Origin: Coralliovum pocilloporae
Lineage (GTDB): Bacteria; Pseudomonadota; Alphaproteobacteria; Rhizobiales; Cohaesibacteraceae
Reading direction: 5' to 3'
Length of the DNA stretch: 64,000 bases
Assembly: GCF_030845175.1 (NCBI RefSeq)
Contig: NZ_CP132542.1
Span: forward strand, 3,693,501-3,757,500
Both the position numbers and the translations under genes were made by a program. The notes under the pieces were generated by a model. The model was given only the letters and a program-made list of their open reading frames with translations. It ran no database searches and was not told where the DNA came from. Position 1 is the stretch's first letter. Each line of letters begins with the position of its first letter. This document shows positions 1 through 64,000 of this stretch, in pieces.

Positions 1-195
1 ACTGACCAGTTCATCAACCTGGGCCGTGGATGACCCGAGCGCTGTTGTGGTGATGATGACGCTTTCCGGCGGCACACGCGGAAAGCCCTCAATACGGATC
101 GTCAGCGCGGTCTTGATGCCGAGAAACAGGATCAGCACCATCACAAGATTGGCGGCAACGGGATTGCGGATAAACCAGCCGGTGAGCGCATGCAT
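1..195 (-). CDS. RND efflux transporter permease, N-terminal fragment
   Basis: This is the first 65 residues of an inner-membrane RND-superfamily permease; the rest lies beyond the left edge. It begins MHALTGWFIRNPVAANLVMV, the usual RND start in which a short amphipathic helix (WFIRNPVAANL) leads into the first membrane segment. The periplasmic stretch that follows (IEGFPRVPPESVIITT, then ALGSSTAQVDELV) matches the start of the first porter domain. The ATG lies 3 nt after the stop of the membrane-fusion protein gene, so the two are co-transcribed and should form one tripartite efflux pump. An in-frame GTG or a second ATG nearby could be used instead; substrate cannot be inferred. Confidence 0.85.
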   Translation of the reverse strand, partial: MHALTGWFIRNPVAANLVMVLILFLGIKTALTIRIEGFPRVPPESVIITTTALGSSTAQVDELVS

Positions 196-198
196 GGC

Positions 199-1473
199 CT
201 AACGGGCCTCCCCGTCTGTATCCGTATCCGCCTCGGTGGGCGCAACTTTCTGTCCGGGAAGGAACGAAATCAGAGGCATTGTGGCCACCCGCAGACTGTC
301 TGTCCCTTCCGGTGCCCTGATGATCAGCCGGTTTTCCCGCCGGGTGAGAATGTCAGGTGTCAGACGCCGGAGCCTGTCTTTATCATCCAGATGCCACAGG
401 AACCCGTCCTGACTGAGGGCGGAGGCGGGCAGGTCAAGGGCGTGGCTGACAGTGCTGCCTTTCAGGACAACCCGGACAAAATCCCCGCCCAGCACCTTGG
501 CGGCATCATCTCCCTCAACAACCAGGAACACCTTGTATTGCCGCGTGGTTTCATCGAGAAACCCGCCGCCCTGGCGCACTTTGGCTTGGGCGATGGGGGC
601 ACCGGACTTGTCGACAATCTCCGCCATCTGCCCCGCAAGCGAGGCTTCAAGCAGGCCCCAGTCCCGCGCGCCGAGCTCAACGGTCAGCTCGAACCGGCTG
701 TCATCAGCCAGGGTCACCAGAGGATCGCCCACGCTGACGCTCTGGCCCGGACTGACGAACCGTGCGGTCACAAAGCCTGAAAACGGCGCTGTGATAATCG
801 TATCCGCCAATTGCTGGCGGGCGGCTGCAACCTGGGCCTCGGCTGAAGTGACCGCGCGTCTGGCAATATCAAGCTGTGGCAGTTTCAATGCCAGGTCATT
901 GGCCGGCTTGGTGCCGGTGCGTTCAAACTCCCGTCGGGCCAGATAGGTGGCATTCCGGGCCTGCAGAAGGGTCAGCTCGGCGGTTGCAAGAGCCTGCTCG
1001 GCTGCGGCCAGGTCCGCCTTGTAGCGGCTGCCCTCAATCACCAGAAGCTCTGTCCCGGCGACCACCCGCTCGCCTGCCAGCGCCGTATCATTCACCCGCA
1101 ACACCCGACCAGAGACCGCAGCCCGCACCTCAGCCATCCAGCGCGGCCGGATTTCAGAGAACGCCGAGACGGTGACTGTTTCAGGCGCAACAGGAACAGA
1201 CGTCACAGAGACCAATGGCAAGGGAGGCGGGGTGTCACGGGTGGTGACATCAACCGTGTCTTCCATCTCGTCGAGGATCACGAGAACCCCGAACAGAACA
1301 GCCATCGCGCCCAGAATCCAGAGCGATCGGGACAGCCAGGATGTCCGGCCATGAGAGTGTCGATTATGAGAGGGCCGATCACGAGAGGTCTCGGTCTCTG
1401 CCCCCTCTCCATTCTCTGCTGCATTTTCTGCCGTATTGTCCGGTCGATCGGCCCCAACCACGTCTCGAGCCAT
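199..1473 (-). CDS. RND efflux periplasmic adaptor (membrane fusion protein, HlyD/AcrA type)
   Basis: The 424-aa protein has a cytoplasmic charged start, one membrane anchor (about residues 45-70, SLWILGAMAVLFGVLVIL) and then the order expected of an adaptor: a half-lipoyl strand (residues 105-135, RAAVSGRVLRV), an alpha-hairpin rich in Ala/Gln/Leu (about 140-210), the second lipoyl half (ITAPFSGFVTARFVSPGQSV) and beta-barrel and membrane-proximal domains. It bridges the inner-membrane permease encoded just downstream to an outer-membrane channel that is not in the window. The open frame continues 39 codons upstream, but I choose the ATG at 1473: it has a GAGG/AGGA Shine-Dalgarno a few bases upstream, and the longer version would put the TetR-type palindrome inside the coding region. 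Paired with the permease, it is an efflux system of unknown substrate. Confidence 0.88.
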   Translation of the reverse strand: MARDVVGADRPDNTAENAAENGEGAETETSRDRPSHNRHSHGRTSWLSRSLWILGAMAVLFGVLVILDEMEDTVDVTTRDTPPPLPLVSVTSVPVAPETVTVSAFSEIRPRWMAEVRAAVSGRVLRVNDTALAGERVVAGTELLVIEGSRYKADLAAAEQALATAELTLLQARNATYLARREFERTGTKPANDLALKLPQLDIARRAVTSAEAQVAAARQQLADTIITAPFSGFVTARFVSPGQSVSVGDPLVTLADDSRFELTVELGARDWGLLEASLAGQMAEIVDKSGAPIAQAKVRQGGGFLDETTRQYKVFLVVEGDDAAKVLGGDFVRVVLKGSTVSHALDLPASALSQDGFLWHLDDKDRLRRLTPDILTRRENRLIIRAPEGTDSLRVATMPLISFLPGQKVAPTEADTDTDGEAR

Positions 1474-1492
1474 ATCCTGCCTCACATAAATG

Positions 1493-1510
1493 AATGAACG
1501 TCCGTTCATT
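1493..1510. promoter_or_regulatory. Candidate TetR/AcrR-type operator upstream of the efflux operon
   Basis: The sequence is a perfect inverted repeat, AATGAACG-TC-CGTTCATT: 8-bp arms with a 2-bp centre. It lies about 20 bp upstream of the chosen start of the adaptor gene. Palindromes of this shape are typical TetR-family operators controlling RND pumps. No TetR gene is adjacent, so the repressor must be encoded elsewhere, possibly beyond the left edge. Confidence 0.55.
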
Positions 1511-1686
1511 ATGTAAGACGCATGCGATACGGTGGCAAGAGCGAATGACGGGAAAACAGACCTCAGGATAACTTTCCAACTCATCGTCAATGAGCTTGCC
1601 CGGCCGACCAGCGCGTGCGCTTTGTCCCTTCTTGCTGAATGAACTGCCAGGCATCGATCAGGAGGCCAGCCAAAACGGGATATGCT

Positions 1687-2553
1687 CTATATCTCCCGAT
1701 TGGGTATGGCCAGCTTTTCCAGAAGATAATTGGCCACGAGTGAGACATGAGATTCCCCTGCCCCCTGACGATGGACGGAGATAGCCACGTTGGCTGGTGG
1801 GGGAAATCCCTTCTGTCTGTCGATGATCTTAAGGCTGTCGGGGATGACTGATGCTTCCATCATCGAGACACCGGAATTTTCGAGAATGGCTTTCTCCATC
1901 AGTCCGATGCTCCGGGTGGAATAAGCCACGTGCCATGGCCGTTCAATGCGTTTCAACGCGTCCAGCGCAATCTGACGACAGACGCATCCGGTTGGGAACA
2001 GGACGAGTGACAGCGGCTTTGTAGGGTCGTCGACATAGTCCGGGGCGGCGACCCAGTGCAGCGGCTCATAGCGTGCAATCTCCCCAGCTACAGAGTTCAT
2101 CGGATGAGTGGCCACAACGATGTCAAGCGATCCATTGCCCAGCTGTGGGAGCAGATCACAGGTATTGTCGCAAATAACCTCCAGTTGAAGCCGGGGATAT
2201 TCCTTGTTAATGGCCGACAGGATAGGAGGCAGCAGGAATGTTACATAGTCATCCGGAGCCCCTATCCGGACGACACCGGCTGCCTCCGGGCGCTGGATAT
2301 GGGAAAGTGCTGCATCATTCATGGTGAGGATACGGTTGGCATAAACCAGCAGTGTTTCTCCTGCATGCGTCATCACCACAGACTGACGGCTCCGCTCGAA
2401 GAGGCCTTTTCCGACGATTTCCTCAAGCCTCTTGATCTGCAGGCTAACCGCTGACTGGGTTCGACCAATTGCATTCGCTGCCTGTGTGAAATTGAGGTGG
2501 GTTGAGACGGCCACAAAAGATCTCAAAAGGTCTATTTCAAGGTCACGTTTCAT
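1687..2553 (-). CDS. LysR-family transcriptional regulator
   Basis: A 288-aa LysR regulator. The winged helix-turn-helix occupies residues 1-65 (DLLRSFVAVSTHLNFTQAAN, then IGRTQSAVSLQIKRLEEIVG), followed by a linker helix and a type-2 periplasmic-binding-like effector domain (from about residue 90, VVRIGAPDDYVTFLLPPIL). An in-frame start 12 codons upstream exists, but MKRDLEIDLLRSF gives the usual family length and N-terminus. It is divergent from the PEP-mutase-family gene at 2649, with 95 bp between them, so that gene is its most likely target. The effector is unknown. Confidence 0.9.
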   Translation of the reverse strand: MKRDLEIDLLRSFVAVSTHLNFTQAANAIGRTQSAVSLQIKRLEEIVGKGLFERSRQSVVMTHAGETLLVYANRILTMNDAALSHIQRPEAAGVVRIGAPDDYVTFLLPPILSAINKEYPRLQLEVICDNTCDLLPQLGNGSLDIVVATHPMNSVAGEIARYEPLHWVAAPDYVDDPTKPLSLVLFPTGCVCRQIALDALKRIERPWHVAYSTRSIGLMEKAILENSGVSMMEASVIPDSLKIIDRQKGFPPPANVAISVHRQGAGESHVSLVANYLLEKLAIPNREI

Positions 2554-2648
2554 AGGATAATCATAAGAAAAATTCATCATGATTAGCAAATTAATTCGTT
2601 TGTGAAATTATCTGAAGCACCTCTACCCTGATTGTGGAGGTGATCATA

Positions 2649-3638
2649 ATGTTGGATATTCTTGCACGAAGCATGTTTGCAGCAACACGCATGTCATCAG
2701 TGGCAATAGAGAAGCAGGAAACGGACTGGCAAACACGTCAAATCCGGAGATCGGAAAAAACCTCTCTTGATCTCAAGGCGCAGAGTCAGTCAATCCAGCC
2801 GACGGCACATGGACGAAAACTTGCAGAATTTGCCCGCCTTCATCGTGAGGCCGGTGCGTTCCTGATGCCTAACGCCTGGGACGCCGGAACGGCTCGAATT
2901 CTGGAAAAGCTGGGCTTTCCGGCTTTGGCCACCACCAGCGCAGGGCTTGCAATCTCAATGGGAGTGCGGGATTCGAGTGGCAGTCTGTCGCGCCGTCAGG
3001 TTCTGGATAACGCGCGTTCCATTGTTGCAGCAACGTCCCTCCCCGTTTCGGCTGATCTGGAAAACGGCTTTGGTTCGAGGCCGGAGGATGTGGCGCAGAC
3101 CATTCGTGAAGCGGAGGCAATCGGGTTATGTGGTGGTGCGATTGAAGATTCGACCGGGGATCCGGAGGACCCGATCTACAGCTTTGAATTGGCCGTTGAG
3201 CGGATACGTGCGGCTGTCGCGGCCAAATCCATGAAGGCATTCCTGATCACGGCAAGGTCTGAGAACTTCATCTGTGGTCGGCCGGATCTTGCTGACACGA
3301 TTTGCCGGCTGAAGGCATTCGAGGATGCAGGAGCCGATGTGGTTTATGCGCCCGGCCTTCCCGATATTGAAGCGGTTCGTGCAGTGTGCGAAGCGGTCAC
3401 GGTTCCTGTTAATGTAGTCGTTGGGCTGACCAGTGCCTCATGCTCAATAGGCGATCTGTCGATGGCTGGCGTTCGCCGCGTTAGCACAGGCGGATCTTTG
3501 GCGCGCGCCGGGCTTGGCGAGATGATACGAGCGGCGACAGAGCTGAAAGAACGTGGGACCTCAGACTATGCGGAGAGGGCGATATCGGATGCGGATGTAA
3601 GCAGTCAGATGGTGAGTGAGCGTCAGATTGCAGGCTGA
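2649..3638 (+). CDS. Isocitrate lyase / PEP mutase family protein
   Basis: The 329-aa protein is a member of the phosphoenolpyruvate mutase/isocitrate lyase (beta/alpha)8 superfamily. The core starts near residue 60 (FLMPNAWDAGTARILEKLGF) and shows the family active-site pattern: an Asp/Glu strand (SADLENGFG), an acidic metal-binding strand (GGAIED) and an Arg strand (ITARSENF). The canonical KKCGH lyase loop is not visible, so it is probably not a true isocitrate lyase; C-C or P-C bond lyase/hydrolase activity on a 2-oxo acid or malate-like compound is plausible. About 55 residues precede the core, longer than most relatives. The start is fixed by a strong Shine-Dalgarno (GGAGGTGAT, 2636-2644) just before the ATG. 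It is divergent from a LysR gene. Confidence 0.8.
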   Translation: MLDILARSMFAATRMSSVAIEKQETDWQTRQIRRSEKTSLDLKAQSQSIQPTAHGRKLAEFARLHREAGAFLMPNAWDAGTARILEKLGFPALATTSAGLAISMGVRDSSGSLSRRQVLDNARSIVAATSLPVSADLENGFGSRPEDVAQTIREAEAIGLCGGAIEDSTGDPEDPIYSFELAVERIRAAVAAKSMKAFLITARSENFICGRPDLADTICRLKAFEDAGADVVYAPGLPDIEAVRAVCEAVTVPVNVVVGLTSASCSIGDLSMAGVRRVSTGGSLARAGLGEMIRAATELKERGTSDYAERAISDADVSSQMVSERQIAG

Positions 3639-3751
3639 GATCCAGCAGAATTGCCACTTGCCCTCATATCGCATAGCACTGCCATATGGCATGATATAAA
3701 ACTTATATTAGGCCATATTAGAGCTTTGTCATGGTGCTGCATCCGTTGGTA

Positions 3752-4573
3752 TTATTCCCTGTCCAGCTCGGCCACGAAGGCGGCGAGGGTGTCCGGGGTG
3801 ACTTTTGCGGCGTGGTCGGCGGTCGGGAAGCCGCCGGACAGGACGTCTTCATGGAACGCGGTCAGGGCCTTGATCCGTTCAGCCTGGGCCTCCTTCAGGA
3901 TGGCTGCGAGGTTGCCATAGGATTTTGCATGCCGGGGCAGTGTCTCGGTCTCTCCGCAGATATCATTGGTGTAGAGGAAAATAACATCCGCACCGGCGCC
4001 TGCGCCAATGGAGAAGGTCACAAGGCTGGAGCGTTTTGAAATCTCCGCCAGTGTCTCTCCGGCTATCAGCTCCACCTCGACCCCGAAGGCTCCGGCATCC
4101 TCAAGCTGGCGGAAGCGGCGTTGAACCTCCTTGGCGCTTTCGACAGTCTTGCCCACGGCCTTCATGCCGCCATAGCGGGTGGAATGACGCGGGCTGACGC
4201 CAATATGGCTCATGACGCTGAACCCCTCGTGCGCCAGTTTCTCAATACTGCGGAGGCCGCGGGTGGTGAACAGGGCATCGCTGCCCCGCTCCATGACCGA
4301 AAGTGCCGCCCTCAGGATCTCCTCGTCTGTGGCAAACTGGGTCGGAGGCAAGGCGGTGATGATCAGCGCGTTTGGAGCCCCGGCCCGCACCACATCGTAA
4401 TCATCATAGTCGCACGAAATGGTGTGGATGCCTGCAGCGGCACAGGCCTCGGCCTCATCCCGGCTGATGGCGGTTGCCATGGAATATTTGCGGATGCCCT
4501 TGTTGTCCTGAAGATCCTTGATGGTCAGCAGACGCTGAGTGGGCTGCATGCCGTAGGTATACATGTTTTTCAC
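3752..4573 (-). CDS. PanB-like (ketopantoate hydroxymethyltransferase family) protein with altered active site
   Basis: The 273-aa protein aligns along most of its length with PanB: RAGAPNALIITALPPTQFAT, SHIGVSPRHSTRYGGMK and FSIGAGAGADV correspond to the PanB segments around GAPN, GHLGLTPQ..GGYK and IGIGAG. Compared with E. coli PanB as I remember it, metal ligand Asp84 reads Ala here, and Lys112 and Glu114 of VKIEGG fall in LFTTRG and are lost; the general-base Glu181 appears kept (VEVEL). It is therefore unlikely to be an ordinary pantothenate enzyme. The GTG start overlaps the stop of the upstream Rieske gene (GTGA), so the two are translationally coupled. An internal ATG at 4564 is an alternative start. 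It probably acts on the Rieske product or on a one-carbon unit; that is inference. Confidence 0.7.
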   Translation of the reverse strand: MKNMYTYGMQPTQRLLTIKDLQDNKGIRKYSMATAISRDEAEACAAAGIHTISCDYDDYDVVRAGAPNALIITALPPTQFATDEEILRAALSVMERGSDALFTTRGLRSIEKLAHEGFSVMSHIGVSPRHSTRYGGMKAVGKTVESAKEVQRRFRQLEDAGAFGVEVELIAGETLAEISKRSSLVTFSIGAGAGADVIFLYTNDICGETETLPRHAKSYGNLAAILKEAQAERIKALTAFHEDVLSGGFPTADHAAKVTPDTLAAFVAELDRE

Positions 4574-5742
4574 AAGGTCTCTCCCTGACGACGGTTGCCT
4601 GCCTTATCTGCCCAGGCCCGGTAAAGGTCGTGGAAGTGGCGCATGGCATGCTCTGAAATGCCGTGATCACCTGGGTCATTCACATACCAGCCGTTTTTGA
4701 ACCCGCGCTGGTTCATGCCGCGCTGGACATTTTCGCACAGTTCCTTGTCCTCAACCGAGACCACAGTGGTGGTCCAGATAGAGCGTAGTCGTTCCCGTTC
4801 CGCAGCACCCGGATCAGTGGGCTCTTTTGGCTTCAGCGACAGCGTGTAGCGTGAGGTCCGGCCTGGCTCCAGCGGATCGAACCGCGAGACATAGAAATTG
4901 CGGGTGCCCGGAAACTGGCCAAAGACAATGTTGGGGAACATCCACCAGAACTCACCGACCAGCACATCATGATCCAGATCCAGCGGAAAGGCCGCATTAT
5001 CGGCTTTCATCCGGGTCGGGGCATTCTGATAGGTGTAGTTCGGGAACATTGAGAAGGTGCTGCTGCCGATATCCATCATCTCGTTGAATTCAGGATGGGC
5101 CATCTGGCAGTGATAGCACTCCAGATAATTGTCGAGCATGATTTTCCAGTTGGCATCGCACAGATAGGTGTGACCAAATTCAGCCCCATCCCGGTTGACC
5201 ACATAATCGGCGAGATCCGGGCAGGCGCGCAGCATCTGGGCAGCCATCCCCGGCGCATAATCCGCCAGGGGCTGAATATCCGGATTGGCCGAGACAAAGA
5301 CCAGGCCCAGCAACACATCCACCCGGATCGGGATCAACTGATGGCGCTCCGGACTGGCTTTCCGGTCAACGCCGCGCGCACCGCGCAGATTGCCGTCAAG
5401 CCCGAAGGTCCAGGCATGATAGGGGCAGGTGATAACGGATTTGCGGCCGGACCCGTTGACCAGCCTGTGCCCGCGGTGGGGGCAGACATTGTGATAGCCC
5501 TTCAGGTCACCATCTGTGGTGCGGGTCAGAAAATACTCCTGCCCCTGCAGGCTGAAGGCGTAGAAATCCTTCGGTTCGGCAATGTCCGAGACGTGGCAGA
5601 CAAACTGCCAGCTGTTATAGAGCAGATCATTGACCTCTGCTTCCATAACCTTTTGATCCGTGTAGTAATACGCAGCAAGTGTATCCTTGCGCCCGTCCGG
5701 ATCATGGGCGATCTCGTGCAGCATGGCATGATCAGCAGACAT
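4570..5742 (-). CDS. Rieske non-heme iron oxygenase, alpha subunit
   Basis: The 390-aa protein has an N-terminal Rieske [2Fe-2S] domain with both ligand pairs (CPHRGH and CPYHAW, about residues 88-110) and a C-terminal catalytic domain with the mononuclear iron site (DNYLECYHCQMAHPEF, about residues 205-220: Asp, two His). This is the architecture of ring-hydroxylating dioxygenases and of N/O-demethylating monooxygenases such as the GbcA type. No ferredoxin or reductase partner is encoded next to it, so electrons must come from elsewhere. It is the first gene of a two-gene unit with the PanB-like protein. A divergent LysR gene (5913) lies 170 bp away and probably regulates it. The substrate is not evident. 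Confidence 0.88.
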   Translation of the reverse strand: MSADHAMLHEIAHDPDGRKDTLAAYYYTDQKVMEAEVNDLLYNSWQFVCHVSDIAEPKDFYAFSLQGQEYFLTRTTDGDLKGYHNVCPHRGHRLVNGSGRKSVITCPYHAWTFGLDGNLRGARGVDRKASPERHQLIPIRVDVLLGLVFVSANPDIQPLADYAPGMAAQMLRACPDLADYVVNRDGAEFGHTYLCDANWKIMLDNYLECYHCQMAHPEFNEMMDIGSSTFSMFPNYTYQNAPTRMKADNAAFPLDLDHDVLVGEFWWMFPNIVFGQFPGTRNFYVSRFDPLEPGRTSRYTLSLKPKEPTDPGAAERERLRSIWTTTVVSVEDKELCENVQRGMNQRGFKNGWYVNDPGDHGISEHAMRHFHDLYRAWADKAGNRRQGETL

Positions 5743-5912
5743 ATTGGCCCTCCTCCTGGGAGTAGGTCTTATAATTATTACCCCCGATTAGTGTGAGCGC
5801 CATATCCGGCACCCGGCTCCAGGAACAGTAAGCCGGAGAACGACACGGATTGACAGCACAAAAAATTTTGCAGACCATAACAAAATTATAGTGGAGAGAA
5901 TGGGAGCCTGTC
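5743..5912. promoter_or_regulatory. Divergent intergenic control region of the Rieske and LysR genes
   Basis: This 170-bp spacer separates the divergent starts of the Rieske oxygenase and the LysR gene. It is AT-richer than its surroundings and holds an ATAATTATTA stretch at about 5770, the kind of T-N11-A-like palindrome LysR proteins bind. No exact promoter can be assigned with confidence. Confidence 0.35.
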
Positions 5913-6815
5913 ATGGCGGGACTGAAAGACACATTGCCGCCAGCCAACGCCCTTGTGGTGTTTGAGGCCGCTGCCCGTCATCTGAATTTCACCCGCGCCA
6001 GCCGTGAGTTGAAGATTGCCCAGCCAGCGGTCACCCGCCAGATCAGAAACCTTGAGGCTGATCTTCAGATACGGCTGTTCCACCGCAATAACAACCAGCT
6101 GACCCTGACGGCTGAAGGCGAGCAGATGCAGCAGGTGGTGAGCGAGGCGTTACAGAGAATCTCGGCCTTGTCGGAGATTTTCAGGAACACCGGCACTGAG
6201 AAGCTGCTCATAGGCTCCACCTTCGCCTTTGCCAATCTGTGGCTGGTTCCCCGCTTGCCCGCCTTGCGCAAGGCACTTGATGGTGCGCATCTTAATCTGC
6301 TGATTTCTGAGGATTACGAGGATTTCAGCACCAGCAATCCGGATTTTTCTATCCGGTTTGGCCGCGGGCACTGGCCGGGCATGATGGCCCACCGGCTGTT
6401 TGCCGAGGAAGTCTACCCTGTCGCCACTGCCGAGCTTGTGGAGACCCATGATCTGCACTCAGCTGAAACCTGGCAGACTGTGACGTTGCTTGATCAACCA
6501 ACGGACGCACGGCACGAGCCGTGGATGACATGGTCCGAGTGGCGCAAGCGGTCTCCCGCACCTGATCTCAGCACCTGTAACGTCACGGCCTTCGACAATT
6601 ATCTCTATGTGCTGGACGCCGCCTGCAATGGCGAGGGGGTTGCACTCGGGATGACCGGCCTGACCGACGCGTTTGAAGCCCAGCATGGTCTGGTCCGTAT
6701 CGGTTCCCGTTCGGTGACCAGCCAGGCGGGATATTACCTGGTCTACCCCGAATGGTATCCCCGCCCCCGCACCATTACCGCCCTTCTGTCGATTCTCAAG
6801 GAAGGCGGCCCTTAG
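5913..6815 (+). CDS. LysR-family transcriptional regulator (GcvA-like)
   Basis: The 300-aa regulator starts MAGLKDTLPPANALVVFEAA, the form typical of the GcvA/AmpR branch, with the HTH at residues 20-45 (ARHLNFTRASRELKIAQPAV) and the effector domain after residue 90 (LLIGSTFAFANLWLVPRLPA). It is divergent from the Rieske/PanB-like pair and is its probable activator. The ORF ends 31 bp before the convergent membrane-protein gene. A small inverted repeat (ATAGGA...TCCTAT) sits in that gap and may help terminate both. Confidence 0.88.
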   Translation: MAGLKDTLPPANALVVFEAAARHLNFTRASRELKIAQPAVTRQIRNLEADLQIRLFHRNNNQLTLTAEGEQMQQVVSEALQRISALSEIFRNTGTEKLLIGSTFAFANLWLVPRLPALRKALDGAHLNLLISEDYEDFSTSNPDFSIRFGRGHWPGMMAHRLFAEEVYPVATAELVETHDLHSAETWQTVTLLDQPTDARHEPWMTWSEWRKRSPAPDLSTCNVTAFDNYLYVLDAACNGEGVALGMTGLTDAFEAQHGLVRIGSRSVTSQAGYYLVYPEWYPRPRTITALLSILKEGGP

Positions 6816-6845
6816 CGGCTTGCATCTACGAATAGGAATAAAATC

Positions 6846-8171
6846 CTATCCGAACAGGGCTGTGAAACCGATTGCGGCCAGGTTGAGGGTGAGGCTGTAG
6901 AGGATCAGAAGGCGCGCCACATCGAACCGGCCTCCTGTATCAGCCTGCAGGGTCTGTCCGTTTGCCGTGGCTTTGGCCTCGGGGGCCCGAAGTGCCCAGC
7001 CAAGAAACAGGAACAGAATGGGCAGCCAGTCCAGCGTATAGCGCTGCACATTGACCTGGGTATAACCGTTTGAGTGATAGAACAGGGTGATGCCGGTAAT
7101 CAGCGCAATCACCAGCCAGCCCACGACCATCTCCCGCCGGACAGGTGCCAGCAGTGCCAGGAGCACAAAAGGACTTCCGGCCAGAAGCGAGGTGCCGAAG
7201 CGATCCATGCCCACAGGTGTCAGGGCAACGGGGCCGGTGAAATCCAGGTGGAACCCCTGCAGGAACAGATACACCGTGTTGAACAGGACATAATCGGTTG
7301 AGAACAGCCCGATCGTGTTCAGTCGGCTGGCGATAATATCGCCCTCCACAAGACCCAGATTGGGATCAATCAGATAGCGGTAACCGGTTTCTGTCACAGA
7401 ACCGAAACGCACCCAGTTATAGCCGAAATAGGCCAGAATGGCCGCAGCTATAGGCAACCCGATCAGGAGGGTCTTCCAGAGAACTTCCCGGTCGATGCGG
7501 AATACGGTCCGGCCGGGGTCCATGACCATGACCAGCATCAGCGGGGCGTAGAAAACAGACATCTGCCGGGTGAGAAAGGCAAGCCCGATATAGAGGCCGA
7601 TGAGCAGCAGGCGTTTTCTGTGCAGCGCTTCATAAAGGGCTGCTGTGACCAGAAGAAAGGCAATGGACTGGGCGTAGAACCACACCATGTCAGCCCGAAG
7701 CACCACAAACAGCACCGGGGAGCCGAAAATAAGGGCCGCCGTCAGCCAGAGGCTGCCGCGCCTGTTGAGGCCAAGCGACAGGAATATCCGCCGCCACAGG
7801 AGGCTCGCCAGAAAGACAGCGGCTAATGCAATCAGGTGGAAGCCGGAAAAGCCTGCTCCGAACAGGGCCACAAACGGCATGGTCACCAGGGCCGGGAAAG
7901 GCGGGAAGATGACCCAGTTGCGCCCGTCAGGGCCGGTGGCGCAATCCACATCGAAACAGCGGTCCACATCAAGCCGTCCATCCAGAAAGGAGGCCGCCAG
8001 AGCCGCGTAAGAATTGGTGCCGCCAACCTCGCTGGCCGTCAGGTAGAAGAGCGGGCCAAGAAGCGCGAGAACCAGACCGGCAAGCAGGCTGTCCATCAGA
8101 TAATCGGGTAATCGAGCTGGGACGGTGAACCCTTGAAAACCGGCCTGTGAACGGGTGCTGGTATCAGACAT
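6846..8171 (-). CDS. Polytopic membrane protein, probable GT-C-fold glycosyltransferase
   Basis: The 441-aa protein has about ten hydrophobic segments (for example residues 27-45, 95-120, 140-160 and 205-225) and an acidic extracytoplasmic loop after the first one (DGRLDVDRCFDVDCATGPDG), the layout of GT39/GT83-type GT-C glycosyltransferases that use polyprenyl-phosphate sugars. It sits 6 bp downstream of a GtrA-family gene and in line with a UbiA-type gene for lipid-linked pentose synthesis. That combination suggests transfer or flipping of a lipid-linked sugar for envelope glycosylation. The acceptor and sugar cannot be named. The upstream polyprenyl-phosphate gene is broken, so the pathway may not be active. 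Confidence 0.65.
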   Translation of the reverse strand: MSDTSTRSQAGFQGFTVPARLPDYLMDSLLAGLVLALLGPLFYLTASEVGGTNSYAALAASFLDGRLDVDRCFDVDCATGPDGRNWVIFPPFPALVTMPFVALFGAGFSGFHLIALAAVFLASLLWRRIFLSLGLNRRGSLWLTAALIFGSPVLFVVLRADMVWFYAQSIAFLLVTAALYEALHRKRLLLIGLYIGLAFLTRQMSVFYAPLMLVMVMDPGRTVFRIDREVLWKTLLIGLPIAAAILAYFGYNWVRFGSVTETGYRYLIDPNLGLVEGDIIASRLNTIGLFSTDYVLFNTVYLFLQGFHLDFTGPVALTPVGMDRFGTSLLAGSPFVLLALLAPVRREMVVGWLVIALITGITLFYHSNGYTQVNVQRYTLDWLPILFLFLGWALRAPEAKATANGQTLQADTGGRFDVARLLILYSLTLNLAAIGFTALFG

Positions 8172-8177
8172 GAAATC

Positions 8178-8654
8178 CTACCGGAATGTATAAAACTTGT
8201 GGCCGATATAACTGGAGAACGCCGGGGTTGCGACGCCGATGAAATGGGCAATGTCTTCCGCGTGCCATGTCCAGCCGATGGCGGGGAAACCGTAGTCCGC
8301 AAGGCCCCAGCTGATGAGATAGACCTGGGTAATCCCCACCGCATGAACCACAAGGAAGCGGCGCACCTGCCCGGCTGTGTCGCGGTTTCCGGCCCGGAAG
8401 ATAACCCTCTGGAACATCAGGAAGGCGACCACCATGCCAATCAGATAGGCCAGAACAACGGCCGCCTCAAAAGGCATCACATGGTTCAGGAGCCAGCGTG
8501 AGAACAGATTGACAAAGGCTGCAACGCTGCCGCTCAGCACAAAGCGGGTGAATTCGACGGCAAGGCTGCGGAGTGCCGCGATCAGCCTCCCCTCCTGGCC
8601 CCTCTCCTGTCTCCCCTTCCCGGGCTCTTTTTTCAGAGAAATGTCTGTGCTCAT
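8178..8654 (-). CDS. GtrA-family membrane protein
   Basis: The 158-aa protein has four hydrophobic helices, with the GtrA signature in the first (FTRFVLSGSVAAFVNLFSRW) and the closing YIGHKFYTFR motif near the C-terminus. GtrA proteins are thought to move polyprenyl-phosphate-linked sugars across the membrane or assist glycosyltransferases. The frame opens further upstream, but the ATG at 8654 (MSTDISLKKEPG) avoids overlap with the preceding gene, whose stop is at 8659. It is immediately followed by the GT-C-like gene. A hydrophilic lead of about 30 residues precedes the first helix. Confidence 0.82.
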   Translation of the reverse strand: MSTDISLKKEPGKGRQERGQEGRLIAALRSLAVEFTRFVLSGSVAAFVNLFSRWLLNHVMPFEAAVVLAYLIGMVVAFLMFQRVIFRAGNRDTAGQVRRFLVVHAVGITQVYLISWGLADYGFPAIGWTWHAEDIAHFIGVATPAFSSYIGHKFYTFR

Positions 8655-8658
8655 GGGG

Positions 8659-10095
8659 TTACACCAGCGTTGCCGCAGCCATTGCGAGGGCCAGAAGGCC
8701 GCCGAGCGCAAGGCTGGTTCTGTCTTTTACGGCGAAGGTGACCGGGTCATCATCCAGCGCGCCGCGATGAGCCAGCAGCCAGACCCGCAACAGCCAGAGC
8801 GGGATCATCACCGGCGCGGCCCAGAGAAAGCCGGTGGCCGTATAAATACCGGCCGGCATGGCCTCGAACACCAGATAGAACACCAGAACCTGAATTGAGG
8901 CCGCCGCAGACGCCAGGCCAAGGCCAAGGGTCAGGATCGCATCGCTGGCATGGTAACCGCGACCGGCAATGGTCTGCTTCTTTTGCTGCCTGTTGCGCTC
9001 AAGCTCCACATGGCGCTTGGCCGGTGCCAGAGAGAAGAAAAAGAACATGGAAAACGTCAGCAGCCACTGAGACGGGGTTACCCCTGCAAGCACGCCGCCC
9101 ATGGCAATCCGCAGGGTGAAAAGCCCGCCAATAATCATGGTATCCAGTAGGGCCACCCGCTTGAGGCGCCAGGAATAGGCCAGCGTCATCACGAGATAGA
9201 CAAGAAGGCTGCCCGCAAAGACCGGCGACAGGGCAAAACCGGCAATCAGACCTGTGAGGATTGCAACGGGTCCAACAACAAGACCGTCTGAAAGACTGAG
9301 TGTGCCGGAGGCAAAGGGCCGGTTGCGTTTCGTCGGATGGGCGCGATCGGCATCAAGGTCCGACAGGTCGTTGAGAATATAGGTGCCGGATGCCACCAGG
9401 CCGAGCGCAAACATGCCTGCAAGAACGGTCAGGATCACGGCGGGGTCTGTATAAGCCGCGCCTAGGATCATCGGCACGAACAGAAGGGCGCTCTTGCTCC
9501 ACTGATGCAGCCGCGCTGCCTTGACCCACAGCCATAGACGAGAACTGGTGCTGCCCGCCTAGTCCGGGAAATGCCGGGTGATCGGCTTGTTAAGCCTGAC
9601 AGCGGACCGGTTTGCAGCAGGATTGTTGCCAGCGAGCAGGATCTCGTCTGCCTCGCGCCATACGGTCACGTCTGCCGTGCTGTCGCCGATATAGGCGAAG
9701 CCGTCGGGGAAGCGGTCCTTCAGGTAGCGGGCTTTCGCGGCACCTTTGAGATTAATCGTCCCCTTGCTGCCCGCGCAGGAATCAAAGATCCCGAGCCAGG
9801 AGGCAATGGCCGTGACAATGGACTGATCCGCAGCACTGACCAGATGAATTTGCCGCCCCCGCTGCTTTTCCTCATGCAGATAAGCCAGAAGGTCATCCCG
9901 ATAGGGAAGGTTTTCCGGGCGACCTGCATCGAGCTGGTGTGCCAGAACCTGTTTGAAACGGGCCTTGCCCTGCGCAAGCGCAAACAGAGCGCGCAGAGCA
10001 ACAAACGGGCGGCTGAACAGGGTTACAACAAAGGCTTCAAACAGCATGTCTGTCTGCACCTAAGTGCCGTCAAGATCTACAATAAGGGGTTGCAT
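8659..10095 (-). pseudogene. HAD-UbiA fusion (polyprenyl-phosphate pentosyl transferase type) split by two in-frame TAG codons
   Basis: A 479-codon frame runs from ATG 10095 to the stop at 8659. The N-terminal half is a HAD phosphatase domain (motif DLDGT at residues 7-11; YIGDSTADVTVW later). The C-terminal half is a UbiA prenyltransferase (LWVKAARLHQWSK; Asp-rich NDLSDLDADRAH; second motif DDDPVTFAVKDR), resembling decaprenyl-phosphate phosphoribosyltransferases. Two TAG codons interrupt it in the same frame: one right after DLDGT (10060-10062, where relatives have a hydrophobic residue) and one at the domain junction (9559-9561). No frameshift is present. Gene callers would report a 166-aa HAD fragment and a 272-aa UbiA fragment starting at GTG 9477, which lacks the conserved WVKAARLHQWSK start. 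TAG serves as an ordinary stop nearby (199, 8178), so loss of function is most likely. Confidence 0.8.
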
Positions 10096-10273
10096 CAAGG
10101 CCTCGAATAAACGTGTAAAATCCGAAAAAACAACCGGACTTCGACCTTAGGTAAAATAAAAGAGAGCTGAATTTAAAGGGAAATTTTCGACAAAACACGC
10201 ATATGGTTATTATATAAAATTCTACATATAATAATTGTGGTAATGTATGCTGAGGCTGATGTGGAGTATGGCA
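10096..10273. other. Intergenic spacer between the HAD-UbiA pseudogene and the Tn3-type element
   Basis: This AT-rich 178-bp stretch shows no convincing gene. It should hold the former promoter of the HAD-UbiA gene (minus strand), but I cannot place -35/-10 boxes with confidence. Confidence 0.4.
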
Positions 10274-10278
10274 ATAGT

Positions 10279-10316
10279 GGGGTCAGTTGCATAGAGGGGC
10301 GAAATCCTGCGCCAAG
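10279..10316 (+). repeat. Left 38-bp terminal inverted repeat of the Tn3-type element
   Basis: It starts GGGGTCAGTTGCATAGAGGG and ends GCGCCAAG. It matches the right repeat at 36 of 38 positions and directly follows the target duplication ATAGT. Confidence 0.88.
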
Positions 10317-10485
10317 CTCTCGGCGGTGCGGAAAATGGCAGCTTCGAGTCCATATTGACCGATGCTGCAGTGTGGCCCAAAGTCAGCTTACTCAAAACCG
10401 GGTGAGGTAATGATCAACCATAGTACTGCTGCGGTCAGATGTTATCGTCTTGCTGGTGTGGTCAATTCGTAAAGAAGGTCCGCTA

Positions 10486-11031
10486 ATGTCATTCAGCCTT
10501 TCTTCAACCATGTCACTCTTTAACCTACTATCGAGCGCCATAGGATTGGTGCAAGACGGCTCTGGTGGGGTTTCGGCTCTTTCGAAACTCCTTTCGAAGC
10601 AAAAACAAGAGCAGTTGAACACCAAGATTCGAGAACTCTACTTTGTTCCCACCGGAATGCTTGGCACGCTTAGAAAGCTAGAGAAGAGCCCAAAAGTTGA
10701 GTTAGTTGAGGTGCTTAGATCGCAGTACGAGGATAGTAGAGAAGCTACGCACACTGCGTTAGTAGAAATCCGAACTTTCTTCGAAGAAGTTGGCCGTGAG
10801 TCTTTGCGCCAATATGACCAGCTTATTGAAATCACGGATGGATTTTTGGGAAAGGACGCCATTCGAAGCGAGATACGAATGATTCTCGATGACCCTAGTA
10901 TGCTGGAACACCCCCTCAATCGTGACGGCTTTTTGGATGAAGTACGTAGATTAATAGTAAAGATTGAGGCATTCAATGAAGCACTCATAGTGTTCCATGA
11001 TCGGCGATTGATTAGTCGGCACGACGTATGA
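10486..11031 (+). CDS. Unknown passenger protein of the Tn3-type element
   Basis: A 181-aa protein I do not recognise. The ATG at 10486 has an AAGAAGG ribosome binding site 8 bp upstream. The first 25 residues are mildly hydrophobic (SLFNLLSSAIGLVQ); the rest is predicted to be mostly helical and charged (KIRELYFVPTGMLGTLRKLE; VEIRTFFEEVGRESLRQYDQ). The TGA at 11029 is followed, in the same frame, by 36 more codons that look coding-like (KVVKQTLEQLRQKL...) before a second TGA at 11140, so the protein may have been shortened by one nonsense change. It is the only gene in the element, and its base composition is lower in GC than the replicon genes. A role in defence or in element maintenance is possible but not shown. 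Confidence 0.6.
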   Translation: MSFSLSSTMSLFNLLSSAIGLVQDGSGGVSALSKLLSKQKQEQLNTKIRELYFVPTGMLGTLRKLEKSPKVELVEVLRSQYEDSREATHTALVEIRTFFEEVGRESLRQYDQLIEITDGFLGKDAIRSEIRMILDDPSMLEHPLNRDGFLDEVRRLIVKIEAFNEALIVFHDRRLISRHDV

Positions 11032-11208
11032 AAAGTTGTCAAGCAGACATTGGAGCAGTTGCGACAAAAGCTCACTTCGTCCTCACAGCCGACCTCCGTG
11101 TCCCAGTTGAACAACGGTCTATCTTGGTCGAAAACGCTGTGAGGCAGATCAAAGGTTTGCGGGTTGGACTATCCTGCAAGTTCAAGTGGGGCTGAGACCA
11201 CGAAATTG

Positions 11209-11246
11209 CTTAGCGCAGGATTTCGCCCCTATATGCAACTGACCCC
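11209..11246 (-). repeat. Right 38-bp terminal inverted repeat of the Tn3-type element
   Basis: Read on the minus strand it starts GGGGTCAGTTGCATATAGGG and ends GCGCTAAG. It is directly followed by the second ATAGT copy at 11247-11251. Confidence 0.88.
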
Positions 11247-11251
11247 ATAGT

Positions 11252-11440
11252 CTGCGCGTTACGCCTGCAAAACAGGCTATGAGTCTGCTCTGTCCGGTTA
11301 TGCATCTCCGGGGTAAGACTCTGTTAACCAAAAAAAACTGGACAGAATCGCCGAAAGTCATAAAGCTGTTCGCGACGCTTTAGAGCGTTAATTGAGGTTT
11401 TTTCCGTCATGGTGCGGTAGATAGCCAGAAGCGATCAGGA
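11252..11440. promoter_or_regulatory. Upstream region of repA
   Basis: This 190-bp stretch precedes the repABC operon and should contain its RepA-controlled promoter. A short inverted repeat, ACGCT-TTAG-AGCGT (about 11374-11387), is a possible RepA operator. No clear -35/-10 pair is evident. The Tn3-type element ends directly at its left edge, so the transposition spared the promoter. Confidence 0.35.
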
Positions 11441-12652
11441 ATGACAGTGGATACGGATCAGGCATTTGAGAGCCCTTCGCAGCAGATTGAACGCTATGCG
11501 TCGCTGTTGTCAACGCAGCTGAATGCCCTGCGTGAACGGATGTATCCGCCTCAGGCGCAGAAAAACCTGCGCAAGTTCTCAGCCCCTGAATCAGCCCGTC
11601 TGCTGGGCATTGCCGAGAGCACGATCCGGCAGATGTCACTGGATGGAGAAGGGCCTGACCCGGAGCGCCTGCCGAATGGGCGCCGGATTTATTCCCTCAA
11701 AGAAATCAACGAGCTGCGGGATATTCTCGCGAGCAAGCGGCCAGCAGACGCTTTGCGTTTTCGGCCCAGGCGGCAGGCGGGGGACCGGCTGCAGGTCATT
11801 TCGGTTTCGAATTTCAAGGGCGGGTCGGCCAAGACGACAAGCAGCGTGCATCTGGCACATTTCCTGGCGCTTCAGGGATACCGGGTGCTGGCTGTGGATC
11901 TGGACCCGCAGGCCTCCATGAGCGCCATGTTCGGTGCCCAGCCGGAGCTGGACGTGGCCAGCAATGAGACCCTGTGGGCGGCCATTCGCTACGATGAGGA
12001 GCGCAAGCCCTTCCGGTCCGTGATTCGAAAAACCTATTTCGACGGGCTCGATCTGGTGCCGGCGAATCTGGAGCTGATGGAGTTCGAGCATGCCACGCCG
12101 CAGGCGATAGCCACCGGTCAGGCACGGGGGCAGGACGTATTTTTCCGCCGGATCGCCAATGTGATTGCTGAAGTGGAGGACGATTATGATGTGGTGGTGT
12201 TCGATACACCCCCGCAGCTCGGTTATCTGACACTGGGGGCTCTGTTTGCCTCAACCGGTCTTCTGGTCACCGTTCATCCGGCCATGCTGGATGTGGCCTC
12301 CATGAACCAGTTTCTGCTGATGCTCAGCGATCTGATGGCGGTGATTGAAGCCGCCGGCGGCACCATGAACATGGATTTCATGCGGTTTCTCATCACACGG
12401 CACAATCCCAATGATGCGCCCCAGCAGCAGGTTGTCGGACTGTTGCGGATGCTGTTTGGCGAAGATGTGCTGACCAATGCGGTGTTTGAGACAACAGCCA
12501 TTGCCAATGCCGGGCTCGACAAGCGCTCGCTTTATGAGATTGAGGCCAGTTCCATGTCCCGGGATACCTATAAGCGCGCCATTGAAAGCGCGGATGCGGT
12601 GAATTTCGAGATTCTTGACCTGCTCAAACGCTGTTGGGGACGGGAGACATGA
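11441..12652 (+). CDS. repA: Plasmid partitioning protein RepA (ParA-type ATPase)
   Basis: The 403-aa protein has the RepA layout of repABC replicons: an N-terminal DNA-binding part with a MerR-like helix-turn-helix (residues 45-85, FSAPESARLLGIAESTIRQM), then a ParA ATPase domain with the deviant Walker A box (NFKGGSAKTTSS, about residue 125), Walker A' (LAVDLDPQASM) and Walker B (VVVFDTPPQLG). It drives segregation of the replicon together with RepB and parS, and it represses its own operon. Its last codon overlaps the repB start (ATGA), as usual in this operon. Length is normal for the family. Confidence 0.96.
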   Translation: MTVDTDQAFESPSQQIERYASLLSTQLNALRERMYPPQAQKNLRKFSAPESARLLGIAESTIRQMSLDGEGPDPERLPNGRRIYSLKEINELRDILASKRPADALRFRPRRQAGDRLQVISVSNFKGGSAKTTSSVHLAHFLALQGYRVLAVDLDPQASMSAMFGAQPELDVASNETLWAAIRYDEERKPFRSVIRKTYFDGLDLVPANLELMEFEHATPQAIATGQARGQDVFFRRIANVIAEVEDDYDVVVFDTPPQLGYLTLGALFASTGLLVTVHPAMLDVASMNQFLLMLSDLMAVIEAAGGTMNMDFMRFLITRHNPNDAPQQQVVGLLRMLFGEDVLTNAVFETTAIANAGLDKRSLYEIEASSMSRDTYKRAIESADAVNFEILDLLKRCWGRET

Positions 12653-13710
12653 CCAAGAAGCCGTCACGGACGCAATTGTTCAGCTCCATTGTCAGCTCGA
12701 TGGCTGACGATCTGGAACAGGGGAGCAAGACACCCTCCCCTGCCCCCGCTGGTGGGGCTGCGCAGCGTGTGGGCTCTGGCGTAATCTCGGCGACCAAGGA
12801 CACGGTTATCTCGGAGCTGCGTGAGGAACGGGACCGGCTGAAGACGGAACTGGACAGTGCAGCCGCCACCGGCGTCAGTACTCTTGATCCGGCCCTGATA
12901 GACCCCTCCCCTTTCCCGGACAGGCTGGTGGATAGCGGCGCTGAGGAGGCCTTTGAGCTTCTGAAGCAGTCTATTGCAGCCGAAGGGCAGCAGATTCCGG
13001 TTCTGGTTCGTCCTTCTGCTGACAATGAAGGCCGTTATCAGGTGGCTTATGGCCATCGTCGTCTCCGGGCCGTGCAGGAACTGGGTGACAGGCCCGTCAG
13101 GGCGATTATCCGGGACCTCACTGATGCGGAACTGGTTCAGGCCCAGGGGCTTGAGAATTCGGCCCGTGAGAATCTCAGCTATATCGAGCGGGTTCTGTTT
13201 GCGGCGCATGTAAGGGCGCTGACGGATGACCCGGCTGAAGAGGTGGCGCGGGTCAAGCTGGCCCTGTCGGTTACCGATGCCGAAGCCTCCTACATGAAGC
13301 GGATCAAGACAGGGATAAACGAAAAACTTATCCTCGCCATCGGTCCTGCCCCTAAGATTGGCCGACCGCGCTGGATGAAGCTTGTGAGTCTGGTGGAGGA
13401 GGAAGACGCAGAAAAAAGCGCCCTCGCCTATATCCGGTCGGCCGGGTTTGGCCAGATTGACGGCTCGGACCAGCGCTTTCTGGCCGTGCTCGATCATCTG
13501 ACGGCACGTGCCGCCCGGGATGAAGCAAGGAGCGGATCGCCAGAGAGTGATACGCAGGAGACAACTGAGATCACGATTGACGGCCAGATGGTGGGGTTGT
13601 TGAAGAAATCGGGACGTAAAGCGTTGTTAACGCTGGAGAATAAAGAGTTTGCGGATTATCTGGCAGACCAGATACCTGCCCTGCTGGCGCGATTTGAAGC
13701 GGAGCAATAG
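12649..13710 (+). CDS. repB: Plasmid partitioning protein RepB (ParB-type)
   Basis: The 353-aa ParB-family protein has a basic/Ser-rich N-terminal tail for RepA interaction, the ParB/Srx fold (about residues 80-170, with the CTPase-type motif GHRRLRAV and the ENSARENLS box) and a central HTH followed by a C-terminal dimerisation part. It binds centromere sites; two parS-like palindromes lie downstream of repC (15291-15310 and 15453-15470). An in-frame start 5 codons upstream exists, but the ATG at 12649 gives the typical ATGA overlap with repA and starts MTKKPSRTQLFSSI, a normal RepB start. Confidence 0.95.
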   Translation: MTKKPSRTQLFSSIVSSMADDLEQGSKTPSPAPAGGAAQRVGSGVISATKDTVISELREERDRLKTELDSAAATGVSTLDPALIDPSPFPDRLVDSGAEEAFELLKQSIAAEGQQIPVLVRPSADNEGRYQVAYGHRRLRAVQELGDRPVRAIIRDLTDAELVQAQGLENSARENLSYIERVLFAAHVRALTDDPAEEVARVKLALSVTDAEASYMKRIKTGINEKLILAIGPAPKIGRPRWMKLVSLVEEEDAEKSALAYIRSAGFGQIDGSDQRFLAVLDHLTARAARDEARSGSPESDTQETTEITIDGQMVGLLKKSGRKALLTLENKEFADYLADQIPALLARFEAEQ

Positions 13711-13802
13711 CAGGTAGAGTTCGAGCGGTGACAGCGTGACCTGTCATCGGAACCGGAGCAATGATCGAGAGATATTGCCCATAGAATGGAGACAGAGAGC
13801 AA

Positions 13803-13854
13803 AGAAAAAGGCCTCCAGGCAGTATGACCACCCAGAAGCCCTGTATCATTTAGC
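13803..13854 (-). ncRNA. Counter-transcribed RNA (incA/ctRNA) of the repABC operon
   Basis: The repB-repC gap carries a minus-strand transcription unit. A perfect -35 (TTGACA, 13890-13885) and a -10 candidate (TCTGTA, 13866-13861) are spaced by 18 bp. About 50 nt downstream there is a hairpin (arms 13841-13832 and 13819-13810, 10 bp with two mismatches) followed by TTTTTCTTT. A small antisense RNA in exactly this position inhibits repC expression and sets copy number and incompatibility in known repABC plasmids. The ends given are estimates from promoter and terminator. Confidence 0.72.
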
Positions 13855-13945
13855 ACCTGCTACAGAATCAGCTTCTCATCTTTGTGTCAAGGTTTAGCAC
13901 GCCGTTTTGCGTGGATAATTTCTCTTTGCCTGATGACAGACCATC

Positions 13946-15265
13946 ATGACAGACATTGCGGTATCCGCGCCCTTTGGGGCTGCCGGGCTGACAGCGCGTG
14001 CGCTGAAAGGCCAGGCTCTGGCCGGGTCTTGTCCGGATTCTGCCCGGGCAGACAAATGGCAGATCCTGCGGGATCTTACCGACACGCGGCATGATTACGG
14101 CCTTTCTGACCGGGCTGTTGCTGTGTTGTCGGCTCTTTTATCCTTTTATCCAGACGATGAGCTTGCGGGTGATGGCAATCTGATTGTCTTTCCGTCCAAT
14201 CAGTCGCTCTGCTCCCGTGCCCACGGCATTTCCGAACCGACCCTGCGGCGGCATCTGACCAGTCTCGTACAGTCCGGCCTCCTGGTCCGGCGCGACAGCC
14301 CCAATGGCAAGCGTTATGCCCGTCGGGATGGTGATGGCGAGATCACAAAGGCCTTTGGTTTCGATCTCTCGGCTCTTCTGGCTCATGCCAGCCAGCTGAG
14401 GGAAAAGGCCAAAGTCATGCGTCAGGAACGCCGCCTGTGTCAGGACCTCAGGGAGCAGATCACCCTGCTGCGCCGCGACGTCTGCAAGACCATTGAGTTT
14501 GCTATTGAGGAAGCGCTCCCTGGCCCCTGGGCGCAGTTGCTGGAGGATTATGCACGCCTGGCGGCCCCACTGAAGCGGAGAGCGAGCCTCGAGGAGCTTC
14601 AGGCGGCATATCAGGCGATCTTCTCACTCAACGAAACCGTTCATAAGAATCTGAAACTGAAGATAAATTTTAAGAATATGAACGGCAATGCCGCTAATTC
14701 TGAGCGACACAAACAAGATTCAAAACCGATTCCCTATTCTGACTCTGAAAAAAGCTCACCAGATTGGAATGAAGACGCTTCGCCGGATGATAACAAAGAC
14801 CCTCAGCATTCAGATGAAGCGCCCTATTCCCGATCCCAGGAGAAGACAGATGATGGAGGTATAAAGTCACCTTCCCCTGAAGCGAGAAGCACTCTTCGAG
14901 GTGAAAGTCCGGGAAGCTCGCCATCGAACAAGTGGATGGACATGAAGCTTCATCTGAAGACCGTTCTAGATGCCTGCCCTCAACTTCAGGCCTGTCAACC
15001 GGATCCCATCATATCCTGGGCTGGTTTGGTGGAAGCGGCCGATCGCGCCTGTCTGGCACTCGGTATCAGTGAAAGCGCCTGGACTGAAGCGCGGAACAGG
15101 ATGGGTGTTTATGCAGCGGCTGTAACAATTGCCACAATCGTGCAGCGGGCCGATGTTATCCAATCCCCGGGCGGATATCTGCGCGCCCTCACCGCCAAGG
15201 ACGGCTTTACGCCTCTGGCCGCCATTGAGGCGTTGATGCGCAAGAAGGTGAAACCGGATGTTTGA
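13946..15265 (+). CDS. repC: Replication initiation protein RepC
   Basis: The 439-aa RepC initiator has the N-terminal winged-helix domain (residues 35-150, with VLSALLSFYPDDEL, LIVFPSNQSL and GISEPTLRRHLTSLVQSGLL), a charged variable middle region (about residues 250-320) and a C-terminal helical domain (GLVEAADRACLALGISESAW ending near KKVKPDV). RepC is enough to start replication, and the origin usually lies within its own coding sequence in this family. It is preceded by the antisense RNA unit and followed by parS-like palindromes. The ATG has only a weak Shine-Dalgarno, consistent with translation controlled by the antisense RNA. Confidence 0.95.
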   Translation: MTDIAVSAPFGAAGLTARALKGQALAGSCPDSARADKWQILRDLTDTRHDYGLSDRAVAVLSALLSFYPDDELAGDGNLIVFPSNQSLCSRAHGISEPTLRRHLTSLVQSGLLVRRDSPNGKRYARRDGDGEITKAFGFDLSALLAHASQLREKAKVMRQERRLCQDLREQITLLRRDVCKTIEFAIEEALPGPWAQLLEDYARLAAPLKRRASLEELQAAYQAIFSLNETVHKNLKLKINFKNMNGNAANSERHKQDSKPIPYSDSEKSSPDWNEDASPDDNKDPQHSDEAPYSRSQEKTDDGGIKSPSPEARSTLRGESPGSSPSNKWMDMKLHLKTVLDACPQLQACQPDPIISWAGLVEAADRACLALGISESAWTEARNRMGVYAAAVTIATIVQRADVIQSPGGYLRALTAKDGFTPLAAIEALMRKKVKPDV

Positions 15266-15290
15266 TGAGGCTTGGATTATGGGTCGAGTG

Positions 15291-15310
15291 GTTTTAACAG
15301 CTGTTAAAAC
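15291..15310. repeat. parS-like palindrome, copy 1
   Basis: A perfect 20-bp palindrome, GTTTTAACAGCTGTTAAAAC, lies 26 bp after the repC stop. Centred on GC, it fits the described repABC centromere pattern GTT-N4-GC-N4-AAC except at the outermost G/C. With the second copy 160 bp downstream it is the probable RepB binding site. Confidence 0.65.
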
Positions 15311-15317
15311 ACCAAAC

Positions 15318-15407
15318 CTTTAACCTGAATTGGCAGCGGTGCTTTAACAGTATGTTTCTGCGCGAGCTTTTATCCGAAAAGTCTATCAACTTTTCAGAAG
15401 CACGCTG
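15318..15407 (+). repeat. 90-bp direct repeat, copy A
   Basis: It matches copy B (20302-20391) at 81 of 90 positions without gaps. The last 30 bp are identical and contain an inverted repeat with a 6-bp centre (GAAAAGT-CTATCA-ACTTTTC). It lies between the two parS-like palindromes. The two copies frame a tyrosine recombinase gene and cargo. Confidence 0.8.
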
Positions 15408-15452
15408 TAAATAGCCGGACGTGGAATATTGGGTGACATTTAGCCGACTTGA

Positions 15453-15470
15453 TTTTAACAGCTGTTAAAA
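15453..15470. repeat. parS-like palindrome, copy 2
   Basis: An 18-bp perfect palindrome, TTTTAACAGCTGTTAAAA, identical in its core to copy 1. It lies just upstream of the SEC-C gene. The 90-bp direct repeat copy A sits between the two palindromes. Confidence 0.65.
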
Positions 15471-15496
15471 CAGCAATGTCGAGATTGAGATCAAGC

Positions 15497-15907
15497 ATGA
15501 TAGAAGCAGACCATAACACCCCCTGCCCTTGCGGCTCAGACCGGTCTCTGGCTGACTGCTGCGGCCGGTTCCTGAATGGTGAGGCGGTGCCACAAACGGC
15601 GGAACACTTGATGCGTTCCCGCTACACCGCTCATGTTCTGGTGGCTGTTGACTATCTGAAAGAGACGCTTTGGCCAAAGCATCAGCCTTATTTTGATCCG
15701 GTGGCTGTGGGTGAATGGGCAGCCCGGAACCATTGGGCCGGACTCACGGTAATTGCGACCAATCTGGGATCCGAGAAGGATCGGGATGGTACAGTTCTGT
15801 TTGAAGCGCGCTATCTTGCCAATGGGCGGTTGGATACCCATCGAGAGCTCAGCCGGTTTCGAAAAAAAGCGGGCCGCTGGTACTATGTGGAAGCCCTCCC
15901 CGAGTAA
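15497..15907 (+). CDS. YchJ-like SEC-C motif protein
   Basis: The 136-aa protein has the SEC-C zinc motif at the N-terminus (CPCGSDRSLADCCGRFL, Cys-X-Cys..Cys-Cys), then the YchJ/UPF0225 core with an NTF2-like fold (AEHLMRSRYTAHVLVAVDYL; ATNLGSEKDRDGTVLFEARY; RFRKKAGRWYYVEALPE). The motif binds zinc; function in the cell is unknown. An open frame extends upstream through the palindrome, but the ATG at 15497 places the SEC-C motif at its normal distance from the N-terminus. Confidence 0.85.
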   Translation: MIEADHNTPCPCGSDRSLADCCGRFLNGEAVPQTAEHLMRSRYTAHVLVAVDYLKETLWPKHQPYFDPVAVGEWAARNHWAGLTVIATNLGSEKDRDGTVLFEARYLANGRLDTHRELSRFRKKAGRWYYVEALPE

Positions 15908-16025
15908 AAGATAAAATTGCCGGTTTCCCGGTCAGAGGCATTTAACGCTTCTTCCGCTTGGCGTTTGTCCCAGAGAATTTGCAGCGATAGAACCGCATCG
16001 GGTGTTTGAAGTAAGGAGTTCTCCG

Positions 16026-16487
16026 GTGCAGTTCCTGAGACAGGATTATCAGTTTCTTTTGTTTGAATTTGAAGGCCGTATTTCCCGATTGCAGTTTTGG
16101 GTCGGGCTGAGCGTTATGGCTGCGGCGTATGCGAGCCTCTTCATGCTGATATCAATGATGCTGCCGGATCTGGTAAGCGCTGCCCTGATTGTGCCGATGA
16201 TCGTATTTGCTGTGACCATGCCGGTGGCGCTTGTCATCAAACGATTGCATGACAGTAACCGAAGCGGATGGTGGTATCCGGGCTTTCTGATTTTAACAGC
16301 TGCGCTGGACGTCTGTCTGTTTCTGCTTCTCAAGCCGCAATTCGCCATGATCGGTTCGGGTGTGGTGACAGCCCTGTTGAATCTCTGGCTTCTGGTCGAG
16401 CTGGGATTTCGCACAGGAACCCGGGGGCCAAATCAATACGGACATCGGCACGTGGCTGAGAAAAGTCGCGGGCATGCCTTTGTTTAA
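16026..16487 (+). CDS. DUF805 membrane protein
   Basis: The 153-aa inner-membrane protein carries DUF805 hallmarks: FEGRISRLQFWVG near residue 20, KRLHDSNRSGWWY in the middle, and the closing GTRGPNQYG. Four hydrophobic helices are visible. I choose the GTG at 16026 because AAGGAG lies 7 bp upstream; another GTG at 16002 is in frame but has no ribosome binding site. Function unknown. Its end overlaps the convergent integrase gene by 4 bp. Confidence 0.82.
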   Translation: MQFLRQDYQFLLFEFEGRISRLQFWVGLSVMAAAYASLFMLISMMLPDLVSAALIVPMIVFAVTMPVALVIKRLHDSNRSGWWYPGFLILTAALDVCLFLLLKPQFAMIGSGVVTALLNLWLLVELGFRTGTRGPNQYGHRHVAEKSRGHAFV

Positions 16488-17626
16488 AGACCCGCTGCCT
16501 TTGTCAGATTGATCTTGAACCGGTCGCGGATCTGCTGGTAGCGCCGGGTCATTTGCGGTGACGCATGGCCCAGTTGCTTCTGAATATGACGTTCGTCAAT
16601 CTCCGCACTTGAAGCAAGGCCTGAGCGAAGAGAATGACCGGAAAACAAGCGAAGCCGCTCTGTTTCTGGTAACTCTTGTCTGATGCCGGAAGCCAGAACA
16701 GTCTTCTTCACCAGTCGTGCCACATGCTTGTCTGACAGGCGGTTGCCGCTAATGGCGCGATTATCCCTCAGGATTGAGCGAAAAACAGGGCCATGAGCCA
16801 GTTTTGCAAAATGAATCCAGGTCTCAAGAGCTTTAACCGGGCAACTCGCTTCTGATGATCCCCTGCCGATAACAGCGTCTCGCCAGCCTGTTTTGCTGCG
16901 AAATGTCAGAAGAGCGCCCTGCTCTACAAGTTCAATCCAGCCGGATCCGTCATCCGTGTCGTCGGGATTGAGATCAAGCCCGACAATCTCGGACCGTCTC
17001 AGGCCTCCGGCGAACCCCAGAAGCAGAATGGCTCGATCCCGGAGGCCTCTCAGCGAATGGTCCAGCGTGCCGACCATGGCGAGAATATCATCTGCAAAAA
17101 TGGCTTCCTTCTTGCGCGGTGGTCGGCCATGTTTGCGCCGGATTCCGGCCAGAACACCGGCTATGTGCCGGTCGCTTCGATCCAGCCTGTAGCCTTTCTG
17201 CTGGTAGACCCAGGCAAGGCCCGACAGACGTCGCTCAATTGTTGCCACCGACAGGGTCTCGCTCTGGCCTGATGGAGAGTTGAGGCTGGCACAGTCGGTG
17301 ATGTAAAGGCCGATTAGCTCGGGAGAGACAGGGTCTTCCGGCGATGAGGGGAGGGGATCCAGTCCCTTCATCCGACACCACCGGCTGAAATGGGACCAGT
17401 CCGCAGCATAGGCACGGTTTGTGGTGTCGGCTTTCGCCTGTCTTGCATAGTCCCGCGCCTGATCCACAAGCCGGTCGAGGGTACCGGAACTGGCCGCAAG
17501 CTCGGGAAGGCGAGGGGAGGGGAGCCCGGACTCTTCAGCATTTTCCGTAATAAAGGGCGTTGCCGCGCTGCGTTGCTTGCCTGCCATGTCCGCGATAGCC
17601 TTCTCAAGCCTGATCGATTCGCACAT
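16484..17626 (-). CDS. Tyrosine recombinase / site-specific integrase
   Basis: The 380-aa protein has an N-terminal SAM-like core-binding domain (residues 50-170; QAKADTTNRAYAADWSHFSR) and a C-terminal catalytic domain with the full residue set: Arg in GGLRRSEIVGL, Lys in FRSKTGW, His-X-X-Arg in GHSLRSG, His in KQLGHAS and the nucleophile Tyr in TRRYQQ. It should cut and rejoin DNA at a site with short inverted arms around a 6-8 bp spacer. The 90-bp repeats at 15318 and 20302, each with a 7-6-7 inverted repeat, and the 35-bp palindrome at 20115 are candidate targets. It could be an integrase of a small element or the multimer resolvase of the repABC replicon. Confidence 0.93.
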   Translation of the reverse strand: MCESIRLEKAIADMAGKQRSAATPFITENAEESGLPSPRLPELAASSGTLDRLVDQARDYARQAKADTTNRAYAADWSHFSRWCRMKGLDPLPSSPEDPVSPELIGLYITDCASLNSPSGQSETLSVATIERRLSGLAWVYQQKGYRLDRSDRHIAGVLAGIRRKHGRPPRKKEAIFADDILAMVGTLDHSLRGLRDRAILLLGFAGGLRRSEIVGLDLNPDDTDDGSGWIELVEQGALLTFRSKTGWRDAVIGRGSSEASCPVKALETWIHFAKLAHGPVFRSILRDNRAISGNRLSDKHVARLVKKTVLASGIRQELPETERLRLFSGHSLRSGLASSAEIDERHIQKQLGHASPQMTRRYQQIRDRFKINLTKAAGL

Positions 17627-17639
17627 AGTGTAGGACAAA

Positions 17640-18464
17640 ATGAGTCAACATGCAGAATTCGCCGGAAATCCAGCCGATGAGGCAAAGATTATCTGGTTGT
17701 CTGATCCACATTTCATCGCTGACGGGCTGGTTCTGGGGCATGATCCCCGGCAGCGCCTCAGCGCAGTAATTTCCCATATCAATGCGCATCATTCCGATGC
17801 CGCGTTCTGTGTCATCTCAGGTGATATGGTGAACCGTGGCAGCCCCGAGGACTATGCAGCTCTGGCCGAGCATCTTCAACAGCTGACAATTCCTTATTAC
17901 CCTCTTGTTGGAAATCATGATGACAGGGCGCTGTTTCGGGCCAGCCTTGCGCTTCCGGCGTCTGTGACAGATGACTTCATTCAATACGAAGTCGAGGTTG
18001 GTAACCGGCTGATCCTTGCGCTGGACACGCAGAAAGCCGGGTCGGGCGCGGGGCTTTATTGTGAAGAACGGCAGGCCTGGTTGCGTCAGACCCTGGAGAG
18101 GGCAGGGGACCGTCGGGTTATCCTGTTCATGCATCATCACCCGGTGCCGCTCGGGCTTCCCATGCAGGATACGGAAGGCCTCGAAAATGGCGCCGAGTTT
18201 ATGGAGCTTCTTTCAGCCTATCGGGACCGGATTGACTATCTTTGCATTGGTCATGTGCACAGGCCGATAACAGGCATAGTCAACGGCTTTCCCCTGGCGA
18301 CGATGCGGTCTGTGCTCTATCAGGCCCCGGCGCCAGAACCTGCCTGGGACTGGAACAGTTTCAGACCGGCAGAAGAAGCGCCGAATATGGGTGTTCTCCG
18401 CCTGTCCAGCACAGGTGTCCTGCTGCATTATCACCAGTTCTGCCCGTACGGCCTGGGAACCTGA
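17640..18464 (+). CDS. Calcineurin-like metallophosphoesterase (class III cyclic nucleotide phosphodiesterase type)
   Basis: The 274-aa protein has the metallophosphoesterase metal ligands in order: SDPHF (residues 21-25, D-X-H), SGDMVNRG, GNHDD, MHHHP and GHVHRP. This spacing is that of CpdA/Icc-type class III phosphodiesterases, which cleave cAMP or other phosphodiesters in the cytoplasm. It is divergent from the integrase, with starts only about 13 bp apart, so the two share a very short control region. No signal peptide. The true substrate is unknown. Confidence 0.87.
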   Translation: MSQHAEFAGNPADEAKIIWLSDPHFIADGLVLGHDPRQRLSAVISHINAHHSDAAFCVISGDMVNRGSPEDYAALAEHLQQLTIPYYPLVGNHDDRALFRASLALPASVTDDFIQYEVEVGNRLILALDTQKAGSGAGLYCEERQAWLRQTLERAGDRRVILFMHHHPVPLGLPMQDTEGLENGAEFMELLSAYRDRIDYLCIGHVHRPITGIVNGFPLATMRSVLYQAPAPEPAWDWNSFRPAEEAPNMGVLRLSSTGVLLHYHQFCPYGLGT

Positions 18465-18566
18465 CAGGACGGGTCTGCCCGATTGCAAACCTCAGAAAAC
18501 CGGGGTTTCTATGGTTAACACTTTCTAAACCGGAGTAGATTCCGGTTGGCGCCAAAGGGGAGCTCT

Positions 18567-19175
18567 CTAATCCGAAAGGGCCAATCGCAAGCCGAGAAAG
18601 CTGAATGCTCCCGCGAAGCAGCGTTTGATCCAGTTCAGCACAACAGGGCGCTTGATGATGTAGTCCCGGGCGGCGGCTGCAAAGGCTCCGTAGCCGACAA
18701 ACACGACGAACGTCATCAGCATGAAAATTCCGGCCAGATTAATCAGCTCCAACGTGACGTGGGTTGATTGAGCGGAGACAAACTGTGGCAGAAAGGCGAG
18801 AAAGAAGAGGGACAGTTTGGGATTCAGGACGTTTATCAGCATTGCGGAGAGTGCTGTTCTCGCAAAACTCCTCACTTCCTTTTCCTCTTTTACATCCATG
18901 GTCCCGCCGTCTCTGAGGATATTCCAGGCCATATAGAAGAGGTACAGGACCCCGAGATATTTGATGATCTGAAAGGCGACAGCGCTTGTGTGAAGCAGGG
19001 CGGCGAGGCCGACGATGCTGGCCAGCGCTGCGGGGATAATGCCGAATGTGCAGCCCAGGGCGGCTGCGACACTCGCCTTGAAGCCGCGGCTCAGCCCAAT
19101 AGCCAGAGTGTAAAGAACGCCCGTGCCCGGCAACAGGACAACGACTAAAGAGGTCAACAGAAATTCGAGTGACAT
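18567..19175 (-). CDS. LysE/RhtB-family amino-acid exporter
   Basis: The 202-aa inner-membrane protein has six hydrophobic segments and the RhtB/LysE signature at the N-terminus (SLVVVLLPGTGVLYTLAIGL) followed by GFKASVAAALGCTFG. Relatives export amino acids or related small molecules. The central acidic/basic loop (DVKEEKEVRSF) and NVLNPKLSLFFLAFLPQFV are typical. It stands alone, convergent with the phosphoesterase gene. Confidence 0.9.
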   Translation of the reverse strand: MSLEFLLTSLVVVLLPGTGVLYTLAIGLSRGFKASVAAALGCTFGIIPAALASIVGLAALLHTSAVAFQIIKYLGVLYLFYMAWNILRDGGTMDVKEEKEVRSFARTALSAMLINVLNPKLSLFFLAFLPQFVSAQSTHVTLELINLAGIFMLMTFVVFVGYGAFAAAARDYIIKRPVVLNWIKRCFAGAFSFLGLRLALSD

Positions 19176-19246
19176 GGCATTAATCCAGGATACATCGCGT
19201 TAGGTTTCAGACTCATGTGGAACTATCAGGGGTGAGAATCGACCTC

Positions 19247-19600
19247 CTATTCCGGCCCCTTGTGATGAGCCCGGGAGTCAGCGGGAGCGTTATCCCGTGA
19301 TGTCAGTCCGTAATCCCTGAGAACACCTGCCACACGCAGGCGGTAGTCCCTGAACACGCCATTCCGTCCTTCTGTCTGGGCCTGCCGGTGCTCGGCCAGC
19401 CTGCGCCACTCTGCAACGGCCTCCTCGTCGCGCCAGAAAGACAGGGAAAGGAGCCTTTTGCTGTCCGTAAGAGACTGGAACCGCTCGATTGAGATGAAAC
19501 CGTCAATATCACTTAGCAACGGCCTCAGGTCTGCTGCGATGTCGAGATAATGGTCGCGCTGACCGTCTGCGGGTTCAAACTCGAAGATCACGGCAATCAT
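19247..19600 (-). CDS. Antibiotic biosynthesis monooxygenase (ABM) domain protein
   Basis: The 117-aa protein begins MIAVIFEFEPADGQRDHYLD and shows the ABM ferredoxin-like fold pattern with IDGFISIERFQSL and LLSLSFWRDEEAVAEWR, the hydrophobic/Trp-Arg stretch of this family. Members include small monooxygenases and heme- or quinone-binding proteins. The frame opens 44 codons further upstream, but MIAVIF is the normal family start. The last 25 residues are polar and probably unstructured. Confidence 0.78.
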   Translation of the reverse strand: MIAVIFEFEPADGQRDHYLDIAADLRPLLSDIDGFISIERFQSLTDSKRLLSLSFWRDEEAVAEWRRLAEHRQAQTEGRNGVFRDYRLRVAGVLRDYGLTSRDNAPADSRAHHKGPE

Positions 19601-19732
19601 CGGACGGCCTCGCGGGACTTCCTGTGAGGGTGGTCTGACATGATATCCTCCATCAGCATGCCTGTAGCTTGTAGCCTGTAGCGCTTCTGCGCTGTTGTTC
19701 AGGCTTTTTATACAGGATGCACAGGCTGGCAC

Positions 19733-20158
19733 TCAAAAGTCGACCGAAAAGGGCAGGGGCGTATATCCACGCCGGGTTTTCTGACGCGCAAGAGCCTGCA
19801 TCCGGGTCTCGGCCTCGGAGAAATGGTCGAAGAGTTCGGCTCTGCCGGACCCGTTACGGCCGATCCGGCCCCAGTAACGCAGAAGGCTGATGCCGCCGAA
19901 CAGATTGGGCTGTAGCGCGAGCTGGTAATACCGGTGCATGTTCTGCTCCGGCGCTATGCGGTAAAGGGTAAGACAGACGTTAGGGGGCGGCTTTCTCATA
20001 GGCGCAATCTCGAGGATTACAGGCCGCAGGTCCAATGAGAGATTTGAATCGAACGCAGGGGATCGATTCATGGGCTTGATGGGTCTAAAATCCGATGATG
20101 AGGCTTGTCTTTGATCTATGTCCGATAATGGAAGATTATCGGACATAGAATTAACCAT
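19733..20158 (-). CDS. WGR-domain protein
   Basis: The 141-aa protein has a C-terminal WGR domain (about residues 60-141): MHRYYQLALQPNLFGGISL, then LLRYWGRIGRNG, with a closing EAETRMQALARQKTRRGY. WGR domains bind nucleic acids and occur alone or fused to other modules. The N-terminal 55 residues are of low complexity, and the first codons overlap a 35-bp perfect palindrome (20115-20149). The real start may therefore be the downstream Met at MNRSPAF or MRKPPPN, which would leave the palindrome as a control or recombination site. Confidence 0.78.
   Translation of the reverse strand: MVNSMSDNLPLSDIDQRQASSSDFRPIKPMNRSPAFDSNLSLDLRPVILEIAPMRKPPPNVCLTLYRIAPEQNMHRYYQLALQPNLFGGISLLRYWGRIGRNGSGRAELFDHFSEAETRMQALARQKTRRGYTPLPFSVDF
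20115..20149. repeat. 35-bp perfect inverted repeat at the start of the WGR gene
   Basis: Two perfect 15-bp arms (TCTATGTCCGATAAT and its complement) surround a 5-bp centre, GGAAG. The layout would suit an operator or a site-specific recombinase core site. It lies inside the segment bounded by the 90-bp direct repeats and about 150 bp from copy B. Confidence 0.75.
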
Positions 20159-20450
20159 AACAGTACGGCGGTTTTGTTGGCTATAAACGTGATAAACGCC
20201 GTTTGTTTTAAGCGTCGTAACAGGATGCAGAACTGCAGCAGACCGCTTCTGACCGTCCCAGCCGACCGGGGTGGCTTGTCGAGCTGTCTTAACGCACCAG
20301 ACTTTAACCTGAATTGCTAGCGGTGCTTTAAAGGTTTGTTATTGCGCGAGCTTTTGTCTGAAAAGTCTATCAACTTTTCAGAAGCACGCTGGAGGGTTGG
20401 GTGAAGCCGCCGCAAGTGCGGTCATCTTGCCGGGCCTGCTTGCAGGTGAC
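20159..20450. other. Intergenic region between the WGR gene and tenA
   Basis: About 290 bp without a gene. The right part holds direct repeat copy B (20302-20391). Nothing else is recognised apart from small AT-rich tracts. Confidence 0.5.
20302..20391 (+). repeat. 90-bp direct repeat, copy B
   Basis: It matches copy A (15318-15407) at 81 of 90 positions, same orientation. In this copy the inverted repeat is 8-6-8 (TGAAAAGT-CTATCA-ACTTTTCA). The 6-bp centre is identical in both copies, as expected for recombination core sites. It lies 60 bp downstream of tenA's stop. Confidence 0.8.
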
Positions 20451-21104
20451 CTAGCGCTGCACGTCAAACCCTGCCCAGGCGGCATCAAAAAAGGCCCGTT
20501 CCAGCGCGACTGCACGGGAGAACATGCTGGTAACCTCTGAGCGGGCGGTCTCATCAAGGCCGGTCCAGGCCGTGTCGAGCTGGCCTCGCAGATAGGCGAC
20601 CACATCTGCGAACCCCGCACCGGAATGAAGCGTAATCCATTCGCCCAGCCAGAACGGCAGATCATCGGCACGATCCTCGAACGGAGTGGCCCAGTCGAGA
20701 TAGACCCACTCCGCCACCACCAGAACGGCAAGCATCAGCTCGTAGCGACCGGAATTGCGCGCCTCGTCCATGAGGGATTGGAAGGCCCGGGTCTCAGCGA
20801 CGGGTGTTGCGGAGCTTGGAACCTCCAAAGCGTCCATTGCGCGCAGGAAGTAGGTGTTTTCCGGCCCGCAAATGAGCCCGAGGAACCGGGCACCCGGTAC
20901 GGCATCGGCAAGGCTTGGTGCGTGGGCGACTGCGGAAGCCAGAAGTCGTACGAAGCCCTCGATGAACTGGTAGTCCTGTTGCAGGTATCCGGCCATCTTT
21001 TCAGGCGCCAGTGATCCGTCCGCAAGCGCATTGGTAAAGGCATGGGTCGTGGCGGCGTGCCAGTCGTCCGAAGCTTGTGATTTCAGAGTGTCTGTAGCGC
21101 TCAT
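20451..21104 (-). CDS. tenA: TenA-family aminopyrimidine hydrolase-like protein (Cys-less type)
   Basis: The 217-aa all-helical protein matches TenA/thiaminase II along its length (YLQQDYQFIEGFVRLLASAV; LMLAVLVVAEWVYLDWATPF; WITLHSGAGFADVVAYLRGQ). In TenA the catalytic Cys lies in a segment like LLPCYWLYYEVG; here the aligned segment reads LVVAEWVYLDWA, with Ala at the Cys position and a Glu next to it, as in the TenA_E class. Known enzymes hydrolyse thiamine breakdown products to the HMP pyrimidine. Next to a pyrimidine-degradation island and a THI5-like binding protein, it may feed a modified pyrimidine into the pathway; that is inference. The open frame extends 103 codons upstream, but that part does not look like TenA. 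Confidence 0.75.
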   Translation of the reverse strand: MSATDTLKSQASDDWHAATTHAFTNALADGSLAPEKMAGYLQQDYQFIEGFVRLLASAVAHAPSLADAVPGARFLGLICGPENTYFLRAMDALEVPSSATPVAETRAFQSLMDEARNSGRYELMLAVLVVAEWVYLDWATPFEDRADDLPFWLGEWITLHSGAGFADVVAYLRGQLDTAWTGLDETARSEVTSMFSRAVALERAFFDAAWAGFDVQR

Positions 21105-21400
21105 TGTCTCTGCCTTTGCAAAAGGTTGGCCTGTGTCTGCACCGCGCGTCGAACCGGATTCGGGCCAGGGTGACCAGAGGGGCGGCCTCACCCAGGTTCT
21201 GAGCGTCCGGGTTTTGAGGCTGAGCCACGCAGTGCGGAAGTGGTGGATGAAGAAAAGATAAGTGTGTTCGAGGTCATTCAGGATAAGTGTGACGGGCAGG
21301 TTACCATCGCCCGGACCTGGCGCAAAGATGTGGTGTGTATAACTCGACCCCGGAATGTCCATCTCTCGTCTGAAAGGGGCCTGGAAGACCCATACAAAAC
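21105..21400. other. Upstream region of tenA
   Basis: About 300 bp open in the tenA frame but without recognisable protein features. It should contain the tenA promoter. I looked for a TPP riboswitch (CTGAGA and ACCTGATCTGG-like boxes) and found none. Confidence 0.4.
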
Positions 21401-21424
21401 AGCCAGCGCCCATAGGCGCTGGCT
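21401..21424 (-). terminator. Rho-independent terminator of the preT-preA operon
   Basis: A perfect 10-bp stem (AGCCAGCGCC/GGCGCTGGCT) with a 4-nt loop lies 24 bp after the preA stop. On the minus strand it is followed by GTTTTGT. Confidence 0.8.
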
Positions 21425-21447
21425 TTGATCAACCGGGGTGAGACGGA

Positions 21448-22749
21448 TTACTCTCCCGCTGCAACGCCTGGATTGTTCGGGTGGGTTGTCCAGTTTGCGT
21501 ACGGTCTGACAGGTTCGCCGGTTCGTTCATCGGTGGCTCCCATCGGCAGCTCCCGCATGGTGATGCAATTCTCCACCGGGCAGACATTGACGCAGAGATT
21601 ACAGGCCACGCATTCATCATCCTTGACCGTGAACACCCGGTCCTCTGACATTGCGATGGCCTGGTGGGACGTGTCCTCGCAGGAGGCATAGCAGCGACCA
21701 CACTTGATACAGAGGTCCTGATTGATTTCGGCCTTGGTCACGTAGTTCAGGTTCAGATCCTGCCAGTCCTTGGCTTTCGGGACAGCCTTGCCAACGATCT
21801 CATCAATCGATGCAATGCCCTTCTCATCCATGTACTGGCTAAGGCCTGAAATCATTTCCTGTACGATCTTGAAGCCATAGGTCATGGCTGCCGTGCATAC
21901 CTGCACATTGCCCGCACCCAATGCCATGAATTCGACCGCGTCACGCCAGGTTGTCACGCCGCCAATGCCGCTGATGGGCAGTCTGGCGGTGTCCGGATTG
22001 CGCGCGATTTCCGCGACCATGTTCAGGGCTATTGGCTTGACCGCCGGTCCGCAATAGCCACCATGGGCACCCCATCCATCGATGGACGGCTCCGGTGAAA
22101 AGGTATCCAGGTTGACAGAGGTGATGGAGTTTATGGTGTTGATCAGTGAGACCGCATCCGCTCCGCCCTCAAGGGCCGCGCGCGCCGGATGGAGAATATT
22201 GGTGATGTTGGGCGTCAGCTTGACAATGCACGGCAGGTCGGAGTGCTTCTTGACCCATTCGGTAACCATCTGGATATATTCGGGCACCTGACCGACAGCG
22301 GAACCCATGCCACGTTCGGCCATCCCGTGTGGACAGCCGAAGTTCAGCTCTACGCCGTCGGCACCGGTATCCTCGATCCTGTTCAGGATGTCCCGCCACG
22401 GTCCCTCTTCGCAGGGCACCATGAGGCTGACAATCATGGCCCGATCGGGATAGTCTTTCTTGACGCGGGTGATTTCCTCGATGTTGACCTCAAGGGGGCG
22501 GTCGGTGATCAACTCAATATTGTTGAGCCCGAGCAAGCGCCGGTCTGCGCCAAAAATCGCCCCATAGCGGGGCCCGTTTACATTCACCACCGGAGGCCCG
22601 GCTTCGCCCAGGGTTTTCCAGACAACCCCGCCCCAGCCTGCTTCAAAGGCGCGGCGGACATTGTATTCCTTGTCTGTTGGGGGGGCAGATGCCAGCCAGA
22701 ACGGGTTCGGGGATTTGATTCCAATGAAATTGCTTGTCAAATCGGCCAT
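21448..22749 (-). CDS. preA: NAD-dependent dihydropyrimidine dehydrogenase subunit PreA
   Basis: The 433-aa protein joins a class-1B dihydroorotate-dehydrogenase-like FMN barrel (residues 1-320; LTSNFIGIKSPNPFWLASAP, and the Cys-bearing substrate loop ELNFGCPHGMAERGMG) to two C-terminal [4Fe-4S] motifs (CIKCGRCYASC, about residue 345, and CVACNLCVNVCPVENC, about residue 380). It reduces uracil and thymine to the dihydro forms with electrons passed on by PreT. It is encoded 3 nt after preT. This is step 1 of the reductive pathway completed by the genes at 26544-29263. Confidence 0.95.
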   Translation of the reverse strand: MADLTSNFIGIKSPNPFWLASAPPTDKEYNVRRAFEAGWGGVVWKTLGEAGPPVVNVNGPRYGAIFGADRRLLGLNNIELITDRPLEVNIEEITRVKKDYPDRAMIVSLMVPCEEGPWRDILNRIEDTGADGVELNFGCPHGMAERGMGSAVGQVPEYIQMVTEWVKKHSDLPCIVKLTPNITNILHPARAALEGGADAVSLINTINSITSVNLDTFSPEPSIDGWGAHGGYCGPAVKPIALNMVAEIARNPDTARLPISGIGGVTTWRDAVEFMALGAGNVQVCTAAMTYGFKIVQEMISGLSQYMDEKGIASIDEIVGKAVPKAKDWQDLNLNYVTKAEINQDLCIKCGRCYASCEDTSHQAIAMSEDRVFTVKDDECVACNLCVNVCPVENCITMRELPMGATDERTGEPVRPYANWTTHPNNPGVAAGE

Positions 22750-22752
22750 AGC

Positions 22753-24051
22753 TTATGCTCCTCCCATGAGGTGGTGATGGATATCCTCTGCCGCATCCCG
22801 TCCCTGGGCCACAGCGGTGACCGTCAGATCTTCACCACCTGAGGCGCAATCGCCACCCGCCCAGATGCCGGTGACAGAGCTGCGCCCGTTGTCGTCTGTC
22901 CTGATCTTTCCGCCTTCAAGCGCAATGCTGTCGGGCGCCCCGTCGAGGGTCTGGCCGATGGCACGCATGACCTGGTCGGCGGGCAGGGTGATCTCTTCAT
23001 CAGATCCGGTCCGGGTAAAGGTGATGGACCCCTCAGAAACGGATTTGGGCGTTGCATTGAACAGGAGGTGGACACCCTTGGACGTTGCCAGATCCTGCTC
23101 ATAGCGGGAGGCTGACATGTTCTCCTGGCCGCGGCGATAGGCGATTGTTACGGTTTCGGCCCCGAGCAGGCGGGCCTGAACCGCCGCATCGACAGCCGTC
23201 ATGCCGCCGCCGATCACCACAACATCGCGACCAACCGCAATGTCTGTCTTGTCAGCGGACTGGCGCATGTCAGCGATCCAGTCCACCGCGTCAATGACTG
23301 AGGCATGGCGACCTTCCAGCGACAGGGCGTTGACCCCGGCAAGGCCGATGCTCAGGAAGATGGCATCATAGTCAGCCTGCAGGTCTGCCAGCGCAATGTC
23401 AGAGCCCAGCGCCTTGCCGGTTTCAATCGTAATGCCACCAATCGAAAGCAGCCAGTTTAGTTCGTCCTGTGCGAAATTGTTCGGTGCCTTGTAGGCTGCA
23501 ATTCCAAACTCGTTCAGACCACCGGCCTTGTTGCGGCTGTCAAACACTGTGACAGCGTGCCCGTGCATCGCCAGCCTGTGTGCACAGGCCAGACCGGCGG
23601 GCCCGGCACCTGCGACGGCAATCCTCTTGCCGGTATCCGGAGCTCGGGTATAGGGATGCGGCTGAGACATGACGCTGTCGGTGGCGAACCGCTGCAAGAG
23701 GCCGATTTCCACCGGTTTCCCCTCGGCAGCCTCGCGCACACAGGCCTGTTCACAGAGCGTTTCCGTCGGGCATACACGCGCGCACATGCCACCGAGAATA
23801 TTCTGATCGAAGATTGTCTTTGCCGCCGCATTTTCGGTGCCGGTTGCGATCTGGCGAATGAACAATGGAATATCGATCGATGTTGGGCAGGCCGTCATGC
23901 AGGGTGCATCATGGCAAAAATAACAGCGGTCTGCGGCGACGAATGCTTCGTGTGCAGTAAGCGGCGGGTGCAGATCAGAGAAATTCTCCTCTATGACCTC
24001 TGCTGCCTGCCTGCCTGCGGTCACTCCTGCAGCCGGGGAATGCTGAGACAT
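22753..24051 (-). CDS. preT: NAD-dependent dihydropyrimidine dehydrogenase subunit PreT
   Basis: The 432-aa flavoprotein starts with a Cys-rich domain for two [4Fe-4S] clusters (CYFCHDAPCMTACPTSIDIP; GMCARVCPTETLCEQAC), followed by FAD (VAGAGPAGLACAHRLAM, about residue 135) and NAD(P)H-binding Rossmann motifs (VVIGGGMTAVDAAVQA, about residue 280), as in glutamate synthase small subunits. It takes electrons from NAD(P)H and delivers them to PreA. The frame is open almost 100 codons further upstream, but the ATG at 24051 has GGAGGAAG upstream and gives the usual length. Confidence 0.94.
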   Translation of the reverse strand: MSQHSPAAGVTAGRQAAEVIEENFSDLHPPLTAHEAFVAADRCYFCHDAPCMTACPTSIDIPLFIRQIATGTENAAAKTIFDQNILGGMCARVCPTETLCEQACVREAAEGKPVEIGLLQRFATDSVMSQPHPYTRAPDTGKRIAVAGAGPAGLACAHRLAMHGHAVTVFDSRNKAGGLNEFGIAAYKAPNNFAQDELNWLLSIGGITIETGKALGSDIALADLQADYDAIFLSIGLAGVNALSLEGRHASVIDAVDWIADMRQSADKTDIAVGRDVVVIGGGMTAVDAAVQARLLGAETVTIAYRRGQENMSASRYEQDLATSKGVHLLFNATPKSVSEGSITFTRTGSDEEITLPADQVMRAIGQTLDGAPDSIALEGGKIRTDDNGRSSVTGIWAGGDCASGGEDLTVTAVAQGRDAAEDIHHHLMGGA

Positions 24052-24183
24052 TAATTCTTCCTCCCGTTGGAAAGCGGCCAGTTTAGAACAAATATAATTT
24101 TTATCAACTAGTAAAAAAATCTTCAGAATCTTATTATACCAGACCTTGAGCAACCGGTTTGATTGAGGCTGTGATCCATGTAA

Positions 24184-24208
24184 GGTCACTCCGTTGACCG
24201 GTGGTCGG
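24184..24208. promoter_or_regulatory. Candidate RutR-like operator between preT and its divergent regulator
   Basis: The region contains three GGTC/GACC half-sites: GGTCA-CTCCGT-TGACC and then GACC-GGT-GGTC. The described RutR box is TTGACCA-NN-TGGTCAA; this one is similar but not a full match. It lies just upstream of the TetR-family gene at 24231. Confidence 0.4.
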
Positions 24209-24230
24209 CAAGACAAAGAGCGAAGCAAGA

Positions 24231-24857
24231 ATGTCCGTGACTGAAACCCGAAAACTGAGCCGTATTCAAAAGGAACGACGCAAGGAAATCCTGGCCGCAG
24301 CTCTGGATGTCTTTTCCAGGGATGGTTTCCGGGGGGCTTCAATCAATACCATCGCAAAAGAGGCGGAGATGTCGACGCCCCGGCTTCTCTATCATTTCAG
24401 CGGCAAAGAGGAGCTCTATCACGAGCTGCTGAAGTCGGTTCTGCTGCTTTGGCTGGGCCCTCTGAACCAGATAGACGCTTCGGGTCAGCCGGTTGAGGAG
24501 ATCCTCGACTACATTCGGCGCAAGCTCAGAATGTCACAACACCATCCGCGCGAAAGCCGGTTGTTTGCGTCTGCGGTTCTGCTGGGCGCGCAGCGTGCGC
24601 ATGCGGAAGTCTTTGATTCGTTCCGGGTGATTTTTGATGACAAGATTTCCCTGCTGTCCCAATGGATGGATGACGGCAAGCTCGCCCGGCAAGACCCGCA
24701 TCATCTGATTTACTCAATCTGGGCAACGACCCAGCATTATGCGGATTTCGAGGTGCAGATTGTAGAACTCTCGCCTGAAAAGATGGACAGCCTTTTCACC
24801 GATGCAGAGGCTTATCTTGTGCCGATGTACCGCAAGCTGCTGACACCGGACACATGA
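24231..24857 (+). CDS. TetR-family regulator, RutR-like
   Basis: The 208-aa protein has the TetR HTH at residues 15-65 (RRKEILAAALDVFSRDGFRG, ASINTIAKEAEMSTPRLLYH) and a C-terminal domain with YSIWATTQHYADFEVQI, the segment characteristic of RutR, the uracil/thymine-responsive repressor. It is divergent from preTA and overlaps the transporter gene downstream by 4 bp, so it probably controls both. The ATG at 24231 is preferred over one 10 codons upstream. Confidence 0.85.
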   Translation: MSVTETRKLSRIQKERRKEILAAALDVFSRDGFRGASINTIAKEAEMSTPRLLYHFSGKEELYHELLKSVLLLWLGPLNQIDASGQPVEEILDYIRRKLRMSQHHPRESRLFASAVLLGAQRAHAEVFDSFRVIFDDKISLLSQWMDDGKLARQDPHHLIYSIWATTQHYADFEVQIVELSPEKMDSLFTDAEAYLVPMYRKLLTPDT

Positions 24858-25741
24858 ACCGCGAGAAGGCTGCAGGCCACGGTGCGATGCTTCTGTTTTC
24901 CGCGCTGGTGGCATTTTCTTTCACCTTCGGCAAACTGGTTGCCACGGATATCGAGCCCGCAGTGATCACGCTGTTCAGATTTGTGATTGCCGCGCTCACC
25001 ATGACGGCGCTGGCCGTGTTCTGGCGAAACGATCTGTCCCGTCTCAAAAGGAATCTCTGGCGCTGGCTGCTCGTCGGCGGCTGCATGGCTGCCTATTTCA
25101 TTCTGATGTTCGAGGCGCTACGCCTGACAACGTCGCTGGCCACATCTGCAGTCTTTACGCTGACGCCGTTGATGGCCGCTCTTTTCGGCTGGCTGTTTAT
25201 GGCCATACCGGTCGGGCGGATGACACTGGTCGCATTGCTGACCGGTGCGGCTGGCGCACTTTGGGTGATCTTCCGCGGAGATCTGGATAAGGCTCTTGCT
25301 CTGGATATAGGGCAGGGGGAGGCGCTCTTTTTTCTGGGGGCGGTGGCTCATGCCGTTGTTCCGGCCCTGACCCGGCGGCTGTGTCCGGGCTCCACAGCCT
25401 ATGAGGCTGCTTTCGGGACTGTGCTGGGCGCACTTGCGGTCACCATGGCTTACACTGTTCTCACGGCGCAGGCGGTCGACCCCGGTAGCCTGAGTGTGGC
25501 AGTGTGGTGGGTCGCGCTCTACCTTGGCATCGTCACCACTGCGGGCACATCCGTACTGTTGCAGATTGCCATCCCGCGCATCGCGCCGGGAAAGGTCATG
25601 GCCTATACCTATCTGGTGCCAAGCTGGGTTGTTCTGCACGAGCTTGTAATGGGGCAGGCTGCTTTCGGGCCGCTCTATATTGGCGTGCTGATCACCCTTG
25701 TCGCTCTGGGCCTGCTCCTGTTCACTGACAAGCTTGGCTAG
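24854..25741 (+). CDS. DMT-superfamily (EamA) transporter
   Basis: The 295-aa protein has ten hydrophobic segments arranged as two EamA repeats (first from residue 10, LLFSALVAFSFTFGKLVATD; second from about residue 155, GEALFFLGAVAHAVVPALTR). Members export or import small metabolites. It is translationally coupled (ATGA) to the RutR-like regulator, so it likely moves a pyrimidine-related compound or a breakdown product. The direction and substrate cannot be read from sequence. Confidence 0.87.
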   Translation: MNREKAAGHGAMLLFSALVAFSFTFGKLVATDIEPAVITLFRFVIAALTMTALAVFWRNDLSRLKRNLWRWLLVGGCMAAYFILMFEALRLTTSLATSAVFTLTPLMAALFGWLFMAIPVGRMTLVALLTGAAGALWVIFRGDLDKALALDIGQGEALFFLGAVAHAVVPALTRRLCPGSTAYEAAFGTVLGALAVTMAYTVLTAQAVDPGSLSVAVWWVALYLGIVTTAGTSVLLQIAIPRIAPGKVMAYTYLVPSWVVLHELVMGQAAFGPLYIGVLITLVALGLLLFTDKLG

Positions 25742-25753
25742 AGTGGATGTTTT

Positions 25754-26383
25754 CTAGCGACAGGTAACGCCCCGGATCAGAATGTCCTTAACGCCCTGTT
25801 TTGTCTCGGCCCACTGCGCCTCGGTCAGCTCCTGATCGTTGTTCAGGGTCTGGATCTGGTGTGTGAAGTCGGCATAGTGCTGGGTTGTGGCCCAGATGGC
25901 GTAGAGAAGGCTGCGGGAATTGATGGGTCGAATACGCCCCTCGGCAATCCACCCGTCGATGATTTTAATCCGGTCTTCCGTCCAGGTGCGCAGTTCGCTT
26001 TCCAGATAATCCTGCACGATTGGCGCGCGCTGAATGATCTCATTGGCCCAGACCTTCGAGCCAAAAGGGCGCGTGCGGGCAAGCTCGAGCTTGGTATCAA
26101 TGTAATCCGACAGCGCCTGTTCAGGATTGTTGTCAGGCTGGATAGCATCGGCGGCCTGCCGCCAGATGTTGAAGATGTTCTCGACCACCAGACGGTAGAG
26201 TTTGAGCTTGGTCTCGAAATAATAGACGATGTTTGATTTTGGCAGTTCGGCTTCGGTCGCAATACGGCTGAAGGATGCGCCTTCATATCCGTATTCTGCA
26301 AAAACACGTTCGGCGGCAGACAGAATCCGTTCTCGCGTTTCTTCCCGATGACGCGCCTGTACGCCTGTCGTCAACCGTCCCAT
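25754..26383 (-). CDS. TetR-family regulator, RutR-like
   Basis: The 209-aa protein has the HTH at residues 15-60 (REETRERILSAAERVFAEYG, KSNIVYYFETKLKLYRLVVE) and the RutR-type C-terminal motif YAIWATTQHYADFTHQI. It is closely related in layout to the regulator at 24231, so the island has two RutR-like proteins. It is divergent from the beta-ureidopropionase gene, with two similar operator-like sequences in between. It probably represses the hydrolase/ABC transport operon and is relieved by pyrimidine. Confidence 0.88.
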   Translation of the reverse strand: MGRLTTGVQARHREETRERILSAAERVFAEYGYEGASFSRIATEAELPKSNIVYYFETKLKLYRLVVENIFNIWRQAADAIQPDNNPEQALSDYIDTKLELARTRPFGSKVWANEIIQRAPIVQDYLESELRTWTEDRIKIIDGWIAEGRIRPINSRSLLYAIWATTQHYADFTHQIQTLNNDQELTEAQWAETKQGVKDILIRGVTCR

Positions 26384-26463
26384 GTGGTCATTACCTCAGT
26401 CTGTCTTCACTTTGCTTAAATAATGGAATTCAATGAACTTGAACAGACGTGGGCGGTAAAATG

Positions 26464-26502
26464 TTGCACGGTCGTGCAGAAAAAAGTTGACCGACTGTGC
26501 AA
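26464..26502. promoter_or_regulatory. Two candidate TetR/RutR operators in the divergent promoter
   Basis: Two similar 16-bp sequences lie 23 bp apart: TTGCACGGTCGTGCAG (26464-26479, containing the palindrome TGCACG-GT-CGTGCA) and TTGACCGACTGTGCAA (26487-26502). They sit between the RutR-like gene and the first catabolic gene, about 40 bp upstream of the latter. Confidence 0.5.
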
Positions 26503-26543
26503 AGTTTTCCTAGCGTACCGTCAAACAAGGTTTGGGAGGACCT

Positions 26544-27797
26544 ATGACTTTCGGAAAAAATTTGCGGATTGACCCGGACAGATTATGGGACAGCCTGATG
26601 GAGATGGCCCGGATAGGCCCGGGTGTTGCGGGAGGCAACAATCGCCAGACCCTGACGGACGAGGACGCTGAGGGCCGGGCGCTGTTTCAGTCCTGGTGTG
26701 AGGCAGCGGGCATGACCATGGGCGTTGATACTATGGGCAACATGTTTGCCACACGCCCGGGCGAAGATCCTGACGCGTTGCCGGTCTATATGGGCTCTCA
26801 CCTGGATACCCAGCCCACCGGCGGCAAGTATGACGGGGTGCTCGGTGTTCTGGGTGGTCTGGAAGTGATCCGGACCCTCAACGACATGGGCGTTAAGACC
26901 AAACATCCGATTGTTGTTGCGAACTGGACCAATGAAGAGGGCACGCGGTTTGCTCCGCCAATGCTGGCCTCGGGGGTTTTCGCAGGCAAGCATACGCAGG
27001 ACTGGGCCTATGACCGGGTCGATTCCGAAGGCATGCGGTTCGGGGATGAACTTCAGCGCATCGGCTGGGTGGGCGATGAGCCTGTTGGTGCCCGGAAGAT
27101 GCATGCCATGTTTGAGCTGCATATCGAACAGGGCCCGATCCTCGAAGCGGAAAGCAAGGATATCGGTGTTGTCACCCATGGTCAGGGCTTGCGCTGGATT
27201 GAATGCACGGTCACCGGCAAGGAAAGCCATACGGGCTCGACCCCGATGCATATGCGCAGGAATGCCGGGCGCGGTCTGGCGCTTATCACTGAGCTGGTGC
27301 ACGACATTGCAATGAAGAACCAGCCCAATGCCGTTGGGGCTATCGGTCATGTGGATGTTTATCCCAACAGTCGCAATATCATTCCGGGCAAGGTTGTGTT
27401 CACGGTCGATATGCGGACGCATCTGCTGGACAAGCTGAATGGCATGGTTGCCGAGTTCATGGAGCGTGCGCCGGAACTGTGTGCGGAGATCGGGACCGAG
27501 TTTTCCTGTGAGATTGTCGGCCAGTTCGATCCTCCCGCCTTTGATGAGACCTGTGTAACCGCCGTGCGCAATGCGGCGCGGGATCTGGGCTACAGCCATA
27601 TGGACATCGTTTCGGGAGCCGGGCACGATGCCTGCTGGATTAATGATGTTGCGCCCACGGCCATGATCATGTGTCCCTGTGTGGACGGGCTCAGCCATAA
27701 TGAGGCTGAAGACATCAGCAGGGAGTGGGCGCAGGCGGGCACGGATGTTCTGCTGCATGCGGTGCTGGAAACGGCTGAGGTCGTCCAACAGGATTAG
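26544..27797 (+). CDS. N-carbamoyl-beta-alanine amidohydrolase (beta-ureidopropionase), M20 Zn hydrolase
   Basis: The 417-aa Zn-dependent amidohydrolase of the M20 peptidase/allantoate-amidohydrolase type shows the metal ligands in order: GSHLDTQPTGGKYDG, NEEGTRF, ELHIEQGP and GLSHNEAEDI, with the dimerisation-domain segment GRGLALITELVHDI in between. It would hydrolyse N-carbamoyl-beta-alanine to beta-alanine, CO2 and ammonia, step 3 of the reductive pyrimidine pathway. The ATG at 26544 has GGGAGGA 8 bp upstream. It is 11 bp from the dihydropyrimidinase gene. An L-N-carbamoylase of hydantoin metabolism is the main alternative; the preTA neighbourhood favours pyrimidines. Confidence 0.88.
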   Translation: MTFGKNLRIDPDRLWDSLMEMARIGPGVAGGNNRQTLTDEDAEGRALFQSWCEAAGMTMGVDTMGNMFATRPGEDPDALPVYMGSHLDTQPTGGKYDGVLGVLGGLEVIRTLNDMGVKTKHPIVVANWTNEEGTRFAPPMLASGVFAGKHTQDWAYDRVDSEGMRFGDELQRIGWVGDEPVGARKMHAMFELHIEQGPILEAESKDIGVVTHGQGLRWIECTVTGKESHTGSTPMHMRRNAGRGLALITELVHDIAMKNQPNAVGAIGHVDVYPNSRNIIPGKVVFTVDMRTHLLDKLNGMVAEFMERAPELCAEIGTEFSCEIVGQFDPPAFDETCVTAVRNAARDLGYSHMDIVSGAGHDACWINDVAPTAMIMCPCVDGLSHNEAEDISREWAQAGTDVLLHAVLETAEVVQQD

Positions 27798-27808
27798 GGG
27801 GAGTAGTC

Positions 27809-29263
27809 ATGTCTACAGTGATAAAGAACGGCACCATCGTAACCCATGATCTGACATATGCGGCGGATGTGCTGATTGAAGACGGGACCATTGTTGAAAT
27901 CGGACCGGGCCTGAAGGGTGACACGGAGCTGGACGCAACCGGCTGCTATGTGATGCCGGGCGGGATCGATCCGCACGTCCATCTCGAAATGCCCTTCATG
28001 GGGACTTATTCCAGCGATGACTTTGAAAGCGGCACGCGGGCAGCCCTGTCTGGCGGCACCACGATGGTGGTGGACTTCTGCCTGCCCAATCAGGGTGAAA
28101 GTCTGCTTGAAGCCATCAAACGGTGGGACAACAAATCAACCCGCGCCAATTGTGACTATTCCTTCCACATGGCTGTGACCTGGTGGGGCGAGCAGGTTTT
28201 CAATGACATGAAAACCGTTGTCGAGCAGCGCGGCATCAACACGTTCAAGCACTTCCTTGCTTATAAGGGCGCGCTGATGGTGAATGATGATGAACTGTTC
28301 TCAAGCTTCAAGCGTCTGGCGGAACTGGGCGCAACCGCGATGGTCCATGCCGAGAACGGAGACATTGTCGCGGAGATGACCGCCAAGCTTCTGGCGGAAG
28401 GCAATACAGGGCCTGAGGCGCACGCTTATTCACGGCCCAGCCAGGTTGAGGGGGAAGCGACCAACCGCGCCATCATGATTGCGGATATGGCGGGTGTGCC
28501 GCTTTATGTGGTGCACACCTCCTGTGAAGAAGCCCATGAGGCTATCCGACGGGCGCGCCAGAACGGCAAGCGTGTCTGGGGTGAGCCTTTGATCCAGCAT
28601 CTTACGCTGGATGAAAGTGAATATTTCCACCATGACTGGGACCATGCGGCGCGGCGGGTCATGTCACCGCCATTCCGGAACAAAAAGCACCAGGACAGTC
28701 TCTGGGCTGGCTTGCAGGCGGGGTCTCTCAGTGTTGTCGCGACCGACCACTGTGCCTTCACCACGGAACAGAAGCGCTCTGGCATCGGCGATTTTTCCAA
28801 GATTCCAAATGGCACCGGCGGGCTCGAAGACCGTATGCCCATGCTCTGGACCCATGGCGTTGAGACCGGTCGTTTGACACCCAATGAATTTGTTGCCGTG
28901 ACTTCGACCAACATTGCCAAGATCCTGAACTGCTATCCCCGGAAGGGCGCCATACTGGTTGGCGCGGATGCGGATCTGGTGGTCTGGGATCCCGAGAAGA
29001 CCAAGACCATTACCGCAGGCACACAGCAATCTGCCATCGACTACAATGTCTTTGAAGGGCACAAGGTCAAGGGGCTGCCGCGCTTCACCCTGACACGGGG
29101 ACATGTTGCCGTTCATGACGGCGAAGTCCGGACGCAGGAAGGGCATGGCAAGTTCGTGGAACGCCAGCCAAACGGAACAACCAACAAGGCGCTCTCAACC
29201 TGGAAGGCCCTGACATCGCCGCAACCGGTGGAACGGAGCGGTGTCCCCGATACGGGGGTCTGA
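27809..29263 (+). CDS. hydA: Dihydropyrimidinase (D-hydantoinase family)
   Basis: The 484-aa cyclic amidohydrolase has the binuclear zinc site residues in order: DPHVHLEMP (about residue 55), the carboxylated Lys in FKHFLAYKGALM (about 150), VHAENG, VVHTSCEEAH (about 235) and TDHCAFT (about 315). It opens dihydrouracil or dihydrothymine to the N-carbamoyl-beta-amino acid, step 2 of the pathway. Length is normal for the family. The RBS AGGGGGAG precedes the ATG. A structured intergenic repeat begins 12 bp after its stop. Confidence 0.94.
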   Translation: MSTVIKNGTIVTHDLTYAADVLIEDGTIVEIGPGLKGDTELDATGCYVMPGGIDPHVHLEMPFMGTYSSDDFESGTRAALSGGTTMVVDFCLPNQGESLLEAIKRWDNKSTRANCDYSFHMAVTWWGEQVFNDMKTVVEQRGINTFKHFLAYKGALMVNDDELFSSFKRLAELGATAMVHAENGDIVAEMTAKLLAEGNTGPEAHAYSRPSQVEGEATNRAIMIADMAGVPLYVVHTSCEEAHEAIRRARQNGKRVWGEPLIQHLTLDESEYFHHDWDHAARRVMSPPFRNKKHQDSLWAGLQAGSLSVVATDHCAFTTEQKRSGIGDFSKIPNGTGGLEDRMPMLWTHGVETGRLTPNEFVAVTSTNIAKILNCYPRKGAILVGADADLVVWDPEKTKTITAGTQQSAIDYNVFEGHKVKGLPRFTLTRGHVAVHDGEVRTQEGHGKFVERQPNGTTNKALSTWKALTSPQPVERSGVPDTGV

Positions 29264-29275
29264 CCAGCCTGTCCA

Positions 29276-29417
29276 TGATGAACCCGTAGGGCGGGGCGAT
29301 TTTAAAGCTCGGCTTTGTTGAAGGTCTTCGAAAACCTGCCAGGTTTCCTTCAGATCTTCGCCACGCCGAACAGAAAATCTCCCCCGCAGTATGAATGAAA
29401 TTAATGGGTCCTGACCC
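29276..29417 (+). repeat. Interspersed structured repeat, copy 1 (about 142 bp)
   Basis: It starts TGATGAACCCGTAGGGCGGG and ends with GGGTCCTGACCC. The first 60 bp match copy 2 (62045-62186) at 49 positions, and the remainder aligns with small gaps. It includes a hairpin-forming GAAAACCTGCCAGGTTTC. It lies in the hydA-ABC spacer, just before the transporter start. Confidence 0.7.
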
Positions 29418-29433
29418 GAGCTTTGATGAGATA

Positions 29434-30213
29434 ATGAACACTACAGTCATTGCCGCTAAAAACCTGTCATTGACCTTCCAGACCAACGATGGACCGGTCC
29501 ATGCGCTCAGCGATGTGTCCCTGGACATAGAGCAAGGCGATTTCGTCAGCTTTATCGGCCCGTCCGGATGCGGGAAGACGACCTTTTTGCGTGTTATGGC
29601 TGACCTTGAGCAGCCCACGGACGGCTCGATTACGGTCAATGGTGTCTCGCCTCATGATGCGCGCCTGGCGCGGGCTTATGGCTATGTGTTTCAGGCGGCG
29701 GGCCTTTATCCCTGGCGCACGATTGGCGGCAATATCCGCCTGCCGCTGGAGATTATGGGCTACAGCAAGTCCGACCAGAAAGACCGGGTGCGTAAAACAC
29801 TGGAAATGGTGGACCTGGCCGGGTTTGAGAACAAGTTCCCCTGGCAATTGTCCGGCGGCATGCAGCAACGGGCATCAATTGCCAGGGCGCTGGCTTTTGA
29901 TGCCGATATCCTCTTGATGGATGAGCCGTTCGGCGCGCTTGATGAAATTGTTCGCGATCACCTGAATCAGAAACTGCTGGAGCTGTGGAGCAAGACCGGC
30001 AAGACCATCGGCTTTGTGACCCATTCGATTCCCGAGGCTGTGTTTCTGTCCACCAAGATTGTTGTGATGTCGCCGCGTCCCGGCCGTGTCACAGATGTCA
30101 TTGAGAGCCCGCTGCCCCGGGAGCGCCCGCTGGATATCCGGGATACGCCCGAGTTTCTGGAAGTCTCACACCGTGTGCGAGAAGGACTGCGGGAAGGGCA
30201 TTCCTATGACTGA
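29434..30213 (+). CDS. ABC transporter ATP-binding protein (NitT/TauT/SsuB type)
   Basis: The 259-aa ATPase has Walker A (GPSGCGKTTF), Q-loop (YVFQAAGLYPW), signature LSGGMQQR, Walker B (ILLMDEPFGALDE) and the switch His (GFVTHS). It energises the importer formed with the two permeases and the binding protein downstream. The open frame begins 13 codons earlier, but that start falls within the intergenic repeat; MNTTVIAAKNLSLTF is the normal start. Confidence 0.93.
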   Translation: MNTTVIAAKNLSLTFQTNDGPVHALSDVSLDIEQGDFVSFIGPSGCGKTTFLRVMADLEQPTDGSITVNGVSPHDARLARAYGYVFQAAGLYPWRTIGGNIRLPLEIMGYSKSDQKDRVRKTLEMVDLAGFENKFPWQLSGGMQQRASIARALAFDADILLMDEPFGALDEIVRDHLNQKLLELWSKTGKTIGFVTHSIPEAVFLSTKIVVMSPRPGRVTDVIESPLPRERPLDIRDTPEFLEVSHRVREGLREGHSYD

Positions 30214-30266
30214 GATCAGGCCTATGACTGAGATCAGGTGTGCACTCAGACAGCGGAGCAGGTGCC

Positions 30267-31199
30267 ATGCGTAGTGTGATGCCTGTCTTGACGGTTCTCT
30301 TGATCCTGCTGGGCGTCTGGTGGGCCGCCGTTGCGCCCATGAATATCCGCCCTGCTCTGGACATCGCCGAGCGCAGCGGCAGTGTTGTCACCCCGGAAGG
30401 CTCGGTTGCCCGGCGCGATGTGTCTGTCTGGGTTCTGATGTTTCAGAATGCGTCCCATATGGCGGGCAGCTATGACCTGAAACGCCCGCGTCTGCCGACG
30501 CCTGCCCAAGTGGGGCAGGAGCTATGGAAAACGACGGGAGCGATGATCCTCAAAGGGCGGGCCTGGTCGAAACGGTCGCTGATCTACCACGCATGGATTA
30601 CGTTGCAATCAACCCTCTGGGGATTTTTATTGGGCGCAAGCTTTGGCATTTTATGCGCCATAGCCATTGTCTACATCCGGGTCTTTGACCTTAGCGTGAT
30701 GCCCTGGGCCATCATCAGCCAGACAATACCCATTGTTGCGCTCGCGCCGATGATCATCGTGGTGTCAAACCAGATCGGTATCGAAGGGCGCGGTGTGCCA
30801 AAGGCCATCATATCCGCCTATCTGTGTTATTTCCCGGTGCTTGTGAGCATGGTGAAGGGGCTGCGCTCTCCGTCATCCTCAGAGCTGGATCTGCTGAAAA
30901 CCTATAATGCAAGCGGGCTGCAGAGCTTTCATATGCTGCGCCTGCCAGCCAGCGTGCCCTATCTGTTTACGGCGTTCAAAGTAGGCATTGCCGCCGCACT
31001 TGTTGGCACCATCGTTGGCGAATTGCCGACAGGGGCCATCAGCGGTCTGGGCGCGCGCATTCTGATTGGTGACCAGTTCGGCAATCCCATGGCCATCTGG
31101 GCTGCGCTGTTTGCCGCTGCGATCCTGGCGGGTGTTCTGGTCTCACTTGTTGATGCAACACAACGGCTGACGCTGCGAAAAATGGGGTTCCGATCATGA
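30267..31199 (+). CDS. ABC transporter permease (NitT/TauT type)
   Basis: The 310-aa permease has about six membrane helices and the EAA-like coupling loop (LLKTYNASGLQSFHMLRLPASVPYLF split around ASG). One hydrophobic segment at the N-terminus precedes an extended periplasmic loop of roughly 80 residues, longer than in typical SsuC/TauC proteins. It pairs with the next gene, whose start overlaps its stop (ATGA), to form a heterodimeric channel. Confidence 0.9.
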   Translation: MRSVMPVLTVLLILLGVWWAAVAPMNIRPALDIAERSGSVVTPEGSVARRDVSVWVLMFQNASHMAGSYDLKRPRLPTPAQVGQELWKTTGAMILKGRAWSKRSLIYHAWITLQSTLWGFLLGASFGILCAIAIVYIRVFDLSVMPWAIISQTIPIVALAPMIIVVSNQIGIEGRGVPKAIISAYLCYFPVLVSMVKGLRSPSSSELDLLKTYNASGLQSFHMLRLPASVPYLFTAFKVGIAAALVGTIVGELPTGAISGLGARILIGDQFGNPMAIWAALFAAAILAGVLVSLVDATQRLTLRKMGFRS

Positions 31200-32041
31200 T
31201 CTGGCTCGTGAGCGCTGTTCTGTTCTGGGTCGTCATGCTGGCGCTCAACACCTGGCTTGCCAATTCAAAATTGTCCGGCACACGGGCCGTCCGGATCTGT
31301 GTGCCTCTGATTTTTGGCATGACCCTGCTTGTGCTGTGGGAAGGTCTGGTACGCGGGCTTGAGATATCCCAGGTTATTCTGCCTGCGCCCAGTCTGATTG
31401 CGCAGACCTTTGCAACCTCAGTTGACACATTGTGGGTCGACTTCCATCAGACGGTTCTGAAGGGTGCCTTGCGCGGGTTCATTATCGGGGCGCTTGCAGC
31501 CTTTGCGACCGCTATTCTGATAGACCGCAGTGCATTCCTGACCCGGGGACTTCTGCCGATCGGGAATTTTGTCGCCGCGCTGCCCATTGTCGGAATAGCA
31601 CCCATTCTGGTGAACTGGTTTGGTTTCGACTGGCATTCGAAGGCTGCGGTTGTGGTTGTGATGGTGTTCTTTCCCATCCTGGTCAACACGGTGCAGGGCC
31701 TGCGTGAAACCGATGCGATGCAGCGGGATCTGATGCGGACTTATGCAGCGGACTATTTCCAGACCCTGATCAAGCTTCGCCTTCCCGCAGCAATGCCGTT
31801 TGTTTTCAACGGCCTTAAAATTGCGACGACGCTTGCGCTTATTGGTGCCATTGTTGCGGAGTATTTTGGCTCGCCTACCCGGGGTATGGGGTTCCGGATT
31901 TCTACAGGCGTAGGCAGCCTGTCAATTGACCTGGTCTGGGCCGAGATCGCGGTTTCAGCACTGGTTGGATCCGTCTTCTATGGCGTGATCAGTATTTTCG
32001 AAAAGCGGGTTACCTTTTGGCACCCGTCACAAAGAAGCTGA
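31196..32041 (+). CDS. ABC transporter permease (NitT/TauT type)
   Basis: The 281-aa permease has six helices and the cytoplasmic EAA loop (MRTYAADYFQTLIKLRLPAA). It is translationally coupled to the first permease. With the ATPase and the THI5-like binding protein it forms a complete importer, of the type otherwise used for nitrate/sulfonate, thiamine precursor or riboflavin uptake. Confidence 0.92.
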   Translation: MIWLVSAVLFWVVMLALNTWLANSKLSGTRAVRICVPLIFGMTLLVLWEGLVRGLEISQVILPAPSLIAQTFATSVDTLWVDFHQTVLKGALRGFIIGALAAFATAILIDRSAFLTRGLLPIGNFVAALPIVGIAPILVNWFGFDWHSKAAVVVVMVFFPILVNTVQGLRETDAMQRDLMRTYAADYFQTLIKLRLPAAMPFVFNGLKIATTLALIGAIVAEYFGSPTRGMGFRISTGVGSLSIDLVWAEIAVSALVGSVFYGVISIFEKRVTFWHPSQRS

Positions 32042-32079
32042 TATACAGCTCGATACATAACTGAAATGGAGGAAGGACA

Positions 32080-33069
32080 ATGCGAAGCATCAAGACGACA
32101 GTGGGGGCCCTGGCACTGTCCCTGTTTGCAGGGACAGCCTCGGCGGCGGATGACGTAACGCTTCAGCTCAAATGGGTGACCCAGGCTCAGTTTGCCGGTT
32201 ACTACGTGGCGCTGGAGAACGGGTTTTATAAAGACGAAGACCTGAACGTCACCATCAAGCCGGGCGGGCCGGATATCGCCCCGACCCAGGTGTTGGCGGG
32301 TGGAGGCGCCGACGTGACGGTTGAATGGATGCCGGCTGCCTTGTCAGCGCGCGAGAAGGGCCTGTCGATGGTGAACATCGCACAACCGTTCAAAAGCTCC
32401 GGCATGATGCTCACATGCCGCAAGGATGCAGGGGTGGCATCCACAGACGACTTTGCGGGCAAGACGCTCGGGGTCTGGTTCTTCGGAAACGAGTTCCCGT
32501 TCCTGAGCTGGATGTCCCAGCTGGGCCTCGGCACCGACGGTGGCGATAAGGGCGTGGAAGTTCTCAAACAAGGCTTCAACGTTGACCCGATCCTGAATGG
32601 TCAGGCGGCCTGTGTATCCACCATGACCTATAACGAATACTGGCAGGTCATCGATGCGGGGCTGACGCCTGATGATCTGGTGACCTTCAAGTATGAGGAC
32701 CAGGGTGTTGCGACGCTGGAGGACGGTCTCTACGTTCTTGAGGAAAATCTGAAGGATGCCAAATTCTCAGACCGCATGGTCCGCTTTGTCCGTGCATCCA
32801 TGAAGGGATGGAAATGGGCAGAGGAAAATCCCGAGAAGGCGGCTCTGATCGTTCTGGAATATGATGAGACCGGTGCGCAGACCGAAGCCCACCAGACCCG
32901 TATGATGGGCGAGATTGCCAAGCTGACCGCGGGCTCCAATGGTGCACTTGACCCGGCTGATTACGAACGGACAGTTTCGTCCCTGCTGGCGGGTGGCTCT
33001 GACCCGGTTATCAGCAAGAAGCCGACCGGTGCCTGGACCCACACCATTACAGACGCGGCCCTCAAGTAA
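32080..33069 (+). CDS. ABC transporter substrate-binding protein, THI5/NMT1 (ThiY-like) family
   Basis: The 329-aa periplasmic protein has a clear signal peptide (MRSIKTTVGALALSLFAGTA, cleavage after SAA) and the THI5/NMT1 fold start (LQLKWVTQAQFAGYYVALEN, then GFYKDEDLNVTI). ThiY-like proteins bind formyl-aminopyrimidine, and others of this fold bind riboflavin or related rings. In this island a pyrimidine or pyrimidine-derived ligand is the best guess. A hairpin follows the gene and probably makes its mRNA more abundant than that of the aminotransferase. Confidence 0.9.
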   Translation: MRSIKTTVGALALSLFAGTASAADDVTLQLKWVTQAQFAGYYVALENGFYKDEDLNVTIKPGGPDIAPTQVLAGGGADVTVEWMPAALSAREKGLSMVNIAQPFKSSGMMLTCRKDAGVASTDDFAGKTLGVWFFGNEFPFLSWMSQLGLGTDGGDKGVEVLKQGFNVDPILNGQAACVSTMTYNEYWQVIDAGLTPDDLVTFKYEDQGVATLEDGLYVLEENLKDAKFSDRMVRFVRASMKGWKWAEENPEKAALIVLEYDETGAQTEAHQTRMMGEIAKLTAGSNGALDPADYERTVSSLLAGGSDPVISKKPTGAWTHTITDAALK

Positions 33070-33085
33070 GGGCGTCGTGTGACCG

Positions 33086-33114
33086 ATCCCGGCGGCATGA
33101 GCTGCTGCCGGGAT
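33086..33114 (+). terminator. Hairpin after the binding-protein gene (attenuator or mRNA stabiliser)
   Basis: Two 11-bp arms (ATCCCGGCGGC/GCTGCCGGGAT, one mismatch) surround a 7-nt loop and are followed by TTTCTGCTCT. The T-run is poor, so partial termination or 3'-end protection is likelier than full termination. Confidence 0.6.
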
Positions 33115-33149
33115 TTCTGCTCTCAGGACGATAAAAAAGGTAGAGTGCT

Positions 33150-34526
33150 ATGGATATTGCTCCCAACAACATTGAATCCATTGTTGAAGCCGACCGTGCC
33201 CATGTCTGGCATCATCTGACGCAGCATAAGCCTTTTTTTGAGAGCGCTGATCCGCGCATCATGATTGAAGGCAAGGGTCTGCGTATCTGGGACGGCAACG
33301 GCCGTGAGCATCTGGATGCGGTGTCCGGAGGCGTCTGGACGGTCAATGTTGGTTATGGCCGTGAGCGGATCGCCAAAGCCATTTATGACCAGGTGTTGAA
33401 AATGCCCTTCTTTGGCGGTGTTGTCGGCACGATCCCGGGGGCACAATTCGCCGAGCAATTGCTTGAAAAGATGCCCGGTATGGACCGCATCTACTACTGT
33501 AATGCAGGCTCGGAGGCCAACGAGAAAGCCTTCAAGATGGTGCGCCAGATTGCCCACAAGCGATATGGCGGCAGGAAACACAAGATCCTCTACCGTGACC
33601 GCGACTATCACGGTACGACCATCGCCTGCCTGTCTGCAGGCGGGCAGAAGGAACGCAATGCGCAATACGGCCCCTTCACACCGGGCTTTGTGGAAGTGCC
33701 CCATTGCCTTGAATACCGGGCGCAGGTGGAGACCGAGAATTACGGCGAATGGGCTGCAGACCAGATCGAACAGGTTATCCTGCGGGAGGGGCCGGATACG
33801 GTTGGCGCTCTCTGTCTTGAACCGGTGACAGCAGGCGGCGGGGTGATTGCTCCGCCCGAGGGCTACTGGCCGCGGGTTCAGGAAATCTGCGACAAGTACA
33901 ACATACTGCTTCACATTGATGAGGTAGTTTGCGGTGTGGGACGCACAGGCACCTGGTTCGGCTACCAGCATTACGGGGTCCGGCCCGATTTTGTGACGAT
34001 GGCCAAGGGCGTTGCATCAGGTTATGCCGCCATTGCCTGTATGGTCACCACAGATGAGGTCTTTGACATGTTCAAGGACGATTCTGATGATCCGCTGAAC
34101 TATTTCCGCGATATTTCCACCTTCGGAGGCTGTACGGCAGGCCCGGCGGCCGCGCTTGAGAACATGGCCATTATTGAGGAGGAAAACCTGCTCGATAACA
34201 CCAACGCCATGGGAGCCCGGCTCATTGCAAACCTGCAGGAGCTGCAGAACCGCCATCGCGTGATTGGTGATGTGCGCGGCAAGGGGCTGTTCTGCGGTGC
34301 CGAGCTTGTTGCTGACCGTCAGACCAAGGAACCGCTTGCGGAAAAACAGGTTCAGGCTGTGGTTGCCCATTGCATGGGGCAGGGCGTGATCATTGGTGCG
34401 ACGAACCGGTCGCTGCCAGGCATGAACAACACCTTGTGCTTCAGCCCGCCGCTTATTGCGTCTGAAAGCGATATCGATGAAATCACCACAGCCGTTGATA
34501 AGGCCCTGACAGCCGTCCTGGGATAA
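33150..34526 (+). CDS. Class III (omega) aminotransferase, probable beta-alanine transaminase
   Basis: The 458-aa PLP enzyme shows the class III signature residues: YYCNAGSEANEKAFK (phosphate binding), RDYHGTT, the PLP-ring Asp in HIDEVVCGVGRTG (about residue 260) and the catalytic Lys in TMAKGVASGY (about residue 290). Placed directly after the transporter of the pyrimidine island, it most likely converts beta-alanine to malonate semialdehyde with pyruvate or 2-oxoglutarate, step 4 of the reductive pathway. Taurine- or other omega-amino acid:pyruvate transaminases are close relatives, so the substrate is inferred from context. No malonate-semialdehyde dehydrogenase is in the window. Confidence 0.85.
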   Translation: MDIAPNNIESIVEADRAHVWHHLTQHKPFFESADPRIMIEGKGLRIWDGNGREHLDAVSGGVWTVNVGYGRERIAKAIYDQVLKMPFFGGVVGTIPGAQFAEQLLEKMPGMDRIYYCNAGSEANEKAFKMVRQIAHKRYGGRKHKILYRDRDYHGTTIACLSAGGQKERNAQYGPFTPGFVEVPHCLEYRAQVETENYGEWAADQIEQVILREGPDTVGALCLEPVTAGGGVIAPPEGYWPRVQEICDKYNILLHIDEVVCGVGRTGTWFGYQHYGVRPDFVTMAKGVASGYAAIACMVTTDEVFDMFKDDSDDPLNYFRDISTFGGCTAGPAAALENMAIIEEENLLDNTNAMGARLIANLQELQNRHRVIGDVRGKGLFCGAELVADRQTKEPLAEKQVQAVVAHCMGQGVIIGATNRSLPGMNNTLCFSPPLIASESDIDEITTAVDKALTAVLG

Positions 34527-34541
34527 CAGCCAGCTGTGCCG

Positions 34542-34611
34542 GGACAGCAGCGCTTCAAGGCGGAAGCGGGATTGCTCTATCACCGTGACGTGGCCTTGAA
34601 GCGCGCTGTCC
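34542..34611 (+). terminator. Long inverted repeat after the aminotransferase gene
   Basis: Arms of 20 and 19 bp (GGACAGCAGCGCTTCAAGGC and its complement with one bulged base) surround a 31-bp loop. A T-rich stretch follows only after about 35 bp. It may end the catabolic operon's transcription; alternatively it is a small palindromic repeat. Confidence 0.5.
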
Positions 34612-34644
34612 GGGACCTTCTGCGATCCGGGCCGGTTTCTTGAT

Positions 34645-34693
34645 TTTTGCATTTAGGTTTCATATATTAATTTTGTGAAACAGAAATGCAAAA
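34645..34693. promoter_or_regulatory. Inverted repeat upstream of the Xre/RES operon
   Basis: Arms TTTTGCATTTAGGTTTC and GAAACAGAAATGCAAAA pair at 15 of 17 positions around an AT-rich 15-bp centre (ATATATTAATTTTGT) that could include a -10 box. It is a plausible operator/promoter for the downstream toxin-antitoxin pair. Confidence 0.45.
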
Positions 34694-34713
34694 TGAAGAA
34701 AAGTTCAGTCGCA

Positions 34714-34782
34714 GAGACCATCGCGGTCTCAAGCGCGACGCAATCCATTGCGCATTTCAATCGGGTGGGTAACGCCCACCGA
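34714..34782 (+). other. Three consecutive hairpins in the leader of the Xre/RES operon
   Basis: Three stem-loops lie back to back: GAGACC-ATCGC-GGTCTC (34714-34730), CGCAAT-CC-ATTGCG (34739-34752) and GGTGGG-TAACG-CCCACC (34764-34780). The third extends by two pairs past a bulge. They fall between the candidate promoter and the antitoxin start; no gene is evident here. Role unknown. Confidence 0.4.
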
Positions 34783-34856
34783 TGCCCTTGTGCTGACCTT
34801 GCAATTGTTGGTCTGGTGCCAGGCCCGGTGCGTGCTCAGGAGTGGAAAACAAACAG

Positions 34857-35204
34857 ATGAGCACGATGTTGAAAACGGTCCCGAGATTTCTCAACGAGCT
34901 GAATACCGAAGGTGGGCTCAAGGGAACAGATATTGCCAATATCACTGAGGTTTCCAAAGCGACGGTTTCCCGCTGGAAAGCCGGAGATATCAAGCCACAA
35001 CCCCGCAATGAGCTCATTCTGTCCGATCTGCATTATGTTGTCGGTCGTTTGCGGGATTTCTACGAGTCTGACGAAATTAGAACCTGGCTCTACGCACGCC
35101 ATCCCCAGTTAAGCGGAGAGCGAGCCATTGACCTGATTCATGAGGATCGAACGGTCGACGTCCTGAATGTCATCGACCGTCTCGAGAATGAGGTCTTCCT
35201 GTAA
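34857..35204 (+). CDS. Xre/MbcA/ParS-type antitoxin
   Basis: The 115-aa protein has an HTH (GTDIANITEVSKATVSRWKA, about residues 20-45) and a C-terminal MbcA/ParS/Xre toxin-binding part (LSDLHYVVGRLRDFYESDEI, WLYARHPQLSGERAIDLI). It should neutralise the RES toxin encoded 3 bp downstream and repress the operon. A GTG at 34842 is in frame, but its ribosome binding site would touch the start codon, so the ATG is preferred with modest certainty. Confidence 0.87.
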   Translation: MSTMLKTVPRFLNELNTEGGLKGTDIANITEVSKATVSRWKAGDIKPQPRNELILSDLHYVVGRLRDFYESDEIRTWLYARHPQLSGERAIDLIHEDRTVDVLNVIDRLENEVFL

Positions 35205-35207
35205 GAT

Positions 35208-35783
35208 ATGGTTCGCATCCGGAAGCGCCGTGACAACACCCTGATTGATGCAATTGAGGCAATCAGTCCGCTGCCGTTTTCAGGTTCGGTCTGGCGGGTC
35301 ACCAGAGAAGGACGTGATCCGACCCAGTGTTCCAGATCCGGCGGTCGGTGGGATGATGGGACGTTTGATGTTCTCTACACGTCAGCTGAACGGCTCGGTG
35401 CGATCAGTGAAATGAAGTTCCACATCATGCGTGGGCAACCGGTGATACCGTCGCGGGTGGCTTACAAATTGTATGAGATTGATGTGGCGCTTGATAGAAC
35501 GCTGCAGCTTCTTGATCTGGCTGCACTCAAGTCCATTGGCCTTGATATAACCCGATATGGCCAGCTCTCCTACGACGACAAGGGTGCCGAATACCCGCGG
35601 TCGCAGGACATAGCCGAGGTGGCCCATTTTCTGGATTATGACGGGCTTGTGGTGCCGTGTGCCCGATATGACTGTTCCAACGTTGTTGTGTTCTGTGATC
35701 GTGTCCTGCCTGAAACGCTGACCGTGACAGCAGACCATGGGCCTGTGAATTTGGCCCGTGAACTGACCCGCGAACTGAAATGA
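35208..35783 (+). CDS. RES-domain toxin (NAD+-targeting type)
   Basis: The 191-aa protein has the RES fold: SVWRVTREGRDP with the first conserved Arg (about residue 30), RSGGRWDDGTFDVLYTSAER, an acidic position in AISEMKFH, and a central DYDGLVVPCARY ending with the conserved Asn/Val strand SNVVVFCD. Known RES toxins degrade NAD+ (for example by phosphorolysis) and stop growth when the Xre antitoxin is lost. It is the second gene of a standard Xre-RES pair. On a repABC replicon, such a pair would also favour plasmid retention. Confidence 0.9.
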   Translation: MVRIRKRRDNTLIDAIEAISPLPFSGSVWRVTREGRDPTQCSRSGGRWDDGTFDVLYTSAERLGAISEMKFHIMRGQPVIPSRVAYKLYEIDVALDRTLQLLDLAALKSIGLDITRYGQLSYDDKGAEYPRSQDIAEVAHFLDYDGLVVPCARYDCSNVVVFCDRVLPETLTVTADHGPVNLARELTRELK

Positions 35784-36038
35784 GGTTTGATCGGGACTTT
35801 CCGGTATGGTTGCCCTGATTGACGTTTCTGACTGGCGCCCCATGTGGCTTTGCAGGTAGCCCGGAGATTGTCCACAGGGACAGACCGGATGCCTGCAGAA
35901 ATGATATTGCTCAATTTGAGGTGATAATCTGCTATGTTAGAGTGATCCGGCAGAGACTGGATACACTTGGGACGTGTTTGTTGCTGCGATGGACAATCTA
36001 CATCGGCAGATATTGAAACAGTGAAGTGGAGGGGGAAA
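35784..36038. other. Spacer between the RES toxin and the stress-protein gene
   Basis: About 255 bp without a convincing gene. It must contain the promoter of the UspA-family gene; I cannot assign boxes with confidence. Confidence 0.35.
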
Positions 36039-36473
36039 ATGTCAAACAAACTCCTGGTGGGCTATGATGGGAGTGACGTTTCCAGACGTGCACTCGACCT
36101 TGCCCTGACGCAAGCAAAGCTGACGGGGGCGTCTCTGATGATCGCTCACGTTCTGGAATGGTCTCCATATTCCTTCCTGACACAGGAAGAGATCGAAGAA
36201 CGGCATAAACGGCGGAATGACGAGCTCGAACGGGCCCATACAGTCGTTCTGAATCCTGTTCTGGATGCTGTCAAAGAGTCCGGGGTTGCCGTTGATGGAG
36301 TGGTCAAGTACGGGCAGATTGCTGATGTAATCTGCAAGCTCGCCGAAGAAGAAGGCGCCAGCCAGATTTATATTGGCCGGCATGGTCAGGGAAGTCTGTC
36401 CGTCCGTGTCTTCGGATCGGTTGCCGGCAAGCTCGCGCAGACAGCGCCTGTGGCCTGCACCATCGTTCCATAA
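36039..36473 (+). CDS. Universal stress protein (UspA family)
   Basis: The 144-aa protein has the single Usp domain: LLVGYDGSDVSRRALDLAL at the N-terminus and an ATP-binding-type C-terminal glycine motif (YIGRHGQGSLSVRVFGSVAG, G-2X-G-9X-G pattern). A GGAGGGG Shine-Dalgarno precedes the ATG; the frame opens 24 codons earlier, but there is no start signal there. It lies alone, upstream of the symporter gene. Confidence 0.9.
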   Translation: MSNKLLVGYDGSDVSRRALDLALTQAKLTGASLMIAHVLEWSPYSFLTQEEIEERHKRRNDELERAHTVVLNPVLDAVKESGVAVDGVVKYGQIADVICKLAEEEGASQIYIGRHGQGSLSVRVFGSVAGKLAQTAPVACTIVP

Positions 36474-36616
36474 CACCATCAGCTGAAGCGAGTTGCTGAA
36501 AGTCTGCCCGATTTTCAGCGGGGCGTTCGCATAAAAACAAGGGTTTAAGGCACTGTTGGCGTTTCAGGGCCGGCGTTCTGGTCAAAGGCCCGGTGCTTTA
36601 AGAGGGGAGAGAAATC

Positions 36617-38161
36617 ATGTTTCGGAGAATTTCGCTTGTCGCGCTTGCTCTGACAGTTCTCAGTCTGGCCGGTGTTCCGGCTTTTGCTCAATCACTGGAT
36701 GAGCGTGTCAACGAGGTCTTTTCCAGCTCTACCGGCTGGTTTGTGAGCCTTATCTTCAGCCCGTTTCCCGGGACTTCCTTTCCGTGGATTGTGGGCTGGC
36801 TGGTTGTCGCCGCGACTGTGTTTACGCTCTATTTCGCGTTTATTCAGTTTCGCGCGTTCCGACATTCCATCTCACTGGTCAAGGGCGATTATTCAGACCC
36901 GAATGATGCCGGTGAAGTCAGCCATTTCCAGGCGCTGGCAACTGCTCTTTCAGGCACGGTCGGGCTTGGTAACATTGCCGGTGTCGCCGTCGCGGTGGGT
37001 ATCGGCGGCCCCGGTGCCACCTTCTGGATGATCCTGGCCGGTCTTATGGGCATGGCATCCAAGTTCACCGAATGTACGCTCGGCGTGAAATACCGCAATG
37101 AATATGAAGACGGGACCGTATCCGGCGGACCGATGTATTACCTCTCAAAGGGGTTCCGGGAGAGGGGCCTTCCGGGCGGCGGTGTTCTGGCTGTGCTGTT
37201 CTCGATCTTCTGTATTCTCGGGGCGCTTGGTGGCGGGAACATGTTCCAGGCCAACCAGGCTCACCAGCAGATTGCCGGTATCGTTGGTGATTATCCGGGC
37301 TGGATTACCGGTCTGGTTTTCGCGGGCGTTGTTTTTGCAGTGATCGTTGGCGGTCTGAAATCCATTGCCCGCGTTACGGAAAAAGTCGTGCCATTCATGG
37401 GCGTTCTCTACGTGCTGACGGCTCTGGTTATCATCGCCATCAATTACGACAAGATCGGCTGGGCTTTCGGTCAGATCTTCGCTGGTGCCTTTACCGGCCT
37501 CGGTGTTGCCGGTGGCATGGTCGGTGCTCTGATTCAGGGCTTTAAACGCGCTGCATTCTCCAATGAGGCAGGTGTCGGTTCTGCGGCGATTGCGCACTCT
37601 GCGGTGCGGACGAAAGAGCCGATCACGGAAGGGTTCGTCTCGCTTCTCGAGCCGTTCATCGATACCGTCGTGATCTGCACCATGACCGCTCTGGTAATCA
37701 TCATCACCCAGCAGCTCATCATTGACCCGGCAACAGGCAATTATGTGCTGAATGATGCAGGTTCCGCCATTGCCACGGTTGATGGCAATACAGGTGTCAG
37801 CCTCACATCGGCGGCCTTTGGCTCAGCGTTCGGGTTCTTCCCGTTCATTCTGGCGATTGCGGTGGTTCTGTTTGCCTTCTCGACAATGATCAGCTGGTCC
37901 TATTACGGCCTGAAGGCCTGGACATATCTGGTCGGCGAGGGGCACACGAAAGAGCTGGTGTTCAAAGTCATCTTCTGCATTTTCGTGGTCATCGGGGCCG
38001 CGGCCAATCTCGGCCCGGTCATTGACTTCTCAGATGCGGCGATCTTTGCCATGGCGGTCGTGAACGTCTTCGGTCTCTACTTCCTCATGCCGATCGTCAA
38101 GCGTGAGCTGGACAGTTACTGGAACCGTCTGAAGTCCGGTGAAATCAAGAAATTTGATTAG
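36617..38161 (+). CDS. Sodium:alanine symporter (AGCS family)
   Basis: The 514-aa transporter has a cleavable signal-like start (MFRRISLVALALTVLSLAGV..AFAQ) and then the AGCS core with about ten helices, including the signature segment ATALSGTVGLGNIAGVAVAV and the GGPMYYL motif. Members take up alanine, glycine or related amino acids with Na+. Near the beta-alanine-producing island it might also handle beta-alanine, but the family's usual substrate is alanine or glycine. A strong terminator follows. Confidence 0.92.
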   Translation: MFRRISLVALALTVLSLAGVPAFAQSLDERVNEVFSSSTGWFVSLIFSPFPGTSFPWIVGWLVVAATVFTLYFAFIQFRAFRHSISLVKGDYSDPNDAGEVSHFQALATALSGTVGLGNIAGVAVAVGIGGPGATFWMILAGLMGMASKFTECTLGVKYRNEYEDGTVSGGPMYYLSKGFRERGLPGGGVLAVLFSIFCILGALGGGNMFQANQAHQQIAGIVGDYPGWITGLVFAGVVFAVIVGGLKSIARVTEKVVPFMGVLYVLTALVIIAINYDKIGWAFGQIFAGAFTGLGVAGGMVGALIQGFKRAAFSNEAGVGSAAIAHSAVRTKEPITEGFVSLLEPFIDTVVICTMTALVIIITQQLIIDPATGNYVLNDAGSAIATVDGNTGVSLTSAAFGSAFGFFPFILAIAVVLFAFSTMISWSYYGLKAWTYLVGEGHTKELVFKVIFCIFVVIGAAANLGPVIDFSDAAIFAMAVVNVFGLYFLMPIVKRELDSYWNRLKSGEIKKFD

Positions 38162-38199
38162 ACCCCGCTCCAGAAAACAGTTTCCTTGAAACGGAATCG

Positions 38200-38227
38200 A
38201 CCGGTGCCTCTGTGCACCGGTCTTTTT
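38200..38227 (+). terminator. Rho-independent terminator of the AGCS gene
   Basis: An 8-bp stem (ACCGGTGC/GCACCGGT) with a 6-nt loop is followed by CTTTTTT. It separates the symporter gene from the convergent giant gene. Confidence 0.88.
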
Positions 38228-38268
38228 TGTGAGCCACGGCCTGCAAGACCCGGGAGAACATCAGAGGC

Positions 38269-41200
38269 TCAGGTCAGGGTGTAATCCAGACGGGTGAAAG
38301 CGATCAGAGGCTGCTTTCTGCTCGGCAACAGGCCTGAGAAGACCTGCATGTCAAAACTCAGGAAGGCTGTCTGTCCGGTCTCTGGCGTATGGGTCGAGAA
38401 CCAGTCTGTCACGGCCGACTGGGTGTCGGTGACAACGGATGAGGAATAGCTGAACAGCGGGCGGTAGAACATGGGCACAAGCGAGACAATATCCTCAGCC
38501 CCAAGCGGTCCGCTGTCCGGAGCCAGCCTGTAGCCATACCGTCCGATCAGTTTTTCCTCCGTGCGGGCGCTGGTCGGCGGTGAACCCAGGATGGCGGTAA
38601 AGATGGTTGTCAGGCTGCTTGAGAGCTGTGTTGAGGAACCGCTGCCGAACAGAATGGACTTGTCCCACCGGAGCCCCGGAACCGACAGGTTGCTGAAGGT
38701 GAGCGCCGGTGTCTGGTAGACAAAGGCGGATGCGGTTTCCTTGCCCGGCACCAGGTTCTGGTTCCGCAGAATGGAAAGGCTGGCGCGGGCATTCTGATAG
38801 GTGGTGACATCCAGATCATCATACCAGATCACATAGATGCGCTTGCCTTCGTCCGGAACAGGTTCCTGGAAGCTGTAGAAGATATAATCTGGTGTGGGGG
38901 TGCCGAGCGTCTCCCGCTTCAGTGGTTTCAGCACACCCTTGGCATCATAATAGCCAAGAGACGGAACATGGCTGGCTGGTCCCCAGCTTGCCGTGCCAGC
39001 CTCGCGGATAAGCACCAGAGCATCCAGCAGCAGTTCGCCATTGGCACCGGATTTGGTGCGCTTCTGCATGCGGAAAGTGTAGCTCGATTCAGGCACCAGA
39101 TTGTCGCCATTGCCACCGGAGAAGGTTCCGTTCTGCACAAAGCCCCAGTTGGTGGAGACTTTCGTTGCCAGATCAGCCATGGCCAGAACGGCTGATTTGG
39201 CCGGTGTGGTGGTGGAACCGTCACCGGGGCTGGTCAGCAATGTTGTCAGGTCTGTCTTGATGGCTGCCGCATTTGTGGAGAATTCCGCCAGTGCGTCGAA
39301 CGGGTCCTTGACCACGGCCAGCATGTCGGCATGCGGCGCTTCCGTGAAGTTGATGCCGATGGTGATCCGGGCTGTATCCTGGGCGGCAAGCTGCATTTCC
39401 ATCGCCGCATAATAGGACCAGGCCTTGGCCTTCCGGATACGCTCGTTGAGTGAATCAGATGGCTTGATATCCAATGGTTTGTAGGTGGCCTGGGCCCGCT
39501 GATTGGCCAGGCGCGGCGTGATCGGATAGGCCCTGAGCGGGATCGGAATATCGAGCTGGCCGATGGATGTGTCGATGTCTGCCCCGCCGATCTGTGACGG
39601 GGTGGAGGGGAGCGGGTTGACGAAGGTCAGCCATTTCGACGTCTCATAGCCGTCCACATATTGTGCGGGCTCAACGGCATATTCGAGCGCGGTAATATCA
39701 AAGGACAGATTGAGGAACAGACGTCGGTAATGGGCACGGTTGCGGGTGCTGAGCAGGGTCGTCAAAGCCTTGCTGCTGGAGGCAAGATCGATCTTGCCTG
39801 CGGTCAGGCTGTATTCCGGCACCCAGCGGGCGGTATGAAGCGTGACGTCGACCGCAAGAACCGCCTGCTCGGCAATCAGGCCCGACAGGACCTCCACGGT
39901 CAGGGACTGGCTGGCCGCCAGGCCTGACAGGCTTGAGGTTGCCGGTGTGATGGTAACGGACGTACCGCGCAGATAGACTGTGCCGGTCAGCAGACCATCC
40001 ACATCCATATTGGCAAGTGCCAGATAGCGAAGGCTGACGTCGAGCGCATTGGCCATGGAGGTGAGGGTGGAGCCGAAGACGGTCTTTGCAGTATAGCCGT
40101 CGACTGTAAGCGATGTGCCATCCCGGAACAGGGGTTTTGTATCCTTGAAGGCCGTGGCGAACTGAGCCGCCGTTGCAGCAAGCGTCGTCATGCCGATGGC
40201 CAGGGTATCATGGGCGGCAATGTGCCACTGCTTGTTGTTGAGGTTTAGGGTCTGGCCGGTTTCAAGGATGTTCGGGGTTGCGGCCAGTAGCTCGATAACT
40301 CCCTCAAGGGAAATGCTGAACTCGGTGGCCAGGCTCTGCAATGTTGTGGTTGTCGAGAGGCTGTGCCCTGGGGCGTTGATCTGGCCGCTCAGTCGGTGGC
40401 CGCCTTTATCTGATCCCGTTGTGGCGAAATCCGCTTCAACAGTTGCGGGCACCTGGATCACCGCGTCCGTCTGATAGCCCTGGGAGAGGTTGGCCCGTAG
40501 CTGCTGCTCTATGGCCGACCGGGCCGCCTGTGCGTCAATGGCTGCTCCGGATTGCTCGATGGGGGTAAGCTGCCCGGCGATTGCTGTGGCAAGTACCCCC
40601 TTGGCTGTTGTCAGCGCATTGAATGTGTCTGATCCCGCTGCCGCCTTCGTGATTTCGTAAGCGGGGCTCGCATAGGCCGGAGACAGAAGCAGGTCCAGTG
40701 TGGCGAGGAAATCGACGACCCAGTCCATCACGTCGATGGACTGAAAGACGGTGGCGGACGCATCCTGGCTGAAGGGCGGGTTCTGCCCGGACTGATAAGT
40801 CCTTATGGATGCCTCGCGGGAGATCAGCGACGTGGCCAGTGGCGGCAGGGCCAGATAACCCGGGGCTGGCGTGTTCTCACCCAGCTTCACCTTGCGGATG
40901 GTCTTGACGGATGACGGCTGGCCTGACGCACCGAAATGAACCGCATATTGCCGCTGGTTGCCGCGATTGGCCAGCGCCGTATCGGTCGGGCCGGTGCTGC
41001 ACCACAGCGCTCCGCCATAGGCGGTTCCAAGAGCTGTAGCAAAGTCAGTGAGGCTGGCCGGAACGCCTTTTGATTTTGGCGGTATAGGACTGGTGGATGT
41101 CCCGACCTCTGTGATCTGCGTGAAATTGGTATCGATCTCGTTTGCGGGCCGCGTCAGGATGACCGAGGTCTGCAATTGCGAGATAACCGAGGTCACTGCG

Positions 41201-44200
41201 GGGGACGCGGGCAGGGCCCCGCCGAAGCTGAGTGCGGGCGCAGGCAGAAGCACTTTGGCAGACGGGTTCACAATGGCCTGGCCCAGCAGAGCGGTGAGGA
41301 AGGCATCATAGTCCATCGCCTGACCAAGTGTGGCATTCACCAGCGCAAGGCTGTTGGCCAGCGTCTGAGATGGTCCGACGGTAAATGTGTGGTTCGATAT
41401 CGTATAATTCGCGCCCTGTTTCAGGAAGCCGTCAAGCGCGCCATTGGCCTTCGCCAGCCGGATGGCATCGGACTGGGATGCGGTCAGGAAGGCTGTTGCC
41501 AATGTTGTGAGACTGAGAGCGGAACCTGATCCGGCCTGGCTGGCCAGCGGGGCCGGGCACACCATCTGGCTGCCCTCCTGCATCAGTCCGGTCTGGGCCT
41601 GGATGGCAGAAACAAGCTGGGCCAATGTGGGTGTGCTGGTCGGGAAGCGGGGCAGCAGGGATGCAAGCGAATCCTCAGCCGTGGTGGTGACATTGCCTGA
41701 GCCGGAAACCGTGATGGTCTGTCCGGGGATGAACAGGCCACCAATGGTCTCCACCTGACCGGCCAGAGCGTCGGCGGTGACCCCGAATTTGCTGGCAATG
41801 CCACCAAAAGTCATGCCCGACTGGATGCCATAGGGCACAGCTGCAAGCGCACCTGCATCCAGAAGCGCGGGCAGGATCAGAAGGCTGTCTGTGGTCATGG
41901 TGCTGGTGAGATTGGCGGCGGTGAAATCCGCAAGGGTTACACCACCGGCCTGAGCCAGATAACCGCGCAGGCTTTCCCCGGCTGGCACCGTCTCACTGCT
42001 GCTGCCGGTCTGCATGCGGCTGTCCTGGGTCATCATGCCCGGCAGATCGCCATTGAGACTGATGAAGGTTGCCGTATTGCCGCCGAAGAGGTCGGTCACC
42101 ACCTGGCTGATGGTCTGGTCCTTGTCTGTAACCCGCCGGTCCACCGCATAGGTGGCAGGAGTGTGGGCAGGATTGAAGAGATCAACGATCAGCTTGTTGC
42201 TGACGGCGATTTCCTCAATCGTGGTGGTGACGCCCTGATTGGCAAAATCACTCACAAGAGACGTAAAGGTCGCGTTTTGGCTGGTTACGGATTTGGTGCC
42301 GACGAACAGGGTCAGACCATCGCTGATCAGCCCGGTCACATCCTTGTTGGCCCGGCCCAGATCCCCGAGAGAGCATTTCGAGGCCGCAGCATAATCACTG
42401 AGCGTCTTGCCCTGCGAGAGGGTGCCGGTGGTTGCCGGAATGGCCAGATCGGTTCCGGACGGGATGACGGTCACATCCGTATTGTGCCACTGGCTCAGCA
42501 GCGTGGCGGCGGAGACATTCACCCGTGTGGCAAACGCGTTCAGGGTTTCGTTGTGCTTGACCTGCTCGAACCTGGGCAGGGTAATGCTTGAGGCAAAGAG
42601 GCTGGAAATCGGCCGGTCGATATTGTCCTTGAGGAAGGCTGCTGCGGGCACACTGTAGGTGTTGGTGACCACCTGCAGACTCTGCCCGGAGGTGACCTTG
42701 TGGGTCTTGATCGTCAGGCCCGCAATCTGGCTCGTGAACACATAGGCCGTCGACAGATAACCGATGAGCGGAGCCAGGGGCGGGGTCAGGTTGGCGGATG
42801 ACAGGCTGGTCTTGATCGCCACACCCATGCCCGGTTGTCTGAGCTGATAGAAGGCGGACTTGAATTTCACCGCATGCGCACTTGCCGAACGAAGAGCCTT
42901 CTCGGACGAGAGGTCCGGCCCGGGCAGATAGGAATTGATCTGCAGGGCACCCTCGATCATCAACTTGGCGCTGGGGCTTGTGCCGCTGAATGTATAGTCC
43001 CATGTGGTGCCCGGCCAGTCGCTCAACCCGGTCAGCCGGTCCGTATAGCGATCCGGCACACTAACGCCGGACAGCGGGTCGGAGATCACCGCCTTGTTGC
43101 CGAAAATATCATGGGCCAGGAAACTGAGAGACGCCATGGATGTGGAGGAAACGCCTGTATAGGGGTCGTCGGTCACGGCTGGCAGCCACGGATTGCTCTG
43201 GGCGGTCCGGGCCGACGGGTTGGCACGCGGATAGAGACTGATTGTCTGGCTGTAGGTGACCTTGTCGCCGGTCCCGTGCGTATCGCCTGCCGTTGGCGCA
43301 GGGCCTTGCGGAATGGCTTCATTGCTGGCTGTGAACCCACCGCCACTGCCAAGCTTGTAGCCGATCAGCCCGTACAGCATGCCGGAAAGATCAGCTGCGG
43401 TCGGATTGGTGACGGACGACGGGTCGGTCCGTTCGATAGAGAACCCGCCAGTGCCCGGCGGGATGGTGGCCAGCCGTGTGGTGGGGGCATTGGCTCCGGT
43501 CTGTTCCCCAAAGACCTGGGATGAGGCCGCATCCACATTGTCACCCACAATCGCCACATTGTTGAAGGACATCAGCGGCCCGCCGGATGTGTTGCTCGAG
43601 CTCTGGCTGTGGAGCAGACAGACCACCTGGATGGTGCCCTGTCCGTTTTCATCAAATACGAAGTCGGGCAGGCCCGCGCCATCGGCGTCGTAGCTCAGAT
43701 AGAACCCGCCTTCCACCACAACGGAAGCCTCCCAGAGCAGCATCAGAAAATCACCTGCTGCGCTGACCGCCGCACTGTAGGTCTCGGGTGTTACCGCCAG
43801 AGCATCTGCTTCCAGCTCTGCCTGACTGCCAACGGTCGGGTTGCGGGTGGTGGTCGACAGATTGGTTTTCAGCAGAACGGTCTTTGACGCACTGACCGCA
43901 TCTGAGGCATAACCCTTCGGTGTCGAGCTGGTGGCGTTGGGCGGATAAAGAAGAAAGAGATTGCCGGTGTCGGTTGCTGAAGCACCGAGATAGGTCCAGA
44001 GCTGATAGAGCCGGTCTGTATGGGAGGCATCAGTGCCCTTGCAGAGATAGAGCCCGTCAATCCAGTCACCCTGCGCGGGGCTGTCGCCCGCCGCAGCGCC
44101 TGACGTATTGTCGGACGCGCCCGGATTGGTCACCCGGTGCAGGGCAACAGGAATCTGAATGGCCCAGGCATAGGATTTGAGCGCTGAACCCTCATCATCA

Positions 44201-47200
44201 GGCGGAGCATTCAGGGCCGTCACCCGGAGGTCGAACGGCAGGTTGCCGCCTGCATCGGTCAGCTGCTGAAGGTTTGATGGCAGAGGCCAGAGGCTGGGCT
44301 CACCCGGCGCATGATCCGCATTGCCTGCCGCTGCCGGCAGTGTCGGCCGGACGCCCGCCTGCCAGTGCTGAGTGACCTGGAAATTATAGTGGACCTTGGT
44401 GTCTTCGTAATTGCTGAGGACCTGGGGGGCGCTGGCATTCAGTGTCACGGTTTTGGATGGCAGTGAATTGCCGAATGTGGCGTGATCAATGGTCAGCGTG
44501 ATATCGGTCAGGGTTCCCGTTGCCAGCAACTGGCCTGCCCGGATGGTCTCAAGGTTCTGCAGGCCCGGATTGTGAGCCAGAAGCTCCTCTGCGACTGTGG
44601 CGTTGGGCTGAGTGTTGACGGTCGCTGCGGAAAAGCTGATCCAGTCGGCTGAGGAATGGCTGAGTGTCACATCAACCGGCGTGGTTGACGGATCCGTCCA
44701 GCCTGTTTGTTGTCCGGTGAGATCAACAATGCCGTAGAGCGAGCCGGTGAAATCCCCGGCCAGCACCTGAGCTGGTGTCAGGCCGGTGAATGTGGTGTCA
44801 TCAGGGGCGGGCACGCGCAGGCCATGGGCGAGGAAGTTCGACACCTGCATGGCCACCGTATTGAGCTGGCCTGTTGTCTTCAGGGCCGTGACGAACTGGT
44901 CCACCGGCAGAGCAGGCACATCGCGGATGGTCAGCCCTGCATTGCCTTCGAACAGGCCGGTCAGATTCTCAAGGATCGGCACCAGATCCGCAATCGCCAG
45001 ATCATAGGCATCAGAAAGGGTCTGAAGTGTCTGGTCCTTCGGCAGTTTTGCGGTAAACGGCGCAACCCAGGCGGCGTGCAGCGGCGTCAGGACGTCCTCA
45101 GTCAGATTGTTGGTGATGAGATCGTTCAGGGCGAGCCCCGGGAAGGTGGTGCCCGCCAGCATGTCCAGCGTATCGGTTGAGGTGATCGTGTGGTCCATCG
45201 CCGGAATGGTGACAGGGCTTGTCACCGCCGGATTGGTGGCATTGTCCATGGCCTGGAAGCGGGCAAATGTGGCCGCGATGGTGGCCAGCGTGTCACCCGT
45301 GTGCACCGTATAGGTGCTGCTTGCCGGGGTGGAGTTCAGATAGGCGGTCGGAATGGACAAGGGCGCGCTGGATGGGGACAGGGTGTCCCAGTTCACATTC
45401 GGATTGAGCGTGGAAATCGCCTGCTCGTACCAGTCGAGATTGGGGGCGCCCGTAACCCCTTCATTGCGCACCTTGAAGAAGGCGGTGATGAAATGCTGGG
45501 TATCTCCGGCCACCGGCTGATAGGTGAAGGCGGGGATCTTCAGCTTTGTGCCCTCGCGGAGGAAGCCCTGGACGCTCTTGTTGGCAGTGCCGATCTGCAG
45601 ACCGGTGAGCGGATGAGCCGGGTCCACAAACGGAATGGCTGTGGCCACTTCGTTCAGTGTCTGGCCGGACCGGACCTGATAGGCCAGACGCGGCATGGCG
45701 ATCTGGAGATCTTCCGCCAGCTTCACCCCCGTATTGTCTTCGGCAATCGACAGGGCGGTCACGCCGACAGGGATATTGACATCCAGACTGTCACCGCGTG
45801 CGGCCAGCGGGTTCATGTCCGCCAGTGTCTGCGGGTGATGACCAGTAAAGAGGGCGAGGTCGGCCAGCGTCTGGCCGCGGGACAGCCGGGCTCTGGCTGT
45901 CAGGGTCGGGAACCCGCCTGCAAGGGTCTTGAGACTTGGCCCGTTCGTCTGGGGATAGGTGTAAGGGTAGTTCTGTAAAAGGGCGACAGCATTCTGCAAG
46001 GCCGCCTGGGTCAGAAGCAGGAAATACTCGCTGAAAATCAGCTCGGCCAGACTGGCGGTGCCGCCCGCACCGGCCCCGCTGCCTGATTGTGTGCTGCCCG
46101 AGACCGATGGTGCGTCAGCCACGCTCTGGGTGGCATTGGTCATCAGCTGTTTGAAGTAGGCCGCGAGATTGGTGGCATAGGCCGTTGATGTGGGATTGTG
46201 GCTGGCAAAATCGATGTTGGTGGTCACCGTACCCTGTACGAGCCTTGCCGAGATTTCCGGACAGACCGGCACGAATGTTCCGCTGGATGCGGCAATTGTG
46301 CCGGGCTGGGTGCCCTGCGGATAGGCGATGATGTCCAGATGCAGGCTGTCACTCATGAAGGATGAGAGATTGCTGTAGGCGAAGGTTCGCTGCTGGAAAT
46401 CAGGGTCGGAAGTTTCTTTCAGCAGATCCTCAAGCTGCAGCAGGCTGAGCGGATCGGTGCCGGTCTTACCGGCCCCCGCCTGGGCCGCCCAGCGGAAAAA
46501 GGCCTCCACCATGGATGCCAGAGGCGGGTCGCCGCTTGCGTCCAGATGATGCACGTGATCAAGGCTGTGCGCCCCACTCTGAACATGGCCGTGAGCCTGC
46601 GGGTTCACCGCATTTTCTGCAATGAAGCCGAGCACGATCTCGGTCTGGTTGCCATTGCTGGCCCCTGTGTGACCATAGAGGCTTGCCGGATCGGCAACAG
46701 TGAACATGGGCAGGAACTGGACCCGCGCCGTCTTGTGCTGGCCTGCACCGAACACAGGCACCGGCGTCCAGGTATCCGCGCTTGGGGCGTTGAACGCCAT
46801 CTCCGGCATCAGCAGGGATGTGCGCATATGCTTGATCTGGTGCAGGCTGCGATGATCGGGATGCTGCATCAGGCCTGGCAGATAGTGGCGGGCATGGCGC
46901 AGGCGCGTCAGCCTCAGGCGCGGCTTCTGGCTGCGCTGTTGCCTCAGCCGCGGTGTATGGTGGTCGCTATGGCCAAGACTGACAAAGGCAATTGCGTCCC
47001 GGTTTTCGTGATGGGACGCGAGGCGCTCGTTCTGGGTGCCGACAATCCATGGCGTGGCTGTGGCGCTGCCGATTTTGAAGCTCTCCTCAATCGTCAGACT
47101 GAAGCTGAAATGGACCGTGACGAACAGCACCTTGACGCTGGCTTTGGCGGTGACCTCGACTTTTAGTTCCACATCGGATGGCTTGTGGGCTTCCAGAACC

Positions 47201-50200
47201 AGCGTGACGCTGGCTCTGGCCACAATGCTGACGGACGCCTTGATAACGACGAAGTCCACCGAACCATAGAGCGTCCCGACGATACCTGCGGTGCCCTGGA
47301 CCCAGAAATAGAAGCCCGGATCTGAAGCTTTGTCATAGGGGTTGAATGGTGCAAAGACGCCTTCGAAAATGCCGTAGACTTCCACCTTCAGCCCGGCTTT
47401 CAGCGGCCCGGCCTGGAAGTCCTTGCCAAGGCCGACAGACAGCCCGACACCGGCCTCGATCACCGGGTCGAACTCGCCATTGGTGATCAGCGGCACCCGG
47501 TCTGATGTGGCTCCGGTCAGATAGGCGAAATAGAGCCCGCCCTCGCCGATGAACGGGAAGACCTCGACCGCAAAGGCGATGGAGAAATCCTGATTGTGCG
47601 GGAAGCCCAGATCGACGCGGAAATTGCCATTGGTAAAGATATCCACGTGAATAATGCCGAGCGTGACGCTGACTTCGCCGAATTCCAGATGGCGGAACAT
47701 GTCCGGCACGCGCAGATCGACCGACAATTCTCCGATATCGTCCGAGATCTTCCTGTAGAGCAGCTCAAACCGCAGGCCGTTGAGTGCTCCGCCCCGTTCA
47801 CCGGAAACCTTGATCAGCGCCCCGTAGATTGTGGGGTCGAAGAACACTGCTGACAGGGACAGGGTGTCGAGAACGGTGGCGTCCAGTCCGAACATCCATG
47901 TGCTGTTGCCGCTGTATCGGAGGCTGGCGGCCTTGGGGTCCGTCAGCGGATTGCCGCCACCGGTGACCGGCTGCATGGATGCTTTCAGTGCCGTTATCAC
48001 CTTCTCGACTGTATCAAGCTCGCTTGCAGGTACCGACAGGGCAATATGCTGGCCCATGCCCACATAACGGAGGTCGATCAGTTTTGGCCCCTTGCCGGGA
48101 ACCTCCGGTGCCTCGTCATTCAGCACATCCCAGCTGAGCGGGTCATCATTGGTGCCGAAGGGCTGACCGAGAAACTGGCCGTAAAGCTGTACATAGACTT
48201 TCCCCTCGCCATTGACGCTCTTGTAGAGGAGGCCGATCTTGTCGAACTTGGCAAAGGTCAGGTCCAGGTTGAGGCGATAGTCCACCTCCACATCCGATGT
48301 GGTGAGATTGACCACCAGCTCCAGGTTCTTGAAGTTGATCTGGTAGAGAATATCCCACGGAGCGGACAGGGTGCGATGCTCGCCGGGCAGGGCCAGATTG
48401 ATGAGATATTCGATGATCTCGCCAAAGGACAGGTCACCCAGCCGGATGGTCAGGAAGGTGTTCTTGGTGGTGCCCTTGACCACCTTCTGGGTGACGGTGG
48501 CCTGAATGCCCCGCTGCTTGTACCAGATGCCGAAGCTGAGAGCCGAATTGTCGGGGGCGAACTGATAGGCGGCTGAAATCAGCAGATTGAACAGCGAGAA
48601 TGTGCCTTTCACCTCGCCGGAAATGACCCATTCATTACTGGCCTGGCTCACGTCAAGAGAGACCGGCAGAGCGGTGATGTCCTCATAGGTGAGCGCCTGC
48701 GGAGCCGAGTGGTGAGGCTGGTGCTGGATGGTCCCTGGCGGTTGGTGAGGTCGAGACAGGCGCGGGTTCTGCTGCTGGCCTTTTGTGCCTGTCAGCGACA
48801 GGGAGGCGGTCAGCTTGAAGGTCGGGCTGTTCTGGTCGTTGAAGATCTTGAAATCCCAGGCCAGTGACATGCTGCCGTCAAAAGTGTAGCGGAGCGGATT
48901 GTTGCTTTTGTCTGTCGCCAGCGTCGCCTGCAACTTGTCGACCACCAGATCTGGCACGCCGTAAGACCTGCCGGGGATCGGGCCGTTCGGATACATGAGT
49001 GCAGTCAGCAGCTTGGTGATGCTCAGCGAGCTGCCCCGAACAAGGCCGCCCGCAAACCCCCAGCCGTAGTCATTGCCGGGTGAGGTGCCGGTGAAATAGA
49101 ACTTGGCCTGATCGATATGGGTAAAGGCGGTCAGCGAGCCCTGCAGCAACTGGCCGTCATAGTCGATATCAAAACTGATGCCATCAAAGCCGAGGTCAAT
49201 CAGGGCCCCGCCATTGGCCTGTCCGAGGCTGATGCTCCAGTCAGTGAAGATATCGGTGCCGAAGCCGAAGGCACCGGTGTGGATGTTGACCGACATGTCC
49301 AGCCGGGTGATTTCCATGTCGATGGGCGGTGTGTAGGTCTTGCCTGTGAGTTTCTGCATGACAGAGGCCATCAGCGCGGCCATGGAGACGGTCATGTCTG
49401 GCTCCAGGCTGGCCGTCAGGTCAAGCCGGGGAATGCCCAGCGCGGCCACCATCTGCACTTCCTCAACAATGGAGAAATGCGTGTAGAGTTCACCGTTTGC
49501 CTGCGGCGCAAGCCCGTCGATGAACTGGATGCTCATGAAAGCACCGACCTCGGAGACGGTGAGAATGTCATTGGGCAGAAGCGGCCAGGAGCCCACATTC
49601 ATGGCCACGTCGAACGTCAGATTGCTGACGGTGGGCAGACCGGAGCCATCGGAGACATAGAGCGTCATCGACAATTGCTTCAGCTCAAGCGAGACTGCTG
49701 CAGGCACGGCGGCCGGAACCAGGGCCCCGAGATTGATACCACCGGTAAGGCTGTTGAGGTCTGACCAGGAGGACAGCGGCACAGAGGCTCCGGTGGTGGC
49801 CAGTGTGTATGAATCGCTTTGCGGCAGAAGCGACAGGGTGAAGGCCAGCGGTGCGCCACTGCCAAAGGCGAGACTGGCCGTCAGATGGGCCGAGGCAAAG
49901 GGGCGCTTGGTGGTGGTCTTGCCCGGATTGTTCGGGTCGTAATAGGGCAGCTCCTTGTATTCGCTCGTGAGGTTGGCCCCGAACTGAAGTTTCAGCCCGG
50001 CAAGGGTGATTGGTGTGCTCCCCGCGGGACCAAGACTGACTTCCGGCATGTCGCCTGCGGTCAGGTTGACTGGTCCGGCCACTGTCTGGCTGTCTTCTGT
50101 CACCAGCAGCGGCTGGGCCATGGCCAGTGCGCCTGTCAGTTTCAGTCGCCCTTTGAAATTGATGCCGGGTGTTGTCACCAGCGGATAATCGGTGACAGTC

Positions 50201-50631
50201 ACAGCCGTGCTGGTGAGCAGGAAGAAGGAGGACTGGAACTTGACCTCTGCAAGACTTGTCGGCCCGAGCCCTGCAAGGCTCTCGGTCAGCGTCCAGCCGC
50301 CCGCGCTTGCAGGCACATCGGCACTGAGGACGAGCTGGGGATTGCCGTTTGCATCCACCGAGAAATTGGCCGTGACCGACAAGACGGTCTGTGTGCCGCC
50401 ACCGGACCAGGGAAACAGCGTCGCGCTGCCCTGATAGCGGATGATGTTGGCCGTTGGCGGGGCGGGGAAGGTCTGGACACTGGTCAGTGACAGGGTTGCG
50501 CCTGCCAGCGTATCGGTCAACAGGCGATGGATATCGGTCCAGCCGGTAATGGATGTGGCGGGTATGGTCAGCGTCTTGCCGGATGTGTTCTGGAACGGCT
50601 GAAGGGCGGTGTAGAGTTGCTGGATATCCAT
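38269..50631 (-). CDS. Giant 4120-aa protein with many degenerate LysM-like repeats
   Basis: One uninterrupted frame of 12.4 kb. No signal peptide or membrane helix is apparent. Residues 1-1200 are beta-rich repeats of unknown type (possibly a DUF6603-like region; not verified), with a Gln/His-rich linker near residue 615-645. Residues about 1204-1275 form an Arg/His-rich linker (HHENRD, LRLTRLRHARH). From about 1580 to 2030 and 2640 to 3560 there are at least fifteen LysM-like units of 45-55 aa with (S/T)G(Q/D)TL at the start and LIxxGxxLxIP-like ends (for example SGQTLNEVAT, HTGDTLATIA, SQGKTLSDYA, SGMTFGGIAS). Residues 2040-2600 and 3560-4120 look like globular beta domains. It ends the five-gene unit, 8 bp after the nuclease gene. 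Function unknown; LysM-like repeats suggest binding of peptidoglycan, chitin or another glycan. Confidence 0.85.
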   Translation of the reverse strand: MDIQQLYTALQPFQNTSGKTLTIPATSITGWTDIHRLLTDTLAGATLSLTSVQTFPAPPTANIIRYQGSATLFPWSGGGTQTVLSVTANFSVDANGNPQLVLSADVPASAGGWTLTESLAGLGPTSLAEVKFQSSFFLLTSTAVTVTDYPLVTTPGINFKGRLKLTGALAMAQPLLVTEDSQTVAGPVNLTAGDMPEVSLGPAGSTPITLAGLKLQFGANLTSEYKELPYYDPNNPGKTTTKRPFASAHLTASLAFGSGAPLAFTLSLLPQSDSYTLATTGASVPLSSWSDLNSLTGGINLGALVPAAVPAAVSLELKQLSMTLYVSDGSGLPTVSNLTFDVAMNVGSWPLLPNDILTVSEVGAFMSIQFIDGLAPQANGELYTHFSIVEEVQMVAALGIPRLDLTASLEPDMTVSMAALMASVMQKLTGKTYTPPIDMEITRLDMSVNIHTGAFGFGTDIFTDWSISLGQANGGALIDLGFDGISFDIDYDGQLLQGSLTAFTHIDQAKFYFTGTSPGNDYGWGFAGGLVRGSSLSITKLLTALMYPNGPIPGRSYGVPDLVVDKLQATLATDKSNNPLRYTFDGSMSLAWDFKIFNDQNSPTFKLTASLSLTGTKGQQQNPRLSRPHQPPGTIQHQPHHSAPQALTYEDITALPVSLDVSQASNEWVISGEVKGTFSLFNLLISAAYQFAPDNSALSFGIWYKQRGIQATVTQKVVKGTTKNTFLTIRLGDLSFGEIIEYLINLALPGEHRTLSAPWDILYQINFKNLELVVNLTTSDVEVDYRLNLDLTFAKFDKIGLLYKSVNGEGKVYVQLYGQFLGQPFGTNDDPLSWDVLNDEAPEVPGKGPKLIDLRYVGMGQHIALSVPASELDTVEKVITALKASMQPVTGGGNPLTDPKAASLRYSGNSTWMFGLDATVLDTLSLSAVFFDPTIYGALIKVSGERGGALNGLRFELLYRKISDDIGELSVDLRVPDMFRHLEFGEVSVTLGIIHVDIFTNGNFRVDLGFPHNQDFSIAFAVEVFPFIGEGGLYFAYLTGATSDRVPLITNGEFDPVIEAGVGLSVGLGKDFQAGPLKAGLKVEVYGIFEGVFAPFNPYDKASDPGFYFWVQGTAGIVGTLYGSVDFVVIKASVSIVARASVTLVLEAHKPSDVELKVEVTAKASVKVLFVTVHFSFSLTIEESFKIGSATATPWIVGTQNERLASHHENRDAIAFVSLGHSDHHTPRLRQQRSQKPRLRLTRLRHARHYLPGLMQHPDHRSLHQIKHMRTSLLMPEMAFNAPSADTWTPVPVFGAGQHKTARVQFLPMFTVADPASLYGHTGASNGNQTEIVLGFIAENAVNPQAHGHVQSGAHSLDHVHHLDASGDPPLASMVEAFFRWAAQAGAGKTGTDPLSLLQLEDLLKETSDPDFQQRTFAYSNLSSFMSDSLHLDIIAYPQGTQPGTIAASSGTFVPVCPEISARLVQGTVTTNIDFASHNPTSTAYATNLAAYFKQLMTNATQSVADAPSVSGSTQSGSGAGAGGTASLAELIFSEYFLLLTQAALQNAVALLQNYPYTYPQTNGPSLKTLAGGFPTLTARARLSRGQTLADLALFTGHHPQTLADMNPLAARGDSLDVNIPVGVTALSIAEDNTGVKLAEDLQIAMPRLAYQVRSGQTLNEVATAIPFVDPAHPLTGLQIGTANKSVQGFLREGTKLKIPAFTYQPVAGDTQHFITAFFKVRNEGVTGAPNLDWYEQAISTLNPNVNWDTLSPSSAPLSIPTAYLNSTPASSTYTVHTGDTLATIAATFARFQAMDNATNPAVTSPVTIPAMDHTITSTDTLDMLAGTTFPGLALNDLITNNLTEDVLTPLHAAWVAPFTAKLPKDQTLQTLSDAYDLAIADLVPILENLTGLFEGNAGLTIRDVPALPVDQFVTALKTTGQLNTVAMQVSNFLAHGLRVPAPDDTTFTGLTPAQVLAGDFTGSLYGIVDLTGQQTGWTDPSTTPVDVTLSHSSADWISFSAATVNTQPNATVAEELLAHNPGLQNLETIRAGQLLATGTLTDITLTIDHATFGNSLPSKTVTLNASAPQVLSNYEDTKVHYNFQVTQHWQAGVRPTLPAAAGNADHAPGEPSLWPLPSNLQQLTDAGGNLPFDLRVTALNAPPDDEGSALKSYAWAIQIPVALHRVTNPGASDNTSGAAAGDSPAQGDWIDGLYLCKGTDASHTDRLYQLWTYLGASATDTGNLFLLYPPNATSSTPKGYASDAVSASKTVLLKTNLSTTTRNPTVGSQAELEADALAVTPETYSAAVSAAGDFLMLLWEASVVVEGGFYLSYDADGAGLPDFVFDENGQGTIQVVCLLHSQSSSNTSGGPLMSFNNVAIVGDNVDAASSQVFGEQTGANAPTTRLATIPPGTGGFSIERTDPSSVTNPTAADLSGMLYGLIGYKLGSGGGFTASNEAIPQGPAPTAGDTHGTGDKVTYSQTISLYPRANPSARTAQSNPWLPAVTDDPYTGVSSTSMASLSFLAHDIFGNKAVISDPLSGVSVPDRYTDRLTGLSDWPGTTWDYTFSGTSPSAKLMIEGALQINSYLPGPDLSSEKALRSASAHAVKFKSAFYQLRQPGMGVAIKTSLSSANLTPPLAPLIGYLSTAYVFTSQIAGLTIKTHKVTSGQSLQVVTNTYSVPAAAFLKDNIDRPISSLFASSITLPRFEQVKHNETLNAFATRVNVSAATLLSQWHNTDVTVIPSGTDLAIPATTGTLSQGKTLSDYAAASKCSLGDLGRANKDVTGLISDGLTLFVGTKSVTSQNATFTSLVSDFANQGVTTTIEEIAVSNKLIVDLFNPAHTPATYAVDRRVTDKDQTISQVVTDLFGGNTATFISLNGDLPGMMTQDSRMQTGSSSETVPAGESLRGYLAQAGGVTLADFTAANLTSTMTTDSLLILPALLDAGALAAVPYGIQSGMTFGGIASKFGVTADALAGQVETIGGLFIPGQTITVSGSGNVTTTAEDSLASLLPRFPTSTPTLAQLVSAIQAQTGLMQEGSQMVCPAPLASQAGSGSALSLTTLATAFLTASQSDAIRLAKANGALDGFLKQGANYTISNHTFTVGPSQTLANSLALVNATLGQAMDYDAFLTALLGQAIVNPSAKVLLPAPALSFGGALPASPAVTSVISQLQTSVILTRPANEIDTNFTQITEVGTSTSPIPPKSKGVPASLTDFATALGTAYGGALWCSTGPTDTALANRGNQRQYAVHFGASGQPSSVKTIRKVKLGENTPAPGYLALPPLATSLISREASIRTYQSGQNPPFSQDASATVFQSIDVMDWVVDFLATLDLLLSPAYASPAYEITKAAAGSDTFNALTTAKGVLATAIAGQLTPIEQSGAAIDAQAARSAIEQQLRANLSQGYQTDAVIQVPATVEADFATTGSDKGGHRLSGQINAPGHSLSTTTTLQSLATEFSISLEGVIELLAATPNILETGQTLNLNNKQWHIAAHDTLAIGMTTLAATAAQFATAFKDTKPLFRDGTSLTVDGYTAKTVFGSTLTSMANALDVSLRYLALANMDVDGLLTGTVYLRGTSVTITPATSSLSGLAASQSLTVEVLSGLIAEQAVLAVDVTLHTARWVPEYSLTAGKIDLASSSKALTTLLSTRNRAHYRRLFLNLSFDITALEYAVEPAQYVDGYETSKWLTFVNPLPSTPSQIGGADIDTSIGQLDIPIPLRAYPITPRLANQRAQATYKPLDIKPSDSLNERIRKAKAWSYYAAMEMQLAAQDTARITIGINFTEAPHADMLAVVKDPFDALAEFSTNAAAIKTDLTTLLTSPGDGSTTTPAKSAVLAMADLATKVSTNWGFVQNGTFSGGNGDNLVPESSYTFRMQKRTKSGANGELLLDALVLIREAGTASWGPASHVPSLGYYDAKGVLKPLKRETLGTPTPDYIFYSFQEPVPDEGKRIYVIWYDDLDVTTYQNARASLSILRNQNLVPGKETASAFVYQTPALTFSNLSVPGLRWDKSILFGSGSSTQLSSSLTTIFTAILGSPPTSARTEEKLIGRYGYRLAPDSGPLGAEDIVSLVPMFYRPLFSYSSSVVTDTQSAVTDWFSTHTPETGQTAFLSFDMQVFSGLLPSRKQPLIAFTRLDYTLT

Positions 50632-50639
50632 CTCTCACC

Positions 50640-52127
50640 TCACACCGGTATTGTCGCGACAAGCGGCAGATGGTCGCTGACAAATATGTGGTAATATTCC
50701 GCTGCCCGGCGGGCATCGGTCACAGCGCCTGCACCAAACTGGGCCCGGGTGGTGGCCCAGTTGACAAACGTGCCGCCCCAGGCCCCGGATATGATTGGTG
50801 ACCATTGATAGACAAACCCGCCGCCGTGATTGCGCTTGCGGTGGCGTTTTTCCGGTCCGGTCACGGCAGCAAACCGGGTGTCGGGTGCCGCAACGGCCCC
50901 GGCCACATGAGCCATGAAAGCGTCTGTGGCGGTGAGGCAGCCTGCATAGGCAGCCCCGCCGGCACCAGTCAGCACCGTGGGCAGGTTGATCCGCTGGGCC
51001 GTGATAACCTGGGGAGCGGTCCGTGGGAAAAAGGCCAGGTCAATCTTGTGGCGGAGATAGTCATTGGGGTCGGCTGAGATGATGGGCGTGTCATGGGCGG
51101 CGCCGGTCATCAGCTGGACTGTGGTGCGCCGGGCTGTGTCTGCTGCGGTGTGATCAGGTGCCTGGGTCGTCTGCGCGCCACCGGTAAATTGCTGGGCATG
51201 ATTGGCATTCATATAAGCGTAGTCACCGGGCCAGTCTGCCTGATCGACCGAATGGTTGAAATCACCGCCGAAAACAAACTTGGTTAGTGGAACAGTTGTG
51301 GCAGCAGTGGGAACACCAGCCGCCAGCCCGTTGGTTGCATAAACCTCGCGCGCCAGGCCTGACATGAAAGCTCCCCAGGAGGCCCGTGTCGCATTGCTCG
51401 GGGCATGGTAGGCCGCAACGGGGCAGAGTGTGTCGTGACCGTCATTCAGTTTCAGCACCACATAGGCCGGACGGCGGGACTTGTGCCACTGGACCCCCAG
51501 CACATCATAGGTCGAGGTGGGCGGATAGTTCAGCTTTGGCCAGTGATCCATCAGACCATAGACCCCGTGAGCATCGGCCTGATATGGAAAATTGTTGGCA
51601 GGAAGATAGCCGCCGGTTGCGCCGAACTTCTCAGGTCCGCCGCCAAGGGTGTTGTTGTCTGTGGGTCTGCCAAAGAGAGAAATATTCAGCGGTGAATTCC
51701 CGGCTGGAACCGTGCCGCTGGCAATCTGGTTCAGCCCCTGAAGCATGTCAAAGCGGGCGGCCTGGTTGTCGCGCCAGACCACCGCATAGCCTTCCGTCCG
51801 GGCTCCGGTCATGAAGATCAGATCATCCTCTGAGGTCACGGTGTCAGTATCACTGTGGGCAACCGCACAGGCGCACCAGCTCACTTTCCAGTCCTTGCTT
51901 CCGGCAGGAAGCGGATGGTTGAGCTTGTTTCTGAGATCAGTCAGGGCGGCCTGAGGAGTGGAGGACACCTCCTGAATAAGCAGGACATCAATGTTGTTCT
52001 GCTGGATGAAGGCGGTAATGAAGGCATTGCGCATGGCATTGCTGGCTGAGCCCGGCAGGCCATTATATTTGGGGCTGCTTGATCCGTAATTCTGGATATT
52101 CCAGATGCAGACGACAACATTGGGCAT
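50640..52127 (-). CDS. Endonuclease/exonuclease/phosphatase (EEP, DNase I-like) family protein
   Basis: The 495-aa protein carries all EEP catalytic motifs: WNIQNYG (residues 9-15), the metal-binding Glu in LLIQEVSS (about 53), the His in AAYHAPSN (about 240), GGDFNHS (about 290), KIDLAFF (about 365) and the final SDHLPL (about 485). It should therefore be an active phosphodiesterase (DNase, RNase or phospho-lipid/nucleotide phosphatase). There is no signal peptide. The ATG overlaps the stop of the 1215-aa gene (TGATG) and the giant gene follows after 8 bp, so it is made as part of that operon. Inserts around residues 130-200 and 300-350 make it longer than a minimal EEP domain. Whether it acts as a toxin or a processing enzyme is open. 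Confidence 0.86.
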   Translation of the reverse strand: MPNVVVCIWNIQNYGSSSPKYNGLPGSASNAMRNAFITAFIQQNNIDVLLIQEVSSTPQAALTDLRNKLNHPLPAGSKDWKVSWCACAVAHSDTDTVTSEDDLIFMTGARTEGYAVVWRDNQAARFDMLQGLNQIASGTVPAGNSPLNISLFGRPTDNNTLGGGPEKFGATGGYLPANNFPYQADAHGVYGLMDHWPKLNYPPTSTYDVLGVQWHKSRRPAYVVLKLNDGHDTLCPVAAYHAPSNATRASWGAFMSGLAREVYATNGLAAGVPTAATTVPLTKFVFGGDFNHSVDQADWPGDYAYMNANHAQQFTGGAQTTQAPDHTAADTARRTTVQLMTGAAHDTPIISADPNDYLRHKIDLAFFPRTAPQVITAQRINLPTVLTGAGGAAYAGCLTATDAFMAHVAGAVAAPDTRFAAVTGPEKRHRKRNHGGGFVYQWSPIISGAWGGTFVNWATTRAQFGAGAVTDARRAAEYYHIFVSDHLPLVATIPV

Positions 52128-55100
52128 CAGGTGTCATCCTTCTTTGCATAGGCCGCATACCACCCGAGAGCACCGCGATCGGTGGCGATATTCTGGGTGG
52201 CCGCATCCGGATTGCCGAACAGGGCGATGGTGTTCTGGCCGGGTGGGAACTTCCAGCCGAGAAAACGCAGATAGAAATTGCGGAACCGGAGCACATAGGC
52301 CGGATCAGGTGGCGTGTTCAAAGCACCGTCGGCACTCAGGTCGATGGCCTGAAAACCAAGATCAATGACCCCCTGAAGGGGCAGAAGGGATCTAGCGGAT
52401 TCAACACCCGGCAGTTTCAAGCCGATATTGATGTCAGACCCGGTTGGTGTCGGCGACCAGGCCGCAAGAATTTCAGCGCTGAGGGCGGATGAGGATGACA
52501 GGGCTCCGAGTGTTCCCAGATCCACGTTCAGCACGAGCCCGTACCAGTCTCCGCTAAAGCCCGGCTGGGCCAGCGGTGTTTCCAGCGCCATATAACCCAG
52601 ATCGGCCGGTTTGGTGCTGGCCGGGTTGTAAGTAAGCCCGCCAATCTGCAACGGGAACCGCTGGAAGAAGCTTGTGGGTCGTGTCTTGCTGGCTCCTGCA
52701 TCAAAAGCAATCGCATCAAGATTGAAGACAAAGGTCCGGGTGGAGGGAGTGGCGACCGGGAAGCTCATATCGATCGAGAGCCCGGAAAAGGTCAGATAGC
52801 CATCCTCGATCTGGGCTCCGTTGCGGCTGTAGGTGGGGCCAAAGGAAAAGGCGTCAAAGGCCGGAAAATCGGCAAACCGCAACTTCCCCTGCAGCAGGAA
52901 ACGGGTCTGTGTTGTGGTGCTTGTGGCAGCGTCCGCTGTCTCGGTGACAAACTGCGCCTGATCGAATTCAGTGCTGATCAGCACGGTTGTATTGGTATCC
53001 CCACCCTTGCCGACGGTGCTGTCGGTGAACACATCCGCATGGCTGGAGGTGAAGGAATAGTGGCCGGAAGCCCCCTGACGCTGATAGCTGCCATCCAGAA
53101 TGATGTTGTTGTAATGATCACTGCCCTGCAGGGTGACCAGAGCGCCGAACAGCCGGTTGATGAACAGCTCGATCCGCCCGGCGAAATTGGCGATGGCTGA
53201 ATTCTCGAACAGCACCTGCAGGAGCAGGACTTTGAAATCAAAATCGCTGCTGATATGGGCGATATCCTTGGGCTGGTCATAATTGATGAGGCCGAAAATC
53301 GAGCTTTTCGACTGGCTCAGGGTCCGGTGACTGGTGTCGACCGATATGGGTGTTACCGAGATCCCGACGTGATGGGCGAGGAAGAGGTCCGGCGAGATCC
53401 CTGCAGCCAGCCCGGACAGTTCAGGCGGCACAGAACTGAAGGGCACATTGGCATTGAGAAACAGAATGCCGGTCCAGCCGGGATTGTTCAGCACATTGGT
53501 GACGAAATCATAGAACGGGCTTTCGGTCTTCTTTGCCGCAACATCATCGGTTGCGGTCTTGAAAGCCTGGTTGAGGATCGTCCGGGTATCGGCGAGTGAG
53601 CCGTTGGTCTTGCCCACATCCGGCCAGGCCCAGGACTCCGTGTTCTGGGCAAAGTCATACAGACTGCCCGATGTGAACTTGAAGATCATCACTGTCGGAT
53701 AAGTATGGTTGTCTGCCCAGAGCGCGGGAGACAGCCTGAACCGCCAGCTTTCAATGTCGAGCTGGAAATAGGCCGCGTATTTCGTCACTGTCGGGATATA
53801 CTGGGCGTTCGTCCCGGTCAGAATACCCTGCAGCATGGTGGTGAACGCGGCTTTTGAGGTTTGCGGTGCGCGCGCCGACTGGGATGACAGCAGAGAAATC
53901 ACCGCTGCCGGGATGGCTTCTGCACCGGTCAGCCGGGTGAGGTCACCCAGTACATCCTGGGTAATCCAGTAATTCAGGTCCACATTGTTCTGGAGCAGGG
54001 TACCGTCTGCTGCGACAAGAAAGAGCTGATTGCTCTGCAACGCCTGGCGAAAGGTGTCGCTGGGGGTATTGAAGGCAAGCTGTGGCAATTGCGCTCCCGC
54101 TTGCTCCGGGCTCAGCAGCAGAGCTGTCATGGTGGTGCTGTTGAAGCGGGCCTTGATGCCTTGTGGTGTCACGGCATCATAGTCTCCGGCAGCAAGAACG
54201 GTGCAATCGGTCTGGATATCCGCCAGCGCCATGGCAGAGGCTCTCGGGTGGTTGTTCAGCCCGTCGGTGATGCGGGTGCGCCGTAGCGGGCTGAGAATCT
54301 GGGCCTCAAGCGCCTGCATCAGAGAGAGGTCGCTGGCGCGGGCACCGCGATAGGGCAGGAGCGGGTAGAACGCATCTGCATTGGCACCGAGTGTGCTTGT
54401 CACCAGTTCCAGAAACGTCAGATAGGGCAAGAGCGCCGAATTGTTCTGGTTGTCCGGCCGGATGGCAAAGAAGGAGCTGTCATCGGGCTGGGCATAATAG
54501 GCCGCCTGTCCGGATGCGGGAGATGCGATCAGCGCATATGGTGCGGTTGCCCTGTTGGTGAGTTGCGGTGTCTGTAAGGCATTCTGTACGCCACCGCCGA
54601 GCTGGTTCTGACCGGCGGCTGTATCCGGCGCGGGCGGGAAATCCGGCGCGAAGGCCAACTGGTCCGGTGTAAACGTGACCGGTACGGACTGGCCGGACGA
54701 AAAGCCGAAATACTCAATCCCCGAAACCCCGCCGGTCAGCCGCGCGGCGGGCATGCCGCTTGCGCCTGGCGGCGTTCCGATGGTCATCAGATAGGGGCCT
54801 ATAGGACCAAGATAGAGCGGGTCATCCCCATCAAGCCCGGCAGTGGTATCCGGTCGTTTGTGAAAGGCAAATCCGGCATCAAGCCCGGTCGTCGCGTCGT
54901 GGCCATTAGGGGTCAGGCTGACGCCGTAACCAAGCTGGGTGGTGTAGTGGCAGACCTGGGCGGAGACGTTGCCCCGGTAGACGAGAGATGTCCGCTTCGC
55001 ATCAAGAAGCCCTGCCGGATCACACCGGAAGGTGACGCCTATTGTGGAGGCCGGTGGTGTGGCGAAGATCGGGTAGTGGAGCGACAGAAGCCGCGATTTC

Positions 55101-55774
55101 TGAGGATCGGACTGGTCGGGAACACCAAACCGCAGGCTGATATCCAGGAGGGCATAATCATTGGTGCTGCCATCAAGAACCAGGGATCCGTTCAGCAGGA
55201 ATGTGCCGGCAGTGGCCCCGTTGACTGAGAGAACCGTGGCTCCGTTACTCTGGGGGCTGAGTGGCCACGCGGCTTTTTCTGTTACAAGCTGGAAAGCCGG
55301 ATTGACCGAGCCTGATATGCTGAACCCGTCTGAAGTGGGGGTGATGGTCTGGCCGCCTGATACGCTGAAGCGGTAAGCTCCGAGGGGGAAGACGGTCGGC
55401 CGGTTGAGTGTACCGCTGGCCTGACCGCTCTGTTGGGTGACGTAGAGCGCCCTCGGTTCCCAGGTGTCCCGTGCGGTGGAAGGTCCGGACGCGGATTTCA
55501 GCCAGAAGAACCGGGCATCCGCTCCAAGGCTGGCCACAAGTGAGAGAATTGTCTCGACCAGTTTCGGCTCGTCTGCGCTGGTTGGTTTCTGCGCAATCGA
55601 GACATAGTAACCGGGATAGGTCTGCCAGGATTGCGGCAGGGTCAGGCTGGCCGGTGCGCCGGTCGTTGTTGGATAGAGAACCAGCCCGAAAGCGCCCGAA
55701 GAGGACCAGACACCACCGTCGAGCCAGTAAAGGCTCGGGCTTCCGGTCGACTGTGAAAACTGGGGTGCTGGCAC
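52127..55774 (-). CDS. Unrecognised 1215-aa protein of the giant-gene operon
   Basis: I do not recognise this protein. It has no signal peptide, no membrane helix and few Cys. The composition is rich in Ser, Thr, Gly, Ala and Asn, and predicted beta strands dominate residues 1-420 and 940-1215. A more helical stretch covers about 440-900 (for example LMQALEAQILSPLRR, and IELFINRLFGALVTL near 880). Strand patterns such as LRFRNFYLRFLGWKF near the C-terminus resemble, weakly, the N-terminal part of the 4120-aa protein. Start and stop are clean: 16 bp from the Fn3-like gene, and overlapping the nuclease gene by one base. It is likely a structural partner of the other products. Confidence 0.82.
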   Translation of the reverse strand: MPAPQFSQSTGSPSLYWLDGGVWSSSGAFGLVLYPTTTGAPASLTLPQSWQTYPGYYVSIAQKPTSADEPKLVETILSLVASLGADARFFWLKSASGPSTARDTWEPRALYVTQQSGQASGTLNRPTVFPLGAYRFSVSGGQTITPTSDGFSISGSVNPAFQLVTEKAAWPLSPQSNGATVLSVNGATAGTFLLNGSLVLDGSTNDYALLDISLRFGVPDQSDPQKSRLLSLHYPIFATPPASTIGVTFRCDPAGLLDAKRTSLVYRGNVSAQVCHYTTQLGYGVSLTPNGHDATTGLDAGFAFHKRPDTTAGLDGDDPLYLGPIGPYLMTIGTPPGASGMPAARLTGGVSGIEYFGFSSGQSVPVTFTPDQLAFAPDFPPAPDTAAGQNQLGGGVQNALQTPQLTNRATAPYALIASPASGQAAYYAQPDDSSFFAIRPDNQNNSALLPYLTFLELVTSTLGANADAFYPLLPYRGARASDLSLMQALEAQILSPLRRTRITDGLNNHPRASAMALADIQTDCTVLAAGDYDAVTPQGIKARFNSTTMTALLLSPEQAGAQLPQLAFNTPSDTFRQALQSNQLFLVAADGTLLQNNVDLNYWITQDVLGDLTRLTGAEAIPAAVISLLSSQSARAPQTSKAAFTTMLQGILTGTNAQYIPTVTKYAAYFQLDIESWRFRLSPALWADNHTYPTVMIFKFTSGSLYDFAQNTESWAWPDVGKTNGSLADTRTILNQAFKTATDDVAAKKTESPFYDFVTNVLNNPGWTGILFLNANVPFSSVPPELSGLAAGISPDLFLAHHVGISVTPISVDTSHRTLSQSKSSIFGLINYDQPKDIAHISSDFDFKVLLLQVLFENSAIANFAGRIELFINRLFGALVTLQGSDHYNNIILDGSYQRQGASGHYSFTSSHADVFTDSTVGKGGDTNTTVLISTEFDQAQFVTETADAATSTTTQTRFLLQGKLRFADFPAFDAFSFGPTYSRNGAQIEDGYLTFSGLSIDMSFPVATPSTRTFVFNLDAIAFDAGASKTRPTSFFQRFPLQIGGLTYNPASTKPADLGYMALETPLAQPGFSGDWYGLVLNVDLGTLGALSSSSALSAEILAAWSPTPTGSDINIGLKLPGVESARSLLPLQGVIDLGFQAIDLSADGALNTPPDPAYVLRFRNFYLRFLGWKFPPGQNTIALFGNPDAATQNIATDRGALGWYAAYAKKDDT

Positions 55775-55790
55775 GGTGCTGGTCTTTCCG

Positions 55791-58700
55791 CTAGGGGGCT
55801 ACGGTCTGGCTGCCTTTCAGTGAAATCTGGTCGCCGCCGACCACCGGCATATCCAGCGGCCAGTAGAGCGGCGTGAGATTGCCGAGGTCGCTGTTCGTCA
55901 GATTGATCGGATCAAGGGACAGGCTGGGTGCAATATCGGGATAGGCGAAGAGGTTGGCGCTGGCCCGAGTCATGGCAATCTGGTCGCCGCCATTGCCGCC
56001 GAAATAGGGCGCCAGTCCCTGAGCGCTCAGCAGTTGCCGGACTGTGGTGCCGAGCGGCACCCAGCGCTGTTCCGACTGTATGGCAATGTTGATGAGCGGT
56101 GTAATGGCTGAGCGGCCCCTGAAATAGGTGAGGAAATAGTCGTTGCTGTTGGGGAAGGTGCCGGAGGTCGCATAGGCCTGGGTGATTGTGTCGAGCTTCT
56201 TCCAGGTGGCTGCGCCCGCAAGAGCCACATTGCTCTCTGCCGAGTTGGAGCCGGTGCTGCCTGATGAGAGGAAATCCGCTGGATAGAACAGCCGGTAATA
56301 GGCCTGCCGGTTCTGCCCGTCGAAGAAGTCAATGGCACCGGCGGCAACGGGTGTCTTGTCGGTGCCGGTGCCGCTGCCGGGATACATCAGCGACAGGAAG
56401 GTATCGACCGAGAGGCTCCGGTTTGGTCCGGCTGCCAGTGTGCTGGCACCGGATTGCGGGATGGCCGAGGCAAGATCCATGATCTCCGTACCCGTTGCCA
56501 CATATCCGTTCTTCTCGTTTGTGCCGCCAACGGGCGACTGATAGACCGCATTGGACACCTGCAGGCGGGTGCCCGGGGTCAGGTCGGCAACGCGCAGACT
56601 GTTGTCGTGCCAGAGGCCATAGCGATAGTAGAGCACTTCCTCGAAAGTCTGTGGCATGGCCTCGGCAATCATCTGCCGGAGAAGGGCAATAGCCCAGGGG
56701 AAGACGCCTGTATCCTCCACATCGTTCAGGAAACCGATATAGCTGGTCCGGAGCGAGGTTCTGACACCGTTTGAGCCGAGCGTTGTCCAGGCATCGGTGC
56801 CGATGGTGAGCTTGTAGGGCAGAGCCGAGCCGGATGGGGACGGGGAAAGTTTGAACGCATTGGCGGATGTGGATGACACTGTTGGGTTTGCAGACCCTGT
56901 AAACGGCTTTGGCAGATAGAGCTCGATGACATTGCCGGAGACGTCATTGAGGGTCTGGTACGTGCCTGAGCGGAACAGATAGGGCGGGTCACCGGCTGCC
57001 TTGACGCCGGTGCCATAGCCATATCCTGCCAGCACAGGCTTCTGTGCCGTGCCGGGCTGACCCGTTACCGTGGCCGCTGATCCGTTCTGCCCCGATGCGG
57101 CCCTGATGCTGACGGCAACGTTTGCCCCGAACGGATAGGAAATGCTCGACGTGGTGATCGCGGTTGATGCGCTGTTTGCGCCGGATACATAGGTGTCGGG
57201 TATGGCGGGTGAACCGCCGGCGACCGAGACCACATAGCCGCCGGTGCCGGGCCCGGGTTTCGGTTGCCACGCCACATGCAGCTTGCTGCCATCATAGGCG
57301 GCACTGGTCAGGGTCGGGATGGATGATGGCACCGCCATATCCGCAGAACCCGGGGTCAGGCTGTGTGGGCCGATGCCGGTTATCCGTGCCGTCACAGCAG
57401 CACCGTCGGGTATGCCCACATCAATGGTAAAGGGCTGGGCAAACGGGTTGGCCGTGGCCACAAAGCTCTTCCGGGCCAGAAGGCCGCCATCCGCAAAAAC
57501 ATCTAGCCAGTAGATGTTGCCCTGAGAGACCGCGCCCACATCGGCATGAAGGGACAGGGTTTTGCCGTCATAGCTGCCGCTCGACACGCTGGCCTGTGCC
57601 AGAATGCTCACGGACCGTGCCGGGCCCGTACAATGGGCATTTTTGGGTGTGATAGTGAGCGTCCCGGCTTCGAGAAACTCAGCCGGAGTGGGCCCGCTAT
57701 AGCGTGTTCCGTCGACGGTGACACTGGCCGTGTGGCTGGCAGACGTGGTGGCTTTCAGCTCATAGGTCTCTATCGCGGCCGTATCATCCGCCGTCCAGGC
57801 GAGATCCATGCCGCTGGTGCCGAGTTCCGCGCTCAACAGGGCTGGAGTCTGAAGGATCAGCTCGGCAGCGCCTGAAAGCGGCCCGGCTGCTATCTTGTCG
57901 GCGCTGATCAGCCGTGCCTGCAGGCCGTATTTCTGGGTCTTGTCACTGGGTGTGGTGAAGCTGACGCCGGTTGCGGTGGCCCCTGACGGAGTATCCACCA
58001 CCGTGCCATCAATGGTCAGCAGGGCTTCCACCGTGCCGCTGCCGGCTGTGGTCCAGGTGGCCGTGACCGTGCTTGCGGTGACGGTTGCCAGCCCCATGGT
58101 GATGACATCGGTAATCAGGTCAACGGCTGTGCTGGCCGCACTGTTGCGCAGGGCAGATGTGCCGGTAACGGTGACCGCCGCCCCTGCGGCATCTGCCTTG
58201 GCCAGCGGTATGGAGAGAACCGTTTCCGACCCGGTCGTAACGGTCAGCTTGTTGGTGCTGCCATGGGCAACTTTCACCAGATAACCGTCAAGATAGGGAA
58301 GGCTCGCCGCCGACCAGGCAAGATGCAGCTGTTCGCCATCATAGACGACGGACTTGAGCACCGGTGCCGCAAGGGTGGGCAATGTTACGGAATGGCTGGC
58401 GGATATTGTTCCCTGAATGATGCCGATTGTCGGGCGGGCAGTTACCGACCAGGTCTTGGACAGATCCAGATTGCACGGAATGCGGACGGGCATGCTTGGC
58501 CCTGCGGTGAAATGTTGCGGCGTCGTGCCATCCGTCACGGTGATGGCGTAGCCGTCCGCTGCGGTCTCAGAGGCAAAGGCAAGGTCGAGGGTCAGGATTT
58601 CGCCGTCATAGTCCGCCGCGCTGACCGTTGGCGTGGCAAGCGGTATGGAAACCGGAGAGGATGCCGGACCGGTGCTGGTCTTTGAGTTGGTGCTGGTCAC

Positions 58701-59900
58701 CATTCTGGCTTCAATGGCATAGACGCTGTCTGCTGCCGGGCTGATATTGGACCAGGTCACTGTGGCGGGAGCCGCACTCAGGGTTTGCGGTGTGCCTGCA
58801 ACGCCATTTGTGTAGAGCGTCGCCACCAGCTGATTGCTTGTGGAGAGGGCGGATGGTGTGGCGAATGTTGCGGCAATCGAGCTTTTCTGGCTGGCAGATG
58901 TGACAGACACGGAAACCGGTTCGGGAGCCAGAGCGCCAAGGGCAATGGATGTGCCATTGGCCCCGACGAAGCTGTCATAGATGGTCCGGGCCGCAAGTGA
59001 CGGGCTGGCGACGGTGCTGATGTCGCCTGTTACCAGAGCCCCGCCAGTCGCACCGCCCATGGCGGACATCACAACAGACGTGCCGGACAGCAGCATCAGC
59101 TCATAGCGTGGCAGGGTGACAATGGTTCCTGCCGGAACGGTGGGGGCGGTCCAGGTCGCTTCGGCGCGGTTGCCGTCAAAACTGATGGCGGACAGGGTTG
59201 GAGCATGGGCCGGGATGATCTGCGGCGGGCTGGGCGGGCCGATGGAATAGGGGCTGGCAAAGCCGCCTGTACTGGTGCCTGTGATTGGCTGGATGGGGGA
59301 GATCCGGACCGCGAAACTGTCTGTGGCAAGGGAAGCGCTGACGCTGGCATTGGCATCTGACCCCAGATAATAGTCTCCGGTCAGGGCGTTTTTGGTGAGG
59401 TTGATAAGCTGCAGATAAATCCCGCCGATCTGTGAACCACTCGGAATATCCCAGGAGAAGTCAAAACCTGATGAGGTGACCGTCAGTTCCCGGACGCGTG
59501 CCTGCTGGGTGATGACAGGCGCTGACGCGATATTGGCCGGGTTGGACCAGTCGAGATCCTGCGGTTTTTTGCCGGAGGCCGCGAACTGGACCTGCATGGT
59601 ATAGGACAGGGTTGATGCCAGCGGACGCGGATTGAGCACGCGGACCGCGTTGGCTGTCGCACCGGTTCCATAGGCTATGGGTGTCTCGTTTTCCAGAAGC
59701 TGGGCATAAGCCACGTCACCGGCTGGAACGCCGGTGCCGGTCAGTGAGGCGATAACGCCCGTTTCCGTAAAGCCCATCGGTCGTGGCGCGAACGGGTCCA
59801 CATAGACCACAGAGACGAATGTGTTGGCAGCGTTCAGCAGGGTTACGAGAACCGTCTGCCTTGGTGTCAGCGCAGCAACAAGCTCCTGTTCTTTATCCAT
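55791..59900 (-). CDS. 1369-aa protein with fibronectin-III-like repeats
   Basis: The region from about residue 100 to 960 consists of seven to eight beta-sandwich repeats of 85-95 aa, each recognisable by a Y/F-DG-x-x-L-x-L-x-W opening (DYDGEILTLDL at 424, VYDGEQLHLAW at 511, SYDGKTLSLHA at 767, AYDGSKLHVAW at 864; SFDGNRAEATW at about 238) and a later GYxVxV strand, typical of Fn3-like modules. Residues 960-1369 form a different, unrecognised domain (for example GFLNDVEDTGVFPWAIALLR; FEEVLYYRYGLWHDNSLRV; QAYYRLFYPADFL). There is no signal peptide. It lies 147 bp after the Hint-protein gene and 16 bp before the 1215-aa gene. It is probably a surface or scaffold protein, though the export route is not evident. 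Confidence 0.83.
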   Translation of the reverse strand: MDKEQELVAALTPRQTVLVTLLNAANTFVSVVYVDPFAPRPMGFTETGVIASLTGTGVPAGDVAYAQLLENETPIAYGTGATANAVRVLNPRPLASTLSYTMQVQFAASGKKPQDLDWSNPANIASAPVITQQARVRELTVTSSGFDFSWDIPSGSQIGGIYLQLINLTKNALTGDYYLGSDANASVSASLATDSFAVRISPIQPITGTSTGGFASPYSIGPPSPPQIIPAHAPTLSAISFDGNRAEATWTAPTVPAGTIVTLPRYELMLLSGTSVVMSAMGGATGGALVTGDISTVASPSLAARTIYDSFVGANGTSIALGALAPEPVSVSVTSASQKSSIAATFATPSALSTSNQLVATLYTNGVAGTPQTLSAAPATVTWSNISPAADSVYAIEARMVTSTNSKTSTGPASSPVSIPLATPTVSAADYDGEILTLDLAFASETAADGYAITVTDGTTPQHFTAGPSMPVRIPCNLDLSKTWSVTARPTIGIIQGTISASHSVTLPTLAAPVLKSVVYDGEQLHLAWSAASLPYLDGYLVKVAHGSTNKLTVTTGSETVLSIPLAKADAAGAAVTVTGTSALRNSAASTAVDLITDVITMGLATVTASTVTATWTTAGSGTVEALLTIDGTVVDTPSGATATGVSFTTPSDKTQKYGLQARLISADKIAAGPLSGAAELILQTPALLSAELGTSGMDLAWTADDTAAIETYELKATTSASHTASVTVDGTRYSGPTPAEFLEAGTLTITPKNAHCTGPARSVSILAQASVSSGSYDGKTLSLHADVGAVSQGNIYWLDVFADGGLLARKSFVATANPFAQPFTIDVGIPDGAAVTARITGIGPHSLTPGSADMAVPSSIPTLTSAAYDGSKLHVAWQPKPGPGTGGYVVSVAGGSPAIPDTYVSGANSASTAITTSSISYPFGANVAVSIRAASGQNGSAATVTGQPGTAQKPVLAGYGYGTGVKAAGDPPYLFRSGTYQTLNDVSGNVIELYLPKPFTGSANPTVSSTSANAFKLSPSPSGSALPYKLTIGTDAWTTLGSNGVRTSLRTSYIGFLNDVEDTGVFPWAIALLRQMIAEAMPQTFEEVLYYRYGLWHDNSLRVADLTPGTRLQVSNAVYQSPVGGTNEKNGYVATGTEIMDLASAIPQSGASTLAAGPNRSLSVDTFLSLMYPGSGTGTDKTPVAAGAIDFFDGQNRQAYYRLFYPADFLSSGSTGSNSAESNVALAGAATWKKLDTITQAYATSGTFPNSNDYFLTYFRGRSAITPLINIAIQSEQRWVPLGTTVRQLLSAQGLAPYFGGNGGDQIAMTRASANLFAYPDIAPSLSLDPINLTNSDLGNLTPLYWPLDMPVVGGDQISLKGSQTVAP

Positions 59901-59997
59901 GGATCACCCGTTTCAAAGAAGGGGAGGGAGCCCTGATCAGACAAACAGAAAAGAGATGGTCATGAAGACATCCGAAGCTCAGCCTGCTTCCCTCCAG

Positions 59998-60019
59998 AGA
60001 CCCGGAAAATTCCGGGTCT
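59998..60019 (-). other. Hairpin in the gap between the Hint and Fn3-like genes
   Basis: A perfect inverted repeat with 10-bp arms (AGACCCGGAA/TTCCGGGTCT) and a 2-bp centre lies 28 bp after the Hint gene stop. No T-run follows on the minus strand, so it may modulate rather than stop transcription into the downstream giant genes. Confidence 0.5.
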
Positions 60020-60047
60020 GAACAGGGTGAACTCCGGGACCCGGCAC

Positions 60048-61721
60048 CTAGTATGATGTGCCGTATTTGGCGTTGTCTTCATGGATCATCCGGAGTGTGC
60101 TGGCATAATCCTGATGCCATTCCTCGGACAGGCGCGGCAGCATGTAATCAAGAGAATGGGTGTTGGCGTGCCGTGCTGTTTCCATGCTCTCGAAATCGCC
60201 GACCGCAATGCCGTTGACGAAGAAGGTGCCAACGGTTCCACCCAGACCGGCTCTCCGGTCATGCTCATCAACCAGCTTCAGATTGCAGAAGACCCCGTCA
60301 TAGTCCGAGGGCTGACAGAAGACGACACTGTCCACGCCTTCTTCGGTGATCACCGGCATGCCCTGCTTGAGGTCGCAGGCGTGAACCAGTCCGTTGGGTG
60401 TCATGACCGGGTGACCGCCGGTCAGAATGACGTTGAAGCCGCTTCTGGTATGCAGCTCCAGCACCGCATCCAGCGGGTTGTCGCTTCCGGCAACCTTGTG
60501 CAGGCCACGTGTTGTCGCCTCCACACCAAGCCCGCCGCCATGGGCGGTTCTGACACGCTTTGTGTTATCCACCTGTTCAAGCGGGCTGTGTGACCCGTCT
60601 TCCAGCGTCACCGCCGCATCGGCTGCGACGCAATGCCACCAGAATTTCAGATTGGCGATCTGCACACAGTTCACCGATGGCTGTTCCGGCCAGTCATAGC
60701 TGCAGACATTGAAGGTGAATGTAGGCGCAGCGATATTGTTCACCGGAATGACGAACTGGAAGAAGAAGGCCGACACCGTGTCCCGGGCTGCTGCCAGTGG
60801 CTGATACTGAAGCGACGTGCTGTCATCATTGGCGTTAAACGGATAGCTCCAGCTCACCACATTGGTTGAGGTGTTGCCGGTCACCTGACTGGTGATGGAC
60901 TGGCTGGACTCATGCTGTGAATAGGATTTGCCGGTTACCGAATACAGCCTGGTTGTCAGGCCGAGCCCCTGGGTGAAATTGCCGGTGTTCGGGTCCACAT
61001 GGTTCAGCGGCTGCTGGGTGTTGACATTGCCGACAAAGGGCACAAGCAGGATAGGAGTATTGTTGGTATCCTGCGGATAGAAGTAGTCCAGGTCCACGCC
61101 GGTCTGCTGCCGCCCCAGGCCGATTTCAATATAGCCGTTGCCGGTATGGATGATCTTGGGTGCATCAATCGTGGCCGGGACGGTCTGGACATTGAGAGCG
61201 GCAGGCTGGACATTGCTCACCAGAGCGAATTGTGGTGCTGCACCGGATTCTGGAACCGTATGGCTGAAGCCGATTGTCCGCACATTGGCCGGAGCCGGTT
61301 TTGCCGAAGCGGTGCGGGTTGCTGCAGGGGTCAGGCCACCGCCAACCCGGTTGCCATAGCCCTGGGCCAGGATTTCGCCCGTATCCGGATCCATCGCCAG
61401 TGCAAGGCTGCCGGACATCAGGGAGCCGTCAGCATGATGGTGCCAGACGCGGGCTGTGGCCCTGCCACAAGTGTCTGCGCCGGAATCGACAATGTGCAAC
61501 TGCTGGGCGGTGTCGCTGTTTGGCTTGGATGACGCGCCATCTTCCACATGCTGGAAAAGTCGCGGATGGGTCTTCTCAGTTTTTCCACTGAGGTTCAGCA
61601 AACGTTTGATAACGGCCTTGTGTATGGGTATGGCCGGATTGAGTATTATCGGTGAATTGTCATCAAGCTCATTGGACAGACTGAGTAATTCATGCGTGTC
61701 TTCATTTTTGCAATCAGACAT
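60048..61721 (-). CDS. 557-aa protein with a Hint (hedgehog/intein) domain
   Basis: Residues 1-355 are unrecognised: a polar start, a short motif MDPDTGEILAQGYGN (about 117) and a beta-rich domain (YIEIGLGRQQTGVDLDYFYP). A Hint domain covers about 361-510: it opens with a Cys (FWWHCVAADAAVTLEDG), has the block-B His in LTGGHPVMTPNG (about 436), LKQGMPVITEEG, and ends TFFVNGIAVGD. Hint domains cleave or splice the polypeptide at the opening Cys, so this protein may release its first 360 residues or attach them to something. Only about 50 residues follow, too short for a typical toxin domain. It is the first gene of the five-gene unit; GGGAGGGGGC precedes the ATG. Confidence 0.8.
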   Translation of the reverse strand: MSDCKNEDTHELLSLSNELDDNSPIILNPAIPIHKAVIKRLLNLSGKTEKTHPRLFQHVEDGASSKPNSDTAQQLHIVDSGADTCGRATARVWHHHADGSLMSGSLALAMDPDTGEILAQGYGNRVGGGLTPAATRTASAKPAPANVRTIGFSHTVPESGAAPQFALVSNVQPAALNVQTVPATIDAPKIIHTGNGYIEIGLGRQQTGVDLDYFYPQDTNNTPILLVPFVGNVNTQQPLNHVDPNTGNFTQGLGLTTRLYSVTGKSYSQHESSQSITSQVTGNTSTNVVSWSYPFNANDDSTSLQYQPLAAARDTVSAFFFQFVIPVNNIAAPTFTFNVCSYDWPEQPSVNCVQIANLKFWWHCVAADAAVTLEDGSHSPLEQVDNTKRVRTAHGGGLGVEATTRGLHKVAGSDNPLDAVLELHTRSGFNVILTGGHPVMTPNGLVHACDLKQGMPVITEEGVDSVVFCQPSDYDGVFCNLKLVDEHDRRAGLGGTVGTFFVNGIAVGDFESMETARHANTHSLDYMLPRLSEEWHQDYASTLRMIHEDNAKYGTSY

Positions 61722-62044
61722 AATTGCCCCCTCCCGTAAAGAAAATTTCTTAATTCGAGGCGGAGCTTATTATTTTTTCTTATATTAGAGGTAGCGTAAG
61801 GGATTTTTATGACATTTAAAAGTAGTATAAATTACATTTGTCCCCTGGTTCTGGCGCGCCTGTGCATCCATCACATGATCTGTTTATTGCAACCTTATGG
61901 AGAATCAGAAAGAATCGCCTTAGGGTCAAGACTCATTGCTGGCGCCTATTCTGTTTATCAGGAAAGGGCAGATTGGGCGCAAACAAGAGCGCAGGACAGG
62001 TGGACCCTATTCAAGCTGTTGTTTGTGGCCAGGCTGCGCTTCCC
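61722..62044. promoter_or_regulatory. Promoter region of the giant-gene operon
   Basis: The AT-rich stretch at 61735-61815 lies just upstream of the Hint gene and includes, on the minus strand, TAATAT (a -10 candidate) near 61790. It is the only sizeable upstream region for the five-gene unit. A plus-strand ORF of 124 codons starts at 61809, but it runs through the interspersed repeat and I do not regard it as a gene. Confidence 0.45.
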
Positions 62045-62186
62045 TGATGAACCCGACGGGCGGGGTCATTTTACCGCCCGGCTTTGTTGGAGATCCTTGA
62101 AAACCGGAAGGTTTCCTGCGAACCTCCGCCGCGCCGGACGAAAAAATGACTATCGCAGAATGGGCGTGAGCAATGAGTCTTGACCC
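62045..62186 (+). repeat. Interspersed structured repeat, copy 2 (about 142 bp)
   Basis: Partner of the copy at 29276-29417, in the same orientation. It starts TGATGAACCCGACGGGCGGG and holds two potential stems: CGGGCGG...CCGCCCG and GAAAACC-GGAA-GGTTTCC-like. It ends GAGTCTTGACCC, touching the 3' end of the alpha/beta hydrolase gene. Confidence 0.7.
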
Positions 62187-62998
62187 TAGGCAGACAGGCT
62201 CTGATCTGCCCGACGGTCTAGAAAATCAGCCACCGGACCGGAGAACAGATCCGGCTGCTCAATCAGCCCCAGATGCTGGAGGTCGGGCACGATGATGATC
62301 TCTGACCTGGCGATCTCGCCGGCAATAGCGTGGCTCATGGCGGGCGTGCTGCCGGTATCATGGGCTGATGTCATCACAAGTGCCGGTACAGAGAGCGGTG
62401 GCTGCGGGCGGATAAGCTCAAGAACACCTCTCGCCAGAACCTGCCGGTGCAGGGCGTAATTCTCCGGGTGATTGGCCAGCACCACAGCGCGTATCCGGTC
62501 GACTTCATCGCCATGGTCACGCCGGAACCTGTCTGTGAACCAGCGTGCCAGGGTCACATCAATATTGGCACCGGGGCCGCCTGCATCGCTGGCTGCAGCC
62601 CGCTCTTCCACCAGACGCTGCGCTTCAGGGTCCCGTTCGTGTGGCGAGTTCAGGATGGCAAGGGCCGACACCCGATCAGGATGGTCAATGGCTACCCGCC
62701 GGTTGATCATGCCACCGAGGGAGAAGCCCACAAGGGCCGCCTTGCCGATGCCCAGCTCATCCATCAGGGCAATCAGCTGGTCAGACAGGACGGTGAGGCT
62801 GGGAGTGTGCCGGGGTAGGGCGCTCTCCCCATGCCCGCAGAGATCATAGGTCAAGACCCGGAAGCGGTGTGCCAGGGCTGGTGCGATGGCCCCCCAGGTG
62901 CTTGAACGGCTCAGGCCCAGGCCATGGATCAGCACCACAACAGGCGCATCATCCGGGCCCTGGATGTCATAGGCTGTACCCTCGGCTGAAACCGGCAT
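62186..62998 (-). CDS. Alpha/beta hydrolase (3-oxoadipate enol-lactonase-like)
   Basis: The 270-aa protein has the fold's oxyanion motif (LIHGLGLSRSSTW), the nucleophile elbow GFSLGG (Ser about residue 93), the acid Asp in TSAHDTGS (about 214) and the His in LQHLGLIEQP (about 242). Its length and pattern match small lactonases/esterases such as PcaD. There is no signal peptide. It is a monocistronic gene between the giant operon and the sugar-dehydrogenase gene, so its substrate is unknown. Confidence 0.87.
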   Translation of the reverse strand: MPVSAEGTAYDIQGPDDAPVVVLIHGLGLSRSSTWGAIAPALAHRFRVLTYDLCGHGESALPRHTPSLTVLSDQLIALMDELGIGKAALVGFSLGGMINRRVAIDHPDRVSALAILNSPHERDPEAQRLVEERAAASDAGGPGANIDVTLARWFTDRFRRDHGDEVDRIRAVVLANHPENYALHRQVLARGVLELIRPQPPLSVPALVMTSAHDTGSTPAMSHAIAGEIARSEIIIVPDLQHLGLIEQPDLFSGPVADFLDRRADQSLSA

Positions 62999-63168
62999 GC
63001 TTCCTCTCTTTGCTTTGTTGGCGCACGTTGTTTGCCGCCCAACCGGACCTCACCCTAAGATGACAAAGCAGGATGCATTTGGAAATTGAATAATCTTGCG
63101 GAGCTTATGCAGGAAAATCGATTGATGAATCTCTCGGCTCTAACAAACCTCGCGCTAAAGCGGGAACC

Positions 63169-64000
63169 CTAAAGCTTCAGTGTATCGGCCCGGCCAAGGA
63201 TGTTCTTCACATCGAAAATCACCGCACCGTCCCTCGTAAAGCGGTCGATCTCCTCCCGATACTCATCGATGAACACCTGATGGCCAACGGCGACAATGAT
63301 TCCGTCATAGGTGTCATCCTCGAAAGGGGCGGAGGTCAGCTCGAGATCATATTCGGCCCGGACCTCGTCTGCCTTGAGCCAGGGGTCGAACACATCCACC
63401 TGAACCCCGTATTCCTTCAGCTCCGTTATCACGTCCACCACGCGGGTGTTTCTGAGGTCGGGGCAGTTCTCCTTGAAGGTCAGCCCCATCACCAGAATGC
63501 GCGAGCCGTTGACCTGGATTTTTCGGCACAGCATGGCCTTGATCATCTGGCTGGCCACATAGGGGCCCATGCTGTCATTGATCCGCCGCCCGGCCAGAAT
63601 GATTTCCGGATGGTAGCCCACAGCCTGGGCCTTGTGGGTGAGGTAATAGGGATCAACGCCGATGCAGTGCCCGCCTACAAGACCGGGCCGGAACGGCAGG
63701 AAATTCCACTTGGTCCCGGCGGCCTCGAGAACGGCAGCCGTATCAATGCCGAGCCGGTTGAAGATGATGGCCAGTTCATTGACCAGCGCGATATTGAGAT
63801 CCCGCTGGGTGTTCTCGATCACCTTGGCGGCCTCGGCAATGCGGATGGATGCAGCCCTGAAGGTGCCTGCGGTGATGATGCTGCCATAGACCTCATCAAC
63901 CAGTTCGGCAATCTCCGGGGTGGAGCCCGAGGTGATTTTCAGGATTGACGGCAGGCGATGGGTCTTGTCGCCGGGATTAATCCGCTCGGGGCTGTAGCCG
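63169..64000 (-). CDS. UDP-N-acetylhexosamine dehydrogenase (nucleotide-sugar dehydrogenase), C-terminal part
   Basis: Partial at the right edge; 276 residues are visible. They include [17 protein letters not shown], the [19 protein letters not shown] helix, the catalytic Cys in [12 protein letters not shown], and the C-terminal NAD/UDP-binding domain ([20 protein letters not shown], ending FDVKNILGR). This pattern is that of WbpA/TviB-type enzymes that oxidise UDP-GlcNAc or UDP-GalNAc to uronic acids for capsule or O-antigen. The gene ends with about 170 bp of gene-free DNA before the hydrolase gene. It marks the start of a polysaccharide locus to the right. Confidence 0.92.

What the first reader, a model, noticed from the sequence alone, without database searches (positions are those of the whole stretch)
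38269..50631. 4120-aa protein with fifteen or more degenerate LysM-like repeats in two blocks
Units starting (S/T)G(Q/D)TL and ending in a hydrophobic-Pro strand recur at 45-55 aa spacing at about residues 1580-2030 and 2640-3560, separated by a 550-residue globular domain. LysM arrays of this size without a signal peptide or anchor are unusual; exposure to glycan would need an unconventional export route or cell lysis.
Basis: partly seen in the sequence, partly recalled or inferred. Interest (0 to 1): 0.7.

Follow-up and report, generated by a model that had tools for sequence, protein, structure and literature searches.

The report
Giant LysM protein in nuclease cassette
The giant protein really carries some fifteen to twenty weak copies of a known sugar-binding module, and it belongs to an undescribed set of neighbouring genes, usually including a probable DNA-cutting enzyme, that turns up scattered across many bacterial phyla and may form a large protein complex acting outside the cell.

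Summary
Confirmed. The minus-strand ORF 38269-50631 (4120 aa) holds 15 LysM units at E<0.01 and 20 at E<=1. They were found with a profile built only from other organisms' homologues; shuffled copies averaged 0.01 and 0.08. That unit family retrieves solved LysM proteins at 1e-19, and AlphaFold shows beta-alpha-alpha-beta units. There are three blocks, not two. A simple hydropathy scan found no signal peptide in any of 88 related giant genes.

The larger find is the setting. The giant is the last gene of a five-gene cassette: Hint-like protein, F, B, slot enzyme, giant. One scan found 230 related places in public genomes; 58 aligned cores span 11 phylum groups with strong signs of transfer. 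Partner B stood in 81 of 81 testable loci. A DNase I-like or a ComEC-like enzyme accompanies it, never both (28 and 35 of 88 loci). The conserved core, B and the C-terminal domain matched no Pfam, NCBIfam or PDB family. The core is predicted as a porin-like amphipathic barrel.

Best reading: a modular nuclease-carrying complex acting outside the producing cell, probably antagonistic. Delivery and target are inferred, not shown.

The parts
38269..50631 (-). G: giant protein, 4120 aa, last gene of the cassette
   Evidence: dN 0.262, dS 1.22 over 4089 codons against Oceaniradius L013
48667..50631 (-). G residues 1-655 (GN), variable N-terminal part
   Evidence: HMM hits in only 9 of 88 loci; 63% identical to L013
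46942..48666 (-). G residues 656-1230 (GC), conserved core; residues about 851-1190 predicted as a porin-like amphipathic beta-barrel
   Evidence: in 88 of 88 loci, which were selected by it; AlphaFold mean pLDDT 87.1; VIA Z 13.1, rmsd 7.7; strand faces
44905..45948 (-). LysM block A, residues 1562-1909, 5 profile units
   Evidence: five beta-alpha-alpha-beta units plus two with a single helix in the model
42706..44481 (-). GM, residues 2051-2642, globular domain between LysM blocks; part resembles Fn3/GH2-type beta-sandwiches
   Evidence: 83 of 88 loci; (best Z 6.7, weak)
41236..42705 (-). LysM block B, residues 2643-3132, 10 units (7 at E<0.01)
   Evidence: PHROG endolysin match at 2914-2985, E 1.1e-8
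40366..41235 (-). GX, residues 3133-3422, conserved domain with no LysM units
   Evidence: 79 of 88 loci; no LysM hit at E<=10
39835..40365 (-). LysM block C, residues 3423-3599, 4 units (3 at E<0.01)
38272..39834 (-). GE, residues 3600-4120, conserved C-terminal domain of unknown family
   Evidence: 77 of 88 loci; no PDB relative at E<0.6
50640..52127 (-). E: slot enzyme, 495 aa, endonuclease/exonuclease/phosphatase fold, DNase I-like, catalytic residues present
   Evidence: Pfam PF03372 27.4 bits, cut-off 24.5; family profile to DNase I 1.1e-16; invariant residues
52127..55774 (-). B: 1215 aa, partner of the giant, no known family
   Evidence: 81 of 81 loci with at least 3 kb upstream of G; no Pfam, NCBIfam or PDB relative
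55791..59900 (-). F: 1369 aa; family with fn3 or lectin-like domains in some members
   Evidence: 47 of 88 loci, a lower bound because loci end upstream; of 7 homologues scanned, Laminin_G_3 over its cut-off in 3, fn3 in 2 (one over its cut-off); no family in the window copy over its cut-off
60048..61721 (-). H: 557 aa, first gene, C-terminal Hint-like (autoprocessing) domain from about residue 363 (60051-60635)
   Evidence: intein_Nterm 18.3 bits, below its cut-off of 24.5; Pfam shows no Hint in this copy; motifs HCVA, TGGHP, NGIAVGD; homologue upstream of the cassette in 15 of 29 genomes

Best explanation
The window encodes one copy of an undescribed, horizontally spread five-gene cassette (H-F-B-slot nuclease-giant G) that makes a modular, nuclease-carrying protein complex. 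Shown by sequence: the cassette, its conservation, real LysM arrays, nuclease families with catalytic residues kept, and no Sec-like N-terminus on G or B. Inferred: G is the scaffold. Its LysM arrays dock the complex on peptidoglycan or chitin. Its conserved core forms an amphipathic beta-barrel or sheet that contacts or crosses a membrane, and together with B may shield the nuclease while it is still in the producer. F and H add adhesion and autoprocessing. The complex leaves by lysis or another non-Sec route, and its nuclease then attacks DNA outside or inside a neighbouring cell, most likely as an antagonistic (toxin-like) system.
For: Tight operon: gaps of 147, 16, -1 and 8 bases. B next to G in 81 of 81 testable loci. 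One core copy in each of 29 of 29 genomes searched whole. Two unrelated folds accompany the cassette, never together (28 EEP, 35 MBL, 0 both of 88), and each one's best solved relatives are DNA-handling proteins: DNase I 1.1e-16 and ComEC 5.8e-18. Catalytic residues are invariant in the 20 EEP and 20 MBL proteins aligned. Slot enzymes carry evident Sec-type signal peptides in 7 of the 57 loci read, 4 EEP and 3 MBL: in those lineages they act outside the cytoplasm. LysM units confirmed; lectin-like and fn3 domains in F homologues. Porin-like amphipathic core, also in monoderm genera (Streptomyces, Paenibacillus, Lysinibacillus), so it is not simply the producer's own outer-membrane porin. Sporadic, plasmid-borne and cross-phylum. 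Purifying selection.
Against: No delivery, secretion, binding or nuclease activity was tested. No conserved immunity family was seen after G, and in the window the next gene is convergent; a DNase aimed at kin would need one. 25 of 88 loci have neither nuclease: the place is empty, holds other proteins, or is cut off, so a nuclease is not essential. Slot type changed only 3 times on the core tree (49 rows scored), so the exclusivity rests on few events. Motifs are not complete everywhere: one of 28 EEP proteins lacks GD[FYW]N and one lacks the SDH/SNH motif. The MBL profile also matches teichoic-acid phosphorylcholine esterase (1.7e-6), so the substrate may not be DNA. Barrel matches have rmsd of 6-8 A, and Foldseek's top rows have TM-scores (query-normalised) of 0.20 or less, so a common arrangement is not excluded.
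Confidence: 0.4

Rival explanations
1. A cell-surface or wall-bound scavenging complex: LysM arrays hold it on the producer's own wall and the nuclease degrades extracellular DNA for phosphate, nucleosides or DNA uptake (ComEC works in DNA uptake).
For: ComEC-like and DNase I-like slot enzymes; signal peptides on some slot enzymes; LysM and lectin/fn3 domains; no immunity gene needed.
Against: G and B show no Sec-like N-terminus in the homologues scanned, monoderms included. A scaffold of thousands of residues with a porin-like core seems more than scavenging needs (inference). Sporadic, cross-phylum distribution is unusual for housekeeping scavenging.
Confidence: 0.25
2. An intracellular defence (anti-phage) system with a nuclease effector; the LysM units serve as protein or cell-wall-fragment sensors inside the cell.
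For: Mobile, sporadic, plasmid-borne; no Sec-like N-terminus on G or B; an MBL slot protein matches PADLOC LmuA (3.9e-9) and RTasMBL (1.3e-7).
Against: None of the five window proteins matches PADLOC at E<=0.1. Signal peptides on slot enzymes of two families. Lectin and fn3 domains in F homologues.
Confidence: 0.12
3. A structural or storage assembly, for example a lipid-carrying or coat particle, in which amphipathic beta-sheets like those of large lipid-transfer proteins bind lipid and the slot enzyme is a lipid or polymer phosphodiesterase.
For: The core also aligns with apolipoprotein B-100 (Z 11.2 over 279 residues, rmsd 17.0) and microsomal triglyceride transfer protein (Foldseek E 0.014). 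Strong two-faced strands. The EEP and MBL folds also include lipid and teichoic-acid phosphodiesterases (weaker rows).
Against: The closest solved relatives of both slot families are DNase I and ComEC. Similarity to lipid proteins is weak and partly generic.
Confidence: 0.12

Closest known systems
LysM domain (Pfam PF01476); e.g. T. thermophilus NlpC/P60 LysM protein 4uz2 and fungal effector Ecp6 (4b8v)
   Same: Unit profile matches them at 1.5e-19 and 2.9e-19; 31 of 40 homologous units match PF01476 at E<=0.1; beta-alpha-alpha-beta in the model.
   Different: Up to 28 units (window 15 at E<0.01) in one signal-less giant, in blocks split by unknown domains, rather than a few units on a secreted enzyme or effector.
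AtlA of Enterococcus faecalis (six LysM repeats; PMC10113225, passages read)
   Same: A multi-unit array of imperfect LysM repeats.
   Different: AtlA has an extended signal peptide, a glucosaminidase domain and low-complexity linkers. The giant shows no signal peptide, no glucosaminidase match, and units that follow each other closely.
DNase I family and ComEC
   Same: Slot enzymes are closest to these among solved structures and keep the catalytic residues in the aligned sets.
   Different: Encoded as a separate gene beside a giant scaffold and partner B; no ComEC channel.
Tc insecticidal toxin complexes (from general knowledge)
   Same: Several very large signal-less proteins in one operon with a changeable enzymatic part; sporadic spread.
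   Different: No Pfam family other than LysM types was found in G and none in B; no resemblance by sequence.
Polymorphic toxins with Hint/PT-HINT domains (PMC3482391, four passages read)
   Same: A Hint-like domain in H; adhesion domains such as LysM occur in such toxins.
   Different: No conserved downstream immunity family seen; the Hint-like part sits in its own first gene, not before a toxin tip of the giant.
Outer-membrane porins and ushers
   Same: Predicted core resembles them in fold (Z 13.1 to OmpT).
   Different: No signal peptide seen, no sequence relation found, present in monoderm bacteria, embedded in a protein of up to 4680 aa.

Membership tests
LysM domain | sequence profile match | tested here: met
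LysM domain | beta-alpha-alpha-beta fold | tested here: met
   Five clear units and two with a single helix in the block A model, pLDDT mostly 80-94. Foldseek matches to LysM structures were weak in the 1091-aa model (best E 1.4-1.8, none at E<=0.001). Blocks B and C were not modelled.
LysM domain | binds peptidoglycan or chitin | not testable with these tools
   no experiment
DNase I-like EEP nuclease (slot enzyme E) | catalytic Asn, Glu, His, Asp-x-Asn, Asp, His | tested here: met
   N10, E53, H241, D289, N291, D363, H486 invariant in the 20 sequences aligned, of 28 EEP genes found; their role is recalled from the DNase I literature
DNase I-like EEP nuclease (slot enzyme E) | nearest solved relatives are DNases | tested here: met
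   five DNase I/gamma sequences at 1.1e-16 to 3.8e-13, next 7.3e-7
DNase I-like EEP nuclease (slot enzyme E) | cleaves DNA | not testable with these tools
   no experiment
Tc toxin complex | TcA/TcB/RHS sequence families | tested here: not met
   Pfam scans of the window proteins, NCBIfam scan and scans of 39 homologous pieces list none; family names recalled
Polymorphic toxin with Hint | Hint domain | tested here: inconclusive
   window H: intein_Nterm 18.3 bits, cut-off 24.5, no Pfam Hint, motifs present. L073 homologue: Hom_end_hint E 7.8e-7 but 29.7 bits against a cut-off of 32.1. The Tistrella neighbour is annotated as a Hint protein.
Polymorphic toxin with Hint | adjacent immunity gene | tested here: not met
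   window: next gene convergent. No family downstream of G in more than 4 loci, with a median of only 1834 bases held after G; 21 of 69 loci have a same-strand ORF within 300 bp. Diverse small families could be missed.
Outer-membrane beta-barrel protein | barrel fold | tested here: inconclusive
   Z 13.1, rmsd 7.7, 224 aligned; Foldseek query-normalised TM-scores 0.20 or less among the best rows; strands two-faced
Outer-membrane beta-barrel protein | Sec signal peptide | tested here: not met
   0 of 88 and 0 of 86 giant genes, simple hydropathy scan
Known anti-phage defence systems | PADLOC model match | tested here: not met
   none of five window proteins at E<=0.1; one MBL slot homologue (L023) does match LmuA and RTasMBL

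The most novel reading that the evidence does not exclude
A whole class of cross-phylum, phage-independent delivery machines: a signal-less giant protein with LysM arrays and a soluble porin-like barrel, together with its constant partner B, encloses a swappable DNase and carries it across the wall and membrane of a neighbouring cell, having evolved separately from Tc toxins, contractile injection systems and bacteriocins.
Probability: 0.25. Interest if true: 0.92.

Novelty: categorically new. Interest (0 to 1): 0.75.

Why it matters
Giants of 2105 to 4680 residues (67 complete ones) belong to one recurring cassette that the protein-family libraries used here name only as LysM, fn3/lectin, Hint-like or weak nuclease. 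It occurs at 230 or more places in sampled genomes and appears to cross phyla. If it is a nuclease-delivering complex, it would be a new kind of inter-organism weapon or nutrient machine. It would also bear on a puzzle: why long LysM arrays occur in proteins with no visible way out of the cell. The mutually exclusive nuclease slot gives a direct, testable handle.

Tried and rejected
Chance or low-complexity origin of the repeats: rejected by shuffled and reversed controls. Plus-strand gene: rejected, the plus-strand reading has many stops. Phage origin: no match in 50,697 phage records for residues 1-2000, one IMG/VR contig only. Known defence system: PADLOC negative for the window proteins. 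Internal duplication among cassette parts: of the pairs compared by hhalign only the two LysM regions are related (99.2%). Fold of the core among viral proteins: no match at E<=0.001.

A first, too strict LysM regex found only one seed; a looser one gave 83 against 0.4 shuffled. A naive hypergeometric P of 7.8e-7 for nuclease exclusivity is not used as evidence: the loci are related and only 3 switches are needed on the tree. One search undercounted slot enzymes because of an ORF-overlap filter (30 MBL, 27 EEP loci); one search recounted 35 and 28, counting also those upstream of B. An attempt to show an empty insertion site in relatives failed: the two flanking genes were not found next to each other. 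VIA-align on the block A model listed Fn3/GH2-type sandwiches for the middle domain and no LysM rows; that list is filled by one domain and says nothing on LysM. Pfam on mixed cassette pieces could not be assigned to genes, so seven F proteins and window H were scanned again.

Literature: seven searches of the open-licence PMC library. Six accession or locus-tag terms of homologues gave 0 papers; in the other listings no title or abstract start described such a cassette. At most 10 papers per search were listed, and subscription papers are not covered. Read: passages of PMC3482391 and PMC10113225.

Full report
1. The observation. The ORF at 38269-50631 lies on the minus strand and encodes 4120 aa. 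Pfam gives LysM 23.3 bits for the whole protein (cut-off 20.9) with no single passing stretch. A PHROG endolysin and an NCBIfam transglycosylase D profile hit residues 2914-2987. To test the repeats without circularity I built a LysM-unit profile from homologous giants of other organisms, window excluded (753 domains in 81 proteins), and scanned the window protein. It finds 15 units at E<0.01 and 20 at E<=1; 100 shuffles average 0.01 and 0.08, the reversed protein 0 and 0. The units fall into three blocks (1562-1909, 2643-3132, 3423-3599), separated by conserved non-LysM domains GM (2051-2642) and GX (3133-3422); one weak unit (E 0.96) lies at 2007-2045.

2. They are LysM domains. A profile of 40 homologous units, chosen among the better ones from other loci, matches solved LysM proteins at up to 1.5e-19, and 31 of those 40 units match PF01476 on their own at E<=0.1. 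The AlphaFold model of residues 1555-2645 (mean pLDDT 81.1) shows five beta-alpha-alpha-beta units in block A and two more with a single helix; one of the five, at about 1702-1761, lies where the profile found none. Foldseek listed known LysM structures only weakly (E 1.4-1.8, nothing at E<=0.001), not surprising for a 1091-residue multi-domain query. Units per complete giant range from 0 to 28, median 10, in 67 giants of 2105-4680 aa.

3. A cassette. Upstream of G, on the same strand and almost touching (gaps 147, 16, -1 and 8 bases), lie H (557 aa, Hint-like), F (1369 aa), B (1215 aa) and E (495 aa, EEP nuclease). tblastn with residues 1-2000 against plasmids found 8 records from Alphaproteobacteria, Betaproteobacteria, Actinomycetes, Cyanobacteria and Bacilli; in all 8 a B gene lies upstream, next to G or one gene away (annotation; Embleya is unannotated). 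A scan of the species-genome collection with the conserved core gave 253 pattern matches, 230 of them encoding relatives; the best 80 were kept. It used one short peptide pattern, so 230 is a lower bound. IMG/VR gave one; phage records none.

4. Conservation in 88 loci (window, 8 plasmid loci, 79 others; two duplicate records, L020 and L054, dropped). These loci were selected by the core, so its presence in 88 is by construction. Other parts of G: block A region 83, GM 83, GX 79, GE 77; F 47 and H 6 are lower bounds because the loci end upstream. By tblastn B is present in 81 of 81 loci with at least 3 kb upstream of G. In 29 whole genomes the core occurs exactly once each; one metagenome bin outside that set, SZUA-493, yielded two loci, L027 and L061. 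An H homologue lies 11-15 kb upstream on the same strand in 15 of 29 genomes; one more genome has it on other contigs and 13 have none at E<=1e-5. In a draw of 385 genomes of the class only 4 (2 of 277 genera, the window's own included) have the core.

5. Spread. On a tree of 58 cores, 11 phylum-level groups need 28 changes (least possible 10; shuffles average 34.0), and starred branches force at least 8 changes for Pseudomonadota alone. Example from isolates: Rhodanobacter OK091 groups with Chitinophaga fulva and Sediminibacterium magnilacihabitans. Some rows are metagenome bins, so single placements may be binning errors (for instance L014, 70% identical to the window on an 8.5-kb contig), and more than one change is not by itself proof of transfer. 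The window and Oceaniradius L013 differ by dN 0.262 and dS 1.22 over 4089 codons of G: purifying selection.

6. The slot. Between B and G, or upstream of B in six loci (five EEP, one MBL), lies either an EEP protein (28 loci) or an MBL-fold protein (35 loci), never both, in 88 loci; 25 have neither. Eight loci have tandem copies. The best solved relatives of the EEP set are DNase I and DNase gamma (1.1e-16 to 3.8e-13, next 7.3e-7). Those of the MBL set are ComEC proteins (5.8e-18 to 8.8e-8), mostly at their C-terminal beta-lactamase-like part, which I recall to be a nuclease, followed by phosphorylcholine esterase (1.7e-6). Metal-site and catalytic residues are invariant in the 20 EEP and 20 MBL proteins aligned; among all 28 EEP proteins one lacks the GD[FYW]N motif and one the SDH/SNH motif. 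Control: profiles of B and GE searched the same way match nothing below E 0.6. Slot type follows the giant's tree with only 3 switches among 49 rows scored, so it is replaced rarely, but by an enzyme of apparently the same chemistry. This is the strongest functional clue: the slot partner is probably a DNase.

7. Where it acts. None of 88 G, 75 B and 22 F genes with a start inside the locus has a hydrophobic N-terminus by a simple scan. But slot enzymes carry evident signal peptides (hydrophobic stretch and Ala-x-Ala-like site, read by eye) in 7 of the 57 loci whose N-termini were printed: EEP in L034, L037, L056, L087 and MBL in L071, L074, L088. So in those lineages of two enzyme families the nuclease works outside the cytoplasm. 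Of 7 F homologues scanned, 3 carry a lectin-like Laminin_G_3 domain over its cut-off and 2 match fn3, one over its cut-off. The giant has only 6 cysteines in 4120 residues.

8. The core. The most conserved part (residues 656-1230) has no Pfam or PDB relative by sequence. Its model is confident (pLDDT 87.1) and mostly beta, ending in six strands of 17-22 residues, several sharply two-faced (face differences up to 5.2 hydropathy units; mean for strands of 9 or more residues 2.95 against 1.63 for random windows of the same profile; one strand shows almost none). Fold comparison gives outer-membrane porins (Z 13.1, rmsd 7.7, 224 aligned) and, less well, large lipid-transfer proteins; in Foldseek the best E was 6.5e-4 (an usher), with query-normalised TM-scores of 0.20 or less among the best rows. 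Since monoderm genera carry it too, I read it as an amphipathic barrel or sheet in a soluble giant, not as a porin of the producer.

9. Mechanism. Steps shown by sequence: cassette, LysM identity, nuclease families and residues, lack of Sec-like N-termini on G and B, spread. Steps inferred: complex formation, shielding of the nuclease by B and G, exit by lysis or another route, glycan docking, membrane passage and target. In 13 of 88 loci the giant is split into adjacent genes, which fits parts that reassemble; some splits may be sequencing errors. The absence of a conserved immunity family suggests that kin cells are not the target, or that it is not a toxin. Rivals are listed with their tests.

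10. Novelty. LysM arrays, DNases, Hint and fn3/lectin domains are known parts. B, GC and GE have no family match in Pfam, NCBIfam or PDB in the scans made; GM and GX gave none in the window's own copy in Pfam or NCBIfam, and their pieces in the mixed set could not be told apart. No paper describing the cassette was found in the searches named under Tried and rejected. I rate the system as categorically new in that limited sense, with its function still open.

Noticed in passing
L005, L009, L010, L015, L021, L027, L033, L042, L046, L061, L077, L091, L093: In 13 of 88 loci the giant is split into two or more adjacent genes, at different points in different lineages, which suggests that its parts work as a complex; in some bins frameshift errors may be the cause.
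   Followed up: partly
L013:4829-7848; L015, L022, L026, L029, L036, L086, L088: Tandem duplicates (up to three) of the slot enzyme lie between B and G.
   Followed up: partly
L031, L063, L069, L070, downstream of G: A family of collagen-like genes follows the giant; the L063 and L069 copies also show Kelch-like repeats by eye.
   Followed up: no
L008, L010, L074-L076, L078, L081, L090, upstream of B: A 220-300 aa family of unknown kind is encoded upstream, often in two or three copies.
   Followed up: no
L082, L084, L090 slot position: A third kind of slot protein (532-614 aa) with a glycosyltransferase-like look (recalled; Pfam found nothing for L082).
   Followed up: no
L093 (IMG/VR UViG 2541047519): One contig classed as viral carries the cassette with a split giant; whether it is really viral was not checked.
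   Followed up: no
L004 (G020:C9:113997-114668): A distant core relative (32% identity) in a 1740-aa frame in another family of the same order.
   Followed up: no
window 34842-35783, + strand: Two adjacent ORFs look like an Xre/RES toxin-antitoxin pair (recognised by eye, no call).
   Followed up: no
window 26532-34526, + strand: ORFs look like a reductive pyrimidine degradation cluster with an ABC transporter (recognised by eye, no call).
   Followed up: no
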